Positions 1-64,000 of a DNA stretch of 64,000 nucleotides are shown here, one piece after another. Position 1 is the stretch's first letter; the number at the start of each line of letters is the position of its first letter. The notes beneath the pieces were generated by a model. The model had not been told where the DNA came from, did no database searches, and was given only the letters and a program-made list of their open reading frames with translations. Origin of the DNA: an uncultured Lachnospiraceae bacterium (GTDB taxonomy: Bacteria > Bacillota > Clostridia > Lachnospirales > Lachnospiraceae); contig CADBFZ010000008.1 of NCBI GenBank assembly GCA_902794095.1, forward strand, positions 1 through 64,000, in the 5' to 3' direction. The position numbers and the translations under genes were made by a program.

Positions 1-75
1 ATTATTACAATGAGAGGCGTAGCAAAGCATCGCTCGGATATCGAAGTCCGGTCGAATACCGAAAACAGATGTTAG
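1..75 (+). other. Possible 3' end of an upstream plus-strand gene
   Basis: Frame 1 is open from the window edge to a TAG at 73-75, 24 codons with a basic composition. It could be the tail of a gene that begins outside the window or chance. No conserved motif is visible, and nothing else was recognised between 1 and 83. Confidence 0.15.
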
Positions 76-83
76 CTGCATAG

Positions 84-110
84 AAAAACTCCAGCGATTC
101 CTCGCTGGAG
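84..110 (-). terminator. Terminator after metK-glf
   Basis: Read on the minus strand, a perfect 9-bp stem (89-97 with 102-110) with a four-base loop is followed by five T residues (84-88). It lies about 60 bases beyond the glf stop codon and probably ends the metK-glf transcript. A second small inverted repeat (CAAAAG/CTTTTG, 111-127) sits between the gene and this hairpin. Confidence 0.75.
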
Positions 111-170
111 CAAAAGTCTAACTTTTGGGGGTCACCTCATAATCTGCAGGGTTTTTCTTATTTTGTCAGA

Positions 171-1292
171 TCATTTAGCAAGTTCAGTGTCTGCAAGTTC
201 AAGAGCAGATGCAATGACCTTATCCATATCATAGTACTTATATACTCCGAGTCTTCCGCCGAAGATAACATCTCTTTCGGCATCCGCAAGCTCTTTGTAC
301 TGTTCGTAAAGCTTGGTGTTTCTGTCATTATTAACCGGATAATAAGGCTCATCTCCGGGCTTCCACTCGGAAGGATACTCTCTGGTTATGACAGTTCCGT
401 CACCTTTTCCGAATTCGAAATGCTTATGCTCGATGATCCTGGTATATGGCACATCCGCGGATGTGTAATTAACTGCCGCATTTCCCTGGAAGTTATCTAC
501 ATCGGGAAGATACTCTTCTTCGAATCTGAGGGATCTGTATTCGAGAACTCCGAGTTTGAATCCGAAGTATTCATCAACAGGACCTGTGTAGATCACCTTA
601 TCAAATGACTCAGGTTCGGGAGATGCAAAGTTCTTCTCCAGGAAATCCCTGTAAGTAATTCCGAGTCTGACTTCTGTTCCGTCCAGCATCTTCCCCACCA
701 TCTCGGTATATCCGCCAATGGGGATACCCTGATATCTGTCATTGAAATAATTGTTGTCAAAAGTAAATCTGACGGGAAGTCTCTTAATAATGAATGCGGG
801 AAGTTCCGTACAATCCCTTCCCCACTGCTTACGGGTATAGCCCTTGATCAGCTTCTCGTAAATGTCGCGGCCCACAAGATTCAGTGCCTGCTCTTCGAGA
901 TTGGCAGGCTCCTCTTTGTAGCAGTCCGCCTTCTGCTCATCAATAATCTTCTTAGCTTCTTCGGGTGTGGAAATATTCCACATCTTACTGAAGGTGTTCA
1001 TGTTGAAGGGAAGATTGTAGAGCTCATCACCGTATCTTGCTATGGGTGAATTTACGAAGTTGTTAAACTCCGCAAATTCTTGAACATAGTCCCATACTCT
1101 TTTGTCGGAAGTATGGAAAATATGTGCTCCGTATTTGTGAACCTGAATGCCGTGTTCTTCCTTGGAATAAACATTGCCGGCAATCTGTTCTCTTTTGTCT
1201 ATTACAAGACAAGTCTTACCGGCCTTCTTAGCTCTTTCGGCAAATACCGCTCCGAAAAGGCCTGCTCCGACTATCAGATAATCATATCTCAT
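171..1292 (-). CDS. glf: UDP-galactopyranose mutase
   Basis: Flavoenzyme that interconverts UDP-galactopyranose and UDP-galactofuranose, supplying Galf for cell-surface glycans in the cytoplasm. The 373-residue protein has the usual family length. It opens with a Rossmann FAD-binding segment ([12 protein letters not shown], residues 8-19), then the family stretch around [22 protein letters not shown] shortened by variation, and the central [11 protein letters not shown] motif near residue 150 typical of Glf. The ATG overlaps the metK stop codon as ATGA (1289-1292), so the two are translationally coupled and share the upstream SAM riboswitch. A Galf glycosyltransferase is not visible nearby. 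Identification is secure at family level. Confidence 0.95.
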
Positions 1293-2479
1293 TTGATATA
1301 TCCCTTTAACAGCTCTGCCTTATCGGTCTTCTCCCAAGGGAGCTCAACATCGGTTCTTCCGAAATGACCGTAAGCTGAAGTTGCCTTATAGATGGGACGT
1401 CTGAGATCAAGCATCTTGATGATTCCTGCGGGACGAAGATCGAAGTTCTCTCTTACGATCTCAACAAGCTTATCGTCTGCGATCTTACCGGTTCCGAAGG
1501 TGTCTACCATTACGGAAGTAGGCTGAGCAACACCGATTGCATATGAAAGCTGGATCTCACACTTGTCAGCAATACCTGCAGCAACGATGTTCTTTGCAAC
1601 GTATCTTGCTGCGTATGCCGCACTTCTGTCTACCTTGGTGCAGTCTTTTCCGGAGAATGCTCCGCCGCCGTGACGAGCATATCCGCCGTAGGTGTCAACG
1701 ATGATCTTTCTTCCGGTAAGTCCTGCGTCACCGTTGGGTCCGCCGATTACGAATCTTCCGGTAGGATTGATGAAGAACTTGGTGTTCTCGTCGATCATCT
1801 CCTTGGGAAGAACGGGATCGAATACATACTTCTTGATGTCCTCATGGATCTGCTCCTGAGTAACCTTGTCATCATGCTGGGTGGAAAGAACAACTGCCTC
1901 AAGTCTTACAGGCTTTCCGTTCTCATCATACTCAACGGATACCTGGCTCTTTCCGTCTGCTCTGAGATAGGGAAGAGTTCCGTTCTTTCTTACTTCGGTA
2001 AGTTTTCTGGTAAGCTTATGTGCAAGCGAGATGGGATAAGGCATAAGTTCGGGAGTCTCATTAACCGCGAATCCGAACATCATTCCCTGATCTCCTGCGC
2101 CGATTGCCTCGATCTGCTCGTCGCTCATCTGGTTCTCTCTTGCCTCGAGTGCCTTGTCGACACCCATAGCAATGTCGGGAGACTGCTTGTCGAGTGCTAC
2201 GAGAACTGCACAGGTCTTGCCGTCGAATCCCTTCTCGGATGAATCGTATCCGATGTCGATGATGGTCTTTCTTGCGATATCCTGGATATCAACATTAGCC
2301 TTGGTAGTGATCTCGCCGGTGATAAGTACGAATCCGGTGCAGGTTGCGGTCTCACAAGCAACACGGCTCATGGGATCCTGCTCGATCATCGCATCAAGTA
2401 TTGCGTCCGATACCGCATCACAGATTTTATCGGGATGTCCTTCGGTAACGGATTCGGAAGTAAATAAGATTTTTTCCAT
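1289..2479 (-). CDS. metK: S-adenosylmethionine synthetase
   Basis: Cytoplasmic enzyme that makes S-adenosylmethionine from methionine and ATP. The 396-residue protein carries the N-terminal [10 protein letters not shown] signature, the [12 protein letters not shown] substrate loop near residue 120 and the [16 protein letters not shown] phosphate-binding signature near residue 270. The length matches bacterial MetK. The start is an ATG with GGAAAGGA six bases upstream. A SAM-I riboswitch with its own terminator precedes the gene, so expression should fall when SAM is plentiful. It is followed directly by glf in a four-base overlap. Confidence 0.98.
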
Positions 2480-2512
2480 AAAATTCCTTTCCGGCCTTAC
2501 GGCCCTTTACCA

Positions 2513-2672
2513 CACAAAAAAACCGCTTCCTCAAACAAGAAGCGGATTTAGTCGTGTAAAAACTTTCCTCTTATTGTTCGAAATATCGCTCAGGTGGGCA
2601 CCTTCCTATAAAGGGGTTGCCGTGGCTTCATCGGTCCTATGTACCTCTGCCAACTCTGAATAAGGGGTAAAA
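2513..2672 (-). promoter_or_regulatory. SAM-I (S-box) riboswitch with terminator
   Basis: On the minus strand, reading from about 2672 down, the S-box core is recognisable: CTTATTCAGAG (2654-2664), the GATGAAGCC..CGGCAACC block (about 2615-2635) and a GGTGCC..CACCTGAGCGAT block (about 2585-2605). The P1 arms are CCTTATT and AATAAGAGG near 2571. Directly after comes a terminator stem, CCGCTTC..GAAGCGG (2523-2545) with a run of T (2515-2522), ending 36 bases before the metK start. This is the standard OFF-switch layout: SAM binding stabilises P1 and allows the terminator to form. Confidence 0.95.
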
Positions 2673-2712
2673 CTTATTAAGTTAAATAAAAACTACTATA
2701 TATAAGGATATA

Positions 2713-2718
2713 TGTCAA
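2713..2718 (-). promoter_or_regulatory. metK: Possible -35 box of metK promoter
   Basis: TTGACA on the minus strand lies just upstream of the riboswitch. No good -10 hexamer is seen at 17 bp spacing (TAGTTT at 2690-2695), and the A/T-rich stretch offers only poor alternatives, so only the -35 is suggested. Confidence 0.35.
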
Positions 2719-2736
2719 TATCCGAGTATATCTATT

Positions 2737-4029
2737 TTAGCTGGTCATCAGTTTGAAATTGCGATAATCGTTATCTCTTCTGACAACGCTCACATCCGCA
2801 CCGAGACCTTTGAGTTTGAGTTCAAAATCTTCATATCCTCTCTGGATATATCTGATATTGTCTACGATGCTCTCTCCCTCAGCTGCAAGTGCCGCAAGTA
2901 CAAGTGCTGCGCCTGCTCTTAAGTCGGGAGCCGCAATTCCTGCTCCGGTGTATTTGGATACTCCGTCGATGATGGCGGTATTACCCTCAACCTTGATGTT
3001 GGCGCCCATTCTGATAAGTTCGTCAACATACTTGAAACGATTCTCGAAGATGCTCTCGGTTACGATACTGGTTCCTTCAGAAAGTCCGAGTACAACAGTA
3101 ATCTGAGGCTGCATGTCAGTCGGGAATCCGGGATAGGGAAGAGTCTTGATATGTGTATGTCTGAGAGGTCTGGAACATACAACTCTTACCTGATCTCCCT
3201 GCTCCATTACCTCGCATCCGATTTCAAGGAGCTTAGCGGTGATGGACTCAAGGTGCTTGGGAATTACATTCTTAACGGTTATATCACCCTTTGTTGCGGC
3301 AGCTGCCAGCATAAAGGTTCCTGCTTCGATCTGATCGGGAACGATGGTGTAATCTGTTCCGTGAAGCTTGGGTACTCCCTTGATACGGATTACGTCGGTT
3401 CCTGCCCCCTTGATATTTGCACCCATGGAGTTAAGGAAGTTTGCCACGTCTACAACGTGAGGTTCCTTAGCCGCATTCTCGATAATGGTCTTGCCCTCTG
3501 CCATTGTAGCAGCGAGCATTACATTAATGGTCGCGCCGACACTGACGACGTCCATATAAATATGGCTGCCCGTCAGACGCTGTGCTCTGGTTTTGATCAT
3601 TCCGTGTTCGAGAATAACTTCGGCTCCGAGTGCTCTGAAGCCTTTGATATGCTGATCGATGGCTCTGCATCCGATGTCACATCCTCCGGGGAGAGTAACT
3701 TCGGCGGATTTATATTTACCGAGCATTGCACCGATCAGATAATAAGATGCTCTGATCTTCTTGATATTCTCATCGCATACCACCGTGCTGCCGATATTGG
3801 CTGCGTTGATGGTGATACGGTGACGATCTTCTTTATTAACGATTATTCCTATACTTCCCATAGCGTCCATGAGCACGTTGGTGTCACGAACATCGGGAAC
3901 GTTATCTATATGGACGGTCTCATCGGTCATAATTGAGGCGGCTAATATAGGAAGAGCTGCGTTCTTCGCACCTCCTATCTCTACTTCCCCAACCAATGAA
4001 TTTCCGCCGTGAATCAGGTACTGTTCCAT
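2737..4029 (-). CDS. murA: UDP-N-acetylglucosamine 1-carboxyvinyltransferase
   Basis: Transfers enolpyruvate from PEP to UDP-GlcNAc, the first committed step of peptidoglycan synthesis in the cytoplasm. The 430-residue protein begins with the substrate-binding GGAKNAALP segment (residues 19-27) and has the catalytic cysteine in LPGGCDIG (Cys117), the residue targeted by fosfomycin in this family. The two-fold inside-out barrel repeats are apparent, with a second repeat near PGFPTDMQPQ (about residue 300). The start has AAGGGG upstream. Many Firmicutes have two MurA paralogues, and only this one is in view. Confidence 0.96.
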   Translation of the reverse strand: MEQYLIHGGNSLVGEVEIGGAKNAALPILAASIMTDETVHIDNVPDVRDTNVLMDAMGSIGIIVNKEDRHRITINAANIGSTVVCDENIKKIRASYYLIGAMLGKYKSAEVTLPGGCDIGCRAIDQHIKGFRALGAEVILEHGMIKTRAQRLTGSHIYMDVVSVGATINVMLAATMAEGKTIIENAAKEPHVVDVANFLNSMGANIKGAGTDVIRIKGVPKLHGTDYTIVPDQIEAGTFMLAAAATKGDITVKNVIPKHLESITAKLLEIGCEVMEQGDQVRVVCSRPLRHTHIKTLPYPGFPTDMQPQITVVLGLSEGTSIVTESIFENRFKYVDELIRMGANIKVEGNTAIIDGVSKYTGAGIAAPDLRAGAALVLAALAAEGESIVDNIRYIQRGYEDFELKLKGLGADVSVVRRDNDYRNFKLMTS

Positions 4030-4068
4030 GAAAAGCCCCTTGATAGTTACGGATTTAAATACGCAAAG

Positions 4069-4097
4069 ACTTTAACACAAAATACCCCTAATGTCCA
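4069..4097 (-). promoter_or_regulatory. murA: murA promoter
   Basis: Minus-strand TGGACA (4092-4097), 17 bp, TAAAGT (4069-4074), about 40 bases upstream of the murA start. The rest of the 4030-4180 gap shows nothing further that I can name. Confidence 0.6.
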
Positions 4098-4180
4098 GCC
4101 TGCAGCCCCCTGTGAGAGCGCTTTCAAGGCCTTCGTTTCCTAAAATTTCTCTAAATTGCGCGTTTTTTATAACGAACGCT

Positions 4181-4924
4181 TTACTTCAGTTCCCTTTTTA
4201 TTGAAGAATAGGTCTCCTGCATGGCAGATCCCACATATCCGCCTATATTTTTAAGTGCTTCCTTGTCCAGAGCCTTGGGATCAATGGGATCTCCGAACTC
4301 TACAACAACCTTGGTGGGCTTTACAAAGGGAATATGTCTAATAAGGATATTCTCCGCTCCCACAATGGTCATGGGCTGGATCAGAGCTCCGCTCTTGGTA
4401 GCTATCTTAAAACTTCCGTTGTGCATGGGAAGAAGCTTATCCGTTTCGTAATCCCTGTTTCTGGTTCCCTCGGGGAAAATAAGGACCGATACACCGGTCT
4501 TGGCAAGCTCGATTGCCTTCAAAATGGTCTCGAGACCCTTTCTGGTATTCTTCCTATCCAGGAACTGGCACTTAAGGAGCATCATCCAGATGCTCAAAAG
4601 AGGGATCAGTTTAGTTGACTTTTTAGCAATGACAGCAGTAGGGCATTTGCAAAGGGGATAAGCCACTACGATATCAAAGATGCTTCTGTGGTTACCCACA
4701 TAGAGAAGCGCTTTATCCTGAGGAACCTTATCCTTGCCCCTTACCTCTACCTTGATGCCGCAGAGGGTCCACACACATCTGAAGCCCCACATGACTACCG
4801 AATTTGCCAACTTGTCAGCTTTAGCCGGATTGGTCTTGCTCATTATCAGGCTAACCAACATGAGGGGAGTGGTGAAGATCAAAAACAGCGCCACATAAAC
4901 AAACGTAATAAACAATCTGATCAT
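4181..4924 (-). CDS. plsC: 1-acyl-sn-glycerol-3-phosphate acyltransferase
   Basis: Membrane-bound acyltransferase that adds the second acyl chain to lysophosphatidic acid in phospholipid synthesis. The 247-residue protein has a hydrophobic N-terminal segment (residues about 3-27), the acyltransferase motif NHRSIFD (H79 and D84), and the FPEGTR motif (150-155) that binds the glycerol phosphate. Length and order match PlsC. The ATG has a weak AAGGG site about 8 bases upstream. It stands 36 bases after the lipoprotein gene on the same strand, probably co-transcribed. Confidence 0.9.
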   Translation of the reverse strand: MIRLFITFVYVALFLIFTTPLMLVSLIMSKTNPAKADKLANSVVMWGFRCVWTLCGIKVEVRGKDKVPQDKALLYVGNHRSIFDIVVAYPLCKCPTAVIAKKSTKLIPLLSIWMMLLKCQFLDRKNTRKGLETILKAIELAKTGVSVLIFPEGTRNRDYETDKLLPMHNGSFKIATKSGALIQPMTIVGAENILIRHIPFVKPTKVVVEFGDPIDPKALDKEALKNIGGYVGSAMQETYSSIKRELK

Positions 4925-4959
4925 TTTAATGCCCTTTTCTACTATTGACTATCTGTTAA

Positions 4960-6219
4960 TTACAACTTTCCTTCGGATTCCAACTCAGCCATACATCCGT
5001 ATATCAGACAGTACACTCCCGCTCCCCCATCGTCCGGAGTGTATACCGAAGATTCAACATTAAGACCCGAGAGATAATGAAGCATCATCTGCATGGTCCT
5101 GTCATATTCATATCCCTTGAGGATATAATTGGCGCTCATCAGGATCCTGATATAAGCGATCATCTCCTCGGGACTTCCCGTCTGGGAAGACAAAGGATCC
5201 GTGATCTCCCTGCGCCTGTTGTTAATAACCTGTGCATTTGACAGGATTGTGGATACCAGCATGTCGCAAAGTTCTTTATCCACAGCCTGCCTGGTCACAA
5301 TATATGTCATCGCCCCGTACATATACCCTTCGTCGGGATATGCGTCGGGTGACGAGAAATAATCCTTATAATTTAACAGTTCCGCAGCATAGGCCGAATC
5401 TCCCGATGCCCTGTAAAGCTCTGCCAGAGCCCTGAAAGCAGCGGAGTCACTCTTTAACACATTGCCGCTTTGGGAATAGATGGAAGATGCCTTCTGAAGG
5501 CACTCTGTTGCAAGCGAGCTGTCGTACTCTTTATAGAGAAAAGAAAACTTTGCGAGTATAGTTGCATAGATAACCGCCTCGGTTCCCACACTTTCAGAAT
5601 AATCGCTTCCGGAGATCCAGTCCCTTACACATACAAGCTGCTCGGGAGCGCTGGATACTATATCGCTCTGAGTGGTCTCTTCATCCGTCATTCCGTACCA
5701 CTCGTATGCTTGGAGATAATCCAGAACCGCCTGAGGCGATGCGGAAAGGTCCTTCAAACTGTCCATTGCACGGACATTGGTCTGGATACGGCTGAGCAAA
5801 TAGTGATCCGATGTGATGCTGAAGTTTTCCGAGCATCCGTAGATATCGCATTCAATCCTATAATTTCCGTCCGTCGTAAGAGATGAGAAATCAGCTTTCA
5901 TTAAAGCCTCGTTTCCCTTGACCTCTTCAAACATTCCTTCAAAAACAATACGGTCGCGGTCGATATCTCTGATGCTGAAATATAAAACTTCATCCTGTCC
6001 CTGGGCAAGGCGAAGATATGCGATCTTCTGTGAGCCCGATGAATAACCGGACAGATCTATCATGATATTGGGAAGACCTGTGGGAACGACATAGTCAAGA
6101 ACCGCCACGGGTTCCATACTCCTGCCAAGGGCAACGCCCGTGCCGCATGCCGAAAGGCCCAGAACGCAGCACATAAAAAATGAAGCGTATGAAATTGTAT
6201 GTTTCTTCATACGCCCCAT
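4960..6219 (-). CDS. Lipoprotein with GH9-type Ig domain
   Basis: Probable lipid-anchored extracellular protein of 419 residues. A signal peptide ends in lipobox LSAC with the lipidated Cys at 25. Residues about 45-130 resemble the immunoglobulin-like domain found at the N terminus of family 9 glycoside hydrolases (hydrophobic IMIDLSGY start, FSSLTTDGNYRI end). The remaining roughly 280 residues are alpha-helical and look like a shortened (alpha/alpha)6 barrel. The usual GH9 catalytic DAGD motif is not seen, only a DWISGSDYSES segment at the comparable place. I infer a degenerate or non-catalytic glycan-binding protein. Start: an ATG at 6219 with GGGGAG upstream is preferred over a TTG at 6240; a third ATG at 6210 is possible. 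Confidence 0.6.
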   Translation of the reverse strand: MGRMKKHTISYASFFMCCVLGLSACGTGVALGRSMEPVAVLDYVVPTGLPNIMIDLSGYSSGSQKIAYLRLAQGQDEVLYFSIRDIDRDRIVFEGMFEEVKGNEALMKADFSSLTTDGNYRIECDIYGCSENFSITSDHYLLSRIQTNVRAMDSLKDLSASPQAVLDYLQAYEWYGMTDEETTQSDIVSSAPEQLVCVRDWISGSDYSESVGTEAVIYATILAKFSFLYKEYDSSLATECLQKASSIYSQSGNVLKSDSAAFRALAELYRASGDSAYAAELLNYKDYFSSPDAYPDEGYMYGAMTYIVTRQAVDKELCDMLVSTILSNAQVINNRRREITDPLSSQTGSPEEMIAYIRILMSANYILKGYEYDRTMQMMLHYLSGLNVESSVYTPDDGGAGVYCLIYGCMAELESEGKL

Positions 6220-6282
6220 TTTCTCTCCCCGTATATACAAAACACACGGGATTATTTTACCACCAAATCACCGGCCGGTCTA

Positions 6283-7443
6283 TCAACTTACCATATCGAC
6301 CTGCTGAACCGTTCCGGCTCTTCCGTCCTCGTAGAGGAACATTCCCGTAGAACGGATCACGGCATTTGTCTTATTGAACATATCTTTAACGGAGTACTCG
6401 GTATGTGCGTTCATCAGATTGATGGCACCTACTCCCGCTTCCTTCAGATCAAGAAGCTTATCTGTTCCATCTTCCTCCTTGACCCATATGCGAAGCTTGT
6501 CAAAGATCTCATCATCTTCGTCTATCCATCCGTCTTTATCGCTGTCAAAACGGGCCAGTTCTTTAAATCCGTTTCCTGTCTTCGTCCCGAATAGTTCGGA
6601 TCCGTCGTTTATCTTACCGTCCGAATTGATATCAAGAGCAAGGAACCCACTTCCGGATGAAAGTGATTTGATCTTCTCCTCTTCTCCGTCCGAATCAAGG
6701 TCAAAATAAAACTCCTGATCCGAGACTTCGGTTACTCCGGGCTTTAAATTGATGACAAGGGGATCGACACAATTACCGACACCAAAATTGATCCTTTCTT
6801 CGGACATCTTCTCGAACTCTCTGCTCATGCGCACATCGATGTTAAAATCAATCTCTCTTCCGTCCGCGGTAAAGGCCTTTCCCTTAGACCTGAAGCCCGT
6901 GTCCTCAGTCTCTTTGAAATAATGCTTTTCGGTTATATCGATCTGAACCGCAACCGGTGTAACCGTTTCTACATCCGTATTAAAGGATGTCTTGGCATTA
7001 GGGCATTCATAGCCTTTCCTAAGGTCTGCCATCAGCTCATCAATCCTCTTCCTGTAATCTTCAAACAGAAGCGAGAAGATATAAAGAGCCGACATCTTGC
7101 GGACATATATGGAAGATTCAGAGCGTGCACTTTCACTGCTCTCCTCCCTTGCCACGCCCTTGATATTCATGTTGTTCATGATATCTTCGATGGTAGCTTT
7201 CTTATCATCCGCTGTCTCATCCGTCTCCGAAGTATTGGAAACTTCGTCTTTACCCGTAGAGTCTTCATACTTTCCCAGTAGCGTATCCAGGAAAGAAGAA
7301 CCTCCGCTTCGCGCTCCGAATCCGATGTCTCCGCTTAATCCCTGACCGGACAACTTCGAAACACGCATATTCCTTTCTGCATAACTCACAGCACTGTAGC
7401 TGCGTTCGGACTCCATTCCTGTGACCGAACTTTCAATTCTCAA
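6283..7443 (-). CDS. Protein with EF-hand-like calcium loops
   Basis: 386 residues, no recognised family name. The start is the TTG at 7443, because a strong AAAGGAG lies six bases upstream and the longer frame would begin inside the preceding terminator. The N-terminal 130 residues are polar and Ser/Glu/Asp rich, apparently disordered. The C-terminal half holds three acidic loops of the DxDxDG type (about 248-253, 271-282 and 300-312), the last followed by a WIDEDDE continuation, typical of EF-hand-like calcium sites in bacterial proteins. No signal peptide or membrane segment is evident. The frame ends 40 bases before the GH9-like lipoprotein gene. Function is unknown; calcium binding is an inference. 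Confidence 0.6.
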   Translation of the reverse strand: MRIESSVTGMESERSYSAVSYAERNMRVSKLSGQGLSGDIGFGARSGGSSFLDTLLGKYEDSTGKDEVSNTSETDETADDKKATIEDIMNNMNIKGVAREESSESARSESSIYVRKMSALYIFSLLFEDYRKRIDELMADLRKGYECPNAKTSFNTDVETVTPVAVQIDITEKHYFKETEDTGFRSKGKAFTADGREIDFNIDVRMSREFEKMSEERINFGVGNCVDPLVINLKPGVTEVSDQEFYFDLDSDGEEEKIKSLSSGSGFLALDINSDGKINDGSELFGTKTGNGFKELARFDSDKDGWIDEDDEIFDKLRIWVKEEDGTDKLLDLKEAGVGAINLMNAHTEYSVKDMFNKTNAVIRSTGMFLYEDGRAGTVQQVDMVS

Positions 7444-7490
7444 TAAAATCTCCTTTCTTAAAATCCCCCCACTTACAATTTCAGACAACA

Positions 7491-7527
7491 AAAAAACGCA
7501 TCCGGGTGCATGAATCCTTTCTGCGTT
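7491..7527 (-). terminator. Possible terminator in leader of EF-hand gene
   Basis: Minus strand: AACGCA (7522-7527) pairs with TGCGTT (7495-7500), followed by a run of T. The inner part is imperfect. It sits about 50 bases upstream of the TTG start and may be a second terminator for the upstream operon or an attenuator of the EF-hand gene. Confidence 0.4.
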
Positions 7528-7562
7528 AGCCTGTCCTTGATATGAGGTTTTATTGTAAAACA

Positions 7563-7591
7563 AAAGACCGGAGGATTACCCTCCGATCTTT
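7563..7591 (-). terminator. Terminator after SseB-like gene
   Basis: Minus-strand stem AAAGA-CGGAGG type (7563-7574 with 7580-7591, one mismatch pair) with loop of five bases and a TTTTG tail, 26 bases beyond the SseB-like stop codon. Confidence 0.8.
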
Positions 7592-7616
7592 ATATCGGTT
7601 ATTTCTGCCGAAAATA

Positions 7617-8204
7617 TTAGTCTTTGTTCTCGTCCTTATTACCGGGGAAAGGAATAACTTTGGGGTCCGCACCCTTTGCCAGGACTGAAGCAACTTTCTC
7701 AAGTCTGTCCTTAGCTTCCTTCTGTTTTCTCATGGTAACTGCGGCAACGAGATTCTTGGGGATCACGATATTTTCCATAAAAGGATTGATCACGATTCCG
7801 TAGGTGGTATTTTCGCTTCCGTCGGGATTGGGTGTAAGAATAAATCTTGCAAGATCCGAGAATCTGACGGTTACGGTTTCTTTCACAAACTCCTCGGGAA
7901 GAGCGGATGCTCCTTCCATGGCCTGTGCCTTTTCAACCGTAGCGTTATCGGTAAATACTACGAAAAATCTTCTTCCGTCCGCACCTGTAAGAATGGGGAA
8001 ACGGAACTGTGCTTTACCGTTAACAAGTTTTTCTCCGTCGGGACCGACTTCTGCCTTGACTTCGGCGGGAGCAAGAAACTCCGCCTTATCAAGTTCTTCC
8101 ATAAACATTTCCTGATGCTTGGGATCGGGTGTTTTACCGTCAGCCTTGATAAGCTGCATAACACCTACAAGCATGGGATTTGAAACATTCTTGTTTAATT
8201 CCAT
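7617..8204 (-). CDS. SseB-like protein
   Basis: 195-residue soluble protein resembling the SseB N-terminal domain family, named after an E. coli protein affecting serine sensitivity whose biochemical role is not established. It has the short helical opening with NPMLVGVMQLIK, a helix-rich segment, then a beta-rich part with RFPILTGADGRRFFVVFTD and a proline-containing NPFMENIVIP stretch typical of the family. Start: the ATG at 8204 is chosen because AGGAGA lies just upstream inside the last codons of the hydratase gene; the two frames are separated by a single base, suggesting translational coupling. A longer frame to 8261 would overlap the neighbour. Moderate confidence in the family. Confidence 0.65.
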   Translation of the reverse strand: MELNKNVSNPMLVGVMQLIKADGKTPDPKHQEMFMEELDKAEFLAPAEVKAEVGPDGEKLVNGKAQFRFPILTGADGRRFFVVFTDNATVEKAQAMEGASALPEEFVKETVTVRFSDLARFILTPNPDGSENTTYGIVINPFMENIVIPKNLVAAVTMRKQKEAKDRLEKVASVLAKGADPKVIPFPGNKDENKD

Positions 8205-8205
8205 C

Positions 8206-10500
8206 TTATCTCCTGTTGAAATTGATGAGGCATCCCTTAAGGATGATTTGTCTCTCCTCATCGGTAAGACTGCCGAGTGTTAAGGTGAATTCCTTCATGC
8301 TGCCTGAAGCGGTATCAACCATGTATGCCTTGATGCTGTCTGCCTTATCGATAACCGCCTTCTTAATGCCGGGAACGAAGAGGTAATCAAGATTCTTGAA
8401 AGGAAGATCTCCGTCCTCGATGATGAAGGGAAGCATGCCCCAGTTGATAAGATTGGATCTGTATCTCTTGGTAGCATATTCATTGGCGATGTTTGCCCAT
8501 CCGCCGAGTACTCTCTGGCAGGATGCTGCCTGCTCTCTTGCGGAACCGTCGCCGGGTTTTACTGCGAAGATGGTAGAACCGATACCGGTGTTTTCTGCAT
8601 TTACATCGGAGAAGGTCTTGGTTACAACATCTGCAACAGCCTTGATCTCATCAGTCATATCGGCAAATGAAGATCCTGCTTCTCTCTTCTCTTCCTGTGC
8701 TCTTACTTCCTTAGCACGTCCTACATACTCGGGATCCTTACGTGAAAGTGCAAATTCAGCAAGTCCGAGAGGATTTGATCTGTAGCTGGAGGTTTCTCCT
8801 GAAGGGATCAGCTCATCGGTAGTGGTAACGGGATCATGGATCTCCGATACAACCTTGAGGATGAGATTATCCTGAAGAGCGGGCATCTTGGGCCAGTCTT
8901 TGATGTTGGGTCCGAGGATAAGCTTCTCATCGGGATTTGCAACATTACCTGAATTGAATACTCTCTTCTGGTAAATACCTGCATCAAAGTGATAGGTATA
9001 TTTATTGAAGTTTCCTTCGAAGTTCTCGGCACTTGTAAGAACTCCGCCGTTTGCTGCGGTTGCCGCAATACTTCTTGCATCCATAAGCGCAACTGATGCA
9101 ACCTGTCCGTTCTGAACCTTTGAACCTTCTCTGTTGGGGAAGTTTCTGGTTGAGTGACGGATCGAGAATGCGTTGTTTGAAGGAGTATCTCCTGCACCGA
9201 AGCAAGGTCCGCAGAATGCAGTCTTAAGGATTGCACCGGTCTCAAGAATGGTTGCTGCACAACCGTTCTTGATGATCTCCATGTATACGGGCATTGATGC
9301 GGGATAGATGCTGAGAGTAAACTCTCTGTCTCCGATTGATGCTCCCTTAAGGATGTCAGCTGCAGCGCAGATGTTTTCAAATCCGCCGCCGGCACATCCT
9401 GCGATGATACCCTGATCTACATAGAACTTGCCATCTTTGAGCTTGCTCATAAGCTCGAACTCGACCTTGTCTCCGAATGAAACCTTTGCTCTCTCCTCGG
9501 CCTCATGGATGATGTCTGCAGGATTTGCATTGAACTCATCGATGGTGAATGCGTTGCTGGGATGGAAAGGCATAGCAATCATGGGCTTGATCTCGGAGAG
9601 ATCTACGATAACCGCACCGTCATAGTATGCAACGGCACCGGGATCCATCTTGTAATAGTCTTCTCCTCTGCCGTGGATCTCGAGGAATTCCTTGGTCTTG
9701 TCATCGGTAACCCAAATAGATGACAGGCATGTCGTTTCTGTGGTCATTACATCGACACCGATTCTGAAATCTTCGGAAAGATTTGCAACGCCGGGTCCGA
9801 CGAACTCCATTACTTTATTCTTAACGTATCCGTTCTTAAATACTGCACCGATGATTGCGATTGCAACATCCTGAGGTCCTACGCCCTTTCTGGGTGCACC
9901 GGTAAGATAGATTGCTACGATACCGGGCATTGCTACGTCATAGGTCTGACCCAGGAGCTGCTTAACAAGCTCGGGTCCGCCTTCACCCATTGCCATCGTT
10001 CCGAGCGCACCGTATCTGGTGTGTGAATCGGAACCGAGGATCATCTTGCCGCATCCGGCCATCATCTCACGCTCGAACTGGTGAATGACTGCCTGGTGAG
10101 GAGGTACATAGATTCCGCCGTACTTTCTGGCAGCAGAAAGTCCGAATACATGGTCATCTTCATTGATGGTTCCGCCTACTGCACAAAGTGAGTTGTGGCA
10201 GTTGGTAAGAACATAGGGGATGGGGAACTTCTCAAGTCCCGAAGCTCTTGCAGTCTGGATGATACCTACGAAAGTGATATCGTGGCTTGCAAGTGAATCA
10301 TACTTGAGCTTAAGGTTCTCCATGTTTCCGGAGGTATTGTGCTTCTCCAAAATGGAGTAAGCCATGGTGGAGCGCTTAGCTGCAGCTTTGTCGGGAGCAC
10401 TTCCCGTAAGCGATGTAACCTTTGCGCTTGCTTCCGCGTTATCTTCAACCAGCTCAGTGCCGTTTACAAGATATGCGCCGCCGTCTGTAAGTCTGATCAT
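8206..10500 (-). CDS. Aconitase-family hydratase (YbhJ-like)
   Basis: 764-residue Fe-S hydro-lyase of the aconitase superfamily. It has cysteine motifs expected to ligate a [4Fe-4S] cluster (TNCHNSLC near residue 100 and FCGPCFGAG near residue 440) and a C-terminal swivel-type domain around [22 protein letters not shown] shortened here. The [19 protein letters not shown] segment matches the aconitase/homoaconitase active-site region. The overall pattern is closest to the putative hydratase group that includes E. coli YbhJ rather than to classic citrate-cycle aconitase, so the substrate is uncertain. Start: ATG at 10500 with GAGGAGA eight bases upstream; an in-frame ATG at 10515 lies on top of that site. 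No other citrate-cycle gene is next to it. Confidence 0.8.
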
Positions 10501-10520
10501 AATATATCTCCTCATAAATC

Positions 10521-10544
10521 GTACCGGAGCCGGAGCTCCGGTAC
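10521..10544 (-). repeat. Perfect 10-bp inverted repeat between glgP and hydratase gene
   Basis: GTACCGGAGC pairs with GCTCCGGTAC around a four-base loop. No T run follows on either strand, so it is more likely a message-processing or stability hairpin between two genes than a terminator. Confidence 0.7.
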
Positions 10545-10550
10545 ATTTAA

Positions 10551-13061
10551 TTACTTCTCTGTCTTTGCTGCTTTTCTCTTAAGAACTACCTTATCGAGAT
10601 GCCAGATCTCATCAACATACTGCTGAATGGTTCTGTCTGAAGTAAACTTTCCGGAACATGCTACATTGAGTATTGCGCTCTTAGCCCATGCCGACTGATT
10701 CTCGTAATACTCCACAATCTTGGCTCTTGCATCAGCATAGGACTTGAAATCCTTGAGAATGAAGTAAGTATCCGCCTTTGATGTGGACTGAGTATTCAGA
10801 AGGCTGTTGTAAAGAGGTCTGAAGAGCTCGGTGTCTGACGAATAGGTTCCGTTGATCAGCTGCATGAGAACGCGTCTGATATCGGGATCGTTGTTGAAGA
10901 TCTGCATGGGATCGTATCCGCCGTTATTCTCGAATGCGATTACCTCGTCGGAACTCATACCGAAGATGAATGCATTCTCTTCTCCGACTTCCTTAACGAT
11001 CTCTACGTTAGCACCGTCCATGGTTCCGAGAGTAAGTGCTCCGTTAAGCATGAACTTCATATTACCGGTTCCGGATGCTTCCTTGGATGCTGTTGAGATC
11101 TGCTCGGAAACATCGGATGCCGCAAAGATAAGTTCTGCGTTTGATACATTATAGTTCTCGATGAATACGATCTTCATAAGACCCTTAACATCGGGATCGT
11201 TGTTAACTACATCCGCAACGGAGTTGATAAGCTTGATGGTAAGCTTTGCATTTCTGTAACCCGCTGCTGCCTTTGCTCCGAAGATAAATGTTCTCGGAGT
11301 AAATTCCATATCGGGGTGATCCTTAAGTTCGTTGTACAGATACATGATATGGAGGATGTTCATAAGCTGTCTCTTATACTCGTGGAGACGCTTTACCTGA
11401 ACATCGAAGATCGATCTGGGATCTACTTCGATTCCGTTATGTTCGGATATGTACTTGGCAAGGCGGACCTTGTTGCGGTACTTGATATTCATGAACTCTT
11501 TCTGAGCCTTCTTGTCGTCGGCATAGATTGCAAGTTCGTGAATGTGAGGAAGATCGGTGATCCACTCATCTCCGATATGATCGGTGATCCAATCCGCAAG
11601 AAGAGGATTTCCGTGAAGGAGGAATCTTCTCTGGGTGATACCGTTTGTCTTATTATTGAACTTCTCGGGGAACATCTCGTAGAAGTCCCTGAGTTCCTGC
11701 TTCTTAAGAATCTCGGTGTGAAGTTCTGCAACACCGTTAACCGAATATCCGGATACGATAGCCATATGTGCCATCTTGACCTGTCCGTCATAAATGATGG
11801 CCATCTTGCGGATCTTCTCATTAACATCAACACCGGGAACGTTTGAATACTTCTCTTTAACCTGCTCGATGAATCTTCTGTTGATCTCCTCGACTATCTG
11901 ATAGATTCTGGGAAGGAGACGACTGAAGAGTTCGATGGGCCACTTCTCGAGAGCTTCGCTCATGATGGTGTGGTTGGTATAAGCGCATGTCTTGGTGGTA
12001 ACATCCCACGCTTCGTCCCAGGAAAGGCCGTAGTCATCCATAAGAACTCTCATAAGCTCTGCGATCGCAACGGTAGGATGTGTATCGTTGAGCTGGAAGG
12101 TAACCTTCTCATGGAACTTCTTGATGTCTTTATGACTGCGCATATACTTATCAACTGCTTCCTGAACGGATGCTGAGATGAAGAAGTACTGCTGCTTAAG
12201 TCTGAGTTCCTTGCCTGCATAGTGGTTATCGTTGGGATAAAGAACCTCAACGATATTCTTGGCAAGGTTTGCCTGTTCAACGGATCTCTGATAATCACCC
12301 TTGTCGAATGCATCCAGTTGGAAACATTCAACAGGCTCTGCATCCCAAATTCTGAGGGTGTTAACGATTCCGTTTCCGTAACCTACGATGGGAATGTCAA
12401 AGGGAATTGCTCTTACTGACTGATAGTCCTTCTGAGTGAAGATTCCTCTTCCCTTCTCATCGGTATGAAAATCAACATATCCGCCGAACTTGATCTCCTT
12501 GGCATATTCGGGACGGCGGAGTTCGAAAGGATTGCCGTTTGCAAGCCAGTTGTCGGGAACTTCTACCTGATAGCCGTCCTCGATCTTCTGCTTGAACATT
12601 CCGTAACGATAGCGGATTCCGCATCCGTATGCGGGATATCCTAAGGTTGCCAGTGAATCCAGGAAACATGCTGCGAGTCTTCCGAGACCACCGTTTCCGA
12701 GAGCTGCATCGGGTTCCTGATCTTCGACCACATTCAGGTCGAGTCCCATTTCCTCACATGCTTCTTTGACAGACTTGTAAGCCTCCATGTTAATAAGGCT
12801 GTTGCCGAGTGCTCTTCCCATAAGGAATTCCATCGACATGTAGTAAACCATCTTGGGATCTTCTTTTTCATATGCTTCCTGGGTCTCGATCCACATATCC
12901 ATGATCTGATCCTTGATTGCATATGATACTGCCTGGAAGATCTGCTGGGGAGTTGCCTCCTCCATGGATTTTCTGAAAAGCGTCTTTACGTTGTAATTGA
13001 CACTTCTCTTGAAAAGTTCCTTATCAAACTTATCTCTCTTTGTAGCACCTGAATTCTTCAA
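10551..13061 (-). CDS. glgP: Glycogen (alpha-glucan) phosphorylase
   Basis: Cytoplasmic PLP enzyme that releases glucose-1-phosphate from glycogen or maltodextrins. At 836 residues it has the normal length. Visible family features are the early [17 protein letters not shown] segment, the glycine-rich [17 protein letters not shown] segment near residue 120 and the PLP-lysine region [15 protein letters not shown] near residue 650. Start: TTG at 13061, with AAGGAG about eight bases upstream and 32 bases after the ileS stop. A longer frame to an ATG at 13142 would run back over ileS and lacks a good ribosome site. It works with GlgX at 41-43 kb, both in storage-glucan breakdown. Confidence 0.95.
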
Positions 13062-13093
13062 TATCGTATCTCCTTTCAAAGAAATATGATTTG

Positions 13094-16000
13094 TCAGATT
13101 TTTTCGAGACTGATGGTAACCTTTTCTCCGTTGATATCCCATTCTTTGGAGAATGCGAAATCTTTACCTGATGCAATTTCATCTGCGAGAAGCTTAGTAG
13201 CGATCTGCTCCTCATTCTTCTTAACTATTCCAAGAAGCTTGTCGTTTCCGTTGAGCGAGATACGGATGTGATCCATAACCTCGAATCCGGAATCCTTACG
13301 CATGGTCTGAACCTTGGAAACAAGCTCTGCCGCAAATCCTTCCTCGATGAGCTCCTCGGTGAGGTTAAGATCGAGTACTACGGTCATGCCGTGATCTTCG
13401 GATGCTTCATAGCCTTCCTTCTTGGTCATCTCGATAAGAAGGTCTTCCTTGGTAAGCTCTACGGAATCTCCATTTACGTCGAATGAAAGAGCCCCCTTGG
13501 ATTCAAGCTCATCCATAGCCGCATTTCCATCGATCTCCTTAAGGTACTTCTGGATTCCTCCGAGAAGCTTTCCGTACTTAGGTCCTACGGTCTTAAGCTG
13601 AGGCTTGAAGATATATGTGGTGAACTCTCTTACGTCCTCGGCAAAAAGAACTTCCTTGACATTGAGTTCTTCTCTGATGATGTCGATGTAGAACTCGTCA
13701 AGCTTCTCATCACTCTTGATATACATCTTGGAGATGGGCTGACGGTTCTTTACTGCGCCTTCATTTCTGCATGCACGTCCGAGAACAACCGCATCGAGAA
13801 CGGTCTCCATCTTCTCCTCGAGCTCTGTGTCGATGAGCTTTTCATCAGCTACGGGATAATCGCAGAGATGGATGCTCTCGGGAGCGGAAGGATCTGAATT
13901 TCTTACGATGTTCTGATAAATGCTCTCAGTCATGAAAGGAATCATGGGAGCTGCTACCTTGGAAATGGTAACAAGTGCGGTGTAAAGGGTCATGTAAGCG
14001 TTGATCTTGTCCTGCTCCATTCCCTTAGCCCAGAATCTCTCACGGCTGCGGCGTACATACCAGTTACTCATCTCATCGACGAACTTCTCAAGTGCTGCGC
14101 CCGCCTCGGGAATCTTGTACTGATCAAGGTCGCTGTCAACTTCTTTTACGCAGGTGTTAAGCCTGGAAAGAAGCCACTTATCCATAACAGGAAGCTTATC
14201 GTACTCAAGGCTGTACTTTCCGGCATCGAAACCGTCGATGTTTGCATAGAGTACGAAGAATGCATATGTGTTCCAAAGAGTACCGAGGAACTTTCTCTGT
14301 CCTTCGATAACTGCAGCCTCGGAGAATCTCTTGGGAAGCCAGGGAGCCGCGCTGGTATAGAAATACCATCTGATGGCATCCGCACCGAACTTGCCGAGAG
14401 CTTCCATGGGATCTACGACATTTCCGAGATGCTTACTCATCTTTCTGCCCTGTTCATCCTGAACATGACCGAGAACGATGACATTCTCATAAGGGGACTT
14501 GTTGAACAGAAGTGTTCCTTCAGCCATAAGGGAGTAGAACCATCCTCTGGTCTGATCGACAGCTTCGGAAATGAATGCTGCGGGGAACTGCTGCTCAAAA
14601 AGCTCTTTGTTTTCAAAAGGATAATGGTGCTGAGCAAAAGGCATTGCACCTGAGTCAAACCAGCAGTCGATAACTTCGGGAACTCTCTTCATCGAGCCGC
14701 CGCAGTCGGGACACTTGCAGGTTATCTCATCGATATAAGGTCTGTGGAGTTCGACGGTCTTAGCCTTCTCATCTCCGCTTGCCGCAAAGAGTTCTTCTCT
14801 TGAACCGATGCAGATTCTCTTTCCGCACTCGCACTCCCAGATGTTAAGCGGTGTGCCCCAGTAACGGTTTCTTGAAAGAGCCCAGTCCTGAATGTTCTCG
14901 AGCCAGTTTCCGAAACGTCCTGTTCCGATTGACTCGGGCATCCAGTGAACGGTCTTGTTGTTTCTTACAAGATCATCCTTAACTGCGCTAACCTTTACAT
15001 ACCATGACTCACGAGCATAGTAGAGAAGGGGAGTATCACATCTCCAGCAGAAAGGATAATCGTGCTCGAACTTGGGAGCATCAAATAGTTTTCCGTCGGC
15101 ATCCAGATCCTTGAGAACAAGGGGATCGGCATCCTTAACGAACTTTCCTTCGTAAGGAGTATCTGCGGTCATGTTACCCTTGCTGTCTACGAACTGTACG
15201 AAGGGAAGGTCATACTCGCGGCCTACACGGGAGTCATCCTCACCGAATGCGGGAGCGATATGAACGATACCGGTACCGTCGGTCATTGTTACATAATCGT
15301 CTTTGACGATGAAATGTGCTTTCTTGTGCTGCTTGTCAGCTGCCTTTGCCGCACCTTCGAAGAGAGGCTCATACTCCATTCTCTCAAGGTCCGATCCGAC
15401 ATACTTCTCTATCACTTCGTAAGCGGGAGCATCATCGGTCTTAAACTTGCCGAGAACGGTATCGCAAAGTGCCTCAGCAAGGATATAGGTAAATCCGTCG
15501 GCTGCCTTAACCTTTACATAGCTCTCGGAAGGGTTAACGCAGAGTGCAACGTTTGAAGGAAGGGTCCAGGGAGTAGTGGTCCATGCAAGGAAGTAGAAAT
15601 CCCCGTCCTTAGCCTTGAAACGAACGATGGCGGAACGCTCCTTTACGGTCTTATAACCCTGAGCTACCTCGTGTGAGGAAAGAGGGGTTCCGCATCTGGG
15701 GCAGTAAGGAACGATCTTGAAGCCCTTGTAGAGCAGTCCCTTGTCCCAGATAGTCTTAAGAGCCCACCATTCGGACTCGATATAGTTGTCATCATAGGTG
15801 ATGTAGGGATTGTCCATGTCAGCCCAGAAGCCGATCTTACCGGAGAAATCCTCCCACATTCCCTTATATTTCCATACGGACTCCTTACACTTGCCGATGA
15901 AAGGCTCAAGTCCGTAGCTTTCGATCTGTTCCTTGCCGTTGATGCCCAGGAGTTTTTCAACCTCAAGCTCTACGGGAAGACCATGAGTATCCCATCCGGC

Positions 16001-16246
16001 CTTTCTGGGAACCTGATATCCCTTCATGGTACGGTATCTGGGAATCATGTCCTTGATGGTACGGGTCTCTACATGACCGATATGGGGCTTTCCGTTTGCA
16101 GTGGGAGGTCCGTCATAGAATGTATAGATCGGTCCTTCCTTGCGGGAATCAATGCTCTTTCTGAATATGTCATTCTCCGCCCAGAATTTTTCTACTTCTT
16201 CCTCTCTCTGAGTAAATGAGAGATCGGAATTAACCTGCTTATACAT
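13094..16246 (-). CDS. ileS: Isoleucyl-tRNA synthetase, type 2
   Basis: Charges tRNA-Ile with isoleucine, a class I synthetase with CP1 editing domain. The 1050-residue protein shows the HIGH motif as PHIGH (54-58) after DGPPTANGK and the KMSKS loop as KMSKHLGN near residue 600. The long C-terminal region, the GPPTANG form of the first motif and the KMSKH form fit the eukaryote-like type 2 enzyme, a group that includes mupirocin-insensitive IleS, rather than the roughly 930-residue type 1. The ATG has AGGAGG five bases upstream. It has its own consensus promoter and a short leader with a terminator-like hairpin. Confidence 0.97.
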   Translation of the reverse strand: MYKQVNSDLSFTQREEEVEKFWAENDIFRKSIDSRKEGPIYTFYDGPPTANGKPHIGHVETRTIKDMIPRYRTMKGYQVPRKAGWDTHGLPVELEVEKLLGINGKEQIESYGLEPFIGKCKESVWKYKGMWEDFSGKIGFWADMDNPYITYDDNYIESEWWALKTIWDKGLLYKGFKIVPYCPRCGTPLSSHEVAQGYKTVKERSAIVRFKAKDGDFYFLAWTTTPWTLPSNVALCVNPSESYVKVKAADGFTYILAEALCDTVLGKFKTDDAPAYEVIEKYVGSDLERMEYEPLFEGAAKAADKQHKKAHFIVKDDYVTMTDGTGIVHIAPAFGEDDSRVGREYDLPFVQFVDSKGNMTADTPYEGKFVKDADPLVLKDLDADGKLFDAPKFEHDYPFCWRCDTPLLYYARESWYVKVSAVKDDLVRNNKTVHWMPESIGTGRFGNWLENIQDWALSRNRYWGTPLNIWECECGKRICIGSREELFAASGDEKAKTVELHRPYIDEITCKCPDCGGSMKRVPEVIDCWFDSGAMPFAQHHYPFENKELFEQQFPAAFISEAVDQTRGWFYSLMAEGTLLFNKSPYENVIVLGHVQDEQGRKMSKHLGNVVDPMEALGKFGADAIRWYFYTSAAPWLPKRFSEAAVIEGQRKFLGTLWNTYAFFVLYANIDGFDAGKYSLEYDKLPVMDKWLLSRLNTCVKEVDSDLDQYKIPEAGAALEKFVDEMSNWYVRRSRERFWAKGMEQDKINAYMTLYTALVTISKVAAPMIPFMTESIYQNIVRNSDPSAPESIHLCDYPVADEKLIDTELEEKMETVLDAVVLGRACRNEGAVKNRQPISKMYIKSDEKLDEFYIDIIREELNVKEVLFAEDVREFTTYIFKPQLKTVGPKYGKLLGGIQKYLKEIDGNAAMDELESKGALSFDVNGDSVELTKEDLLIEMTKKEGYEASEDHGMTVVLDLNLTEELIEEGFAAELVSKVQTMRKDSGFEVMDHIRISLNGNDKLLGIVKKNEEQIATKLLADEIASGKDFAFSKEWDINGEKVTISLEKI

Positions 16247-16267
16247 AAATTCCTCCTGTAATAAAAA

Positions 16268-16301
16268 ACAAACCTCACCCTGGTAAGCGAGGCGTCTTTG
16301 C
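16268..16301 (-). terminator. Terminator-like hairpin in the ileS leader
   Basis: Minus strand: GCAAAGACGCCTC is followed by GAGG and TTTG, so CAAA pairs with TTTG and CCTC with GAGG around a bulge, then a TTTTTT tail. It lies between the ileS promoter and its ribosome site, which suggests attenuation. An alternative pairing of CTTAC with GTGAG is possible. Confidence 0.55.
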
Positions 16302-16331
16302 TTTTTCTACTATAAAAATGTATCAAACGCA

Positions 16332-16360
16332 ATTTTAGTGGAAAATGCCGATATTGTCAA
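16332..16360 (-). promoter_or_regulatory. ileS: ileS promoter
   Basis: Minus-strand TTGACA (16355-16360), 17 bp, TAAAAT (16332-16337): near-perfect sigma-A type. Predicted leader is about 80 bases. Confidence 0.85.
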
Positions 16361-16379
16361 TATTATCGGGGGTTTTGCA

Positions 16380-16408
16380 TTGTTTTTTGATAACGCGAAA
16401 TATATAAT
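16380..16408 (+). promoter_or_regulatory. Promoter of the diguanylate cyclase gene
   Basis: Plus-strand TTGTTT (16380-16385), 17 bp, TATAAT (16403-16408), about 32 bases before the start codon, back to back with the ileS promoter. Confidence 0.65.
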
Positions 16409-16440
16409 ATTTATATCTATTTTCATGCGAGGTCCGGAAT

Positions 16441-18024
16441 ATGAAGGAAGAGCAGAAAAAAGAAAAGAAAGCCAAGATCAAAAGCGCAAGAAAAGCCGGA
16501 ATTTCGAACAAAATGTTCACTCTGGCCGTCCTGCCGATAGTCCTTTTTTCGGTTGCCATCATTTTTGCGGGAATCCCTCTCTTAACGGATGTCCTTCACG
16601 ATGCGGCGGAAAAAGAGCTCAGGGACGCGGCCGCAACAGTTGCCCTTATGATGGACGCAACATACCCCGGCGATTATCGTCTTACGGGCAGCAATTCCCT
16701 TTATCTGTACAAGGGAAACACCGATATCACAAGTGATTATTCCGTGGTCGATCTGGTCAAAGAATCCACGGGTCTTGAGATTACCATTTTCTACAAAGAC
16801 ACAAGAATCCTGACCACGCTGACGGATGAATACGGTACCAGAGCAGTGGGAACGGGAGTTGCGTCCCAGATCTACGATAAAGTCTATGAGCACGGCGAGG
16901 AAGCCTTCTACGACAATACGATCATTTCCGGAATACCCTATTTCACATACTATATGCCTCTGGTTTCGAGTCACGGAAACATCCAGGGCATGGTCGCGGC
17001 GGCAAAACCCGCTTCAATGGTCAAAGGCTTTATACGCAAATATGTACTGATCCTGATGTGTATCGCCGTAGTTTTGGCCGCTTTAATGATCGTTATTGTA
17101 ATCAGGATCACCAAGCCCCTGACAGACACGGCAGACAAGATATTCCTGTTTATCAAAGAGGCATCCGGCGGAAATACGACCGTCAACCTGGATGAAAGCG
17201 TCCTTTCACGTAAGGATGAGCTGGGTGAGCTCGGAGAAAATGTCCTCAGCCTTCAACGGTCCATGAGAAACATGATGGAATCCGATCCCCTGACAGGCCT
17301 TTTCAACCGCCGCTCCGCTCACAGAAGACTGGCGCCCATAGTTGCAAAGGCCAAGAATTCACCCGACTCCTTCTGTATCTGCATCGGAGACATCGATTTT
17401 TTTAAGCATGTTAACGACACCTACGGTCATGACGCCGGCGACGAAGTTCTGATAAAGGTAGCGGAGATCATCAAAGAGCACATGAAAAACTACGGCTTCG
17501 TAGCCCGCTGGGGCGGCGAAGAGTTCCTCTTGGTATTTGACAGAACAAGCCTTCTTATGGCGGAAAACAGCCTATGGGGACTTCTGGATAAGATCAGAGC
17601 TGCGGAGATCAGATACGATAACTACGTGATCAAGGTCACGATGAGCTACGGCGTCAGCGAATGGGATAAAAAAGAAAGCGTCGACGCCCTTATAAAGAGC
17701 GCCGACGATAAACTCTACTATGCTAAAAACAATGGCAGAAACAGGGTTGTCAGTGTGATTGAATCGGAAAACGGAGAATCTTCCGAGGATAACGAGCTTG
17801 AAAAGCTGCTTATATCCATCGGAGGTGCCGCACCGAGCTCTTCTTCAGGCTCCGAAGACGGTCATTTCGAAAACCTTTCGGCTCAGGCACTTGAGGACAT
17901 TTTAAGTGGCAAGGCGGATGAAGAAGCTGCTTTGGACGGTACCGATCACATGCCGGCTCCCATTACTTTCTCCGAAGATTCCTACACCGAAAGTCCTCTG
18001 TTGGGTAATAGTTCCGTAAAATAA
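16441..18024 (+). CDS. Membrane diguanylate cyclase (sensor-HAMP-GGDEF)
   Basis: Predicted to make cyclic di-GMP from GTP in response to an outside signal. 527 residues: membrane helix about 27-46, extracytoplasmic Cache-like sensor about 47-200, second helix about 201-223, HAMP about 224-275, and GGDEF domain about 280-440 with the active motif GGEEF (358-362) and the conserved DPLTGLFNRR start. The RxxD inhibitory site normally found just upstream of GGEEF reads KNYG, so product feedback through that site is not expected. A roughly 85-residue acidic, serine-rich tail follows the catalytic domain. The gene stands alone on the plus strand with GAGG eight bases before the ATG. Confidence 0.9.
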   Translation: MKEEQKKEKKAKIKSARKAGISNKMFTLAVLPIVLFSVAIIFAGIPLLTDVLHDAAEKELRDAAATVALMMDATYPGDYRLTGSNSLYLYKGNTDITSDYSVVDLVKESTGLEITIFYKDTRILTTLTDEYGTRAVGTGVASQIYDKVYEHGEEAFYDNTIISGIPYFTYYMPLVSSHGNIQGMVAAAKPASMVKGFIRKYVLILMCIAVVLAALMIVIVIRITKPLTDTADKIFLFIKEASGGNTTVNLDESVLSRKDELGELGENVLSLQRSMRNMMESDPLTGLFNRRSAHRRLAPIVAKAKNSPDSFCICIGDIDFFKHVNDTYGHDAGDEVLIKVAEIIKEHMKNYGFVARWGGEEFLLVFDRTSLLMAENSLWGLLDKIRAAEIRYDNYVIKVTMSYGVSEWDKKESVDALIKSADDKLYYAKNNGRNRVVSVIESENGESSEDNELEKLLISIGGAAPSSSSGSEDGHFENLSAQALEDILSGKADEEAALDGTDHMPAPITFSEDSYTESPLLGNSSVK

Positions 18025-18079
18025 AACCTTTCACCGTATCCGTCCCATTCACCGAAACCTTCAGTGAGGCGGGACGTAG

Positions 18080-18123
18080 CTGTCGGATATATGAGTTCTA
18101 TCTTTGATTAGTATATCGGACAG
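18080..18123. repeat. Imperfect inverted repeat between convergent genes
   Basis: Arms CTGTCGGATATA (18080-18091) and TATATCGGACAG (18112-18123) match at 11 of 12 positions around a 20-base loop. Just upstream, GTCCC (18049-18053 region) and GGGAC (18071-18075 region) can also pair. With the terminator that follows, most of the 147-base gap is structured. Confidence 0.55.
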
Positions 18124-18143
18124 GCTTGCAGGTAACTTAACAA

Positions 18144-18174
18144 GGCAGGGTATAAACCCTGCCCTGATTTTTTA
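18144..18174 (+). terminator. Terminator of the diguanylate cyclase gene
   Basis: Perfect stem GGCAGGGT/ACCCTGCC (18144-18163) followed by CTGATTTTTT on the plus strand. It touches the stop codon of the convergent EamA gene and may also help end that transcript, although its T tract on the minus strand is weak. Confidence 0.85.
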
Positions 18175-19080
18175 TGCACTTTTTTTCTTGCCCCCGGGAA
18201 CTATCTGTACGATAAGGATCGCGGCAAACATCAAAACGCTTCCGATCATCTCCCTTGAAGTGAGCTTCTGATGTAGTATCAGGAACCCGCCAAGCACCGA
18301 AAACATAGCTTCCCCGCTCATTAGAATGGACGCAACATAGGGCTCGATCCTGGACTGGCATATGATCTGGATCGTATAGGCAACGCCACCTGAGAGGACG
18401 CCCGCATACAAAAGAGGTATCATGGCAGCCATTATCGAAGACATCTTTACGTCCTCAATGGCAAACATCACGATTCCGCTGGTTACGGTTACGGTCAAAA
18501 ACTCGATGCATGCCAGCTTTACGCTGTCATATTCGCCGGCAAAAGCATCAATCGCAAGTATCTGGATTGCAAAAACCACCGCACAAGCTATCAGATACAG
18601 ATCTCCCGGAGTCAGTGTCAGGCTTCCGCTCATGGTCAGGAAGTACAATCCTATAACTGCCAAAGTGATTCCCACCCAGACATTTGCCCCTATCTTTCTT
18701 TTCATAAAAAGTCCGAATACCGGGACGATAACTATATACATCGCGGTTATAAATCCCGCTTTTCCTACGGAATCTGTTTTTAAAATACCGATCTGCTGAA
18801 GATTTGATGCAAGGGATAAGAGGATTCCGATTATGATACCGGCTCTCCAGAGCTTGCCGTTTTTCCAGGAACAAGCCTTAGGATCTTTGCCCGAGTTACC
18901 GAATTTATCATGTACAAAAGAAAACATAAAGACCACCACCGTGGCCATGGCAAATCTTACTGCCGAGAATGTAAAGGGACCGACCTTCTCCATTCCAAGA
19001 CTCTGGAACGCAAAAGCAAGTCCCCAGATAAGTGCTCCGAGCAACTGAAGCAGAGCAAATAATATACGCGAGTGTTTCAT
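18172..19080 (-). CDS. EamA/DMT-family transporter
   Basis: 302-residue inner-membrane protein with about ten hydrophobic segments in two similar halves, as in the drug/metabolite transporter superfamily. The N-terminal half includes QLLGALIWGLAFAFQS and the second half a typical LLYAGVLSGGVAYTIQ segment, both characteristic of EamA repeats. Substrates of such proteins are metabolites or amino acids and cannot be read from sequence. The start codon overlaps the stop of the enzyme-I-like gene by one base (TAATG), so it is the last gene of the long directon that begins at trkA. Confidence 0.88.
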   Translation of the reverse strand: MKHSRILFALLQLLGALIWGLAFAFQSLGMEKVGPFTFSAVRFAMATVVVFMFSFVHDKFGNSGKDPKACSWKNGKLWRAGIIIGILLSLASNLQQIGILKTDSVGKAGFITAMYIVIVPVFGLFMKRKIGANVWVGITLAVIGLYFLTMSGSLTLTPGDLYLIACAVVFAIQILAIDAFAGEYDSVKLACIEFLTVTVTSGIVMFAIEDVKMSSIMAAMIPLLYAGVLSGGVAYTIQIICQSRIEPYVASILMSGEAMFSVLGGFLILHQKLTSREMIGSVLMFAAILIVQIVPGGKKKSA

Positions 19081-20462
19081 TATGACTTTCTGTCCTTATA
19101 GATTTTCCGGATGTAATCCCTGACTTCCTGATCGATGGGAATCTTTAATACATCCGATGCAAGCTTTTCGGCATCCTCCACGCTCCACTCGGAAAGGGTT
19201 CTTCTAACCTCGGTTACGGAAAGAGGATTTACGCTGAACTTCCTGCATCCGAATCCCGCAAAGATAGGAATAACCTCGGGATCCGATGCCGCCTCTCCGC
19301 ACATCGAGGCATCAATTCCCGCAGACTTTGCGGCATCGATAGTCTGTTTGATCATGCGAAGGATCGAAGGCTGAGTTACCGACTGAAGATATGCAACCCT
19401 GCTGTTTCCCCTGTCAGCACTCATAACATACTGAACAAGATCGTTGGTTCCGATGGAAAAGAAATCGCACTCTCTGGCAAGCATATCCGCAATGATCGCT
19501 GCCGAAGGAGTCTCCATGGTTGCACCGACTTTAATGTCATCGTTAAATTCATATCCTTCATCACGAAGATCCGTTTTGATCTCGTTGATCAGTGACTTGA
19601 TACTGCGCATCTCCTCGACGCATGTGATCATCGGGATCATTATCGAGATATTCCCGTGAGCACTTGCTCTTAATATGGCGCGAAGCTGCGTTGCAAATAT
19701 ATCCTTGTGTCCGAGGCTGTATCTTACTCCTCTGTATCCCAGGAAGGGATTTTCTTCTTTCTCAAGTTCCAGGAAGGGAATGTTCTTATCACCGCCGATA
19801 TCCAGGGTTCTGATAACAACTTCCTTGCCTCTCATTGCGGTGGCAATTCTCGAATAAACTCTGGTCTGCTCTTCTTCATCGGGGACACGTCCTTCACCCG
19901 ACATAAGGATCTCGGTTCTGAAAAGACCTATTCCTTCACCGCCTTCATCAAGAGCATGCATCACGCTTAAGATGTCGGACGTGTTACACATGACGGTTGC
20001 TTCCGTTCCGTCCGCCATCACCGTTTTCATGTCACGGTAACGTTTTAATTCATCGAGGTCCGCAAGGTATTTTTTTCTCTTGTCCATATAACTTGCGACC
20101 ACATCGGAATCGGGTCTTTCGTATATGTATCCGCTGATTCCGTCCACGATGACAGTATCACCGTCTTTAACCGCATCGGTTGCACCTGCAGCATCATAAA
20201 CAGCGGGTATGCCCATTGATTTGGCAACCAGTGCGGAGTGAGAAGAAAGTCCGCCCGTTTCGCACACAAGTCCGGCGATGCTGTGGTCTTTGAGCATTCC
20301 CACCATGTACGGCGTAAGATGTGATGACACCAAAACAGCTCCCGGTTTCACACCGGAAAGCGCCGATGCAAATTCCTCGCTGCTCATGTCGCCGCTCTGT
20401 GAGCCGATGACCTTTGCAATGCCTATTCCTATTCCCTTTGAAATTCCGGATCCGTTTATCAT
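19080..20462 (-). CDS. Short PTS enzyme I-like protein lacking the HPr-binding domain
   Basis: 460 residues against about 570 for PTS enzyme I. The N terminus has the usual GISKGIGIGIAK strand but runs directly into the phosphohistidine domain, with GGLSSHSA (His75). The roughly 110-120 residues forming the helical HPr-docking subdomain are absent. The C-terminal PEP barrel is intact: GLFRTE and RTLDIGGDK for substrate binding and the catalytic cysteine in MCGEAASD. It should still take phosphate from PEP but not pass it to HPr in the normal way. It overlaps the HAD gene by ATGA and EamA by one base. It may phosphorylate another partner or act as a regulator; this is inference. Confidence 0.85.
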   Translation of the reverse strand: MINGSGISKGIGIGIAKVIGSQSGDMSSEEFASALSGVKPGAVLVSSHLTPYMVGMLKDHSIAGLVCETGGLSSHSALVAKSMGIPAVYDAAGATDAVKDGDTVIVDGISGYIYERPDSDVVASYMDKRKKYLADLDELKRYRDMKTVMADGTEATVMCNTSDILSVMHALDEGGEGIGLFRTEILMSGEGRVPDEEEQTRVYSRIATAMRGKEVVIRTLDIGGDKNIPFLELEKEENPFLGYRGVRYSLGHKDIFATQLRAILRASAHGNISIMIPMITCVEEMRSIKSLINEIKTDLRDEGYEFNDDIKVGATMETPSAAIIADMLARECDFFSIGTNDLVQYVMSADRGNSRVAYLQSVTQPSILRMIKQTIDAAKSAGIDASMCGEAASDPEVIPIFAGFGCRKFSVNPLSVTEVRRTLSEWSVEDAEKLASDVLKIPIDQEVRDYIRKIYKDRKS

Positions 20463-21241
20463 ATCAATTTAAAATGCTTAAAAGCTTTGTAAATACCGTC
20501 TTCGTATATTGAATCAGTTACATAATCGGAAGCCATAAGAAGCTCGGGATTTCCCTGTCCCATCGCTATACCGTGTGCCGCAGCTTTGATCATCTCCATG
20601 TCATTCATACCGTCGCCCACAGCGTAAATGTTCTCTGCGGGAACTCCGAAATGTTTTCTTACGATCTCCATTCCGGTTGCTTTGGAATGCCCCTTCGGAA
20701 CGAACTCAACGACTATGTTGTTGTGATTGATCTCGTAAAGGAAATCATCAAGCTTCTCACATACAAGATCAAAATCCGTTTCGTCCGTAATGTCTGCGCT
20801 GAACTTATTTATGGGATCTTCGCTTGAAACAGTGTTAAGTTTCTTTGCTCTGTCTCCCAGCGACTCCCAAAGAGTCTTTGCAAAAGGATCGTCGGGAAAA
20901 TCTTCGGGATCGAAGAAACAATTCCTGCTACCTTCAAGCACAAGGGGCATATGCTCTTCGTGCAAAACCTTAAGAGAAGTCTGTACCTGATCCCACGTAA
21001 GAAGTTTTTGGTAAAGCAGCTCTCCGCCTATTTCAACATGGCATCCGCAGGCTGCAACTATTCCGTCCATTCCCAGTTCATCAAGCGATTCATACATGGT
21101 GTTGGATCTTGAACGTCCCGTATTGATGAACACCTTGTTGCCCATAAGCTTGGCAAGTCGTATTGCATCCTTGGTACTCTCCGGGATTCTGAGTATGTCA
21201 TCCCAGATGGTCATATCTATATCAAGAAATATCAGATTCAT
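20459..21241 (-). CDS. HAD-family phosphatase (Cof type)
   Basis: 260-residue cytoplasmic phosphatase of the haloacid dehalogenase superfamily with C2 cap. Motif I is DIDMTIWD (residues 6-13, nucleophile Asp6), motif II the INTGRS segment near 40 and motif IV GDGMNDMEM near 205. Such enzymes dephosphorylate sugar phosphates or flavin precursors. The start is the ATG at 21241, because GGAGAT lies five bases upstream; a longer frame begins further inside the neighbour. The ribosome site and first codons lie within the end of the DUF6020-like gene (20-base overlap), so translation is coupled. It overlaps the next gene by four bases. Confidence 0.88.
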   Translation of the reverse strand: MNLIFLDIDMTIWDDILRIPESTKDAIRLAKLMGNKVFINTGRSRSNTMYESLDELGMDGIVAACGCHVEIGGELLYQKLLTWDQVQTSLKVLHEEHMPLVLEGSRNCFFDPEDFPDDPFAKTLWESLGDRAKKLNTVSSEDPINKFSADITDETDFDLVCEKLDDFLYEINHNNIVVEFVPKGHSKATGMEIVRKHFGVPAENIYAVGDGMNDMEMIKAAAHGIAMGQGNPELLMASDYVTDSIYEDGIYKAFKHFKLI

Positions 21242-23066
21242 TCTTATCTCCGTTAAACATAAGTCCCTCATAACCCATCATGAAGGGAATTGTAAACATA
21301 ATAGGGAAAGCATATCTTGCATGCTTCATAAAGCAAGGCCCTGCCATACATACCAGTAGCGATATGATCTGCACGGGATACATATGTGCGCTTCCTTTTC
21401 TCCTGCGGATCAGCAGGATCATTATCCAGGTCCAGAGTCCGGGGCTTTGAAGCATTCCGAAAAATGATATGCGGTCAATATATCTGTATGCGAAGATCAC
21501 CAGTTCATCCGCTCCCTCAAAGAGTCCGGTTTTGGTAAAGAGTTCGCTGTCGCCTTCGTATCTGATGGAGGTATCCGTCTCGGGATCAAACCATCCGTAG
21601 GTGCTTAGGAAAAATGATTCGAAATATGTTCCCGGATGTTTGAAGAACATTGAAAACCAAGTCTTAAGATACCCTGCTACAACCTCGTTATCCGCATTCG
21701 TATCGTAATACTGTTTAACGGGATCGGATATGGTGGGATCGTAGCTTTCGATCATCATCTCATAATCACCGAAAAGTGCATTGATGCTTTCTATTTCACC
21801 CGATGTGAGTTCATCTTCGTATCTTGTAAGATAAAGCGCAGTCTGCTGCATGGGAATGGACATCATCTCTTTCAGTCCGTCGCTTTCTGCATTGACAGCT
21901 GCTTTGATTCCCGATGACAAAGCAGTGTAAATACCCAGAGGAAGGATTATCCAGACAAGCACTTTTCCTGCAAGCTTTTTACCGAAGCTCAAATCCTTTT
22001 TGTAAGTGCACATTACAAGTCCGCTTACAAATACGATTATGGATCCGTTGTTCCTGCACATGCATACCAAAATGGCAGCAAGGCAAAGTTTAAATACATT
22101 CTTCTTATCATCAAGGTATTTCTCATCCTCGAGATAAGCTATTGTTTGAAGGACATACCAAATTACCGCGGAGATGAAGAATACATCCTTGATGGCAGTG
22201 GTAACGATATTCGAATAAATGGGAGAAAGAACATATACTCCGTATACAAGAGTAAGGAGCGGAGTCTTAGCCCCTCTCTTCTTAAGCTCTTTAACGGTAA
22301 GCGAAAGAGCTGCGGCAAGGGCACATTCCTGAAGAAGAATCCAGGCGAAAAGCCCGAGATCGTTATTTCCGAAAATCCCTCTGAAGATTTTAAACCACAA
22401 ACCGATAATAGCAGTAAGAACTATGGGATGATGTCCCGACCAGGGCATCTCTCCCGTAGTCTGCATCATCTGTCCCAGGAAATCCGCATTGTAATTTCCG
22501 GGGTAATTGAGGATTGTAACCGGAAGCCATAATACGATCAGAAGCAGGAATGCATTTCTGAAAGCATGCTCTCCGAAGAATATATCAAGTACTTTTGGCC
22601 CGTTTTGCAGTCCCGATACTTTCTCAAGTCCCGCTTCAAAAAGTGCAAAGAGAATCCTGAATATCACACCGTATCCGAGCGCGGCCATGACAGATCTTAT
22701 AACATACGGAATTGTCCCGAACACACCGGACAGGTCACCGGCTGATGCAGCGGATCTTCCCAGCACAACTATAAGTCCCAATATCAGAGGAAGAATATAT
22801 CCTCTTAAATACTTTGCAAAATTCTTGTTAACACACCGGATGCACACACCGCACAAAACGGATGCTGCCATCATTTCAAATTGATAATCACCGAGAGTGG
22901 TAAAAAGTCTGTGCTTGATAAAATCAATGCTTACTCTTCCGTACGCCCAAAACGGATCTGCAACTTCCGTTTTATAGGTAAGTGCAAATCCCGCAAGAAA
23001 CGCGGACAGAATTAACACAATCCTGCCCTGCTTCGTATTCTTTTGTACGGAAACATTATTATTCAA
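21222..23066 (-). CDS. Polytopic membrane protein, DUF6020/GT-C-like
   Basis: 614 residues with about a dozen membrane helices and one large outside domain (residues about 390-500) rich in Asp, Glu and Tyr. The YPGNYNADFLGQMMQT and GHHPIVLTAI segments near residue 190 match the unnamed DUF6020 family, which resembles GT-C glycosyltransferases using lipid-linked sugars. A catalytic role is therefore possible but not shown. Start is a TTG at 23066, three bases after the preceding gene, with GGGG upstream. Follows two smaller membrane proteins of similar style, suggesting a joint role in surface glycan assembly. Confidence 0.65.
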   Translation of the reverse strand: MNNNVSVQKNTKQGRIVLILSAFLAGFALTYKTEVADPFWAYGRVSIDFIKHRLFTTLGDYQFEMMAASVLCGVCIRCVNKNFAKYLRGYILPLILGLIVVLGRSAASAGDLSGVFGTIPYVIRSVMAALGYGVIFRILFALFEAGLEKVSGLQNGPKVLDIFFGEHAFRNAFLLLIVLWLPVTILNYPGNYNADFLGQMMQTTGEMPWSGHHPIVLTAIIGLWFKIFRGIFGNNDLGLFAWILLQECALAAALSLTVKELKKRGAKTPLLTLVYGVYVLSPIYSNIVTTAIKDVFFISAVIWYVLQTIAYLEDEKYLDDKKNVFKLCLAAILVCMCRNNGSIIVFVSGLVMCTYKKDLSFGKKLAGKVLVWIILPLGIYTALSSGIKAAVNAESDGLKEMMSIPMQQTALYLTRYEDELTSGEIESINALFGDYEMMIESYDPTISDPVKQYYDTNADNEVVAGYLKTWFSMFFKHPGTYFESFFLSTYGWFDPETDTSIRYEGDSELFTKTGLFEGADELVIFAYRYIDRISFFGMLQSPGLWTWIMILLIRRRKGSAHMYPVQIISLLVCMAGPCFMKHARYAFPIMFTIPFMMGYEGLMFNGDKNESDIS

Positions 23067-23069
23067 GTC

Positions 23070-24251
23070 TTAACCCCACATCATGTATGAAACGCCCATA
23101 CATAATCTGATGAAAAATAAAACGCCGCAATATGCGTGATACCCGAGAACAAGTGTGCTCGCCCCAAGATAGGCTTTCTTTATCACGCTCTTATCTTCCT
23201 TGATATTTCTGATGTCGTTAATCCAGGTAACAAGAGAAATACCGAAGATCAGTATTATGGTAAATGCATATCCCCAGCTGAAATTCGCATCCATGTTTCT
23301 GGATCCTTTTTCGCTGAAGAGGAAGTACTGCATATATCCGCATCCCGCACAGAGCCATGCAAAGAGCATGTATCTGTTCTTAAAGATCTCCTTGATGTGA
23401 AGGAGAAGAATCATAAGGGGAAATGCGATTGAGAGAATGCTTACGGGAATCAGATACCCGGTATGTGCGGACATTGCTCTTCCGGGAACAATCTCTATTC
23501 CGTTTCCGCCTGCTCCCGCATTAAACAGAGCCTTGTTTTGATACAGCATTACGGCAATCGAAGGGATTATGGATGAAGCAAGGAAAAACAGCTTCTTTGC
23601 CGGTGCCTTCTTCTGGATCAGATCCGCGATCAAGAATACAAACATCGCAGGAGTAACCGCAAGGAAGAAATTGGGTTTTGCGGCAGTTGTTAATGTAAGT
23701 ATGATTACAAAGAATGTATATGACTCAAGTGTCAGTTTCTTGGAGATATTCTTTTCCAGCCTGAGATATATAAGGATCGTCCACAGTCCCAGCCACTTCA
23801 TCATAAGATACGTGGAATTATGCCAGATGGATGATGCGTGCATACCCATGTATCTTCCGTCGGAAAGTCCCTTTATATAACAGGGCATTACGATGTTCAG
23901 AAGCAGTGCTAAGAGAATTGCAGCGTTTGAACTTATCTTTTTATCGGAGACTTCGATGAGAAGTTCTGCGGTGAAAAATACCGAAAGAAGCGCAAACATT
24001 GCCAGCAGAACCGGAAGAACTATAAGGGTTCCGCTCTTTGAAAGCCCGATTATGATAATTGAAATAAGTGAGTAGATAAGGCCGTCATCAACCGCAAGAC
24101 TGATGTGTGCGGGAAGGTCGGACTCATAAACCGCACCTTCCGTCCAGCCCATGAATTTGTAATATAAGAAAATGCACAGTGCAAAATAAAGCGCTGTCAA
24201 AACAAGCGCCGCGATATTAAGTGCTACGGATGTTTTTTTCTTATCAGACAT
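23070..24251 (-). CDS. Polytopic membrane protein, second of a tandem pair
   Basis: 393 residues, about ten membrane helices. Sequence similarity to the next gene upstream is visible along the length: TTAAKPNFFLAVTP against ATLTKPSFTLVLIT, EKGSRNMDANFSWGY against EKGERLVHCNFAWGY, and matching C-terminal ends with small aromatic-rich tails. The pair therefore arose by tandem duplication. Topology is GT-C-like but no catalytic motif is certain. Start: ATG at 24251 with GGAGG eight bases upstream, overlapping the stop of the upstream paralogue by eight bases; an ATG further upstream would lie inside that gene. Function unknown. Confidence 0.65.
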   Translation of the reverse strand: MSDKKKTSVALNIAALVLTALYFALCIFLYYKFMGWTEGAVYESDLPAHISLAVDDGLIYSLISIIIIGLSKSGTLIVLPVLLAMFALLSVFFTAELLIEVSDKKISSNAAILLALLLNIVMPCYIKGLSDGRYMGMHASSIWHNSTYLMMKWLGLWTILIYLRLEKNISKKLTLESYTFFVIILTLTTAAKPNFFLAVTPAMFVFLIADLIQKKAPAKKLFFLASSIIPSIAVMLYQNKALFNAGAGGNGIEIVPGRAMSAHTGYLIPVSILSIAFPLMILLLHIKEIFKNRYMLFAWLCAGCGYMQYFLFSEKGSRNMDANFSWGYAFTIILIFGISLVTWINDIRNIKEDKSVIKKAYLGASTLVLGYHAYCGVLFFIRLCMGVSYMMWG

Positions 24252-25485
24252 AGAAATAACCTCCGCCGTAAAGCATCGCAAAGAAAGCAAGTCCGCATCC
24301 GAGGTGCCAGATAAATACAGCCCACTCGAATACAAGAAGTCCTACGTGCTGTTTTTTCTTAACCGTATTTTCGATAAGGAGCATAAGGCCCGATACAAAT
24401 ACGAAGAATATTCCGTAGATATATCCCCATGCGAAATTGCAGTGAACCAGTCTTTCGCCCTTTTCATAAAGGCATAAGAATTCAAGGAATCCTGCCATCA
24501 TAAACTCCCATGAAAGTCTGAACACTTCATGGTCTTTAAATCTCTTGAAATTTAGAAGCATCACCACACCCGGAAATGCATTGGCAAGCATTACCGCAAG
24601 GATGATGTTATCGGTATAAATTCCCCAGGCTCTTCCGATGCCGAACCCGATACCGCCCTCTTCTCCCGCATGGGAGCTTGATCCGAATACTCCTCCGAAC
24701 TGAATAAGAAGTGTGATGAAAGTGGGCACCGCCGTTGCAAGCAGGCACAGGAATGCCTTGGTCTTCTTACCGTGAGACATTATCAGCTTAACGATCATAT
24801 GAACCGCAGCAGCGGTGATAAGAACCAGAGTAAAGCTGGGCTTGGTAAGAGTAGCCAGTAAGAGAAATACTGAAAAGGTTACATACTCGCGGATATCAAC
24901 ATGATCTTCGTAATAAGTCAGGATATGTGCAAAGAGGAAAAATGCAACGATTGCAAATCCTCTTGCTGCAAGATATGTCTGATTGTAATAAGGATTTGCA
25001 CTGAATACTCCGAGATTCTTCAGATACATTCCGGGAAGATAGATTCCCTCGGGAGGATAAAGCATGGATACGAAAAACAAAGAATAAGTAGCAAGAAGGA
25101 TAAATCCCTCATATGCTCTTCTGTTTTTACTCTTCTCGGGCACAAAAGGACTCAGATACTTCAGCATAAAATATGAAAGTACAGCGGGTGAGATCGAATT
25201 AAGAATCGTTGCGGAAAGTGTCGCACCCATGTTTACTCCGCCAAATACTGCCAGCATCTTACCCAATGTAAAATAAACCGGATAAGGGAAATCAAATCCG
25301 CTGTCCAGTCCCATCATTTCCATGAGATAAGCATCAACATCAGAGCCGTAGACCTGATACTCCGTATGGAATGCCTGATTCTTAAACAGCACGAAAAGAA
25401 GGCATGTATAAGCACCAAGAAGCAACACATATGCGATCTTGGTGGTATTTGAAATGTTAAGTTTTGCAGGAGTCTGTTTTTTCAA
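24244..25485 (-). CDS. Polytopic membrane protein, first of a tandem pair
   Basis: 413 residues with about ten membrane helices, closely similar in layout to the gene that follows. An acidic segment early in the protein (YGSDVDAYLMEMMGLD, residues about 46-61) sits in the outside loop where GT-C enzymes have a catalytic aspartate, but I cannot confirm the family. Conserved with its paralogue are the KPSF/KPNF segment near residue 217 and EKGE..CNFAWGY near 350. It follows the MATE gene with 32 bases between. Probably part of surface polysaccharide or glycolipid synthesis; inferred only from topology and neighbours. Confidence 0.65.
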   Translation of the reverse strand: MKKQTPAKLNISNTTKIAYVLLLGAYTCLLFVLFKNQAFHTEYQVYGSDVDAYLMEMMGLDSGFDFPYPVYFTLGKMLAVFGGVNMGATLSATILNSISPAVLSYFMLKYLSPFVPEKSKNRRAYEGFILLATYSLFFVSMLYPPEGIYLPGMYLKNLGVFSANPYYNQTYLAARGFAIVAFFLFAHILTYYEDHVDIREYVTFSVFLLLATLTKPSFTLVLITAAAVHMIVKLIMSHGKKTKAFLCLLATAVPTFITLLIQFGGVFGSSSHAGEEGGIGFGIGRAWGIYTDNIILAVMLANAFPGVVMLLNFKRFKDHEVFRLSWEFMMAGFLEFLCLYEKGERLVHCNFAWGYIYGIFFVFVSGLMLLIENTVKKKQHVGLLVFEWAVFIWHLGCGLAFFAMLYGGGYFYV

Positions 25486-25517
25486 GACCTTTTCCTCCGA
25501 TAAACCATATCAAATCA

Positions 25518-26924
25518 TTATACCATACGCCGGTATTTGTCATATTTATCGTCCTGCTCGGTATGTTTGTCTTCTTTGGGAAGTCCCCTGAAGAACTTAA
25601 CCATAAAAGGGATAGATATGAGTGCGGACAGGATATCGGCGATCATCTGCGAACACTGGATCCCCAAAAATCCCATAAAAAGAGGAAGGATGACAAGAAG
25701 CGGTATATAGCAAAGGCCGGACCTGAGCATCGAAAGAATCGATGCCTTCTTAGCCTCGCCTATGCTCTGAAACAGCATATTCCCCACAACCGAAAGCGGC
25801 TGAACCACTACTGCGATACACATGAATCTGAGTGCCGGAATACCGTAATATACAACCAGATCATCATCTCTGAAAACCCTGATTATATCCGCAGAGAAAA
25901 TAAAACCGAGCGTTGCAAGAACCGCCATCAATATGGTTCCGGCTCTCCATGTGGCAAAGCATGCCTCTCTGACTCTTTTATACTTACCGGACCCGTAATT
26001 AAATGCAGATACGGGCTGAAAGCCCTGACCGATGCCTATCATGGTACTTCCGATGAACATCAGTACTCTTCCGTCAATAGTCATGGCCGCAATGGCCGCA
26101 TCCCCATACGGTTTGGAGCAGATATTGAGAACCATGGTAGAAACGGTTGCACAGAGCTGTCTGAGAAGCGACGGAAAACCTGTTTTGATAATTTCAAATA
26201 TTCTGACTGCGATTTCCTGCGTGGGAAGTTTTAGATACGACAGCCTTATGGAGCTGATGGCTCTGTGAGATAAGAACATGTACAGAAGGATTCCGAAACT
26301 CACAACCTGAGATACCATCGTAGCAACAGCCGCTCCCCTTATACCCATGTCATAATTAAACATTAAGACAGGATCGAGAGCCATGTTAAGGATTCCTCCG
26401 GACACAAGTCCGAACATCGCAAAAAACGCCCTGCCCTCATATCTGAGAACATTGTTGAGAACGCAGCTTACTGCCAGTGCGGGACCGGACAGGAGAATAT
26501 ATGTCGCATATATCTTGGCATAGGGGAAGATCGTCTCGGTAGCCATCATATTAATAAGCGTATCCAGGAAGATAAATCCTAAGCACTCGAGCAAAAGTCC
26601 GCATAATAAAGAAGCACTCACACCCAGTGTCAGTGTTTTATCCGCTTCATCCTTTTTACCTGCTGCAAGCAGTCTTGCTATCTTGGATCCGCTTCCCTGT
26701 CCGAACATGAATCCAAACGCCTGGAACACGGCCTGAACGCTCATTACTATTCCTATCGCAGCGCTTGCACTGGTGTTTAGCTTACCGACGAAATAAGAAT
26801 CCGCCAGGTTATATACCATCGTGATAAGCATGCTGATAACCGTAGGGACTGCCAGTGTAAAAACCAGCTTTCCCGGAGGCGTCAGGATCATCTTCTTATA
26901 TTGCCTTGCCTCATCCTCGTTCAC
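25518..26924 (-). CDS. MATE-family efflux transporter
   Basis: 468-residue membrane protein with about twelve helices, matching the MATE family of Na+ or H+ driven exporters. The opening ILTPPGKLVFTLAVPTVISML and the later GFPSLLRQLCATVS and GIGQGFQPVSAFNYGS segments (near residues 245 and 300) are family-typical at the starts of the two halves. Substrate cannot be predicted. The start appears to be GTG at 26924 with AAGGGA upstream; an ATG at codon 12 is an alternative. Seven bases separate it from the Sel1-like gene. Confidence 0.9.
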   Translation of the reverse strand: MNEDEARQYKKMILTPPGKLVFTLAVPTVISMLITMVYNLADSYFVGKLNTSASAAIGIVMSVQAVFQAFGFMFGQGSGSKIARLLAAGKKDEADKTLTLGVSASLLCGLLLECLGFIFLDTLINMMATETIFPYAKIYATYILLSGPALAVSCVLNNVLRYEGRAFFAMFGLVSGGILNMALDPVLMFNYDMGIRGAAVATMVSQVVSFGILLYMFLSHRAISSIRLSYLKLPTQEIAVRIFEIIKTGFPSLLRQLCATVSTMVLNICSKPYGDAAIAAMTIDGRVLMFIGSTMIGIGQGFQPVSAFNYGSGKYKRVREACFATWRAGTILMAVLATLGFIFSADIIRVFRDDDLVVYYGIPALRFMCIAVVVQPLSVVGNMLFQSIGEAKKASILSMLRSGLCYIPLLVILPLFMGFLGIQCSQMIADILSALISIPFMVKFFRGLPKEDKHTEQDDKYDKYRRMV

Positions 26925-26931
26925 TTCAGTT

Positions 26932-27918
26932 CTATCCCTTCATTCCGAGCATCTTCTTAACGGAATATCCGAGGATTCCTCCTACTACATAAAAGGCGAT
27001 TATTGCCATACCGATATAAATGAAGCAATCATGCAAAAGGGATTTATCGGAAAACTCAATGATTGCCGTCTGAAATACCGTAAATCCAAGTGTCACGGTT
27101 GTTGCCGCAACAAGTAAAAGTTTGGTCCAGGGCTGTCTGTCAAAACCGTTTCCCGCAGTTACAAAAAGTCCCGCTGCAGCAAACAGTATCATTCCCAAAA
27201 CCACATTCCTGTCAAAGATGAATATTACATCACCTTTAAGCAGAGGGATCTTATTAAGTACGGGAGTGTCGATGCCGGGATTTAATCCCAGGAAAGTATA
27301 AGTACTTGCGACTGCCAGAATTACAGAACCGATAACGGTAAAGACTGATGCAAGAGTCTTGTGCACGCTTTTGGTGACAAATATTTTCTTAACCTTAACA
27401 AGCCTTTCGGCCTGTTCTTCATACCTCTTAAGATCGTATGAATCCTTGGGAGATCTCTTAAGTTGCTCGATATACTGAAGAGCCTTATCGACTCTGTGTT
27501 TCAACCGAAGATACTTAAGTGTCTCTTCGACGTACATCTCTTTGGCTTTAAGATCGTCGCTGTCAGCAGCTTTCTCCAGATAGATAAATGCCTGATCCAC
27601 CAGACTTTCGTCCATGGTCTGATCTGCCAGAACCGTATATCCGAATTCCCTTGCGGCGGGAAGAAATCCCTGATCAGCTGCTCTTTGGAACCAGTATCTC
27701 GCCCTCTTTTTGTCATAAGCGATGATACCCTGACCGTTAAAATACATATTTGCAAGTGCAAACTGTGCGGCTACATCATTTAACTCGCTTCTTGCCTTAA
27801 GAATTTCAAGTGCTTCCTCAAAGTTCCAGGTTTTGTATTTGTCCAGTCCTTGCTCTGTTTCTGCATTCACTCCTTGAATGTTTTCTTCGATAGTTCGAAG
27901 TACGTCCTCAATATTCAT
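26932..27918 (-). CDS. Sel1-like repeat membrane protein
   Basis: 328 residues. The N-terminal half (about 25-175) is helical with one clear Sel1/TPR-type unit, AAQFALANMYFNGQGI followed by KARYWFQRAADQGF (about 49-88), and looser helical pairs after it. From about 185 to the end are four hydrophobic segments and a short basic C terminus. The likely arrangement is cytoplasmic protein-binding repeats tethered to the membrane. Partners are unknown; the next gene upstream is PTS enzyme I, ten bases away. ATG with GAGG upstream. Confidence 0.65.
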   Translation of the reverse strand: MNIEDVLRTIEENIQGVNAETEQGLDKYKTWNFEEALEILKARSELNDVAAQFALANMYFNGQGIIAYDKKRARYWFQRAADQGFLPAAREFGYTVLADQTMDESLVDQAFIYLEKAADSDDLKAKEMYVEETLKYLRLKHRVDKALQYIEQLKRSPKDSYDLKRYEEQAERLVKVKKIFVTKSVHKTLASVFTVIGSVILAVASTYTFLGLNPGIDTPVLNKIPLLKGDVIFIFDRNVVLGMILFAAAGLFVTAGNGFDRQPWTKLLLVAATTVTLGFTVFQTAIIEFSDKSLLHDCFIYIGMAIIAFYVVGGILGYSVKKMLGMKG

Positions 27919-27928
27919 TCCCCAACCT

Positions 27929-29623
27929 CTAATTCAATATCTCTTTTACCTTATCCGCAGAATCTGCTTCGAGTACAAGAGATGAAATGCTCATGCAGCT
28001 TGACATGGTAAGCTTTTTGATGGCGCTCTTAACTTCGCGTACCTTGTAGGGAGATACGCTTAAGTTTCTGACGCCGAGCCCTAAGAATACCGGCAGCATG
28101 CATGAATCGGATGCAGCCTCACCGCAAACCGTTACGGGAATACCCGTAGTCTTAGCCGCATCGCAGATCTGCTTGACGGCTCTGATAACGGCAGGCTGAT
28201 ATATGCTTACATAGTTGCTGAGTGCGGGATTACCTCTGTCTGCGCACATAATATACTGCGACAGATCATTGGTTCCGATTGAAAAGAAATCGACCTCCCT
28301 TGCAAGTTCCGGTGCACACATAACCGCAGCCGGGGTCTCCATCATGCAACCCAGCCTTATATCTTCACGATATGAAAACCCGTGTTTTCCGAGCTCATAT
28401 CTGCATCCTTCAATTAAATGTCTTGCTTCTTTCACCTCGGCAAGAGAAGTTACCATAGGTATCATGATATCGATCTTTCTTCCCTTTGAGGCTTTAAGAA
28501 TGGCTTTTATCTGGATCATAAATCCATCGGGATCAAGAAGGCTTCTTCTGATTCCCCTTAATCCCAGTGCGGGATTATCCACATGGGCATCAATCTCAGC
28601 GATTGAATCAAGGGCCTTATCGCCGCCCACATCCATGGTTCTGATAATTGTTTCCTTACCTGCCAGCGCATCCGCTATACGCGCGTATACTGCTTCCTGT
28701 TCATTCTCGGGATAAGCAAAGCCCCCGCTCATAAACAGAAATTCCGTTCTGACAAGTCCCGCACCGTCCGAATATGCGGCTTCGGGAGGAACATCACCCG
28801 AGCTTATATTACAAAATACACCTATCTCGGTTCCGTCTTTGGTCTTGGAAGGTTCCACCGTAAATGGTGCGGCCTCCTTCTCAGCTTTTGTAATAGGAAT
28901 ACTCTTTCCGGAATAACGTGCTTTTTCTTCCTGAGTAGGTCCTAAGATGACAATACCGTTTGTGCCGTCGACAATGCATTCCCTGTTTTCGGAAATGTCT
29001 TCGGATTTATAAGGAACTCCGAATACGGAGACTATTCCCATGGATCTTAAGATAACCGCAGCATGTGATGCTTCACTTCCGCCGCGCATTACTATGGCTT
29101 TAACGTTCTCTGCTTTACAGCTTACTATCTGTGCTGCGGAAAGTCTGTCTGCAAATATGACATCTCCGTCATCTTCGGAAGCAGGCGCGGTTCCGACCAC
29201 AGCAGATCCTCCGCCCATAAGTGCATTGATCCCACTCTTAACCTCGGCAAGATCTTCGCATCTTGCGATCATAGTTTCATCGCCGGAAGCTTTAAGCATC
29301 TCCTCATACTTGGCACATGCCCTCTCGAGAGCTTCCTCAGCATATAATCCGGAATCGATCAGTTCCAGAACATCATCAGATAGCACAGGGTCTCTGGAGA
29401 TCATTATCTGAGCAGAGATAATATCGCTTCCTTCCTTGGTAGAACTCTCGGAAGCAACCTTCTTCATGGAGCTTTCAAACTCCAAAAGAGCGTCAAAAAA
29501 ACGCATCCTCTCGAAGTCCGCGTCAGCCTTCTCCCGCTTTTTATCGCCTGAGCCTGACGCAAACCTCTCACGGATACGTCCTATTACGATTCCATCATTA
29601 ATGGGTAATCCCTTATACTTCAT
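27929..29623 (-). CDS. ptsI: PEP-protein phosphotransferase (enzyme I)
   Basis: 564 residues, full-length enzyme I layout: N-terminal strand with GLPINDGIVIG, helical HPr-binding domain (about 28-135), phosphohistidine domain with GGSEASHAA (His187), and C-terminal PEP barrel with GLVRTEFLF, RTMDVGGDKAL and catalytic cysteine in VCGEAASD. It transfers phosphate from PEP to HPr. The His loop is one residue longer than the usual GG-x-TSH form and the sequence is divergent, so a role outside sugar uptake is possible. It overlaps fruK by 11 bases; start ATG at 29623 preferred over TTG three bases earlier. No HPr gene is in the window. Confidence 0.88.
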   Translation of the reverse strand: MKYKGLPINDGIVIGRIRERFASGSGDKKREKADADFERMRFFDALLEFESSMKKVASESSTKEGSDIISAQIMISRDPVLSDDVLELIDSGLYAEEALERACAKYEEMLKASGDETMIARCEDLAEVKSGINALMGGGSAVVGTAPASEDDGDVIFADRLSAAQIVSCKAENVKAIVMRGGSEASHAAVILRSMGIVSVFGVPYKSEDISENRECIVDGTNGIVILGPTQEEKARYSGKSIPITKAEKEAAPFTVEPSKTKDGTEIGVFCNISSGDVPPEAAYSDGAGLVRTEFLFMSGGFAYPENEQEAVYARIADALAGKETIIRTMDVGGDKALDSIAEIDAHVDNPALGLRGIRRSLLDPDGFMIQIKAILKASKGRKIDIMIPMVTSLAEVKEARHLIEGCRYELGKHGFSYREDIRLGCMMETPAAVMCAPELAREVDFFSIGTNDLSQYIMCADRGNPALSNYVSIYQPAVIRAVKQICDAAKTTGIPVTVCGEAASDSCMLPVFLGLGVRNLSVSPYKVREVKSAIKKLTMSSCMSISSLVLEADSADKVKEILN

Positions 29624-30548
29624 CAAATACCTTCATTATCTCATCATACTCCGGAAGCTTACCTTCAAATACGGCAGCACTACCGGCAGCAACTCCGAGT
29701 TTCAGGGCATATCCGGGGTCATGTTCATCCATATAGCCCTTGATAAATCCGGCAGTCATGGAATCTCCCGCACCGAATGCACCCAGTGCTTTGCCCGCAG
29801 GAGCCTTGCATGTATGAACCTCGCCGTTTTTATCCAGAAGCAGAGCACCGTCTGCCCCCATAGATACTATAACATTCTCAGCACCATCTTTGTGAAGTTT
29901 TTCTGCCGCTTTGGTAATTTCCTCCACAGTCTTAAGTTCCCCTCCGGTTGCCTGGCAAAGTTCTTCGAGATTGGGCTTGATAAGGAAGGGCTTAAACTTC
30001 AGTGCCTTCTTAAGTCTGTCGCCTGTCATATCGACTACGACCTTAACGCCTTCGGGAACAGCTTTTAAGATTCTCTCAAGAGTATCCTTGGGAGCCTTGG
30101 TGGGCATGCTTCCTGCAATTACAAGGAAGTCCTCATCGGAAAGGCGTTCTATTTTCTCGCAGAGTTCATCTACGGATTCATCCTCTACAAGAGGTCCTGC
30201 AGCATTGAGCTCAGTCTCTTCGAATCCGCGATCTGCCTCATTTTCAAAAGGAGTTCTGATCTTAACGTTGATACGGCTGATTCCGTTCTTAAAGGGAAGC
30301 ATGATAAATCCGGTACGGATTCCGATGCTTCTTAAGGTTCCTTCGATTTCATCTCCGGTAGCTCCTGCGATAAATCCGAGAGCTCTTGTGGGAACATCGA
30401 GATTCTTGAGAACAACGGATACATTAATTCCCTTACCGCCCGCACGGAGTTCTTCCTTCTCGGACCTGTTGGTGCCGCCCTTTTTAAGATATGCGGCAGG
30501 GTACATTACATAGTCAAGCGACGGGTTAAGTGTAAGAGTGTAAACCAT
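29613..30548 (-). CDS. fruK: 1-phosphofructokinase
   Basis: PfkB-family sugar kinase of 311 residues that phosphorylates fructose-1-phosphate to fructose-1,6-bisphosphate; tagatose-6-phosphate kinase is a related possibility. Seen are the N-terminal TLTLNPSLDYVM, the glycine-rich substrate segment ELRAGGKGINVSVVLKNL (about 33-50), the KPNLEEL region near residue 192 and the anionic-hole motif GAGDSMTAGF (about 253-262) with catalytic Asp. AAGGAGG lies seven bases before the ATG. Adjacent to enzyme I, as expected in fructose PTS use, but no fructose EIIABC gene is present here. Confidence 0.88.
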   Translation of the reverse strand: MVYTLTLNPSLDYVMYPAAYLKKGGTNRSEKEELRAGGKGINVSVVLKNLDVPTRALGFIAGATGDEIEGTLRSIGIRTGFIMLPFKNGISRINVKIRTPFENEADRGFEETELNAAGPLVEDESVDELCEKIERLSDEDFLVIAGSMPTKAPKDTLERILKAVPEGVKVVVDMTGDRLKKALKFKPFLIKPNLEELCQATGGELKTVEEITKAAEKLHKDGAENVIVSMGADGALLLDKNGEVHTCKAPAGKALGAFGAGDSMTAGFIKGYMDEHDPGYALKLGVAAGSAAVFEGKLPEYDEIMKVFDEV

Positions 30549-30549
30549 T

Positions 30550-31989
30550 TCATTTCCTCCTTGGTTTCAACATGCTGAAAAACAGGAGCATGGGGAACAG
30601 CTCAAGTCTTCCCGCAAGCATGTCGAAGATCAGAATTATCTTGGAATATACCGAGAAGAATCCGTAATTACACGTGGGACCTACAAGCGAAAGTCCGGGA
30701 CCGATGTTGTTGATGGTCGCGGCAACTGCAGTAAATCCTGTCGTGAAATCGTAATTCTCTATGCTTATAAACAGAAGTGATATGAAGAATATCACAAAAT
30801 AAATCGAGATAAATACATTGGTGGAGCGAATGACGGGCTCTTTAACAGTATTTCCGTCCATTCGGAGAAGCTTAACTTCTCTGGGATGACGTAGTACGGA
30901 AAGTTCCTTGGCAAACTGCTTCATGAGAAGAACTATTCTGTATACCTTGATTCCTCCGGCGGTAGATCCGGAACAGCCTCCGATCATCATCAGCATTATA
31001 AGTATGGTTCTGGAAAGTTCGGGCCATCGGTCAAAATCCGTGGTTGAAAATCCGGTTGTGGTCATAATGGACGAAACCTGGAAAAATGCCTGGCGGAGTG
31101 ATTCGCCCGTGCTCTGATATATGTGACTGATATTGACCGCAATGATTATCGTTGAAGTAAGAACTATCGCAAGGTAATATTTTACCTCCTCGATTTGGAA
31201 TGCCTCTTTGATCTTACGGGATATTATAAAGAAATAGAAGGTATAGTTAATTCCGCTGGCAGCCATGAAAATCGCAATTATCATCTGCTGGGTTGCGGTG
31301 TAGGTTCCGCAGGATTCATTAACCATTCCAAAGCCTCCGGTACCGACGGTTCCGAATGTAAGAAGTGCGGAAGAATACAGATCCATTCCGGAGATCAAAA
31401 GAGCAACAATCTCTGCAATGGTGATTCCGAAATACATAGAGTACATGAGTCTTGCGGTATCGCGCACATGAGGAACGATCCTCTCAACGGAAGGTCCCGT
31501 GGACTCAGCTCTCATCAGGTTCATGTCCGAAGTTCCCAGCATGGGAAGCACAGCCATCATGAACATGAAGATACCCATACCGCCGATCCAGTGCATGAAG
31601 CTTCTCCAGAACATTCCGGATCTGCTGAGCACGGTTACATCGGAAAGGATACTTGCTCCGGTTGTGGTAAATCCCGATACGGTTTCAAAAAGTGCATCGA
31701 TGTAATCGGGAATATCTCCGCTGAGCATAAGGGGAATCGCTCCGAAGATGGACAAAACGACCCAGCACAGCGCAACGATTATATATCCTTCTTTGAGGGA
31801 AAGGTTTTTACCGGGCTTGATACGAGCAAGAGGAATACCCGGAACCAGACAGATAAAGACGGTGAGCAGATACCACATCCAGTTACCGTCTTTGTATATT
31901 AATGAGATTATCATGGGAAGCAGAAGAAATGCCCCTTCAAATAAAAGGAGTATTCCCACGATATAAAGGATTATCGAATTCTTTTTCAT
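30550..31989 (-). CDS. trkH: Trk/Ktr potassium uptake membrane subunit
   Basis: 479-residue K+ channel-like transporter subunit of the TrkH family with repeated membrane-pore-membrane units. Filter-like segments are seen, such as SGFTTTGASIL near residue 105, TVGTGGFGM near 215, and MTTTGFSTTDF near 310, followed by a SGSTAGGIKVYR segment. These are the hallmarks of TrkH/TrkG. It forms a complex with the cytoplasmic TrkA regulator encoded two bases upstream. Confidence 0.95.
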   Translation of the reverse strand: MKKNSIILYIVGILLLFEGAFLLLPMIISLIYKDGNWMWYLLTVFICLVPGIPLARIKPGKNLSLKEGYIIVALCWVVLSIFGAIPLMLSGDIPDYIDALFETVSGFTTTGASILSDVTVLSRSGMFWRSFMHWIGGMGIFMFMMAVLPMLGTSDMNLMRAESTGPSVERIVPHVRDTARLMYSMYFGITIAEIVALLISGMDLYSSALLTFGTVGTGGFGMVNESCGTYTATQQMIIAIFMAASGINYTFYFFIISRKIKEAFQIEEVKYYLAIVLTSTIIIAVNISHIYQSTGESLRQAFFQVSSIMTTTGFSTTDFDRWPELSRTILIMLMMIGGCSGSTAGGIKVYRIVLLMKQFAKELSVLRHPREVKLLRMDGNTVKEPVIRSTNVFISIYFVIFFISLLFISIENYDFTTGFTAVAATINNIGPGLSLVGPTCNYGFFSVYSKIILIFDMLAGRLELFPMLLFFSMLKPRRK

Positions 31990-31991
31990 GA

Positions 31992-33347
31992 TTACTCGAG
32001 AATCTCCTTGATATTGGCGATCCTTCCGCCGCTCATGACTATAATGACTCTGTCCCCGATCATCAGCTCATCCTGACCTGTGGGGATGATGTTCTTACCG
32101 TTTCTGAAGATACTGCAAACGATCGCATCTTTTCTGATCTTAAGATCCTTAAGTGCAACTCCGGTTACCGCAGATTCCTCTTTGATCTTAAACTCGATTG
32201 CTTCTGCCTTGCCGTCCTCAAGCTTGTAAAGTGACTCCACATCATTTGAGGGGTCGGTGCTGAGTGAACGAGCGAACTTAACGATATAATCCGCGGTAAT
32301 TGCCGAGGGATTGATTATCGTATCGAGATTAAGTGCATCTATTACGGAACCGAAATTAAGTCTTCCTATCTTGGTTACAACCTTGGCCTTTGAATGCTTG
32401 CCTGCATAGAGCGAGAGAAGGATGTTCTCCTCATCAAGTCCGGTAAGTGCGGCAAAGCCCTGAAAGGATGACAGATCTTCCTGATCGAGCAGGTCTCTGT
32501 TAGTTCCGTCTCCGTGAATGATCCTTGCTGCGGGAAGGCCTTCCGAAAGCTCTTCGCATCTCTTATAGTCCATCTCCACGATGGTAGTTTCGATTCCGGA
32601 TCTGAGCAGTCTTTCCGCAAGATAGTAAGACAGCGTTCCGCCGCCGACTATCATCGCATTTCTGACTCTGCCCTTAACAACACCCAGTTTCTTAAAGAAA
32701 GCGAGTGCGTCTTTTCTGGTAGTAGCAATGCTTACATCATCATCTGCGGCAAAAGAGAAATTACCTTTGGGGATAATGACATCCTTGCCTCTTCTGATGG
32801 TGCAAACGATTATTCCTTTTAATATGTCTTCTCTGAGCACCGACAGAGCCTGTCCGCAAATGGGCATCTCCTCGGTTACGTGAAAATGGAAAAGCTCGAC
32901 TCTTCCGCCCGAGAAAGTATCGATCTTAAATACCTGGGGGAAGAGAAATACTCTGGATATCTCCATTGCGGCGGTATCTTCGGGATTGATGACCATCGCA
33001 AGGTTAAACTCTCTCTTAAGGAAATCTATCTCGTGTGAGTAGATGGGATTTCTGACTCTGGCTATGGTTTTGCATCTTCCTGCTCTGCCCGCGATAAGAC
33101 ACGCAAGAAGGTTCTTTTCGTCGGAGTCCGTCACAGCGATAAACAGGTCGCAATCCTTGATTCCGGCTTCCACAAGGGTCTGATAACTGACACCGTTACC
33201 GATGATGCCCATTGCATCGTAATGATTGGTTACGGCCGAAATGGCTTCGCTGTCTTCGTCAACAAGCGTAATATTATGATCCTCGCTGGATAACAGCTTG
33301 GTAATAACCATTCCTACCTTGCCGCATCCGACAATGACTATGTTCAT
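31992..33347 (-). CDS. trkA: Trk potassium uptake regulator TrkA
   Basis: 451-residue cytoplasmic NAD-binding regulator of the Trk channel. Two RCK (TrkA_N) Rossmann domains are visible, the first starting with IVIVGCGKVGMVITKLL at residue 3 and the second with AMIVGGGTLSYYLAERLL near 231, each followed by a TrkA_C domain. Start: ATG at 33347 with GGAGG five bases upstream; a longer frame to 33368 lacks that site. First gene of the 12-gene directon, with a consensus promoter 50-80 bases upstream. Confidence 0.95.
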   Translation of the reverse strand: MNIVIVGCGKVGMVITKLLSSEDHNITLVDEDSEAISAVTNHYDAMGIIGNGVSYQTLVEAGIKDCDLFIAVTDSDEKNLLACLIAGRAGRCKTIARVRNPIYSHEIDFLKREFNLAMVINPEDTAAMEISRVFLFPQVFKIDTFSGGRVELFHFHVTEEMPICGQALSVLREDILKGIIVCTIRRGKDVIIPKGNFSFAADDDVSIATTRKDALAFFKKLGVVKGRVRNAMIVGGGTLSYYLAERLLRSGIETTIVEMDYKRCEELSEGLPAARIIHGDGTNRDLLDQEDLSSFQGFAALTGLDEENILLSLYAGKHSKAKVVTKIGRLNFGSVIDALNLDTIINPSAITADYIVKFARSLSTDPSNDVESLYKLEDGKAEAIEFKIKEESAVTGVALKDLKIRKDAIVCSIFRNGKNIIPTGQDELMIGDRVIIVMSGGRIANIKEILE

Positions 33348-33397
33348 AAATCCTCCGATATATGCCATTCTTTTACGTACATGACACTACATGATGT

Positions 33398-33426
33398 ATA
33401 ATACTATTTTGAAAGGGATATTTCAA
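33398..33426 (-). promoter_or_regulatory. trkA: trkA promoter
   Basis: Minus-strand TTGAAA (33421-33426), 17 bp, TATTAT (33398-33403). Probably drives the long trkA-to-EamA directon. Confidence 0.75.
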
Positions 33427-33445
33427 ATCGGCCGCTCTTAACCAT

Positions 33446-33474
33446 TTGACCGCAAACAATCGCTGATATATTAT
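33446..33474 (+). promoter_or_regulatory. Promoter placed at the start codon (leaderless)
   Basis: Plus-strand TTGACC (33446-33451), 17 bp, TATTAT (33469-33474). Only six bases separate the -10 from the ATG at 33481, so the predicted transcription start coincides with the start codon. Confidence 0.65.
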
Positions 33475-33480
33475 TTTTTT

Positions 33481-34617
33481 ATGGAAAAATCTAAGAAAAA
33501 ACTGACTTTAGCGACTCTGATCATTCTTGCAATAACTGTAGTTATTGTATTTATTACCAATCGAATCCTCGTCTTCATGATGGACGATATTTGGTATTCC
33601 ACCAAACTCTATTCAACCGAACCCATAACATCCTTGAAGGATATCATCGATGCGCAGGTATGGCACTGGCACAACTGGGGCGGACGAAGCATCGCTCACG
33701 GTCTTCTCCAGCTGATCATTATGTGCGGTAACGGATTTGCCGATGTCTTAAACACCCTTTGGCTTTTCCTGCTTTCATTCGTGATCATCAAGGTATCAGA
33801 GACCACTCCCGCCACCATCGGAAGTAAGCTCATATACATCACCATGACCGCAGGCCTTCTGCTCGGACTTTCCGCAAACTGGAAAATGAGCATGTTCTGG
33901 GAAGCCGGCGCAGCAAACTACCTCTACATCACCGCTTTCCTTCTTTTCTACATTTTCTGCTACTTAAGAGAAGTTAACGGCGAGGTCAAATCCCTTCCCG
34001 GAATTACCTTCTGGATGATCCCCCTTGCACTGATCACAGGCTGGAGTAACGAGAACATGGGCCCCACCTGCCTCATCCTCTCAATTATCGTTATGGTCAT
34101 CCTGAAAAAGAGTACGCGCAAGATCCCCTTCTGGATGATCGAGGGCAGTGCAATCTGTCTTATCGGATGTGTATTTTGTATCGCTGCACCCGGAAACTTC
34201 GTAAGATCCGCATCCGCAAAACTTGATATCGGACCTCTTTGGAAGATCTTCCTCAGATGTTATTACGAGTGCAAAGCGCTCTTTGTCTATCAGATCCTTA
34301 CTGTATTTACACTTGCTGTGATACTTATCATCAGCATCGGTATCCTCGGCATTAAGCTCCGCAAAACAGAGATCATCTTACTGGTAGGTGCTCTCCTTTC
34401 ATGGGGTGCAATGATCCTTTCTCCCCACTATCCCGACAGGGCAACTTTCGGAACCATGTGCCTTATGATCTGCGTGATCATTTCCAGAAGCGCACTTATT
34501 ATAGAAAAGAAAAAAGAGGCATCTCTGCCTCTTTATCTCGGTGCCGTTCTTATCTGGTTAAAAGGTATGTATGAGATTGGCGATTTCCTCGCCAACTACA
34601 TGGGATGGATCAAGTGA
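33481..34617 (+). CDS. Polytopic membrane protein, DUF6056-like
   Basis: 378 residues with about ten membrane helices. Segments NWGGRSIAHG (about 66-75), AGAANYLYIT (about 142-151), GWSNENMGP (about 184-192) and CIAAPGNFVR (about 236-245) are the pattern of the unnamed DUF6056 family, a GT-C-like group often found near surface-glycan genes. An acidic MDD pair (about 34-36) in the first outside loop would suit a catalytic site, but this is not established. No Shine-Dalgarno is present: the bases before ATG are a T run. Its stop codon abuts the stop of the convergent MurE-like gene with no space between and no terminator. Confidence 0.7.
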   Translation: MEKSKKKLTLATLIILAITVVIVFITNRILVFMMDDIWYSTKLYSTEPITSLKDIIDAQVWHWHNWGGRSIAHGLLQLIIMCGNGFADVLNTLWLFLLSFVIIKVSETTPATIGSKLIYITMTAGLLLGLSANWKMSMFWEAGAANYLYITAFLLFYIFCYLREVNGEVKSLPGITFWMIPLALITGWSNENMGPTCLILSIIVMVILKKSTRKIPFWMIEGSAICLIGCVFCIAAPGNFVRSASAKLDIGPLWKIFLRCYYECKALFVYQILTVFTLAVILIISIGILGIKLRKTEIILLVGALLSWGAMILSPHYPDRATFGTMCLMICVIISRSALIIEKKKEASLPLYLGAVLIWLKGMYEIGDFLANYMGWIK

Positions 34618-36162
34618 TCAGCGTTTAAACGCATGATGAGGTGATTCATTGTATTCTTTGATGTATTCTTTGGTATAGTCCGCATCCGATTTGCAGGGTG
34701 CGTAGGTTGTACCGTACTTTTGTCTGGTTTCTTCACCTTTTCCCGTAATTAACAATACGGTAGGTTTTCTGACTTCGAGGATGGCCTTGTGAATGGCTGC
34801 TCCTCTGTCTTCTATTTCCTCATAATCGATTCCCGCTTCACGGGCATATCCCGCAACCTCAGCAGAGATCTCCTCCGCAGGATCGGGGCCGGGGTCCTCT
34901 GCACAGATATAGATCTTATCCGCATACTTTGCGGCAACCTGAGGAAGCTCATATCTTCTCTGATATGCTTTTCCGCCGGGGCATCCGAAAAGTCCCACAA
35001 TACGGTATCCGGGGAACTCCTTCTTAATGGATGAATAAAGTGCTTCGAAGCTGAGCTTGTTGTGAGCATAATCTACGAATGCATTTACAAGTCCGTCCTC
35101 GCTCTTAAACAGCTCCATTCTTCCGGGGGACTTTGCTTTCTTAAGTCCTGCTTTAATGCAATCTACGGGAATGCCGTAAATCTCAGCGGCAGCGATTACG
35201 CCAAGTGCATTTTCAACATTGAAAAGTCCGGGCATGGTAAGTTCGAATTCTTCTTCGAATGCGGGCGTCTTCTTTTTGGTGACACTGAAAAAGATATTCT
35301 CACCGTCTTTGCGGATATCGTGTGCGAAATAATCAGCCTCGGGATTCTTACAGCTTACGGTTGTTACATCTCCGGAAGCCTTTGCTTCTTCGAGAACCCT
35401 GTCTATGCAATCGGAATCAAGGCAAACAACAGCATGCTCACCGAGGGCAAACATCTTCATCTTGGATGAGAGATAATCTTCAAAGTCCGCATGCTCATTG
35501 GGGCTGATATGGTCTTCTGAAATATTTAAGAAGACAACAACCTTATATCCTATTCCGAGAACTCTGTCGTACTTAAGTCCCTGGCTGGAAACTTCCATCT
35601 CCAGGAATTCGATATTACTGTTAACAGCATTGTAGAAATGCTTGTGAAGTTCAAGTGATTCCTCGGTGGTGTTATGAGCTTCTTCCCTGATAACGCCGTC
35701 GTAATTATCGATGGATGATAATACTCCGCTCTCAGGCTTTCCTATGCTCTCAAGATACTCATCCACTACATACTTCATATAGTAAGTTGATGTGGACTTT
35801 CCCTTTGTTCCTCCGAAGCCTGTCAGGTTAAGCTTCTTCTGGGGATAGTCATAGAAGAGATCTCCCAAAAGAGGCATTGCCTTTCTGATATCGGATACGA
35901 TAAGTGCGGGAACGTCTCCGCCCTCTTCATACTCTATCTCCGAGATGTATGCGCATGCTCCGTCATTAATGGAGTTCTTTAAATACTCGGGCTTAAAAGC
36001 TGCTCCCTTACATATAAAAAGAGTACCTTCCTTAACCTCTCTCGAGTCATAGGTTACGTAAGAGATCTTTTTATCAAATGCAGCTTCATTAACGCAGCTT
36101 TTAAGCAAGCCCGCCTCATCAAGCGCATCCTTATATTGTTTAAGTGTTAAAACCTGTGCCAT
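34618..36162 (-). CDS. murE: MurE-like ligase, lysine-adding type
   Basis: 514-residue Mur ligase that should add the third-position amino acid to UDP-MurNAc-L-Ala-D-Glu in the cytoplasm. P-loop GGTKGKST (117-124) and the SEDHISPNEHADFEDY segment (215-230) match streptococcal/lactobacillar L-lysine-adding MurE, which share TKGK and the SPDHISP/EHPTFEDY pattern, rather than the meso-DAP enzymes. At the position of the DAP-selecting DNPR motif it reads EDPGPDP (422-428), again not the DAP type. AAGGAATAA lies before the ATG. It is the last gene of a cassette with aspartate racemase and D-aspartate ligase. Substrate inferred, not proven. Confidence 0.8.
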   Translation of the reverse strand: MAQVLTLKQYKDALDEAGLLKSCVNEAAFDKKISYVTYDSREVKEGTLFICKGAAFKPEYLKNSINDGACAYISEIEYEEGGDVPALIVSDIRKAMPLLGDLFYDYPQKKLNLTGFGGTKGKSTSTYYMKYVVDEYLESIGKPESGVLSSIDNYDGVIREEAHNTTEESLELHKHFYNAVNSNIEFLEMEVSSQGLKYDRVLGIGYKVVVFLNISEDHISPNEHADFEDYLSSKMKMFALGEHAVVCLDSDCIDRVLEEAKASGDVTTVSCKNPEADYFAHDIRKDGENIFFSVTKKKTPAFEEEFELTMPGLFNVENALGVIAAAEIYGIPVDCIKAGLKKAKSPGRMELFKSEDGLVNAFVDYAHNKLSFEALYSSIKKEFPGYRIVGLFGCPGGKAYQRRYELPQVAAKYADKIYICAEDPGPDPAEEISAEVAGYAREAGIDYEEIEDRGAAIHKAILEVRKPTVLLITGKGEETRQKYGTTYAPCKSDADYTKEYIKEYNESPHHAFKR

Positions 36163-36171
36163 ATTTATTCC

Positions 36172-36879
36172 TTACAGTTCCTCGTACTCGGCACCGCTCC
36201 TTGTGATGGATTCTCTTACGAGAACATCCAGTGCATCAACGCAGTGCATGGGAACTTTGTGATGTTTCTTATAAACGCTGAGTTCCGTGCAGGCAAGGAT
36301 GATCACATTGCATCCCTTGCTCTGAAGATTGGTGACCGCAGCATGGAATTTATCTTCGTCGCCCAGTTTTCCCGCTTTGATATCGTCATAGATAAGTGAC
36401 ATTACCTTCTTCTGATATTCGGGATCGGGTACCTCGGATTCAAGTCCGAACTTCTCGCATGCTTTCTGATAAAGACCTGCCTTAACCGCTCCGTCGGTTG
36501 CAAGGATTCCAACCTTTTTAACCTTGATCTCACCTTCTGCGATATACTTGGCTGTTTCCTCGATCATGTTGATAACGGGGATCTCGGTCATCGCCTGGAT
36601 CTTGTCGAGAAAATAATGCGATGTGTTGCAGGGAATTGCGATATTTCCCGCACCGCACTTTTCAAGCTTTTCAATCTCGCCCTTCATTGCGGCAAGAAGT
36701 GCATCATGCTCACCGGAATTGATGGCACCGGTTCTGTCGGGCATGGACGCATGGCTTAAGATGACCATATCGATATGGTCCTGATCTTTAAGCGCTTTTG
36801 TATGTGCAATTACTTCTTCGTAAAAGTAAGCGGTGGCCTCGGGGCCCATTCCGCCTATTACTCCGAGAATTTTTCTCAT
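36172..36879 (-). CDS. racD: Aspartate racemase
   Basis: 235-residue PLP-independent racemase of the Asp/Glu family that interconverts L- and D-aspartate through two cysteines. Both are seen, in PCNTSHYF (Cys84) and LACTELS (Cys197), with the family opening GVIGGMGPEAT. This GMGPEAT form is typical of aspartate racemase rather than MurI glutamate racemase. Located between the D-Asp ligase homologue and the MurE-like ligase (gaps of 9 and 15 bases), it likely supplies D-Asp for peptidoglycan. GGAGATA before the ATG. Confidence 0.88.
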   Translation of the reverse strand: MRKILGVIGGMGPEATAYFYEEVIAHTKALKDQDHIDMVILSHASMPDRTGAINSGEHDALLAAMKGEIEKLEKCGAGNIAIPCNTSHYFLDKIQAMTEIPVINMIEETAKYIAEGEIKVKKVGILATDGAVKAGLYQKACEKFGLESEVPDPEYQKKVMSLIYDDIKAGKLGDEDKFHAAVTNLQSKGCNVIILACTELSVYKKHHKVPMHCVDALDVLVRESITRSGAEYEEL

Positions 36880-36894
36880 GCGGATATCTCCATA

Positions 36895-38115
36895 TCAGAT
36901 CTTGTAATACTTCTTAAACTTCACATAGTGGCTGAAGTAAGTTCTGATCATTCTGTACATTCTTCCGGCTTTGTTATCACCCTTTAAGAATACGGGATTA
37001 ACGACTTTGCCGTCGCTCCAGAGCTTCTTCATTCTGTTTTTAAGATCCTGATCTTTGACATATTTGAGAGCAACACCCTTGGGAACAACGGTCCAGAGGC
37101 GCTCTTCCTTGGCATACTTAAGAGGAAGATCCTTGCCGTAGAAATAATCTTCGGTGATATACTCGGCTACGTTAAATCCGGAACCGGTAACGTAGAAGTT
37201 ACTTCTTCCCTGTCTGGTATTTATCTCAAAGAACTTAAATTTTCCGTCACGTGTGTCATATTTGATATCGAAATTCGAATATCCTACATAATGCATGGAC
37301 TCGAGAAGATTCTTAACCCTCTCCATAAGTTCTTCGTTGGGCTCAGTAATGATAAGCGCATGGTTTCCCAGTCCGTGGGGAGTGTGCTCTTCGAGAAGCA
37401 CATGTCCGAGACACATCATCTTAACCTTGCCGTTATGATCCGAATAGGAAGTGAGCACTCTCATGTACTCGTCGTTTCCGGGGATCCTGTCCTGAATGAT
37501 CATCTTGTCGGTATATCCGGCGTTATAGATATCATCAAGAGCACTTATAAGTTCATCCCTGTCATGGATGGTGTATACCTTCTTCTGTGTATCAAAGGGA
37601 TGCTCCCAGTACTGAATGCCGTTTGAAGGCTTCATGATAACGGGATACTCAAAGTTCATTTCGAAGTCTTTTCCCATGGATCTGTCATAGATGACGGTTC
37701 CGGGATAGTCGATGCCCCACTTGTCGCAAAGTCCGTAGAATGTCTCCTTCATCTGGAGCGAGTGCATCAGGTCGTAATCTATATAGGGAGTAATGATATT
37801 CTCCGCAAGTTCTGCCTTATGTTTGGAACAAAGTGCTACGTACGAATCGCCGCATCCGACGAGGATAATCGTCTTATCCTTATGTTCGCCTGCGAATCTG
37901 TTGATCCTCTCTACAAAATACTCATCGGTCTCGATACGGGGATCTGCTTCGTATTCGATGATCTTGCTTCCGAAGCTGGGACCTGTGGGGTATTTGCCGA
38001 AAACATAGCACTTAACGTTATATTTTTCGTAAAATGCTCTCGAGACGCTGTAGGTATTGATGTCTCCGCCGAGCATTACGGGTATGAATTCTCTTTCCGT
38101 AAATGATAAGGACAT
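36895..38115 (-). CDS. D-aspartate ligase (Asl-type ATP-grasp)
   Basis: 406-residue ATP-grasp ligase. It closely resembles, from memory, the Enterococcus faecium D-aspartate ligase that attaches D-Asp to the epsilon-amino group of L-Lys in the UDP-MurNAc-pentapeptide: N-terminal IPVMLGGDINTYSVSRAF, IIQDRIPGNDEYMRVL (206-221), MMCLGH (233-238) and FEINTRQGRSNF (296-307), the last containing the Mg-ATP ligands. Length also fits. The next gene is an aspartate racemase, the same pairing as in enterococci. The product would be an L-Lys-D-Asp side chain for crosslinking. GAGGAAAGG precedes the ATG. A generic carboxylate-amine ligase is the alternative. Confidence 0.82.
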   Translation of the reverse strand: MSLSFTEREFIPVMLGGDINTYSVSRAFYEKYNVKCYVFGKYPTGPSFGSKIIEYEADPRIETDEYFVERINRFAGEHKDKTIILVGCGDSYVALCSKHKAELAENIITPYIDYDLMHSLQMKETFYGLCDKWGIDYPGTVIYDRSMGKDFEMNFEYPVIMKPSNGIQYWEHPFDTQKKVYTIHDRDELISALDDIYNAGYTDKMIIQDRIPGNDEYMRVLTSYSDHNGKVKMMCLGHVLLEEHTPHGLGNHALIITEPNEELMERVKNLLESMHYVGYSNFDIKYDTRDGKFKFFEINTRQGRSNFYVTGSGFNVAEYITEDYFYGKDLPLKYAKEERLWTVVPKGVALKYVKDQDLKNRMKKLWSDGKVVNPVFLKGDNKAGRMYRMIRTYFSHYVKFKKYYKI

Positions 38116-38156
38116 ATTCCTTTCCTCTTGTTTTTCCTATTTTTTAAACAACCTTA

Positions 38157-38165
38157 AGTATATCA
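38157..38165 (-). promoter_or_regulatory. Possible extended -10 for the D-Asp cassette
   Basis: Minus-strand TGATATACT, an extended -10 about 40 bases before the ligase start codon. A good -35 is not evident. The remaining divergent gap (38116-38219) shows only the ribosome site of the plus-strand gene. Confidence 0.4.
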
Positions 38166-38219
38166 CAAACTGGATTATTATCCACAATTGAAGTAAAATG
38201 TGGTGTTGAGGTATTACTG

Positions 38220-39299
38220 ATGAAAAAATTTCTATTTTTAATTTTAAAAGCAATCGCTTCATTGCTTATTCTCATCTCAGTTCTGCTTATCATCATTGTG
38301 ACGGCGGTGTCATTCGCAGAGTATAAACCGGATGAGTGGGAACAGCTTGAAGTTGATAGTCAGGCTCCGGCAGAAGAAGTCCTTCTCCCCGGTGATAAGC
38401 TCACGGTAGTCACCTGGAACGTGGGATGTGGAACTCTCGGCGATAATGCGGACTTTTTCATGGACTACGGTAAAATGGTCTATACCGCTGACGAAGAAAG
38501 AGTCGGTACCAATGTTAACGGTATCATTGATTCCCTGACAGAGATTGGCCCGGATATCATGCTTCTTCAGGAAACGGACCTTAACTCATCAAGATCCTAT
38601 CATATCGATGAGACAGCGCTTATATCGGACGCTTTCCCCGGATTCGACAATACATTCGCTTATAACTTCAACGTTGATTTCATTCCCTATCCCATTCCTC
38701 CCATAGGAAAGGTAGAAAGCGGTCTTATGACCCTTTCACGTTACGGAATAGATTCTGCTGAAAGGATCCAGCTTCCCTGCCCCTTCAAATGGCCTGTAAG
38801 ATGCATCAATCTTAAGAGATGCCTTTCCGTAAACAGAATCCCCATTGAAGGAACCGATAGCCAGCTGGTAATCGTAAACCTTCACCTTGAAGCATATGAC
38901 GATGGTGAAGGCAAGATTGCCCAGACCAGAATGCTTGCGGATTTCCTTCAGACCGAAGCAGCCGCAGGAAACTACGTAATAGCAGGCGGCGATTTCAACC
39001 AGACCTTCTCAAGTACAGATGCTTCCGCATATCCCGAATATGAAGGCAGATGGCATAGCGGACTTCTCGATGAAGCGGAATTCGGAGATCAGTTATCATT
39101 CCTCCAGGATGCATCATCACCCACCTGCAGATCCCTGGACCAGCCCCTTGCAGGCGCAGATCGCGATACATTCCAGTACTACGTAATTGACGGATTCATC
39201 ATATCCGATAACATCGAAGTCGTATCTGTTCAGACCATTGATAACGAATTCAAATACACCGACCACAATCCCGTTGCGATTGAAGTGATTCTTAAATAA
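38220..39299 (+). CDS. Membrane-anchored endonuclease/exonuclease/phosphatase-fold protein
   Basis: 359 residues. One N-terminal membrane helix (about 5-32) and then an EEP domain: TWNVG (about 63-67), LLQETD with metal-binding Glu (about 117-122), AGGDFN (about 258-263) and YTDHNPV with catalytic His (about 346-352). Such proteins cleave phosphodiester or phosphomonoester bonds; substrates include nucleic acids, inositol phosphates and sphingomyelin, and the specificity cannot be read here. The helix and lack of a cleavage site suggest an outside-facing anchored enzyme. GAGG lies eight bases before the ATG. Stands alone and ends in a terminator. Confidence 0.85.
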   Translation: MKKFLFLILKAIASLLILISVLLIIIVTAVSFAEYKPDEWEQLEVDSQAPAEEVLLPGDKLTVVTWNVGCGTLGDNADFFMDYGKMVYTADEERVGTNVNGIIDSLTEIGPDIMLLQETDLNSSRSYHIDETALISDAFPGFDNTFAYNFNVDFIPYPIPPIGKVESGLMTLSRYGIDSAERIQLPCPFKWPVRCINLKRCLSVNRIPIEGTDSQLVIVNLHLEAYDDGEGKIAQTRMLADFLQTEAAAGNYVIAGGDFNQTFSSTDASAYPEYEGRWHSGLLDEAEFGDQLSFLQDASSPTCRSLDQPLAGADRDTFQYYVIDGFIISDNIEVVSVQTIDNEFKYTDHNPVAIEVILK

Positions 39300-39314
39300 T
39301 TACTTAGAACATCA

Positions 39315-39345
39315 AAAAGTCCTCCCGAAAATCGGGAGGACTTTT
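39315..39345. terminator. Bidirectional terminator
   Basis: Near-perfect stem AGTCCTCCCGA/TCGGGAGGACT with A run before and T run after, so it works on both strands. It serves the EEP-fold gene (plus) and pgi (minus). Confidence 0.92.
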
Positions 39346-39366
39346 AAGTTATCATTTATAACGATA

Positions 39367-40950
39367 TCAGATCTCAAAGAGGTCGCTGAATGCCTTAAGA
39401 GCACCGTCGGTCTCATGAGCGAGAACCTTCTTAGCAAGTACCTTTCCGAGCTGAACACCTTCCTGGTCGAAGCTGTTGAGGTTCCATACGAATCCCTGGA
39501 ACATTACCTTGTTCTCGAAATGAGCAAGGAGTGCGCCGAGTGCTTCGGGAGTAAGCTTCTCACCGATGATGATGCTGGAAGGTCTGTTTCCTGCGAAGTT
39601 CTTGTTGCTGTTCTCATCGGACTTACCGCAAGCAAATGCCATGATCTGAGCAACTACGTTAGCGCAAAGCTTCTTCTGGCTGGTTGAACCCTGGATATCG
39701 ACATCAACACCCTGCTGGCTGTCCTTGAATCCGATGAACTGAAGAGGGATGATATCGGTTCCCTGGTGAAGGAGCTGATAGAAGGAGTGCTGTCCGTTGG
39801 TTCCGGGCTCACCGAAGATAACGGGTCCGGTAACATAATCAACGGGCTCTCCGAAACGGTTAACGCTCTTTCCGTTGGACTCCATATCAAGCTGCTGGAG
39901 ATGAGCAGGGAATCTGCTCATTGCCTGTGAGTAAGGAAGAACAGCGGTTGATCCGTATCCGAGTACGTTTCTCTCGTAAACACCGATAAGTGCATCGAGA
40001 AGATCGGGATTGGAAAGGATGTCCTTACCGGTAGCAAGCTTATCTTCCTCTGCTGCGCCGTTAAGGAATCTTGCGAAGATATCGGGACCGAATGCAAGTG
40101 AAAGAACTGCACCGCCTACGGCTGAGGTTGATGAATATCTTCCGCCGATGTAATCATCCATGAAGAATGCATCGAGGTAATCGCTGTTTCCTGCAAGGGG
40201 TGAAGTCTCGGAGGTAACTGCGATCATATGCTTAGCGGGATCAAGACCTGCCTTCTTGAGAGCGTCCTTAACGAATGCTTCGTTGGTAAGGGTCTCAAGA
40301 GTGGTTCCCGACTTGGATACGAGAATAAAGATTGAATGAGCAACATCTACATTTGCAAGTACGCCTGCTGCATCATCGGGGTCTACATTGGAGATGAACT
40401 GTGCCTGCATCTTGAAGAAGCCGTTAACCTTAGCCCAGTTCTCAAGAGCAAGATACATAGCTCTGGGGCCGAGGTCGGATCCGCCGATACCAATCTGTAC
40501 AGCGGTGGTGAACTTCTCACCCTTCTCATTAGCGATCTCGCCTGAGTGAACCTTGTTAGCAAACTCAGCGATTCTCTCCTGCTGCTTTACATAGAAAGCT
40601 CTCTTGTCGGTGCCTTCGCACTCAACCTTATTTCCGAGCTGTCCTCTGGTAAGGTGATGAAGAACCAGTCTCTTCTCACCGGTATTGATAACTTCGCCGT
40701 TATAAAGAGCTTCAAACTTCTCAGCAAGCTGAGCCTCGTCAGCAAGCTTCTGAAGATCCTTCAAAATAGAATCGTCAACGTTCTTGGCAGCATAGTTAAA
40801 TGCCATACCTGCAGCCATCTTGGTTGAATACTTGGAAACTCTCTCTGCTCCCTCTGCGCCTGCCATAACCTTGGTAAGGTCTGCGGGGGTATCGGATGCG
40901 AGCTTTGCGGATGCATCCAATTTGTCATAGTTTATCCACTTAATAGCCAT
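39367..40950 (-). CDS. pgi: Glucose-6-phosphate isomerase
   Basis: Cytoplasmic enzyme of glycolysis converting glucose-6-phosphate to fructose-6-phosphate. 527 residues with GIGGSDLGPRAMY (about 154-166), SKSGTTLETLTN (about 213-224), the PGI signature VFGEPGTNGQHSFYQLLHQG region near 380-400 containing the catalytic Glu and His, and a C-terminal Lys-containing QGVQLGK segment. It has its own promoter and GGAGGAG before the ATG. Next upstream is glgX, so glucan-derived glucose phosphates would feed it. Confidence 0.97.
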   Translation of the reverse strand: MAIKWINYDKLDASAKLASDTPADLTKVMAGAEGAERVSKYSTKMAAGMAFNYAAKNVDDSILKDLQKLADEAQLAEKFEALYNGEVINTGEKRLVLHHLTRGQLGNKVECEGTDKRAFYVKQQERIAEFANKVHSGEIANEKGEKFTTAVQIGIGGSDLGPRAMYLALENWAKVNGFFKMQAQFISNVDPDDAAGVLANVDVAHSIFILVSKSGTTLETLTNEAFVKDALKKAGLDPAKHMIAVTSETSPLAGNSDYLDAFFMDDYIGGRYSSTSAVGGAVLSLAFGPDIFARFLNGAAEEDKLATGKDILSNPDLLDALIGVYERNVLGYGSTAVLPYSQAMSRFPAHLQQLDMESNGKSVNRFGEPVDYVTGPVIFGEPGTNGQHSFYQLLHQGTDIIPLQFIGFKDSQQGVDVDIQGSTSQKKLCANVVAQIMAFACGKSDENSNKNFAGNRPSSIIIGEKLTPEALGALLAHFENKVMFQGFVWNLNSFDQEGVQLGKVLAKKVLAHETDGALKAFSDLFEI

Positions 40951-40988
40951 AATGTCTCCTCCTGGGTCTATTTACTAATCCGCTGAAT

Positions 40989-41017
40989 ATATTACACATT
41001 TGAGGGTGATATTTCAA
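40989..41017 (-). promoter_or_regulatory. pgi: pgi promoter
   Basis: Minus-strand TTGAAA (41012-41017), 17 bp, TAATAT (40989-40994), about 40 bases before the pgi start. Confidence 0.75.
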
Positions 41018-41025
41018 TAAAAGAA

Positions 41026-43302
41026 TCAGTCGTAAGAGATGGTCGTTTCGTAGATTCTGACACTTCTTGCCCCTATCCTGAAAGGTCCGTTACAGCGTTC
41101 TCTCGGAGCATCAAAAGGCCTCTCCAGATTGGTATCTGCAGCAAGTACCCATGAATATCCGCATCCCTCGGGAAGCACAGGAAGATTACAGTCAAGATCC
41201 TCCCAATATGTATTGACCGCTACGAATACCGCCTGAGGGTAACTCTTGTTGAACTTACCGGGATATCCCGCAAAGAGGACCCCTATATAATGCGAATAAT
41301 CGCAGAAATCCGATCTCCAGACTTCCGTATCATGAACCGACATTCCCGGGAATCCGAAAGCATCATTTCCGCAGTTCTTCCTGATGCAGTCGTGTTCTTT
41401 CCTAAACCTGATCAAGGTTTTAAAGAAATCATACAGATCCCTATTTGCCTCCAGATCCTTCCAGTTAAGCCATGCGATGTAGTTATCCTGACAGTATGCG
41501 TTGTTGTTACCACCCTGAGAATTTCCGAACTCATCGCCCATGAAAAACATCGGGGTTCCGCGGCTCATCATAAGTACCGCAGCAGCATTTCTGACCATCC
41601 TGCGTCTTAAGGCATTTATCTCCTTATCGGTGGTTTCGCCCTCTGTTCCGCAGTTCCAGCTTCTGTTATCGTCCGCACCGTCCGTATTGCCCCAGTTGTT
41701 TTCTTCATTATGCTTCTGATTGTATGAATACAGATCGTGAAGCGTAAATCCGTCGTGACATGTAAGGAAGTTGACGGATGCATTGTGGCCTCTTACTTCG
41801 GGGATATAAAGGTCCGGCGATCCGCACATTCTCTTCGCTGCATCGCAGGCCTTACCCGCATCTCCTTTAAGGAAGGATCTCATATCATCCCTGTATCTTC
41901 CGTTCCACTCCGCCCATCTGTTCCATGAAGGGAATGTTCCTACCTGATACAGTCCGCCCGCATCCCACGCCTCCGCGATCAGCTTAACATTTCCCAGGAT
42001 GGGGTCGTAAGCCAGGCTCTGCAGAAGAGGCGGCTTACTCATGGGCGATCCGTCCTCGTTTCTACCTAATATAGAAGCAAGATCGAATCTGAATCCGTCG
42101 ATGTGATACGTGGTAACCCAGTACCTCAGGCAGTCCAATATAAAGTTCTGCACGATGGGGTGGTTACAGTTCAGCGTGTTTCCGCAGCCCGAGAAATTGT
42201 AGTAATATCCATCCGGCGTCAGCAGGTAGTAGATATTATTATCGATTCCCTTAAAACAAAACACCGGGCCGTGTTCGTTGCCTTCAGCCGTATGGTTAAA
42301 CACAACGTCCAACAGGACTTCGATATCATTTTCATGACAGAGCTTAATGAGCTCTTTTAACTCCGTACCTTCCCTGTTGTACTCAACAGCCGAAGTGTAG
42401 CTGGTATTGGGCGAGAAGAAAGAGACCGTATTATATCCCCAATAATCCATCAGTTCTCTTCCGTAGAAATCCCTGTGATCCAAGGTTTCATCGAATTCGA
42501 AGATGGGCATGAGCTCAAGAGCGTTTACTCCCAGCTCCTTCAGATAAGGAAGCTTTTCCATGATTCCGGCAAAGGTTCCCGCCTTGTTACCGGTTCCGGA
42601 TGACTTATCCTTGGTAAAGCCCCTGACATGCATCTCATAGATTATGAGATCTTCCATGGACTTATGCTTTCTGGTAAATCTTCCCCAGTCGAAATTGTTC
42701 TTAACAACTCTTGCTTTGTAGATCGAATCGTTATAGGTTCCCCACTTACTCTGACCCGTAACCGCCTTCGCATAAGGGTCAAGGATTATCTTATTCTTGT
42801 CGAAAATAAGACCCTTTGCGGGATCGTAAGGTCCGTCGAATCTGTATGCGTATTCGAAATCTTCGATATCAATGTCGAATACGATCATGGACCATACTTT
42901 ACCTATTCGGTAGCTGTCGGGGAATGGAAGAACGGCATAGGGAACATTGCTCTCTCTTTTAAAAAGGAGCAGTTCGCAATAATATGCCTGATTAGAAGAA
43001 ATGGTGAAATTTACGCCCGTGGGAATCGCCGTTGCGCCGTTTAGCTCATAGATACCGGGACGTACGCCGTATCCTGCGATGACATCATAAGGCTCCATGT
43101 GGATTTCTCCGAGATTGGAGATAGCCGCACGGACATCAGAAATATTATTGAATCTTTTGACCGCGTTATTGGTTTCGAGCGCAATTGATTTTTCGGCATC
43201 CGAAGATACCTTGACCGATGCCTTGGAGGCGGTCTTGGACGGGGTCTTTGTTATCCCTTTAGAGTTCTTTGAAGGGGTCTTCTTTCCTGTGCTTTCTGCC
43301 AT
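41026..43302 (-). CDS. glgX: GlgX-type glycogen debranching enzyme
   Basis: 758-residue GH13 enzyme that cleaves alpha-1,6 branches of glycogen or limit dextrin. After a Lys/Ser/Thr-rich tail of about 40 residues it has a CBM48-like N domain and the GH13 barrel: DVVFNHTAEG (region I), DGFRFDLASIL (region II with nucleophile Asp), LIAEAWDAGG (region III with acid Glu) and NFLTCHDGFTL (region IV), all in GlgX/isoamylase form. Start: ATG at 43302 with GGGAGG seven bases upstream. A longer frame to 43395 lacks a ribosome site and crosses the promoter zone. The polar tail is not usual for GlgX. Confidence 0.92.
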   Translation of the reverse strand: MAESTGKKTPSKNSKGITKTPSKTASKASVKVSSDAEKSIALETNNAVKRFNNISDVRAAISNLGEIHMEPYDVIAGYGVRPGIYELNGATAIPTGVNFTISSNQAYYCELLLFKRESNVPYAVLPFPDSYRIGKVWSMIVFDIDIEDFEYAYRFDGPYDPAKGLIFDKNKIILDPYAKAVTGQSKWGTYNDSIYKARVVKNNFDWGRFTRKHKSMEDLIIYEMHVRGFTKDKSSGTGNKAGTFAGIMEKLPYLKELGVNALELMPIFEFDETLDHRDFYGRELMDYWGYNTVSFFSPNTSYTSAVEYNREGTELKELIKLCHENDIEVLLDVVFNHTAEGNEHGPVFCFKGIDNNIYYLLTPDGYYYNFSGCGNTLNCNHPIVQNFILDCLRYWVTTYHIDGFRFDLASILGRNEDGSPMSKPPLLQSLAYDPILGNVKLIAEAWDAGGLYQVGTFPSWNRWAEWNGRYRDDMRSFLKGDAGKACDAAKRMCGSPDLYIPEVRGHNASVNFLTCHDGFTLHDLYSYNQKHNEENNWGNTDGADDNRSWNCGTEGETTDKEINALRRRMVRNAAAVLMMSRGTPMFFMGDEFGNSQGGNNNAYCQDNYIAWLNWKDLEANRDLYDFFKTLIRFRKEHDCIRKNCGNDAFGFPGMSVHDTEVWRSDFCDYSHYIGVLFAGYPGKFNKSYPQAVFVAVNTYWEDLDCNLPVLPEGCGYSWVLAADTNLERPFDAPRERCNGPFRIGARSVRIYETTISYD

Positions 43303-43363
43303 GAAAAATCCTCCCATAAGAAACGTCCTACAGACCCAAATATTATAACACCTATTACCTAAT

Positions 43364-43392
43364 TTGCATATATCGGGGCCTTGTGATAGTAT
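43364..43392 (+). promoter_or_regulatory. Promoter of the DUF4430 gene
   Basis: Plus-strand TTGCAT (43364-43369), 17 bp, TAGTAT (43387-43392). On the minus strand a TATAAT at about 43342-43347 probably belongs to glgX, though its -35 is poor. Confidence 0.6.
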
Positions 43393-43448
43393 CATGCGGT
43401 GCCTGAAATTTGATTTTGGGCAAGTAATTTTAAGGAGAAAATGAAAAA

Positions 43449-44012
43449 ATGGACAAGAAACAGAAGAATTTGCTTATCGGCGTAGGAGTATTTGCAGCTC
43501 TTATCGTAATCGCGCTTATCATCTTCAACATGAATAAGCCCCAGGCTCAGCCCGCTCCCGCTGATGACACTCAGACCGAGGTTACCGATGAGACCGTGGA
43601 TGGCGAGCAGACCGTAGCTGATGACACCGCAGCTGACGATCAGGCAGCTGACGATCAGAACACTGACGATACCGCTGCTGATGACACTGCTGACGATGCA
43701 GCTGCAGAGGGTTCCAAGAACATCATCATCGAGGTTAAGGATTCCGAAGGAAACGTAACCACTTATGAAGTTACCACTGATGCTGAGTTCCTCAGACAGG
43801 CTATGGACGAAGCAGAAGGCCTTACCTATGACGGATCCGACAGCGAGTTCGGAATGATGGTTGAGGTTGTAAACGGCGAGCAGGCAATCTATGCTGAAGA
43901 CAACGCTTACTGGGCATTCTATGTAAACGGTGAGTACGGCAACTACGGCATTGATTCTCAGCCTGTTACCGACGGCGATACCTATTCAATCGTTTACGAA
44001 GCAGCTAACTAA
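43449..44012 (+). CDS. Membrane-anchored DUF4430 protein
   Basis: 187 residues: N-terminal anchor helix (about 7-27), an acidic linker of Asp/Ala/Thr-rich repeats (about 36-87, encoded by short GCTGACGAT-type DNA repeats), and a C-terminal DUF4430 domain with YWAFYVNGEYGNYGID near 155-170. This domain is related to the C-terminal part of transcobalamin and intrinsic factor and is often found with ECF transporters. The next gene is an ECF S component, so I infer a surface capture protein for a vitamin or similar ligand. The start has AAGGAG 11 bases upstream; a nearer ATG at 43441 is in another frame and stops after 14 codons. Confidence 0.75.
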   Translation: MDKKQKNLLIGVGVFAALIVIALIIFNMNKPQAQPAPADDTQTEVTDETVDGEQTVADDTAADDQAADDQNTDDTAADDTADDAAAEGSKNIIIEVKDSEGNVTTYEVTTDAEFLRQAMDEAEGLTYDGSDSEFGMMVEVVNGEQAIYAEDNAYWAFYVNGEYGNYGIDSQPVTDGDTYSIVYEAAN

Positions 44013-44021
44013 TCAGTGCAT

Positions 44022-44052
44022 CCGGCAGGCTGCAGAGGCCTGCCGGTTTTTT
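44022..44052 (+). terminator. Terminator between the DUF4430 and ECF S genes
   Basis: Perfect 9-bp stem CCGGCAGGC/GCCTGCCGG (44022-44030 with 44038-44046) followed by TTTTTT. It ends four bases before the ATG of the ECF S gene. Confidence 0.85.
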
Positions 44053-44055
44053 ATT

Positions 44056-44583
44056 ATGAAAAAAGGATTCAGTATCAAGGACATCGCATATATAGGAATG
44101 GCCGTTGCGCTTATAGAAAGCTGCAAGATGGCACTTGCTTTCCTGCCTAACATCGAGCTCACATCATTCTGGCTCGTAATGTTCACACTTCTCATGGGCT
44201 GGAAGGCTCTTATCATCGTGCCGATTTTCGTAGCGATTGAAGCAAGCCTGTACGGTCCTCATGTCTGGGTCATCATGTACCTCTATGTATGGCCGATACT
44301 GATGCTGCTTACGATGAAGTTCCGCAAAAACGACATGGTGCTTTTCTGGGCACTGCTGTCCGGATTCTTCGGATTATTCTTCGGAGCATTGTGTACACCT
44401 GCACAGGTCATCTTCTTCATCCACCCCACTTCACTTGATATGGCACTTAAATCCGGCTTTGCGTGGTGGGTTGCAGGCATTCCTTATGACATCGCCCATG
44501 CGGCAGGAAACTTTACTTTGATGCTTGTTCTGTACAGGCCCATCCGCATAGCGGTAAACAAATTGAACACTTTTTCACATTGA
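44056..44583 (+). CDS. ECF transporter S component
   Basis: 175 residues, about six hydrophobic helices, N-terminal basic stretch followed by GFSIKDIAYIGMAVALIE, the form typical of ECF substrate-binding subunits. It would need the shared EcfA/A'/T module, not encoded here. Substrate unknown; pairing with a DUF4430 protein hints at a cobalamin-like vitamin or cofactor. The start is uncertain: ATG at 44056 gives the expected N terminus but lies immediately after a terminator T run with no ribosome site. An ATG at 44098 would remove the first half-helix. Confidence 0.75.
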   Translation: MKKGFSIKDIAYIGMAVALIESCKMALAFLPNIELTSFWLVMFTLLMGWKALIIVPIFVAIEASLYGPHVWVIMYLYVWPILMLLTMKFRKNDMVLFWALLSGFFGLFFGALCTPAQVIFFIHPTSLDMALKSGFAWWVAGIPYDIAHAAGNFTLMLVLYRPIRIAVNKLNTFSH

Positions 44584-44608
44584 CGCATACGTGAAAAAAC
44601 TATATATT
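44580..44608 (+). promoter_or_regulatory. tRNA-Ser promoter
   Basis: TTGACG (44580-44585), 17 bp, TATATT (44603-44608). The -35 contains the stop codon of the ECF S gene. Confidence 0.8.
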
Positions 44609-44631
44609 ATTGAAGTTGGCACAAGCCACAA

Positions 44632-44717
44632 GGAGAAGTATCGAAGCGGTCATAACGGGGCGCACTCGAAATGCGTTTGCCCTCCGGGGCACGAGGGTTC
44701 GAATCCCTCCTTCTCCG
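44632..44717 (+). tRNA. tRNA-Ser, anticodon CGA
   Basis: 86-base cloverleaf. Acceptor GGAGAAG/CTTCTCC with discriminator G, anticodon loop CTCGAAA giving CGA (reads UCG), long variable arm with stem GCCC/GGGC as expected of class II serine tRNA, and T arm AGGGTTCGAATCCCT. CCA is not encoded. Confidence 0.96.
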
Positions 44718-44723
44718 TCGGAA

Positions 44724-44754
44724 AAGGAAGTCCGTAAAACGGACTTCCTTTTTT
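44724..44754 (+). terminator. tRNA-Ser terminator
   Basis: Perfect stem AAGGAAGTCCGT/ACGGACTTCCTT followed by TTTT just after the tRNA. The convergent sdaAA gene ends 13 bases further on and may share it. Confidence 0.93.
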
Positions 44755-44767
44755 CTATGCGAGCTTG

Positions 44768-45637
44768 TCATAAATCATTAAATTTCAATTTTCCTAATGC
44801 CGTCGGAGTAATTGCAAGTCCTTCTTTACCCGTCTCACGAAGGCACTCCGGAAGAAGACTCCCTATTCTTCTCATAGAATCTATCACTTCATCAGGCGGA
44901 ATCTTACTTCTTATTCCCGCAATTGCCATCTGTGATGAAATAATAGCATTTACCGCACCCGATACATTTCTCTTAATGCAGGGAACTTCAACCAGTCCGC
45001 CGACAGGATCGCATGTAAGTCCCAGCATATTTTTAAGAGCTAAAGCCGCAGCATGAGCAATGGTTTCATTATCTCCGCCTTCCAAATAAGCTATGGCTCC
45101 TGCTGCCATTGCACTGGCAGATCCGATCTCTGCCTGGCATCCGCCTTTCGCTCCGGAGATTGCTGCGCTCTCTGCAAGCACTTCGCCAATTCCACCTGCC
45201 ACATACAAAGCTTCAACTATTTTATCCTGCGACACTTTCTTCTCCTCTTCATAAGTGATCAGTACCGCTGGTATCACACCGCAAGATCCGGCTGTAGGAG
45301 CCGCAACGATTCTTTTCATGCAGGCATTCGATTCGCCCATCTTCACAGCCTTTTCCATTACCTTAGTAAGAAAATTACCGATAAGACGATTCTTTTGTTT
45401 GCGATATTCTTCCAGCAGCTTTCCGTCACCGCCGGCCATACCGCTGGCAGATCTTGCTGATGCATCATAATTAGAATCCGCCTCTTTCATCGCCGTATAC
45501 ATATATAGCATTTTCCGAAAAGATTCCTCTTTGGAAGTCCCGCTTTCTCTGCAGTCCTCATCCAAAATTATTTCCCAGAATAATTTGCCTTCTTTATCCG
45601 CTTCTCCGATTATTTCGGCCAGCGCTTTATAACTCAT
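44768..45637 (-). CDS. sdaAA: L-serine ammonia-lyase, Fe-S type, alpha subunit
   Basis: 289 residues, alpha chain of the two-subunit serine dehydratase that deaminates L-serine to pyruvate and ammonia. It carries the motif APTAGSCGVIPAV (about 112-124), the GAKGGCQAEIG segment (about 162-172) and LTCDPVGGLVEVPC (about 208-221); the three or four cysteines in these segments bind the catalytic [4Fe-4S] cluster. Starts within the stop of sdaAB (ATGA overlap). GAGGAG precedes the start. Confidence 0.95.
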   Translation of the reverse strand: MSYKALAEIIGEADKEGKLFWEIILDEDCRESGTSKEESFRKMLYMYTAMKEADSNYDASARSASGMAGGDGKLLEEYRKQKNRLIGNFLTKVMEKAVKMGESNACMKRIVAAPTAGSCGVIPAVLITYEEEKKVSQDKIVEALYVAGGIGEVLAESAAISGAKGGCQAEIGSASAMAAGAIAYLEGGDNETIAHAAALALKNMLGLTCDPVGGLVEVPCIKRNVSGAVNAIISSQMAIAGIRSKIPPDEVIDSMRRIGSLLPECLRETGKEGLAITPTALGKLKFNDL

Positions 45638-46308
45638 CGTTCTTTCTCCTCTTTATTCAAACTGTAGTACGTTACTTTCTCAACGCCTTCCAGATGTTTA
45701 AGCCATTGTATTGCCTGCTCAGGAATCTCCTGATCACATTCCAAAACCATGACTGCGTTTCCGCCTCTGTGTTCACGATACAATTGCATGGACGCTATAT
45801 TTACGGACTTATGCGATAACATACTCGTAACTTCAGCCACATGCCCCGGCTGATCGTTGTTGTGTACAATAAGTGTAGGGTAATCTCCGGAGAAATTTGC
45901 AGATAGTCCGTCAATGCTTGCTATATTGATGATCGATCCACCTAAAGACTCCCCGACTATTTCCAGTCTTCTGTTTTCTCCCTCCAATTTCAAAAGCACC
46001 GAATTCGGATGCGCTTCTTTTAATGAAATACTTCCGAACTTTATTTCTATTCCCTGATCACATGCAAGTTTTAAACTGTCTGGTATTCTCGCATCGTCCG
46101 GGTTCATTCCCATCAGGCCTGCTACCAAAGCACGGTCCGTTCCATGCCCCTTACCGGTTGCATCGAAGGAACCGTACAACAGGATTTCCGCACTCTTTAC
46201 AGGTTCTCCAAGCAGCTTCCGGGCCACATAACCTATTTTTACAGCTCCCGCCGTATGTGAACTAGAGGGACCGACCATAACCGGCCCGATAATATCAAAA
46301 AGCTGCAT
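45634..46308 (-). CDS. sdaAB: L-serine ammonia-lyase, Fe-S type, beta subunit
   Basis: 224 residues, beta chain. GPVMVGPSSSHTAGAVKIG (residues 8-26) is the family signature, and an ACT domain occupies about 147-220 (TLIVHNNDQPGHVAEVTSML). The start overlaps the end of nadE by 14 bases with AGAGGAG upstream inside nadE, so the three genes are translated from one message. Confidence 0.95.
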   Translation of the reverse strand: MQLFDIIGPVMVGPSSSHTAGAVKIGYVARKLLGEPVKSAEILLYGSFDATGKGHGTDRALVAGLMGMNPDDARIPDSLKLACDQGIEIKFGSISLKEAHPNSVLLKLEGENRRLEIVGESLGGSIINIASIDGLSANFSGDYPTLIVHNNDQPGHVAEVTSMLSHKSVNIASMQLYREHRGGNAVMVLECDQEIPEQAIQWLKHLEGVEKVTYYSLNKEEKER

Positions 46309-48265
46309 TGTTTTTTCTCCTCTGACTTTCCAAATCCTTCAGCCACATAGCTGCAGACGCATCACTCGGCATTCTCCAGTCACCGCGCGGAGACAGTGAA
46401 ACCGATCCAACTTTAGGGCCATCAGGCAGACAACTGCGTTTAAACTGTTGAGTAAAAAATCTTCTGAAAAAATTCTCTGCCGCAGCGATAACTTTATCCT
46501 TGTCCAATTCAGGATATGCTTTGATAGCATAAGCTGCAGATCTTGCCGGTTCAAAACCATATCTGAGTGTGTAGAACAGGAAGAAATCATTAAGATCGTA
46601 TTTGCCGATTTTATCTTCGGTTCGCTGGGCGATAGCTCCATTGTCACTTGGTGTTAGTTCCGGAGTTATCGGTGTTTCGCAAATGGATAAAAGTACTTCT
46701 TTTAGTTGCCCATCACTCATATTCGCATAAGCACTGCATATGAATTTAACAAGTGTTTTGGGAACGGATGAGTTTACGGAATACATGGACATATGATCAC
46801 CGTTGTATGTACACCATCCGAGAGCAAGTTCCGACAAGTCACCCGTCCCGACTACGAGACCGTCTCTCATATTTGCCATATCCATCAAAATATATGTCCT
46901 CATTCTTGCCTGCGCATTTTCGTAAGTCACATCACCTTCTCCCTGATAGGACCGGTCATGTCCCAGTTGTGAAAGATGAAGATCAACTCCCTCTTCTATA
47001 GGAATCTCATGCTGTTCATCAGCAAAAAGTTCCATCAAACGCGAAGCATTATCATATGTTTCTTTGGATGTATTTCCGTGCTTTGGCATCGTCAATGCAA
47101 TTATCCTGATATCGGGTACCAGCTTTTTTGCTTCAGCACAAACAATAAGGGCAAGAGTTGAATCAAGCCCGCCGGATATGCCGATAACCAGATTCTTAAT
47201 ACCCGTCGAACGAACTCTCGTAGCCAGTCCATTTGCCTGTATCTGAAGAATCTGTTTGCATCTCTTATTCCTGGTTGCATCATCTCTAGGAACAAAAGGA
47301 TTTCTTTCGATGGGATAATCAAACTTTTTCAATAAATCCGATAAGGAATATATATCTAGTTCATCAGATCCGAGTGTGCCTATATGAACCGGTATTCGTC
47401 TGTATTCGGACGACACGGAAGTTTCAAAAGTATTCTGACGCTGCCTGTCATGCATGATCATTCCTAAATCCACAAGCGCTTTTTCTGCATGCGGGTATTC
47501 GGGAAAAACAGACTCACTCAGTATTTTCCCGCTCTGTGCGATTATGGAATGACCTGAAAAAACCAGATCGGTGCTGCTCTCACCGGTTCCTGATGATGCA
47601 TATATGTAAGCGCAATAACATGCACCGCTTTGCTGACTGACAAGTTGCGAACGATACTCGCGTTTTCCAATCAGTTCATCGGAAGCGGACGGATTTACGA
47701 TAATATTTGCTCCGGCTAAAGCCGCGTGATTACTCGGCTTATCGGGTATCCAGAGATCTTCGCATATCTCTGCTCCAAGAACCGCTCCCGACAAAGCATC
47801 TTCCGCCAATATGTCTGTTCCGAAGGGGATCTCCGTACCATCCAGGTATACTGTTTTTCCTTTTATGTCTCTGCCCGATGAAAACCATCTGCACTCATAG
47901 AACTCAGAGTAATTCGGAATGTATGTCTTAGGAATTAAAGCCTTTACCTCGCCTTGCGAAATAACAGCTGCGCAATTATACAGACTGTTACTGTATCTTA
48001 TAGGCACTCCGACAACAACAAGCGCTTCGGTACTTTTGGTTTCGTCCGCAATAGCAAAAAGAGCAGAAGCCGAAGCTTCCAATATGAGATTGCTCAAAAA
48101 AAGATCCGCACAGGTATAGCCTGTTACCGATAATTCGGGAAAAACTATAATTCCGCAATCCGTAAGTGACCTGATCATTTCCGTTATCTGAGCGGTGTTA
48201 TGATCAACATCCCCTACTTTTATATGTGGAATAGCCGTTGCAACCTGTATAATCTGATTCTTCAT
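46295..48265 (-). CDS. nadE: Glutamine-dependent NAD+ synthase
   Basis: 656-residue two-domain enzyme that forms NAD+ from deamido-NAD+, with ammonia from glutamine. The N-terminal nitrilase-type amidase shows FPELSVTG (Glu), LIPKTYIPNYSEF (Lys) and GAEICEDLW (Cys near 174); the synthase domain has the ATP loop GISGGLDST near residue 363. Start: ATG at 48265, with GGTG upstream; the frame extends 19 codons further but those cross the leader hairpin. Consensus promoter and a terminator-like hairpin precede it. Downstream genes are the serine dehydratase subunits. Confidence 0.95.
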   Translation of the reverse strand: MKNQIIQVATAIPHIKVGDVDHNTAQITEMIRSLTDCGIIVFPELSVTGYTCADLFLSNLILEASASALFAIADETKSTEALVVVGVPIRYSNSLYNCAAVISQGEVKALIPKTYIPNYSEFYECRWFSSGRDIKGKTVYLDGTEIPFGTDILAEDALSGAVLGAEICEDLWIPDKPSNHAALAGANIIVNPSASDELIGKREYRSQLVSQQSGACYCAYIYASSGTGESSTDLVFSGHSIIAQSGKILSESVFPEYPHAEKALVDLGMIMHDRQRQNTFETSVSSEYRRIPVHIGTLGSDELDIYSLSDLLKKFDYPIERNPFVPRDDATRNKRCKQILQIQANGLATRVRSTGIKNLVIGISGGLDSTLALIVCAEAKKLVPDIRIIALTMPKHGNTSKETYDNASRLMELFADEQHEIPIEEGVDLHLSQLGHDRSYQGEGDVTYENAQARMRTYILMDMANMRDGLVVGTGDLSELALGWCTYNGDHMSMYSVNSSVPKTLVKFICSAYANMSDGQLKEVLLSICETPITPELTPSDNGAIAQRTEDKIGKYDLNDFFLFYTLRYGFEPARSAAYAIKAYPELDKDKVIAAAENFFRRFFTQQFKRSCLPDGPKVGSVSLSPRGDWRMPSDASAAMWLKDLESQRRKNNAAF

Positions 48266-48280
48266 CTTTTCACCACAGCA

Positions 48281-48316
48281 AAAAGACGCTTCGGAAAAAT
48301 TACCGAAACGTCTTTG
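48281..48316 (-). terminator. Terminator-like hairpin in the nadE leader
   Basis: Minus strand: AAAGACG and TTCGG pair with CCGAA and CGTCTTT (one mismatch) around an eight-base loop, then TTTTTGC. It lies between the nadE promoter and start codon, so it can act as an attenuator. The arm starts with GCAAAGACG as in the ileS leader. Confidence 0.75.
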
Positions 48317-48348
48317 CTTCATTTAATCTGTATAAATTGTTATGACAA

Positions 48349-48377
48349 ATTATATTTTAGGTCATACCGGATGTCAA
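48349..48377 (-). promoter_or_regulatory. nadE: nadE promoter
   Basis: Minus-strand TTGACA (48372-48377), 17 bp, TATAAT (48349-48354): perfect consensus. Confidence 0.92.
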
Positions 48378-48395
48378 TGATTTTGAATTTCTTTA

Positions 48396-49178
48396 TCACT
48401 CTTCTTTCATAATTGCATCTATGCATTCGATACATGCATTTCTCATTCCGTTTTTTTCAAGAGTTACAACACCTTTTATTGTAAGTCCGCCCGGAGAGCA
48501 AACATCATCCTTAAGTACTCCCGGATGTTTTCCGGTAACCAGCTGAAGTTTTGCACTACCTGCCATGGTCTTGGCAATAAGGTTATATGCAATATCCCTC
48601 GGCAATCCATATTTTACTCCTGCATCGGCAAATGCTTCCATAATAAGGTCAAAAAATGCAGGACCGCATCCTGATATGGCTGTTCCGATACCCATAAGAT
48701 TCTTAGGCATAGTAACGACAAGACCAAGGGTTCCAAAAATCCATCTTACTTCATCCAATTCATCCGGTCTGAGATTTCCCTCTTCTTCAAACAGGAATAT
48801 TCCTTCTCCAACCATAGAAGGAGTATTGGGCATTACGCACTGGATCCTGACATCCTTTACAATCTCGGCATACATCCGGTATGTCCATCCTGCTGCAATT
48901 GAGATTATGGACTTTCCCGCCAGATCATCTTTGGTCTCTTCAAGCACTTCTTTTATTTGATCCGGTTTGCACGCCAATATAATAATGTCGGAAACGCGTA
49001 CCAAAGCGGAAGCGGATTTTAAAGGAATAAAGCCAATCTCCTCTGCGTTTTTCAAAAGTTTATCCTGATTCGGCGCGTAGGCATACATCTGTGATCCTTC
49101 TACTTCACCGGATCCGATAAATCCGGATGCAAGTGCTTTTGCCATATTGCCCATACCTATAAATCCGATCTTACTCAT
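48396..49178 (-). CDS. proC: Pyrroline-5-carboxylate reductase
   Basis: 260 residues. NADPH-dependent reduction of pyrroline-5-carboxylate to proline. Features are IGFIGMGNMAKALASGF (residues 3-19, cofactor loop), CVMPNTP near residue 115 and the signature GCGPAFFDLIMEAFADAG near 170-187, plus SPGGLTIKGVVTLEK near 228. It lies 12 bases after the AEC permease and downstream of the FAD amino-acid dehydrogenase genes, which may produce a cyclic imine related to its substrate. Confidence 0.94.
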   Translation of the reverse strand: MSKIGFIGMGNMAKALASGFIGSGEVEGSQMYAYAPNQDKLLKNAEEIGFIPLKSASALVRVSDIIILACKPDQIKEVLEETKDDLAGKSIISIAAGWTYRMYAEIVKDVRIQCVMPNTPSMVGEGIFLFEEEGNLRPDELDEVRWIFGTLGLVVTMPKNLMGIGTAISGCGPAFFDLIMEAFADAGVKYGLPRDIAYNLIAKTMAGSAKLQLVTGKHPGVLKDDVCSPGGLTIKGVVTLEKNGMRNACIECIDAIMKEE

Positions 49179-49190
49179 ATTATTCTCCTT

Positions 49191-50108
49191 TTAAATTCCG
49201 GTTAAAAAAGAAACCAACGGAATCGTTACTACCGACATAAGTGTTGTTAACGCAACTCCTTTTGATGCCAGCTCATAGTCTCCCTCATATCTTTGTGCAA
49301 GCATTGCGGTCATACTTCCAACAGGTGTGGCAAGTATTATCATACAAACTGCAAGAAGAAGTTTATCCAGTCCAAACAGTTTGAAAAACAAAACTCCGAT
49401 GATTGGAATAACAATCTGTTTAATCAATGAAAAAATCAGTATCTTCTTTTCCAGAATCATTTCCTTGATCTTCATCTCAGACATGGAATCGCCTATCACC
49501 ATCATCGACAGAGGCGCTGTCAATCCGCTCAAATAATTAACAATACTTTCAACAGTACCCGGAACCCTTACTTTACTCATATAAATGAACAAAGTTAAGA
49601 TACATGCAATTACTCCGACGTTAAAAATCTTTTTCCATTGAATGCCTCCATGCTCATGATTGTTTTTTCTCATTGCACGGATTCCCCATGTATAGATCAA
49701 AACATTGTATGGAATTACGAAAAATGATGCATATAACAAAGCCTCACTGCCATACACTGCTGAGATCAAAGGAAAACCCATAAATCCGATATTCGAAAAA
49801 ACCGTCATAACCCCGAAGGTTCCGTATTCACTTTTTTTCAACGCGAGCAATTTGACAAGAATAAATGAAAAAGCAATCAAAAATGTGTATACGCCAAGTG
49901 ACAGTATGCATATCATCAAAAGACTTCTGCCTTCGATAACAACTTCTTTATTAATTCCGGATGACAGGATAAGAGCAGGATTTGCTACATTAACCACGAT
50001 TCCGGATATAACTCTGCTGCCTTCATCATTTATGATATGAACCTTTCTGCATATATATCCGACCATCATGATAGCGAATAAAATTGCCATCTGATTTAAA
50101 AGGACCAT
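49191..50108 (-). CDS. AEC-family permease
   Basis: 305-residue membrane protein with about ten helices, of the auxin efflux carrier/malate permease family. VNVANPALILSSG (about 38-50) and FSNIGFMGFPLI (about 107-118) are the family motifs. Substrates in bacteria include malate and other organic or amino acids. Start: ATG at 50108, four bases after AGGAGG; the ATG at 50123 would place that site within the gene. Follows a hairpin that separates it from the catabolic operon, but read-through is possible. Confidence 0.85.
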   Translation of the reverse strand: MVLLNQMAILFAIMMVGYICRKVHIINDEGSRVISGIVVNVANPALILSSGINKEVVIEGRSLLMICILSLGVYTFLIAFSFILVKLLALKKSEYGTFGVMTVFSNIGFMGFPLISAVYGSEALLYASFFVIPYNVLIYTWGIRAMRKNNHEHGGIQWKKIFNVGVIACILTLFIYMSKVRVPGTVESIVNYLSGLTAPLSMMVIGDSMSEMKIKEMILEKKILIFSLIKQIVIPIIGVLFFKLFGLDKLLLAVCMIILATPVGSMTAMLAQRYEGDYELASKGVALTTLMSVVTIPLVSFLTGI

Positions 50109-50130
50109 AATCCCTCCTGTCATTTAAATT

Positions 50131-50156
50131 TAAGAACCTGCCGAAGCAGGTTCTTA
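50131..50156 (-). terminator. Hairpin at the end of the catabolic operon
   Basis: Perfect 11-bp stem TAAGAACCTGC/GCAGGTTCTTA with a four-base loop, nine bases after the FAD dehydrogenase stop. The tail on the minus strand (AAATTTAAATG) is only moderately T rich, so termination may be partial and AEC-proC partly co-expressed. Confidence 0.7.
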
Positions 50157-50164
50157 ATCAATTC

Positions 50165-51349
50165 CTATTTTACAAATCTGGAATAGTCGAGACTGCTGAT
50201 ATCAAAATCAGTACTCTCTCCCATAACAATATGTGCCATTTGCTTTCCGGTGAAAGGAGAGAAACAAATACCGTCTCCCTCGTGTCCGGCACAGATATAA
50301 AATCCCGGTACCGAATCTACATCGGATACGATAGGAAGATGATCGATAACAAAAGGTCTTACTCCGGAATAAGTTCTTATGCACTTAATGTCGGCAAGTT
50401 CGGGATAAAATCTCATTGCTCTCTCACAGATAGCCTTAACGGTTTCAATCTCCGTCCTGGTATCATAACCTCTGAACAATCTGTTACCGCCCACCAGCAA
50501 GTTACACGCCTTTGTATACTCAAGGTTAAATGCAATATTCTGATCTTCAACCAGCTTACTGACTTTTCTCTTAAAATTGATTCCGTCAAACTTAGACATC
50601 ATATAACCATATTCAAGGATCTTATTATTACAGAGTCTTTCACATTTTTCGGAAACCAGATTTGTTCCTTTTCTGGGTTCAATGGGAATATCTATACCTA
50701 CAAGCTTGCCTATTTCAGGTGCCCACACACCGGCACAGTTGATGATTCGCTTTGTCGAGATCCTGCCGTAGTTTGTATCGATGGACTCTACAGCATTTGT
50801 CTTGGGATCAAGATTGATTCCGGTGATGTCACAATAGGTCATGACTTCCATTCCGAGTTTTTTGCCTTCTTCTACGAAAGCAAAGCATACCTTATAGGGA
50901 CTGACTGCAATACATCCTGAAGGCGGCGTATAAAGAGCTCCGAATATATCCTTTGAAATGTGAGGTTCCATTTCACACAGCTCTTTATTTTCAACCATTC
51001 TAAGAGGATATCCGTCTTCGTTTTGTTTCCTCATATACTCGGAAGCTGCTTCAAACTCAGGTTCTGTCTCGCATACGTACAGACATCCTTTTCTCTCAAA
51101 CTCGAAATCAAAATCAAACTTCTTGGCCAGTTCTTCATAATAATCTATGCTGTACTGCCCCATCTTAGTATCTATTCCGGGTTGTTTATCACAGATCAGT
51201 CCGACAGCATCACAATGACTGGATGAACCGCTTGCAATATCGCCCTTTTCAAGTAACAAAGTTTTCAGTCCTCTGTCAGCAAGATGATAAGCAACCGATG
51301 TACCGATGGCACCTGCTCCGATGACCACAACATCATATACTAAAGACAT
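50165..51349 (-). CDS. FAD-dependent amino acid dehydrogenase (DAO family, beta subunit)
   Basis: 394-residue flavoprotein of the D-amino-acid oxidase fold. VVIGAGAIGTSVAYHLADRG (residues 8-27) binds FAD and GHEGDGICFSPFTGK (about 353-367) is the C-terminal FAD contact. It matches the catalytic beta chain of electron-transferring complexes that oxidise proline, D-hydroxyproline, sarcosine or opines rather than an oxygen-using oxidase. It would make an imine and pass electrons to its Fe-S and flavin partners. AAGGAGG precedes the ATG, 16 bases from the BFD gene. Substrate unknown. Confidence 0.82.
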   Translation of the reverse strand: MSLVYDVVVIGAGAIGTSVAYHLADRGLKTLLLEKGDIASGSSSHCDAVGLICDKQPGIDTKMGQYSIDYYEELAKKFDFDFEFERKGCLYVCETEPEFEAASEYMRKQNEDGYPLRMVENKELCEMEPHISKDIFGALYTPPSGCIAVSPYKVCFAFVEEGKKLGMEVMTYCDITGINLDPKTNAVESIDTNYGRISTKRIINCAGVWAPEIGKLVGIDIPIEPRKGTNLVSEKCERLCNNKILEYGYMMSKFDGINFKRKVSKLVEDQNIAFNLEYTKACNLLVGGNRLFRGYDTRTEIETVKAICERAMRFYPELADIKCIRTYSGVRPFVIDHLPIVSDVDSVPGFYICAGHEGDGICFSPFTGKQMAHIVMGESTDFDISSLDYSRFVK

Positions 51350-51365
51350 ATATGCACCCTCCTTC

Positions 51366-51650
51366 TTACTCTACAACTCCATTAGCCAGATCTCCGAAAG
51401 AGATAGGTCTGATCGGAGGTCTTGCTGATGAAGTGCCAACCTCCCAGGGCTTTGCTCCAAGTTCCTGTGCAAGGATCTGCTGTACCATTTTTTCACAGGT
51501 TCTTCCCTGGCAAAGTCCCATTCCCGCTCTGACACGTCTTTTTACCCCCACAACATCCTTTGCTCCCTGACGAATAGCTTCTTTTATTTCAGCCACCGTC
51601 ACTTCTTCACAGCGACAAACGATCATATCATCACTAAAATATTCTGCCAT
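51366..51650 (-). CDS. BFD-like (2Fe-2S) subunit
   Basis: 94 residues. Cysteines in CRCEEVT (residues 12-14) and GLCQGRTC (about 46-53) form the four-ligand pattern of BFD-like [2Fe-2S] domains. The C-terminal RPPIRPISFGDLA stretch matches the end of OoxA/HcnB-type alpha chains, where this domain is usually fused; here it is a separate small protein, as in the four-subunit proline dehydrogenases. Electron transfer within the complex is the likely role. Confidence 0.82.
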   Translation of the reverse strand: MAEYFSDDMIVCRCEEVTVAEIKEAIRQGAKDVVGVKRRVRAGMGLCQGRTCEKMVQQILAQELGAKPWEVGTSSARPPIRPISFGDLANGVVE

Positions 51651-51682
51651 AGTTTTATCCCAGCCTTTCTTATCAGTCTCTC

Positions 51683-52177
51683 CTATAAGCGTTTAATGCT
51701 TCTTACCTCATCGGCATATTCTTTAGGAATTTCTACGGTGACTACGGGTGTATGATCGAAGGCTGCGGGATTCATCACGTTTACAACCTTCGCATCGCAT
51801 ACCTCCTCTCCTTTTCTGTTAACAGCTGTAACTTCCATACCTTTCTCAGGAGTCGGCATATACTCATAAGGAAAAGCAACCGTTGCTGTATTTTCCGAAT
51901 AAGCTTTGTTAACGATAAAGATAGCAAGTCCGGGACATTTGGAAACGCAGACTCCGCAACCCGTGCACTTATCATGAGAACAAGTCGGAAGATTCGTGAT
52001 CGGATCCCCTATATGAATTGCTCCGAATCTGCAAGCAGCTTCACAGGGATTGCAGGGAATCTCCTGAACGCATTCGATAACGGCAACCGGCCCCTTCGCA
52101 TAACGTTCATCAGAAGGCAATTTCTGAATCTGACTCAGTTCTTCATATTCCAGATAACCAGTATTGATCAATGCCAT
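51683..52177 (-). CDS. 4Fe-4S ferredoxin-type subunit
   Basis: 164 residues. Two cysteine sets, ECVQEIPCNPCEAAC (about 35-49) and CSHDKCTGCGVCVSKCPG (about 67-84), should hold two [4Fe-4S] clusters. The C-terminal 75 residues are beta-rich and of unknown role. It corresponds to the ferredoxin-like gamma chain of dye-linked proline dehydrogenase complexes and gives the flavoproteins a route to low-potential carriers. Confidence 0.8.
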   Translation of the reverse strand: MALINTGYLEYEELSQIQKLPSDERYAKGPVAVIECVQEIPCNPCEAACRFGAIHIGDPITNLPTCSHDKCTGCGVCVSKCPGLAIFIVNKAYSENTATVAFPYEYMPTPEKGMEVTAVNRKGEEVCDAKVVNVMNPAAFDHTPVVTVEIPKEYADEVRSIKRL

Positions 52178-52189
52178 TTGACATCCCTC

Positions 52190-53326
52190 CTAATCCATTT
52201 CAACCGCTGCTACGACTTTCTCTTCGTATTCAGCAAGAATATTATTTTTTTCGATCTGTCTTCTCTCACCAAAAGGACCCATTCTCAGAGCTTCCAATCT
52301 CTTCCAGATCTCAATCCTCATTTTCTCCGCTTCTTTGGGTTCAATGAGTCCCAACGATTCAACTGCGGAAATACCGGCAATTCTTCCTTCTTCGAGTGCG
52401 GTATTTGCCTCTTCAACTCCTGTTGCATCGCCTGCTACATATACACCCTTTTTGGATGTTTCCATTTTGTCATTGTGAAGAGGAATAAATCCGCCAAAAG
52501 GTCCGTTGAAAGTAAGTCGGCATTTCTCAAGTTTGACCATATCCGTTGCAGGCTTAAGTCCTGCACCGATGGTAACGGTATCGGCTTCGATCTCTTTTTC
52601 GGTACCTGGAATGGGCTGAAACTTATCATCCACCTCGGCAATAACAACTTTACAAACTGTTCCGTCTTCTCCGGGAATCGCTTCAACAACGGTGTGTTTC
52701 GTATAAATCGGAACACCTGCGCGCCTAATCTTTGCTGCATGAACCGCATACCCTCCGATCTTGGGAGCGGCTTCAATAAGTGCAACCACATCACATCCGG
52801 CCTGCATAAGCTGATATGAAACGATCAGTCCTACATTTCCGGATCCGACCATTACAATTTTATTTCCGGGTTTTACGTGATTGACGTTGATCATTGTCTG
52901 TGCAGCTCCCGCACCCATAACACCGGGTGTGGTCCATCCCTTAAAGCGGACAACATTTTCGCTTGCGCCAGTTGCAATGATAACCTTCTTGGATTTAAGG
53001 GTTATGACTTCTTTTTCTCCTCCGTCGATACCTTTCTCTATTGCAATGAGATTACCGGGGAATGCACCGATGACTGTGCTCTGAAGCCAAATTTCAACGC
53101 CTGCTTTCTCTGCTTCATCAAGAAGCATCTTACCTATGTCAAAACCTCTTGTTCCGGAACGATGTGCACTTGATCCAAAGAATTTATGGATCTGCTTAAA
53201 TAACTGTCCACCGGGTTTCATATTCAGATCTACCAATAATACATCTGCTCCTGCCTTTGCCGCTTCGATCGAAGCTGCAAGTCCGGCAGGGCCTGCTCCT
53301 ACTACCAATACATCTCTTTCCAACAT
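52190..53326 (-). CDS. FAD/NAD(P)-dependent oxidoreductase (alpha subunit)
   Basis: 378-residue pyridine-nucleotide-disulphide-type flavoprotein. VVGAGPAGLAASIEAAKAG (residues 8-26) binds FAD, MVGSGNVGLIVSYQLMQAG (about 159-177) is the NAD(P) Rossmann, and GVYVAGDATGVEEANTALEEG (about 291-311, shown here as GDATG) closes the FAD site. No redox-active CxxC is seen. It resembles the middle of HcnB/OoxA alpha chains; the usual N-terminal [2Fe-2S] domain is a separate gene just upstream. Confidence 0.83.
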   Translation of the reverse strand: MLERDVLVVGAGPAGLAASIEAAKAGADVLLVDLNMKPGGQLFKQIHKFFGSSAHRSGTRGFDIGKMLLDEAEKAGVEIWLQSTVIGAFPGNLIAIEKGIDGGEKEVITLKSKKVIIATGASENVVRFKGWTTPGVMGAGAAQTMINVNHVKPGNKIVMVGSGNVGLIVSYQLMQAGCDVVALIEAAPKIGGYAVHAAKIRRAGVPIYTKHTVVEAIPGEDGTVCKVVIAEVDDKFQPIPGTEKEIEADTVTIGAGLKPATDMVKLEKCRLTFNGPFGGFIPLHNDKMETSKKGVYVAGDATGVEEANTALEEGRIAGISAVESLGLIEPKEAEKMRIEIWKRLEALRMGPFGERRQIEKNNILAEYEEKVVAAVEMD

Positions 53327-53365
53327 AATATTAACCGTCCCTTTCTCCCGATCCTTTTTGTCAGG

Positions 53366-53671
53366 TTATTTCAGTCCGTCCTGTGTCATTATCACCATGC
53401 CCTCTTTAACGGGAGTAATGCAGGTTCTGACATTTGCTTTTCCGTCAACAACCATCGAACAGTCCGAGCACTGTCCTATTCCGCAGAACAGTCCGCGTGG
53501 TTCATGTTTTTTAACTGTATAACGATTAACCTTTATGCCACTTGCGAGGAGTGCAGCAAGGATTGGTTCACCTTCATAAGCTTCGATTTCTTTGCCATCA
53601 ACCGTAATCTTTACTTTCTTCTCTTTCTTATCAACATCAAGGATGCAATGCTGTTCCACTCTCACACACAT
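53366..53671 (-). CDS. Plant-type (2Fe-2S) subunit
   Basis: 101 residues with a Fer2_4-type fold: CGIGQCSDCSMVVDG (about 64-78) and a last cysteine in VRTC (about 85) give the C-x4-C-x2-C-xn-C pattern. Such domains form the N terminus of sarcosine oxidase alpha and HcnB-like proteins. Here split off, 40 bases upstream of the FAD/NAD(P) subunit. AGAGGTG before the ATG. Confidence 0.85.
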   Translation of the reverse strand: MCVRVEQHCILDVDKKEKKVKITVDGKEIEAYEGEPILAALLASGIKVNRYTVKKHEPRGLFCGIGQCSDCSMVVDGKANVRTCITPVKEGMVIMTQDGLK

Positions 53672-53756
53672 ACAGACACCTCTCTAATTATTTTCAATAA
53701 TCCGGTCCCGACAATTAATTCACGCCGGAACCGGTTCAAGGAGCACTTTAAGTACT

Positions 53757-54137
53757 TCAGGCAATTACCGCCGTAAACTCCATCTCAACAAGACAACCGT
53801 CAACCATCTTTACACACTGGGTGCAGCATCTTGCAGGATAATTTCCTTCCTCAAAATATGTCTTGTAAACCTCATTCATCTCAGGAATAAGATTGATATC
53901 CGAGATGTAGATAGTTACTCTTCCGACATCTGCCATTGATGCTCCGGCCGCTTCAAGAACCGCCTTGGCATTCTCCATGGTTGCCTTAGTCTGCTCTTTC
54001 ATTCCTCCGGGAACCATTTCGCCTGTAACATCTGTTCCAATCTGAGTTGTAAAGATCATATTTCCCATCTTTACACCGAGTGCATAAGGACCATGACACT
54101 CACCGCACTTCTCACTTGTAATCTGTACTCTGCTCAT
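53757..54137 (-). CDS. ridA: RidA family enamine/imine deaminase
   Basis: 126 residues. Rid/YjgF fold, with the active-site arginine in NYPARCCTQC (about 102) and the VEMEFTAVIA end. It hydrolyses reactive enamines or imines to keto acids and ammonia. In this operon it would complete deamination of the imine produced by the FAD dehydrogenase complex. AGGAGG before the ATG. Confidence 0.9.
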   Translation of the reverse strand: MSRVQITSEKCGECHGPYALGVKMGNMIFTTQIGTDVTGEMVPGGMKEQTKATMENAKAVLEAAGASMADVGRVTIYISDINLIPEMNEVYKTYFEEGNYPARCCTQCVKMVDGCLVEMEFTAVIA

Positions 54138-54166
54138 TTTTTATATCCTCCTGTTTTTGAAAATAA

Positions 54167-55159
54167 TCAAAAGATGATGTTTACATCTTTGTTAACCAAT
54201 GTTGTGGGAATAGTCTTTTCCGAGAAACGCTGAACCAGCTGCTTCAGCGCTCTTGCCCTTCCGTCATAGAATGAATCTTCTGAGATAAATGCTGCATGAG
54301 GTGTGATGACCACATTATCGAATTCGAATAATTCTGATGTTTCATTTGTCTCATCTTCAATTACATCAATGCCTGCACCTTTGATGGTTCCACTTCGAAG
54401 CGCCTCTACCAGTGCCGGTTCATCAACAACAGACCCTCTTGCGGTGTTGATAAGGAATGCTTCCTTTTTCATGAGCTTCAGCTCTTTTTCTCCGATAAGA
54501 TGATATGTAACATCTTTTATAAGAGGACAATGAAGCGATACAAAATCTGATGTCTTAAGAAGATCTTCAAGGGTATCAGCCTTTTCACATCCGAACTCAG
54601 CCAGGTATTCGGCGGTTTTTGTCGGTGCGTATACCAGAATCTTCAACCCCAGCGCTTTCAATACAGGCACCATCTTCTTGGGAATTTCTCCGAAGAATAC
54701 CATTCCGAATGTCTTACCGGTCAATCGATATGTCTTGTATCCGAGAAGCGGATCCCACTTACCGGATCTTACGGACTTATCATAGAAAGTAATCTTTCTT
54801 ACAAGATCAATCATCATACCGATCGCATGGACCGAAACCTCTTCCGCACAAAATCCGGGAATATTGGTTACGGATATTCCGTGTGCGGTTGCACCTGCGA
54901 TATCCACATTATTAAAACCGATGGATTGAAGTGAGACCTGCTTGAGGGTTGGACAATTGTCCATTACTTCGCTCGTGACCTGTTCATATTCAACGACAAG
55001 GCCTTCTGCCTGAACCTCATTAATGTGAGATATAAAATTTTTGGTCCCTTCCGAATCCTTGATCTCAATCAGTTCGATATCCTTAACTCCCCACTCTTCA
55101 AGAAGACTTTTTTCGTAATCAAGATTATCGTCAATGTTGTAATATAAAACCTTTGCCAT
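54167..55159 (-). CDS. D-isomer specific 2-hydroxyacid dehydrogenase
   Basis: 330 residues. Reduces a 2-keto acid to the D-2-hydroxy acid with NAD(P)H. Catalytic Arg lies in NTARGSVVDEPALVEAL (about 236), Glu in GIDVIEDE (about 265) and His in TPHAAF (about 285). The nucleotide loop reads FFGEIPKKM where GFGxIGxxx is usual: the first glycine is Phe and the last is Pro, though Pro at that position also occurs in the CtBP-like subgroup. Start ATG at 55159 with GGGGGAG upstream. May regenerate NAD+ on the keto acid from the imine. Confidence 0.82.
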   Translation of the reverse strand: MAKVLYYNIDDNLDYEKSLLEEWGVKDIELIEIKDSEGTKNFISHINEVQAEGLVVEYEQVTSEVMDNCPTLKQVSLQSIGFNNVDIAGATAHGISVTNIPGFCAEEVSVHAIGMMIDLVRKITFYDKSVRSGKWDPLLGYKTYRLTGKTFGMVFFGEIPKKMVPVLKALGLKILVYAPTKTAEYLAEFGCEKADTLEDLLKTSDFVSLHCPLIKDVTYHLIGEKELKLMKKEAFLINTARGSVVDEPALVEALRSGTIKGAGIDVIEDETNETSELFEFDNVVITPHAAFISEDSFYDGRARALKQLVQRFSEKTIPTTLVNKDVNIIF

Positions 55160-55176
55160 TTTCACTCCCCCTTCCT

Positions 55177-56460
55177 TCAGATCGATGCCAGTGCTTCTGC
55201 CAATATTCCAAGGCCTTCATCAAGTTCTTCCTTGGTAACATTTAACGGTGTTGCAAATCTCATACCGTTTCCGTGAACACCGCAGTTTAATGTAAGAAGA
55301 TGTCTCTTGAAACATTCCGCTTTGACCTTTGCCCAAATTTCAGGTGCCGGAGTTCCGTCTTCATACGCAAACTCGATTGCCGTCATAAGACCAAGACCTC
55401 TTACATCATAGATGATCGGATACTTCGCCTGTAACTTCTTAAGTTCGGAGCGGAGATATTCACCCATCTTGTTTACGTTCTCAAGAAGTGTTCCGTCTTC
55501 AAACTGTTCCAGTACTACGCATCCGGCAGCTGCCGCTACCGGGTTTCCTCCGAAAGTAGTACCGTGAGTTCCAACGGGCCATTTTGCTGCAATCTCAGGC
55601 TTAGTAAGCACTGCGCTCATAGGAAGACCGCCCGCAATCGCTTTACCGCAAGTCATGATATCGGGGATGACATCAAAGTGCTGTGATGCCCACATCTTGC
55701 CGGTTCTTCCGTAACCCGCCTGGATCTCATCATATATAAGAAGAATTCCGTTCTCATCGCATATCTTTCTGACTTCCTGCATGAAATCCTTGGGAGGAAC
55801 AACATATCCTCCTTCTCCCATAACAGGTTCCATGTAGATATACGCAACGTCCTCGGGACAAACGATATATCTGAGAAGCTTCTTTAACTCAAAGAGTGAA
55901 TACTCGCCTCTCTTATCGGGTGCGATTTCCGGAGGGCACAGATCACGTCCGGGATAGGGAGCAAAATACACATTTCCCATCAAGCCTTCATAATGTTTTC
56001 TATACTTGGAATTCGATCCGGTAATGGATGTCGCACCACATGTTCTTCCATGAAACGAACCCATGAATGCAATACCTGCAGATCTTCCCGTATATGACAT
56101 TGCAAGCTTTAATGCAGAATCTGTTGCTTCAGCACCTCCGTTTGAAAAGAAAACAGAAGTCAAACCTTCAGGGGCAACACCAGCCAGTTTCTTAGCAAGT
56201 GTGAGCGTTGATTCATAGTTAACAAGGTTGAAAGAAGCGTTCACAAGATTGTCTGCTTGATCCTTAATTGCTTCTACGATAGGGTCAAAATTGTGACCCA
56301 TGGCATTGACCGCAATTCCCTGAACAAAATCAAGATACTTGTCTCCGTTCACATCCCACAAGTAGCATCCCTTTGCTTTCTTTGCTATCAAATCCGTATG
56401 CTTGTAGAAAACGGGATTCAGATACTGCTTAAAATCCTCAAACTTCATCACTTCTGCCAT
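55177..56460 (-). CDS. Class III PLP enzyme (aminotransferase or racemase)
   Basis: 427 residues, PLP fold type I class III. PLP-phosphate segment SNGGAEATDSALKLA (about 103-117), EPVMGEGGYVVPP (about 213-225), IYDEIQAGYGRTG (about 244-256) and Schiff-base Lys in CGKAIAGGLPMSA (about 272). The family holds 4-aminobutyrate, ornithine and taurine aminotransferases and also the archaeal and lactobacillar amino-acid racemases. Adjacent iron alcohol dehydrogenase favours transamination of an omega-amine to an aldehyde. Start ATG at 56460 with AAGGTGA before it; a later ATG is possible. Confidence 0.85.
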   Translation of the reverse strand: MAEVMKFEDFKQYLNPVFYKHTDLIAKKAKGCYLWDVNGDKYLDFVQGIAVNAMGHNFDPIVEAIKDQADNLVNASFNLVNYESTLTLAKKLAGVAPEGLTSVFFSNGGAEATDSALKLAMSYTGRSAGIAFMGSFHGRTCGATSITGSNSKYRKHYEGLMGNVYFAPYPGRDLCPPEIAPDKRGEYSLFELKKLLRYIVCPEDVAYIYMEPVMGEGGYVVPPKDFMQEVRKICDENGILLIYDEIQAGYGRTGKMWASQHFDVIPDIMTCGKAIAGGLPMSAVLTKPEIAAKWPVGTHGTTFGGNPVAAAAGCVVLEQFEDGTLLENVNKMGEYLRSELKKLQAKYPIIYDVRGLGLMTAIEFAYEDGTPAPEIWAKVKAECFKRHLLTLNCGVHGNGMRFATPLNVTKEELDEGLGILAEALASI

Positions 56461-56509
56461 AATCTTCACCTTGTCCTTTCGTTATATATTCATCAAACAT
56501 CAATATGTT

Positions 56510-57676
56510 CTAATGATTTGCTTTCTCAAGAATTGCATATACATCTTCTCTTCTGACTTTTACAGGATTGACTGCGAGTAATCTGTAACCCATGGTTCCA
56601 TCCACTATCGTGTCAAACATATCCGGAGTAACCGGTATATCCAGATCTTTGAGTGAATCAGGGATTCTGAGATCAAATGCCATTTTCCTGACTGCTTTTA
56701 CCGACAACTCTGCAGCGTCTCTTTCGGATAATCCTTCTATGTTTTCTCCAAGAAGCTTGGCGATCTTTGCAAACTTTGCCGGGTTACCGGGGACATTCAT
56801 CTCCATTACATAAGGAAGCAAAAGAGAATTTCCTATTCCGTGAGGTGTATGAGCAATTCCTCCCATTGCCTGGGATATTCCGTGTACTGCTCCGAGTCCT
56901 GCGTTAACCATCGCTGCAGCTCCCAATATGGAAGCTATGGCCATCTGACTTCTGGCCTCTATATTTGTCGGATTAAACATAGCGGTTCTAATATTCTTTC
57001 CGATCATCTCAATACATTTCTCAGCGTACATATCGCTTATAGGCTCAGCATTAAGTGATACATAAGCTTCAATGGCATGTGTCAGGGCATCCATTCCGGT
57101 ACTTGCGGTGATCATGGGTGGCATACCTATATGCATTAACGGATCTACAATTGCAACCAGCGGCATCAAATATTCATGTGTAACCGAAAGCTTTATATTA
57201 TTCTGATTGTCGGTAATGACAGACGCTGCGGTTACTTCAGATCCGGAACCTGCAGTTGTGGGAATCGCTATCAAAGGAAGAGGTCTGTTGGTTACGGTCT
57301 TTGTTCCTCCGAACAAGTACTCCCTTACGGATCCTTCATTTGTTGCAAGCATGCACATTGCTTTGCTTGTATCAATAGAGCTTCCTCCGCCTACTGCGAT
57401 CACTCCGTCAGCTCCGGATTCAAGGAGAATGTCCTTAGCCTCATCAACAGCTTCAATAGGAGGATCCGCAATTGCTTCTGTAAACAGCACATAATCAACT
57501 TTCTGGGAATCAAGCCCTGCAATAAGATCCTTAAAGCCCTGAGTACTTGCAATTCCCCCATCGGTCACTACCATCACCTTTCGGATTCCGTACTGATCAA
57601 GAACAGGTTTGATATTTAATGAAGTCCCCTCACCGAATATGATTTTTGTAGGAAGCTTAAAAATAAAATCTTTCAT
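56510..57676 (-). CDS. Iron-containing alcohol dehydrogenase
   Basis: 388 residues, group III NAD(P)-dependent dehydrogenase. GGGSSIDTSKA (about 94-104) binds cofactor; metal ligands are expected in DPLMHIGMP (Asp near 190), MDALTHAIEAY (His near 203), GAVHGISQAMGG (His near 264) and HTPHG (His near 276). Likely reduces an aldehyde or semialdehyde to an alcohol, for example from the neighbouring class III enzyme. ATG at 57676 with GAGGTGAAG upstream. Confidence 0.92.
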   Translation of the reverse strand: MKDFIFKLPTKIIFGEGTSLNIKPVLDQYGIRKVMVVTDGGIASTQGFKDLIAGLDSQKVDYVLFTEAIADPPIEAVDEAKDILLESGADGVIAVGGGSSIDTSKAMCMLATNEGSVREYLFGGTKTVTNRPLPLIAIPTTAGSGSEVTAASVITDNQNNIKLSVTHEYLMPLVAIVDPLMHIGMPPMITASTGMDALTHAIEAYVSLNAEPISDMYAEKCIEMIGKNIRTAMFNPTNIEARSQMAIASILGAAAMVNAGLGAVHGISQAMGGIAHTPHGIGNSLLLPYVMEMNVPGNPAKFAKIAKLLGENIEGLSERDAAELSVKAVRKMAFDLRIPDSLKDLDIPVTPDMFDTIVDGTMGYRLLAVNPVKVRREDVYAILEKANH

Positions 57677-57693
57677 CTCTTCACCTCGCATAC

Positions 57694-58410
57694 TTACAAT
57701 CCCAAATATGATTTTTGAATCTCTGAATCATTCATCAGATCTTTAGCATTGCCTTCTCGAACTATCTGACCGACTTCGATGATATAAGCTCTGTTTGCTG
57801 CGGTTAGAGCCATCTGTGCGTTCTGCTCTACCAGCAGGATAGTTGTATGCCGCTCTTTGTTTATCTGCCTTATGATATGAAAGACATCTTCAACAATAAC
57901 CGGTGCTAGTCCCATGGATGGTTCATCCAGAAGCAGCAGTTTGGGCCTTGCCATTAACGCTCTTGCCATCGCAAGCATCTGTAACTCACCGCCTGACAAT
58001 GTGCCACTGATCTGTTTCATTCTTTCCTTAAGTCTTGGAAACAGCTCATACACCCAATCCTTGTCTCTTTTTATTTCAGCTTTATCCTTTCTCAGAAACG
58101 CACCGATTTCGATATTCTCCGCTACGGTCAGAATTGGAAATATTCCCCTTCCTTCAGGTACCTGAGAAATTCCGGCTGACACAAGCTTGTAGCTCTCAGT
58201 ACCTCCTATGCTCTTTCCGCAATACTCGATTTCTCCGCTCTTTGGTTTTAGCAGGCCTGATATAGTATGCATCGTAGTAGTCTTGCCGGCGCCGTTAGGT
58301 CCGATCAAAGCAACCGTTTCTCCTTCATCCACATGAAAAGACACATCTCTCAAAGCGGGAACCACTCCGTAATTTACAAATAAGTTTTTAACTTCAAGTA
58401 CACTGCTCAT
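57694..58410 (-). CDS. livF: Branched-chain-type ABC transporter ATPase LivF
   Basis: 238 residues. Walker A GPNGAGKTT (about 36-44), ABC signature LSGGELQMLAMARALM (about 139-154) and Walker B LLLLDEPSMGLAP. LivF type by length and MGLAP after the Walker B. Works with LivG on the inside of the membrane. AAAGGAG precedes the ATG. Confidence 0.95.
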   Translation of the reverse strand: MSSVLEVKNLFVNYGVVPALRDVSFHVDEGETVALIGPNGAGKTTTMHTISGLLKPKSGEIEYCGKSIGGTESYKLVSAGISQVPEGRGIFPILTVAENIEIGAFLRKDKAEIKRDKDWVYELFPRLKERMKQISGTLSGGELQMLAMARALMARPKLLLLDEPSMGLAPVIVEDVFHIIRQINKERHTTILLVEQNAQMALTAANRAYIIEVGQIVREGNAKDLMNDSEIQKSYLGL

Positions 58411-58434
58411 ACCAGGGCTCCTTTCCTATGATCC

Positions 58435-59223
58435 TTATTTATCCTCTTCGTCCTTAAACTCTCCGGAACCCAGATAAGCTTCAATGACACGTGGATTAGT
58501 CTGTATTTCTGCCGGGGTGCCCTCCGCAATTTTCTGACCATGATCAAGAACTATTATTCTGTCCGAGATTCCCATGACAAATTTCATATCATGTTCGATA
58601 ATAAGTACCGTCACCTTCATTTCCTGGGTTATGTAATGAATAACATCGGTCAATTCCTCTTTTTCGAAATTATTCATTCCTGCACCGGGCTCATCCAGAA
58701 GCAGCAGTTTCGGCTTCGTAGCAAGACCTCTCGCAATCTCTAAAAGCCTTTGTTTTCCGTAGGGAAGTGATGTTGCCATTTCGGATTCCATCTCCTCAAG
58801 CCCTACTATTTTCAGAAGTTCCATGCACTCATCAACCACCTCACGTCGCTTCTTATTTGCTTTCCCGGGGCTAAGTACCGATTTTAATAAACTCTCATTC
58901 TGGCAATCCGGATGTGCTACAAGAACATTTTCAAGAACCGTCATACTCTTGATTAGTCTGATATTCTGAAACGTTCTGGCTATGCCAAGTCTTGTTCTTT
59001 CATGCGCTTTCAGATCCGTTATCTTATTGTGATCAAAAAAGATATTTCCTGAAGTGCATTTATAAACACCGGTAAGGAGATTGAACAGTGTTGTTTTACC
59101 TGCTCCGTTAGGTCCGATAAGGGATAATACTTCTCCCTTCTTCTGAACGAGGTTTACACTATCCACAGCCACAAGCCCGCCAAATTTAATTGTTACTTCT
59201 TTGGTTTCAATTATTGTATTCAT
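58435..59223 (-). CDS. livG: Branched-chain-type ABC transporter ATPase LivG
   Basis: 262 residues. Walker A GPNGAGKTT (about 35-43), a LivG-typical long insert between Walker A and signature, YGKQRLLEIARGLAT (about 150-164) and Walker B LLLLDEPGAGMN. Signature starts with LPYGKQR, as in LivG. Start ATG at 59223 with AAGGAGG upstream. Confidence 0.95.
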   Translation of the reverse strand: MNTIIETKEVTIKFGGLVAVDSVNLVQKKGEVLSLIGPNGAGKTTLFNLLTGVYKCTSGNIFFDHNKITDLKAHERTRLGIARTFQNIRLIKSMTVLENVLVAHPDCQNESLLKSVLSPGKANKKRREVVDECMELLKIVGLEEMESEMATSLPYGKQRLLEIARGLATKPKLLLLDEPGAGMNNFEKEELTDVIHYITQEMKVTVLIIEHDMKFVMGISDRIIVLDHGQKIAEGTPAEIQTNPRVIEAYLGSGEFKDEEDK

Positions 59224-59258
59224 AACCGACTGCCTCCTTAGCATATGTACAAAGCAGT

Positions 59259-60272
59259 TTATTTCTTTTTGTAATTCTCAAATGCTTTAATCTTGTATTC
59301 GTTAAGCATTCGACTTGATCTTGACCAAATCCCCTCAGGTCTGAAGATCATCATTACCACCATCAATGCTCCGTAGATTACCATTCTGTATTCGGAAAAA
59401 GCTCTTAATACTTCAGGAAGCGCAGTGAGAAGAACTGCCCCAAGGATTGAACCGGGAATAGAACCGATTCCTCCAAGCACAACCATTGAAACCATCTTGA
59501 TCGATTCAGCGTAAGCAAATGATGTGGGAGATATCATTCCCATGTAAACCGCATAAAAGCTACCCATAAAAGCTGCCATTCCTCCTCCCAGTGCAAAACC
59601 GAGGAGTTTATACTTCTTAACATTTATTCCCAATGCGGTAGCAGCTATGTCATCTTCGTTAACAACGATCATCGCCATTCCAAAACCGGAATTATTAAAA
59701 CGTTTCATAAATACAACAAACAGAATCACTATCAGTGCTACGAAATAGAAGTAAGCTTGCTTACTGCTGATAACGTATCCGAAGATAACCGGATCCGGAA
59801 TGTTAGGGATTCCTGCAGGGCCTCTTGTGATGGATACTGAGTTTGTTAAGAACAGTCTGAAAACCTCACCGAAACCGAGAGTAATAACCGCCAAATAATC
59901 ACCTCTTAATTTCAACGTTGGAAGACAAAGGAGCATTGCAAACCCGGAAGTAAAAGCCGTACTCAGGATCGTTGCCGGGAAGAAATTCATACCCGTTTGT
60001 GTCATCAACAGTGTCGTGATATAGGCGCCCATTCCATACAGGCAAACATGTCCCAGAGAAAACTGACCGGACCATCCGATTATCATGTTCAGTGATAATG
60101 TCAGGCAGGCGTAAATGCTGCACAGAATAACAATATGAAGAATGTAATTATCCGTGATGATATATGGTGCCGACACGATCAGACCAATAAGTGCAATCAG
60201 GAAAATCATCTTCTGCCACTTTGTAAACCTGATACTTTTAATTGTCTTCAATAAATCTTTAACTTTATTCAT
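59259..60272 (-). CDS. livM: Branched-chain-type ABC transporter permease LivM
   Basis: 337 residues with about ten membrane helices and the LivM features: SLNMIIGWSGQFSLGH (about 58-73) and VLGGIGSIPGSILGA (about 265-279). Start ATG at 60272 with GAGGGTGAT upstream; a longer frame lacks this. Partner of LivH. Confidence 0.95.
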   Translation of the reverse strand: MNKVKDLLKTIKSIRFTKWQKMIFLIALIGLIVSAPYIITDNYILHIVILCSIYACLTLSLNMIIGWSGQFSLGHVCLYGMGAYITTLLMTQTGMNFFPATILSTAFTSGFAMLLCLPTLKLRGDYLAVITLGFGEVFRLFLTNSVSITRGPAGIPNIPDPVIFGYVISSKQAYFYFVALIVILFVVFMKRFNNSGFGMAMIVVNEDDIAATALGINVKKYKLLGFALGGGMAAFMGSFYAVYMGMISPTSFAYAESIKMVSMVVLGGIGSIPGSILGAVLLTALPEVLRAFSEYRMVIYGALMVVMMIFRPEGIWSRSSRMLNEYKIKAFENYKKK

Positions 60273-60302
60273 ATGATCACCCTCATTTAACCGGAGCACC
60301 GT

Positions 60303-61175
60303 CTATACTTTATCGATATGCTTTGCTCCCATAAGTCCGGAAGGTCTGACAACAAGGATTAATATCATTACGAAAAACGCAAACGCATCTCTGTATGCAG
60401 ATGAGATATATCCTGCGCCAAGGCTTTCGATAGTTCCGATTATGAATCCTCCAAACACAGCTCCCGGAATCGATCCTATTCCTCCGAGAATCGCTGCCGC
60501 AAACGCTTTCATTCCCAACAGATATCCCATTGTCGGATATACTGCACTGTAATAAACACCTATAAGAATTCCTGCAACGCCCGCCATAAAAGCTCCCACT
60601 CCGAATGTTCCGGATATGATAAGATTTGTGTTAATACCCATGAGCTTGGCATTATCTACACTGACCGAGCATGCTCGCATTGCAATTCCGATTTTTGTTC
60701 TATATACGAGGATGTAAAGGATCAAAAGCATTACCGAAGTAACGACCAGAATCAGGATCTGAAGATTGGTTATTGTAAAACCGCTAAAAGAAAATGACTT
60801 AGATTCGATTGCCTTGAACTGTCTTGTTCCGCTTCCGAAAATGAGCTGAGCAAGATTCTGAAGAAACGTCGACATACCCAGTGCGCTTACCAAAACTGCC
60901 ATTTTACGATTCCCTGATTTTATCGGACGATACGCCACTCTTTCAACCGACATGCCAAGGACGGAAGCAAATAATGCAACGAGCAAAACCATCGCAAATA
61001 CCGGCATCTTTAAATATGTAGTAAGAAGTAATCCTATAAAAGTTGCAAACATGAGTACATCGGCGTGTGCCCAGTTTACAATTTGTAATACTCCGTAAAC
61101 CATCGAGTATCCGAGCGCGACCATAGCATATATCCCGCCTACTATAATTCCGTTCAACAAATGCTGGAAAAACAT
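60303..61175 (-). CDS. livH: Branched-chain-type ABC transporter permease LivH
   Basis: 290 residues, about eight helices. GIIVGGIYAMVALGYSMVYG (residues 9-28) and AILGGIGSIPGAVFGG (about 229-244) are the LivH signatures. AGGAGGTGA precedes the ATG, 30 bases from livM. Confidence 0.95.
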   Translation of the reverse strand: MFFQHLLNGIIVGGIYAMVALGYSMVYGVLQIVNWAHADVLMFATFIGLLLTTYLKMPVFAMVLLVALFASVLGMSVERVAYRPIKSGNRKMAVLVSALGMSTFLQNLAQLIFGSGTRQFKAIESKSFSFSGFTITNLQILILVVTSVMLLILYILVYRTKIGIAMRACSVSVDNAKLMGINTNLIISGTFGVGAFMAGVAGILIGVYYSAVYPTMGYLLGMKAFAAAILGGIGSIPGAVFGGFIIGTIESLGAGYISSAYRDAFAFFVMILILVVRPSGLMGAKHIDKV

Positions 61176-61186
61176 ATGATCACCTC

Positions 61187-61813
61187 CTACACAGATTTTT
61201 TCTCGTCATATAATTCTTTGATAATCTTTACGCATTTATCTCTTCCCAAATATCCTGAGTTAAGACATATGTCGTAATTAATCGGATTGTTCCAAACGCT
61301 TCCGCCTGTGTAGTACTTGTAGTAGTCGGATCTATATTTGTCCGTCTTGTTGATCATTCGAATCGCTTCCATTTCGCCGACTCCCATTCTTTCAACGATT
61401 GAACTGACGCAATAGCTCATTGGTGCATCTATATAAACCTTAATGGTATTTTTCTTATCCCTTAAAATATAATCAGCGCATTTTCCGACAATGATACAGC
61501 TTTCAGTCTTTGCCAACTCTTCAATTACTTCACGCTGCAGATAGAACAGATTATTATCATGTATAAATTTTCTGTCAGAAGGTTCAACCTTATAATTAAC
61601 CGGAACCGATCCGACCATTTTCCTAAGGAAGGAAATCTTTACTCTCTCATCCGTCTCCTCGAACAACTCTTTACTTATTCCGCTTTTATCCGAAGCAAGA
61701 CTTAAGATCTCTTTTTCATAACAAGGTATATCAAGCAGTTTAGATAACCTAACGCCTATATCTTTTCCCCCGCTACCAAAGCCTCTGGCAATTGTAATGA
61801 TCACGTTTTTCAT
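61187..61813 (-). CDS. Cytidylate kinase-like protein
   Basis: 208-residue P-loop protein: ARGFGSGGKDIGVRLSKLL (residues 9-27) carries the nucleotide loop, and IVGKCADYIL (about 105-114) and DAPMSYCVSSIVERM (about 124-138) match the cytidylate-kinase-like family found as orphans in Clostridia. It is not the housekeeping Cmk and its substrate is unknown. Its presence within an ABC importer operon, 11 bases from livH and 16 from the racemase-like gene, is unusual. ATG at 61813 with GAGGTGAT upstream. Confidence 0.75.
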   Translation of the reverse strand: MKNVIITIARGFGSGGKDIGVRLSKLLDIPCYEKEILSLASDKSGISKELFEETDERVKISFLRKMVGSVPVNYKVEPSDRKFIHDNNLFYLQREVIEELAKTESCIIVGKCADYILRDKKNTIKVYIDAPMSYCVSSIVERMGVGEMEAIRMINKTDKYRSDYYKYYTGGSVWNNPINYDICLNSGYLGRDKCVKIIKELYDEKKSV

Positions 61814-61829
61814 ACCGATCACCTCTTCT

Positions 61830-62615
61830 CTAAATAAATCCCTCGTACGGCTTCTGGGCTACCGCTGAATGAAGCCACTTGATCAATGTTATAAAATCGA
61901 AAACCGGCAACCCTGTTTCTCTCTGGATTGAAGAAGCATATGGAGGCATATCACTGCATTCAAGAAGTATGGCTGCCACATCATCATGTTCACTGACTGC
62001 TTCAATCGCTTTCCCAACTACATCGGCTCTTGCAAGACTGTTATCCCATTCTCCCCAATTCTTGATCACACATGAAAAGTTATCCGATGATGCAAGATCT
62101 TTTATTACGAGACGCTCTTTCATCTCTTTTGTGATTCCACAGTTTATAAGTAATCTCTCCGTTATGGATTTTTCATCTGCGGTCAAAATCGCAAGCTTTT
62201 GATTTGGCTTTATAAGTGAAAGAACCCACGGTACCTGCATTAAACTGGAAAGAGCTACCGGAACATCAAACATGCCTGAGATCGATTTCTGATAATTTCC
62301 AAAAAATCCGCATGCGCCGCTTATTGCCCTAACGCCTTCTTTGACCAGTTGTCTGCACGCTTCTTCAATAGCACTCTGAACCTTGTCGTCACAGGCAAAC
62401 AATTCATCACAATTAATGTTTTTGACCGGGATCATTCGTACCGGAAAAGGATATGTACTTGCATTTACAACATTTCCGGGCATCAGCGGATAATAAACGT
62501 CTTCTATGTAGACAACTCCTATCGGATACCCTCCAATGTTTTGCCCTTTTTTCATCTTCACGACGACATCGTCATTGTTAGAATTCAAAAATCCATATTG
62601 ATAATTCTTCTCCAT
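61830..62615 (-). CDS. Asp/Glu racemase-family protein
   Basis: 261 residues in the two-domain Asp/Glu/hydantoin racemase fold. Candidate catalytic cysteines lie in SGACGFFGN (Cys near 101) and LLECSDMPPYA (Cys near 219). The subgroup is that of uncharacterised racemase-like proteins near amino-acid catabolic genes. It may invert the imported amino acid so that the FAD complex can oxidise it, but isomerase or lyase roles are also known in the fold. CGGAGGG before the ATG. Confidence 0.72.
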   Translation of the reverse strand: MEKNYQYGFLNSNNDDVVVKMKKGQNIGGYPIGVVYIEDVYYPLMPGNVVNASTYPFPVRMIPVKNINCDELFACDDKVQSAIEEACRQLVKEGVRAISGACGFFGNYQKSISGMFDVPVALSSLMQVPWVLSLIKPNQKLAILTADEKSITERLLINCGITKEMKERLVIKDLASSDNFSCVIKNWGEWDNSLARADVVGKAIEAVSEHDDVAAILLECSDMPPYASSIQRETGLPVFDFITLIKWLHSAVAQKPYEGFI

Positions 62616-62631
62616 AATCCCTCCGGATCAC

Positions 62632-62654
62632 CCGGGGAAGTTTTCCTTCCCCGG
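62632..62654 (-). repeat. Intercistronic hairpin after livK
   Basis: Perfect 9-bp stem CCGGGGAAG/CTTCCCCGG with a five-base loop between livK and the next gene. No T run follows, so it probably protects livK message and lets the binding protein be made in excess. Confidence 0.7.
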
Positions 62655-62681
62655 ATTTACACGTATGTTTTTTAACCAAGC

Positions 62682-63854
62682 TTATTCAATATGTACAAAC
62701 TTTCCGTCAATGATCTCGAACATAAGCTCTTCTTTTGCACTGTTACAATTCTCAAAAGTGTAAGTTCCGCAGACACCTTCATAAGTAATTACCGAGATCT
62801 GTTCATTAATACTTTCTCTGGTTAATTCTCCGTCACAATTCTTCATTGCTTCGATTACAATCATGGTTGCATCATATGCGGATGCGGCCCAGTTACCGGG
62901 TTCATATCCATACTCAGCCTTGAATGCCTCAACAAAATCCTTTGCTTTTTCAGAAAGTTCATTATCAAATTCACCCTGAACATATACGCCGTCAGTATCG
63001 TATCCGAGAAGTGCAGGAGCATATCCGCCGTTACCGCAAAGGATCAACATGTCTCCGCATCCGTAATCATCTCTCTGGTCACAAATGAGTCCCTGCTCAG
63101 TTACACAACCTGCAATAAAGATTGCCTCTGCTCCTGATGCTCCGGTTGCGGTAAGCTGTGTGGAATAATCAACTGTCTCGCCATAAACATAGGTCTGAAC
63201 GGTTACAACTTCGATACCAAGTTCTTCGCACTTTGCCTGGAAAGGTTCTGCAATTCCCAATCCGTAATCATCATTCTCGTAGAAAAGCGCTACCTTGGTG
63301 ATCCCCTTTCCGCTTAAGAATTCTGCCGCATATGATCCGCAGTCGGAATCATTGGGAGCGGTTCTATAGAAGTATTCACTACATCCTGTAAGTGCGGGAG
63401 TAGTAGCTACGGGGCTGATTGCCGGAAGATTGCCGCTCTTATATATATCAACCTGAGCCAACATACATGAACTGTTATAGGAAGATACAACTGCGAGGAT
63501 TTCATCCTTATCTACGAACTTATTTGCAATAGATGCTGCTGATGTGGGTGAACCTTCATCGTCCTCCTGAACAAGTGCTATCTCTCTTCCGTTAATTCCT
63601 CCTGCTTCGTTAGCCTGCTTGATTGCCAGATTAATCGCATCAACGCAGGTCTGGCCATCTGCTGCTATGGTTCCGGTAAGTGGGAAAGAAGCACCGATCA
63701 CAATCTTCTCATCAGTAGATCCTGCACTTGATGATCCGGAAGGAGTGACACCTCCGGTTCCTCCTGCAGAACCTGTATCTCCGCATCCCGAAAGCATAAG
63801 TGCAGCAGCAGCGATTAATGCATATGCTTTCATTAATCCATTTCGTCTTTTCAT
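62682..63854 (-). CDS. livK: Branched-chain-type ABC substrate-binding lipoprotein LivK
   Basis: 390 residues. Signal peptide with lipobox LSGC (Cys24), Gly/Ser-rich linker, then a type 1 periplasmic-binding fold with IGASFPLTGTIAADGQ (about 52-67), AGGINGREIALV (about 88-99) and a C-terminal half. The ligand is an amino acid or related compound; the specific residue set cannot be judged. GAGGAGGT precedes the ATG. First gene of the operon. Confidence 0.95.
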   Translation of the reverse strand: MKRRNGLMKAYALIAAAALMLSGCGDTGSAGGTGGVTPSGSSSAGSTDEKIVIGASFPLTGTIAADGQTCVDAINLAIKQANEAGGINGREIALVQEDDEGSPTSAASIANKFVDKDEILAVVSSYNSSCMLAQVDIYKSGNLPAISPVATTPALTGCSEYFYRTAPNDSDCGSYAAEFLSGKGITKVALFYENDDYGLGIAEPFQAKCEELGIEVVTVQTYVYGETVDYSTQLTATGASGAEAIFIAGCVTEQGLICDQRDDYGCGDMLILCGNGGYAPALLGYDTDGVYVQGEFDNELSEKAKDFVEAFKAEYGYEPGNWAASAYDATMIVIEAMKNCDGELTRESINEQISVITYEGVCGTYTFENCNSAKEELMFEIIDGKFVHIE

Positions 63855-63893
63855 AATTGTTACCTCCTCTTCTTATAGGGCTTTCTATAATAC

Positions 63894-63936
63894 AAAAGGC
63901 GCATTCCCAAATCTCAACTTGGTAATGCGCCTTTGC
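63894..63936 (-). terminator. Terminator-like hairpin in the livK leader
   Basis: Minus strand: AAAGGCGCATT (63895-63905) pairs perfectly with AATGCGCCTTT (63924-63934), with an inner CCAA/TTGG extension, and is followed by a TTTTGTATT tail. It lies between promoter and start codon and can switch the whole catabolic operon by attenuation. The 5' arm begins GCAAAGGCGC. Confidence 0.8.
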
Positions 63937-63966
63937 ATTTGTGTCAGTTCTTAATTTCTTAGTTGC

Positions 63967-63995
63967 ATTATAGATATCAAATTGCAATTTGTAAA
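63967..63995 (-). promoter_or_regulatory. livK: livK operon promoter
   Basis: Minus-strand TTTACA (63990-63995), 17 bp, TATAAT (63967-63972). Confidence 0.8.
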
Positions 63996-64000
63996 AGTTT

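Follow-up and report, generated by a model that had tools for sequence, protein, structure and literature searches.

In Pseudomonas, the dguABC system of D-glutamate catabolism brings together RidA, a binding protein and a DAO-type dehydrogenase; the last is a single subunit, and the system is not known to include Fe–S subunits, a racemase or an aminotransferase branch. The hydroxyproline-type clusters of Bacillota encode a multi-subunit flavin/Fe–S dehydrogenase alongside proline racemase, DHDPS-family or aldehyde dehydrogenase genes. The flavin-containing opine dehydrogenases OdhABC and Nox-Oox are described as having a DAO-type beta subunit, an alpha subunit of FAD/NAD fold and a small [2Fe-2S] gamma subunit, and are reported near ABC importers (PMC4575208). 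On the regulatory side, ANTAR targets are described as RNA elements that overlap terminators, carry A1 and G4 in their loops and lie mostly on nitrogen genes, each target consisting of a tandem pair of hexaloop hairpins, P1 and P2 (PMC3369931).

Here we describe a window (the whole stretch of 64,000 nucleotides that was analysed, from contig CADBFZ010000008.1 of an uncultured Lachnospiraceae bacterium) in which an operon of a rare gut-type anaerobe appears to take up an amino-acid-like compound and to remove its nitrogen by means of a five-part Fe–S flavin enzyme. This cassette resembles dguABC in bringing together a DAO-type dehydrogenase, RidA and a binding protein, but differs in having Fe–S subunits, a racemase-fold gene and an aminotransferase branch. 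With the hydroxyproline-type clusters it shares a multi-subunit flavin/Fe–S dehydrogenase, placed next to theirs in the beta-subunit tree; the five-part layout is also seen in one of them (L048) and LIV importers in two (L044 and L048). Unlike those clusters, it has RidA and an Asp/Glu-racemase-fold protein in place of their partner enzymes, a motif of its own, and added genes for an aminotransferase, an alcohol dehydrogenase, a hydroxyacid dehydrogenase and an AEC permease. The alpha, beta and gamma subunits are like those of OdhABC and Nox-Oox, whereas the separate BFD-like [2Fe-2S] polypeptide, the extra 4Fe-4S subunit and the racemase and RidA genes set the locus apart from those enzymes as described (PMC4575208). 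No description of an operon with this gene set was found in the open-access literature searched.

All sixteen minus-strand genes listed in an earlier, sequence-only reading, from livK to the DAO-family dehydrogenase, are open reading frames at the positions given in Table 1. Pfam and NCBIfam assignments agree with the names proposed there, and the gaps between genes run from 2 to 85 bases, in keeping with the limit of 90 given for them. The transcription unit probably extends past the dehydrogenase to the AEC permease and proC. As the proC of the window is the only copy found in its own genome (80% complete), it is probably a housekeeping gene; the operon in L007 contains a different proC. A divergent LysR gene lies just beyond the window, at contig positions 64040–64927 (L005:1041-1928).

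Table 1. Features of the operon, its leader region and the adjoining genes (window positions).
Feature	Position	Strand	Remarks
Promoter-like site TTTACA-17-TATAAT	63967–63995	-	Consensus scan, 11/12 matches
Mini hairpin TGC-AAAGGC-GCA, 12 nt	63926–63937	-	Of ANTAR-target type; hexaloop has A1 and G4
Intrinsic-terminator-like hairpin, then U-rich RNA	63895–63934	-	Overlaps mini hairpin; z -5.5; covariation
livK, HAAT-type substrate-binding lipoprotein	62682–63854	-	PF13458
Asp/Glu-racemase-fold protein	61830–62615	-	NF005679/PRK07475 over cut-off; Cys102 and Cys220 invariant (10/10)
Cytidylate-kinase-like P-loop protein	61187–61822	-	PF13189
livH permease	60303–61175	-	Pfam/NCBIfam assignment
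livM permease	59259–60299	-	Pfam/NCBIfam assignment
livG ATPase	58435–59244	-	Pfam/NCBIfam assignment
livF ATPase	57694–58410	-	Pfam/NCBIfam assignment
Iron-containing alcohol dehydrogenase	56510–57691	-	Reaches no NCBIfam cut-off
Class III PLP aminotransferase	55177–56469	-	PRK08117 subfamily over cut-off; HGRT and GEGG motifs
D-2-hydroxyacid-dehydrogenase-family protein	54167–55165	-	Unusual FFGEIPK nucleotide loop; R-E-H residues retained
RidA, candidate imine deaminase	53757–54137	-	PF01042
Dehydrogenase subunit, [2Fe-2S] Fer2_4	53366–53671	-	
Dehydrogenase alpha-type subunit, FAD/NAD(P) Pyr_redox_2	52190–53326	-	
Dehydrogenase subunit, 4Fe-4S ferredoxin-like	51683–52177	-	
Dehydrogenase subunit, BFD-like [2Fe-2S]	51366–51650	-	
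Catalytic beta subunit, DAO-family FAD amino-acid dehydrogenase	50165–51349	-	Clade motifs SSHCDA and R-[TAS]-Y-[SA]-G-V-R-P
AEC-family permease, possible product exporter	49191–50123	-	PF03547; gap of 41 after dehydrogenase gene
proC	48396–49178	-	Gap of 12 after AEC permease gene
nadE	46295–48322		Own promoter-like site and own leader

A neighbourhood comparison of the dehydrogenase across genomes found the same genes side by side in 14 other genomes, so the clustering is not due to chance, and the earlier view of the locus as a single conserved cassette is borne out. One of these relatives is near-identical to the window; the dehydrogenases of the remainder are 66–92% identical. RidA and the five-part dehydrogenase form the constant core, joined nearly always by the Asp/Glu-racemase-fold gene, and this core names a type of reaction: oxidation to an imine and hydrolysis by RidA. 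RidA directly adjoins the dehydrogenase genes in all 13 relatives whose contig covers that spot (a count that leaves aside L009, where they lie at the ends of separate contigs) and is missing from all eight hydroxyproline-type rows. The importer is swapped between relatives, while the aminotransferase and iron alcohol dehydrogenase look accessory, since they are missing beside the core in L014–L016. Plasmid searches returned only relatives below 60% identity.

In the beta-subunit tree, the 16 DAO clade rows fall on one side of a branch with support of 100/99, and their nearest neighbours are the dehydrogenases of hydroxyproline clusters. The partner genes of those clusters (for a proline racemase-type epimerase, a DHDPS-family deaminase or an aldehyde dehydrogenase), however, stand beside the dehydrogenase in 0/15 clade rows in the flanking sequence available. 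Near the N-terminus, the clade has SSHCDA where eight hydroxyproline-type rows have x-[CS]-DGN. R-T/A/S-Y, found in 16/16 clade rows, aligns with the R-T-W of 1y56; most hydroxyproline-type rows also have R-X-Y.

Upstream of livK lies a leader RNA element (63885–63937) that had been missed earlier. As the promoter consensus scan returned 30 sites overall against 40.7 in shuffles, the single site here is weak when taken alone; similar boxes were noted by eye ahead of the leaders of several relatives. Across 12 aligned leader copies, 93.9% of terminator cells are paired and two-sided changes occur at nine of the 15 pairs, while slid registers pair at 33–59%. The alignment and model were built without L119, in which MAFFT misplaced the 3′ arm, and the leader of L011 was located later. 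The leader precedes the importer in all 12 loci where sequence covers that stretch. G4 occurs in the hexaloop at 47/47 sites and A1 at 40/47, counts that are partly selected because these sites are 13 leaders of the clade plus 34 non-operon sites (out of 51 distinct ones), the other 17 having been dropped by eye for want of a recognisable loop. Rfam yielded no family for the leader at the gathering threshold (the livK leader being covered through L005), and the element was not found in the five hydroxyproline-type loci scanned (L042, L043, L044, L047 and L048). Some leaders repeat the whole element, which occurs, for example, three times in L120 and twice ahead of glnN in G190.

This arrangement is like that of the ANTAR nitrogen regulons, which are described as having an A1/G4 hexaloop over an intrinsic terminator before glutamate synthase, glutamine synthetase, ammonium transporter and PII genes (PMC3369931); likewise, an ANTAR protein is encoded in the operon's own genome. 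In contrast to the two hairpins of the described target (PMC3369931), a single one is evident here, near the presumed transcript start. A second, P1-like hairpin upstream was seen in one of 16 leaders, with no excess over shuffles (mean 1.3), so the ANTAR protein is at this stage a candidate reader of the leader RNA. The leader thus hints that one visible hairpin may be enough for an ANTAR target to function; if true, this would change the search strategy for these regulons.

Searching nine genomes with a covariance model of the hairpin and terminator turned up many nitrogen genes. The search produced 65 rows, from which 60 distinct sites were classed; the other five were four opposite-strand copies and one site before an ileS-like gene. 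Nine of the 60 are operon leaders, 21 precede nitrogen-assimilation genes and eight precede genes for amino-acid/polyamine transport or catabolism, while at 22 the downstream gene is unclear, unrelated or absent. The same element stands before gltB, glnA, glnN, amtB, glnK, asnB and nadE, genes being classed by reading their N-termini, with gltB and amtB of the operon's own genome confirmed by Pfam. A stricter leader pattern has just two occurrences in the window, one ahead of livK and one ahead of nadE, compared to a total of four in 20 shuffled windows. An ANTAR gene (PF03861) directly follows the glutamine synthetase gene in four of the five genomes in which that region was examined: in the operon's own genome, after glnA (L194:14654-15235), and in G116, G190 and G1069. 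In the fifth, G171, no ANTAR-like neighbour was seen by eye at the glnN region. Because the leader element also precedes nitrogen genes and an ANTAR regulator follows glnA, the operon is probably part of a nitrogen-control regulon. The leader names nitrogen shortage as the condition under which to look for the action of an operon of unassigned use. Cassettes of this sort are relevant to the ways in which anaerobes of the gut and rumen draw nitrogen from unusual amino compounds.

We consider it fairly probable that the locus is a LysR-flanked, nitrogen-controlled catabolic cassette that frees nitrogen from an imported amino-acid-type solute. Computed support for this comes from gene content, synteny, the dehydrogenase clade, leader structure, the presence of the element on nitrogen genes and the ANTAR gene beside glnA; each enzymatic step, the contact between ANTAR protein and leader, and the export step are inferred. 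Under nitrogen shortage, an ANTAR antiterminator would hold the hexaloop hairpin, so that the overlapping terminator would be blocked and the operon transcribed, with LysR presumably supplying substrate control. The importer would take up the amino-acid-type solute and the two-cysteine racemase-fold protein would set its stereochemistry; the five-part flavin/Fe–S dehydrogenase would then convert a C–N bond to an imine, for hydrolysis by RidA with release of ammonia or an amine. In loci that have them, the aminotransferase would remove a second, omega-placed amino group and the iron alcohol dehydrogenase would reduce the resulting aldehyde. Reduction of the oxo acid may fall to the 2-hydroxyacid-dehydrogenase-like protein, and export of the spent carbon to the AEC permease. 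The order of import, inversion, oxidation and hydrolysis proposed earlier is plausible, and the cysteines and the adjacency of RidA fit it, but the substrate could not be named. Core nitrogen genes carry the same type of RNA switch as the start region of this operon, so its purpose is more likely to be the scavenging of nitrogen, with loss of the carbon, than energy, although nitrogen control is compatible with energy use as well.

One candidate substrate is a free acidic or neutral amino acid, with L-Asp or L-Glu, for example, passing via the D-form and imine to the oxo acid, in the manner of the Pseudomonas pair of D-glutamate dehydrogenase and RidA. The racemase-fold protein, recognised as such from the outset, scores over the PF01177 cut-off, and two candidate cysteines, Cys102 and Cys220, which we take to be catalytic, are kept in 10/10 sequences. 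This Asp/Glu-racemase fold with its two cysteines, the polar-amino-acid importer in seven of 15 clade rows and the RidA gene adjoining the dehydrogenase all fit a free amino acid. However, the structural model (pLDDT 80) matches AMDase as well as hydantoin, allantoin, Asp and Glu racemases, and the fold does not name a substrate, because its neighbours among solved structures, at 12–18% identity, include arylmalonate decarboxylase and hydantoin and allantoin racemases beside Asp/Glu racemases. Nor do the contexts of racemase relatives fix one, being diverse (dehydrogenase complexes; octopine-dehydrogenase family with MTTB; M24 with RidA; LIV with class III aminotransferase). As the aminotransferase branch would also be left without explanation, we regard a free amino acid as rather unlikely.

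That branch would be accounted for if an opine-type, N-(carboxyalkyl) amino acid were split into an omega-amino acid and an oxo acid. One of the halves would pass to the 2-hydroxyacid dehydrogenase and the other to the aminotransferase plus the iron alcohol dehydrogenase; both would then leave as hydroxy acids, with the nitrogen retained. The class III PLP enzyme has the motifs of an omega-aminotransferase of the GABA/ornithine type: the PLP lysine, HGRT arginine, GEGG glutamate and C-terminal arginine, whose roles we presume, are kept in 11/11 distinct clade rows (counted without the second L007 copy and the non-clade L104). An amino-acid racemase was rejected for this enzyme, a related archaeal racemase having HGQT and GDAG instead. 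Two separate reduction branches would find an explanation in the opine route, the dehydrogenase falls within the superfamily of flavin opine dehydrogenases (PMC4575208), and racemase relatives adjoin octopine-dehydrogenase-family genes at three non-clade loci (L059, L095 and L111). Nevertheless, BLAST found no octopine-dehydrogenase-family gene in the window or the available sequence around the 15 clade rows, three relatives lack the aminotransferase branch, and the nearest enzymes in the tree come from hydroxyproline clusters. The beta subunit has R-X-Y where the reported R-X-W would be expected, but so have most hydroxyproline rows. We think this route unlikely, and hold as improbable its fuller form: an undescribed anaerobic route of nitrogen scavenging from a two-part, N-linked opine-like compound, in which both carbon halves would be reduced and discarded as hydroxy acids, switched on by a single-hairpin variant of the ANTAR leader that would have moved with the cassette from importer to importer and between phyla, Bacillota and (in one metagenome-assembled genome) Spirochaetota.

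The sequence-only reading had favoured a redox-balanced fermentation, in which an amino acid would be inverted, oxidised and hydrolysed and the products reduced, with electrons balanced and energy gained. The presence of two reductase-type genes (iron alcohol dehydrogenase and 2-hydroxyacid dehydrogenase) beside an oxidising dehydrogenase agrees with this, as do the hosts, which belong to anaerobic families. The 2-hydroxyacid dehydrogenase, taken earlier as an electron sink, has a nucleotide-binding loop that is non-standard in 12/12 orthologues: all have FFGEIPK (FFGAIPK in one) with Ala replacing Asp, and in none is the standard NAD glycine-rich loop with its acidic residue present, whereas relatives outside the clade keep the Asp in 9/9 and the first loop glycine in 7/9. 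With such a loop, a role with NADH is putative. No CoA-dependent or acid-kinase step is evident in the cassette, and 2-hydroxyacyl-CoA dehydratase (PF06050) was not found in the operon's own genome (80% complete), for which reason a hydroxyglutaryl-CoA route was also rejected. Fermentation as the purpose is doubtful, indeed quite improbable, because the leader places the operon among genes of nitrogen assimilation (gltB, glnA, glnN, amtB and glnK) and no energy-conserving step is evident. Hydroxyproline or proline catabolism, to which the closest outgroup dehydrogenases (37–45% identity) point through their cluster partners, is very improbable and was set aside, given that those partner genes are missing beside the clade dehydrogenases in the flanking sequence available, the N-terminal motif differs and proline racemase (PF05544) was not found in the operon's own genome (80% complete).

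The ligand could not be read from LivK or the polar-amino-acid binding protein, as the amine-site residue varies inside the clade: a LivK position that is acidic in several aligned solved binders is Asn in the window and acidic in two relatives. The cytidylate-kinase-like protein gave a low-confidence model (pLDDT 65); among solved structures, it comes closest to a putative kinase and an uncharacterised protein of gut Clostridia.

Between 50165 and 63854, sixteen minus-strand genes form a real, complete and tightly spaced operon (gaps of 2–85 bases), as the sequence-only reading had it, in a genome of 2.3 Mb that is 80% complete; a divergently oriented LysR gene, separated from livK by 185 bases, lies just outside the window. 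The most economical account of this operon is a nitrogen-scavenging cassette, in which a solute would be imported, adjusted stereochemically and oxidised to an imine, which RidA would hydrolyse with release of nitrogen, the carbon remainder being disposed of. We infer the enzymatic steps and the contact of an ANTAR protein with the leader. The pathway originally proposed, from import through inversion, oxidation and hydrolysis to reduction, keeps its order of steps, while its purpose moves from fermentation to nitrogen supply. The main choices of substrate are a free amino acid or an N-linked (opine-like) compound.

Features of the operon, its leader and the genes that follow it
Feature	Position	Strand	Basis or placement
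Promoter-like site	63995-63967	-	upstream of leader hairpin
Leader hairpin, then U-rich RNA	63885-63937	-	between promoter-like site and livK
livK		-	first operon gene; Pfam/NCBIfam
Asp/Glu-racemase-fold protein		-	NF005679, above its cut-off
Cytidylate-kinase-like P-loop protein	61187-61822	-	Pfam/NCBIfam
livHMGF		-	Pfam/NCBIfam
Iron alcohol dehydrogenase		-	Pfam/NCBIfam
Class III aminotransferase		-	PRK08117 subfamily, above cut-off
D-2-hydroxyacid-dehydrogenase-family protein	54167-55165	-	Pfam/NCBIfam
RidA		-	Pfam/NCBIfam
Five dehydrogenase parts: Fer2_4, Pyr_redox_2, 4Fe-4S protein, BFD-like [2Fe-2S] protein, DAO-family flavoprotein		-	Pfam/NCBIfam
AEC permease		-	41 bases beyond the operon's DAO gene
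proC		-	12 bases beyond the AEC permease gene

The hairpin ahead of livK had a shuffle z-score of −5.5, and five other leaders folded alongside it scored −5.0 to −8.2. Across twelve aligned copies (locus L119, misplaced there, was excluded), 93.9% of cells were paired, with two-sided changes at 9 of 15 pairs; shifting the registers by 1–3 columns lowered pairing to 33–59%. The element stands ahead of the leading importer gene, irrespective of importer type, in all 12 loci with sequence covering that stretch (the window, L007–L011, L013–L016, L039 and L040), and the covariance model placed three tandem copies in the L010 leader. Alternatively, the 5′ portion of this hairpin can fold into a mini hairpin of 12 nt, in which three base pairs close a loop of six bases. 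Among 47 hand-picked sites, the outer pair of the mini hairpin forms in 44 and the middle pair in 47, against shuffled maxima of 32 and 46, and the loop carries G at position 4 in 47 and A at position 1 in 40; because the picking left out 17 of the 51 remaining model sites for want of such a loop, the loop letters are in part a product of selection, which affects the stem covariation less. A hexaloop hairpin with these letters is the described signature of ANTAR targets (PMC3369931), which the livK leader element matches; the second hairpin of that description was not found beyond the level of shuffles (1 of 16 leaders).

A covariance model built from the twelve leader copies was run on nine genomes, yielding 65 rows and, after removal of five opposite-strand duplicates, 60 distinct sites, which were classed by reading the downstream proteins. 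Nine were the operon's own leaders and 21 lay ahead of nitrogen-assimilation genes (amtB 4, glnN 6, including two ahead of a single gene, glnA 2, gltB 4, glnK 1, asnB 1, glmS 1, nadE 2); eight preceded genes for amino-acid or polyamine transport or catabolism, five preceded genes with an unclear link, and 17 preceded unrelated genes or none. Sites in the window's own genome lie ahead of livK, gltB, glnN, amtB and nadE, as well as a polar-amino-acid binding-protein gene, with gltB and amtB confirmed by Pfam. A stricter pattern gave just two sites in the window (livK and nadE), against four in total in twenty shuffles. Immediately after a glutamine synthetase gene, an ANTAR-domain protein is encoded in the own genome (glnA identified by Pfam) and in G116, G190 and G1069 (glutamine synthetases identified by N-termini); no such neighbour was apparent in the region examined in G171. 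Since G116, a genome lacking the operon, carries the element ahead of amtB, gltB, glnA and glnN, the operon seems to have joined a pre-existing nitrogen regulon. L045, a distantly related operon of this family that combines a LIV importer and a DAO complex with a cytidylate-kinase-like gene and two racemase-fold genes, has the element directly upstream of its DAO gene.

Other carriers of the element were also seen. In the window, nadE (glutamine-dependent NAD synthetase) has an ANTAR-type leader hairpin (48272-48318, minus strand) and a sigma-70-like promoter site of its own (48377-48349, a 12-of-12 match). The open reading frame's first ATG (48322) is upstream of this hairpin, so translation probably starts at the ATG near 48265. 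The G1063 nadE likewise carries the element. An ornithine-cyclodeaminase/mu-crystallin-family gene with an ANTAR-type leader occurs at L012:5792, close to the core cassette (identified by Pfam), and at G1070:C52:30652 (L166; by N-terminus). Two tandem ANTAR-type leaders at G190:C12:30720-30809 (L144, L179) precede an ATP-grasp-like protein (N-terminus, by eye), an unexpected regulon member. A TwoAYGGAY RNA (RF01731, 62 bits) lies at L115:11093-11260 (minus strand) in the L007 genome, near its LysR gene.

The DAO subunit has few close relatives. At E 1e-80, matches were found in 10 of 299 genomes of the own-family sample, five of them (own genome included) at ≥67% identity and one at 49%, with none in G116 (same genus, 99% complete); the phylum sample gave 10 of 398, namely the own genome and nine at 35–43%, and in the class sample (391 genomes) no genome other than the window's own passed 1e-110. 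A separate collection yielded twelve loci: L006 is almost identical to the window, and the rest come from Lachnospiraceae, from elsewhere in the Bacillota and, in one case, from a metagenome-assembled genome of Spirochaetales.

Fifteen clade rows were compared: L006–L017, L039 and L040, plus L041, which is more distant and on a contig that stops within the dehydrogenase complex. RidA, Fer2, Pyr_redox, Fer4, DAO and BFD all occur in 14 of the 15, the exception being L041; the BFD genes of L010 and L017, hidden from the ORF table, were recovered by tblastn. RidA directly adjoins Fer2 in 13 of 14 rows, the two lying at the ends of separate contigs in L009. The racemase-fold gene is present in 14 of 15, the L006 sequence ending before that position. 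Importers are LIV-type in L007–L010 (partly visible in L006) and polar-amino-acid type in L011 (ATPase only), L013–L016, L039 and L040; the contigs of L012 and L017 show none, and a distant livK is the only importer gene seen in L041. An aminotransferase clade member (≥65% identity) was found in the own genome and those of L006–L011, L013, L017, L039 and L040, and not in those of L012 and L014–L016. Of the 15 rows, several of which are truncated at contig ends, 12 have the 2-hydroxyacid dehydrogenase, 11 an AEC-family permease (in many cases only 23–31% identical to the window's) and eight the iron alcohol dehydrogenase (≥47% identity). The cytidylate-kinase-like gene, a frequent companion also present in L045, accompanies both importer types (9/15: L007, L008, L010, L012–L016, L039). 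In the sequence covering the 15 rows, no hydroxyproline partner genes were found; each of eight outgroup rows, chosen as hydroxyproline-type clusters, has at least one.

In a 38-row DAO tree, the 16 clade rows (window plus 15 relatives) sit together to one side of a branch supported at 100/99, adjoining the eight hydroxyproline-type rows; because five of these eight group with the clade under a midpoint root (support 87/86), it may have arisen from among them. The clade has SSHCDA in place of their x-[CS]-DGN, and a second motif, R-[TAS]-Y-[SA]-G-V-R-P. The arginine of V-R-P aligns with a glycine oxidase position that we take to be carboxylate-binding, which makes an amino-acid-type substrate likely. 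Hydroxyproline clusters encode a deaminase for a cyclic imine, whereas the operon has RidA at that place, which would suggest an acyclic imine. An R-X-W motif is reported for opine and related enzymes (PMC4575208); most hydroxyproline-type rows share R-X-Y with the clade, so R-X-Y versus R-X-W does not discriminate between families.

The class III enzyme of all 11 distinct clade rows compared carries HGRT and GEGG, whereas an archaeal racemase of the same class has HGQT and GDAG. The R, E and H residues of the 2-hydroxyacid dehydrogenase are conserved; all 12 orthologues compared have FFGEIPK (FFGAIPK in one row) at the position expected for the glycine loop and Ala in place of the usual NAD-binding Asp, and nine outside relatives have the Asp in 9/9 and the first glycine in 7/9. 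Such changes suggest that it may use NADPH or have an altered function.

All ten sequences of the racemase-fold protein compared retain Cys102 and Cys220. The predicted structure (pLDDT 80) lies closest to arylmalonate decarboxylase and to hydantoin, allantoin and Asp/Glu racemases, at 12–18% identity, so that the fold can be assigned securely but the substrate cannot. Within the phylum sample, 24 of 398 genomes, own genome included, encode relatives of this protein; among 20 neighbourhoods compared, seven held parts of a DAO complex, three M24 and RidA genes, and two an octopine-dehydrogenase-family gene. On an Enterococcus raffinosus megaplasmid (L059:7643-9687), an octopine/nopaline-dehydrogenase-family gene overlaps a 40% identical racemase-fold gene, and relatives of these two genes are found close to genes for MTTB methyltransferases in L095 and L111.
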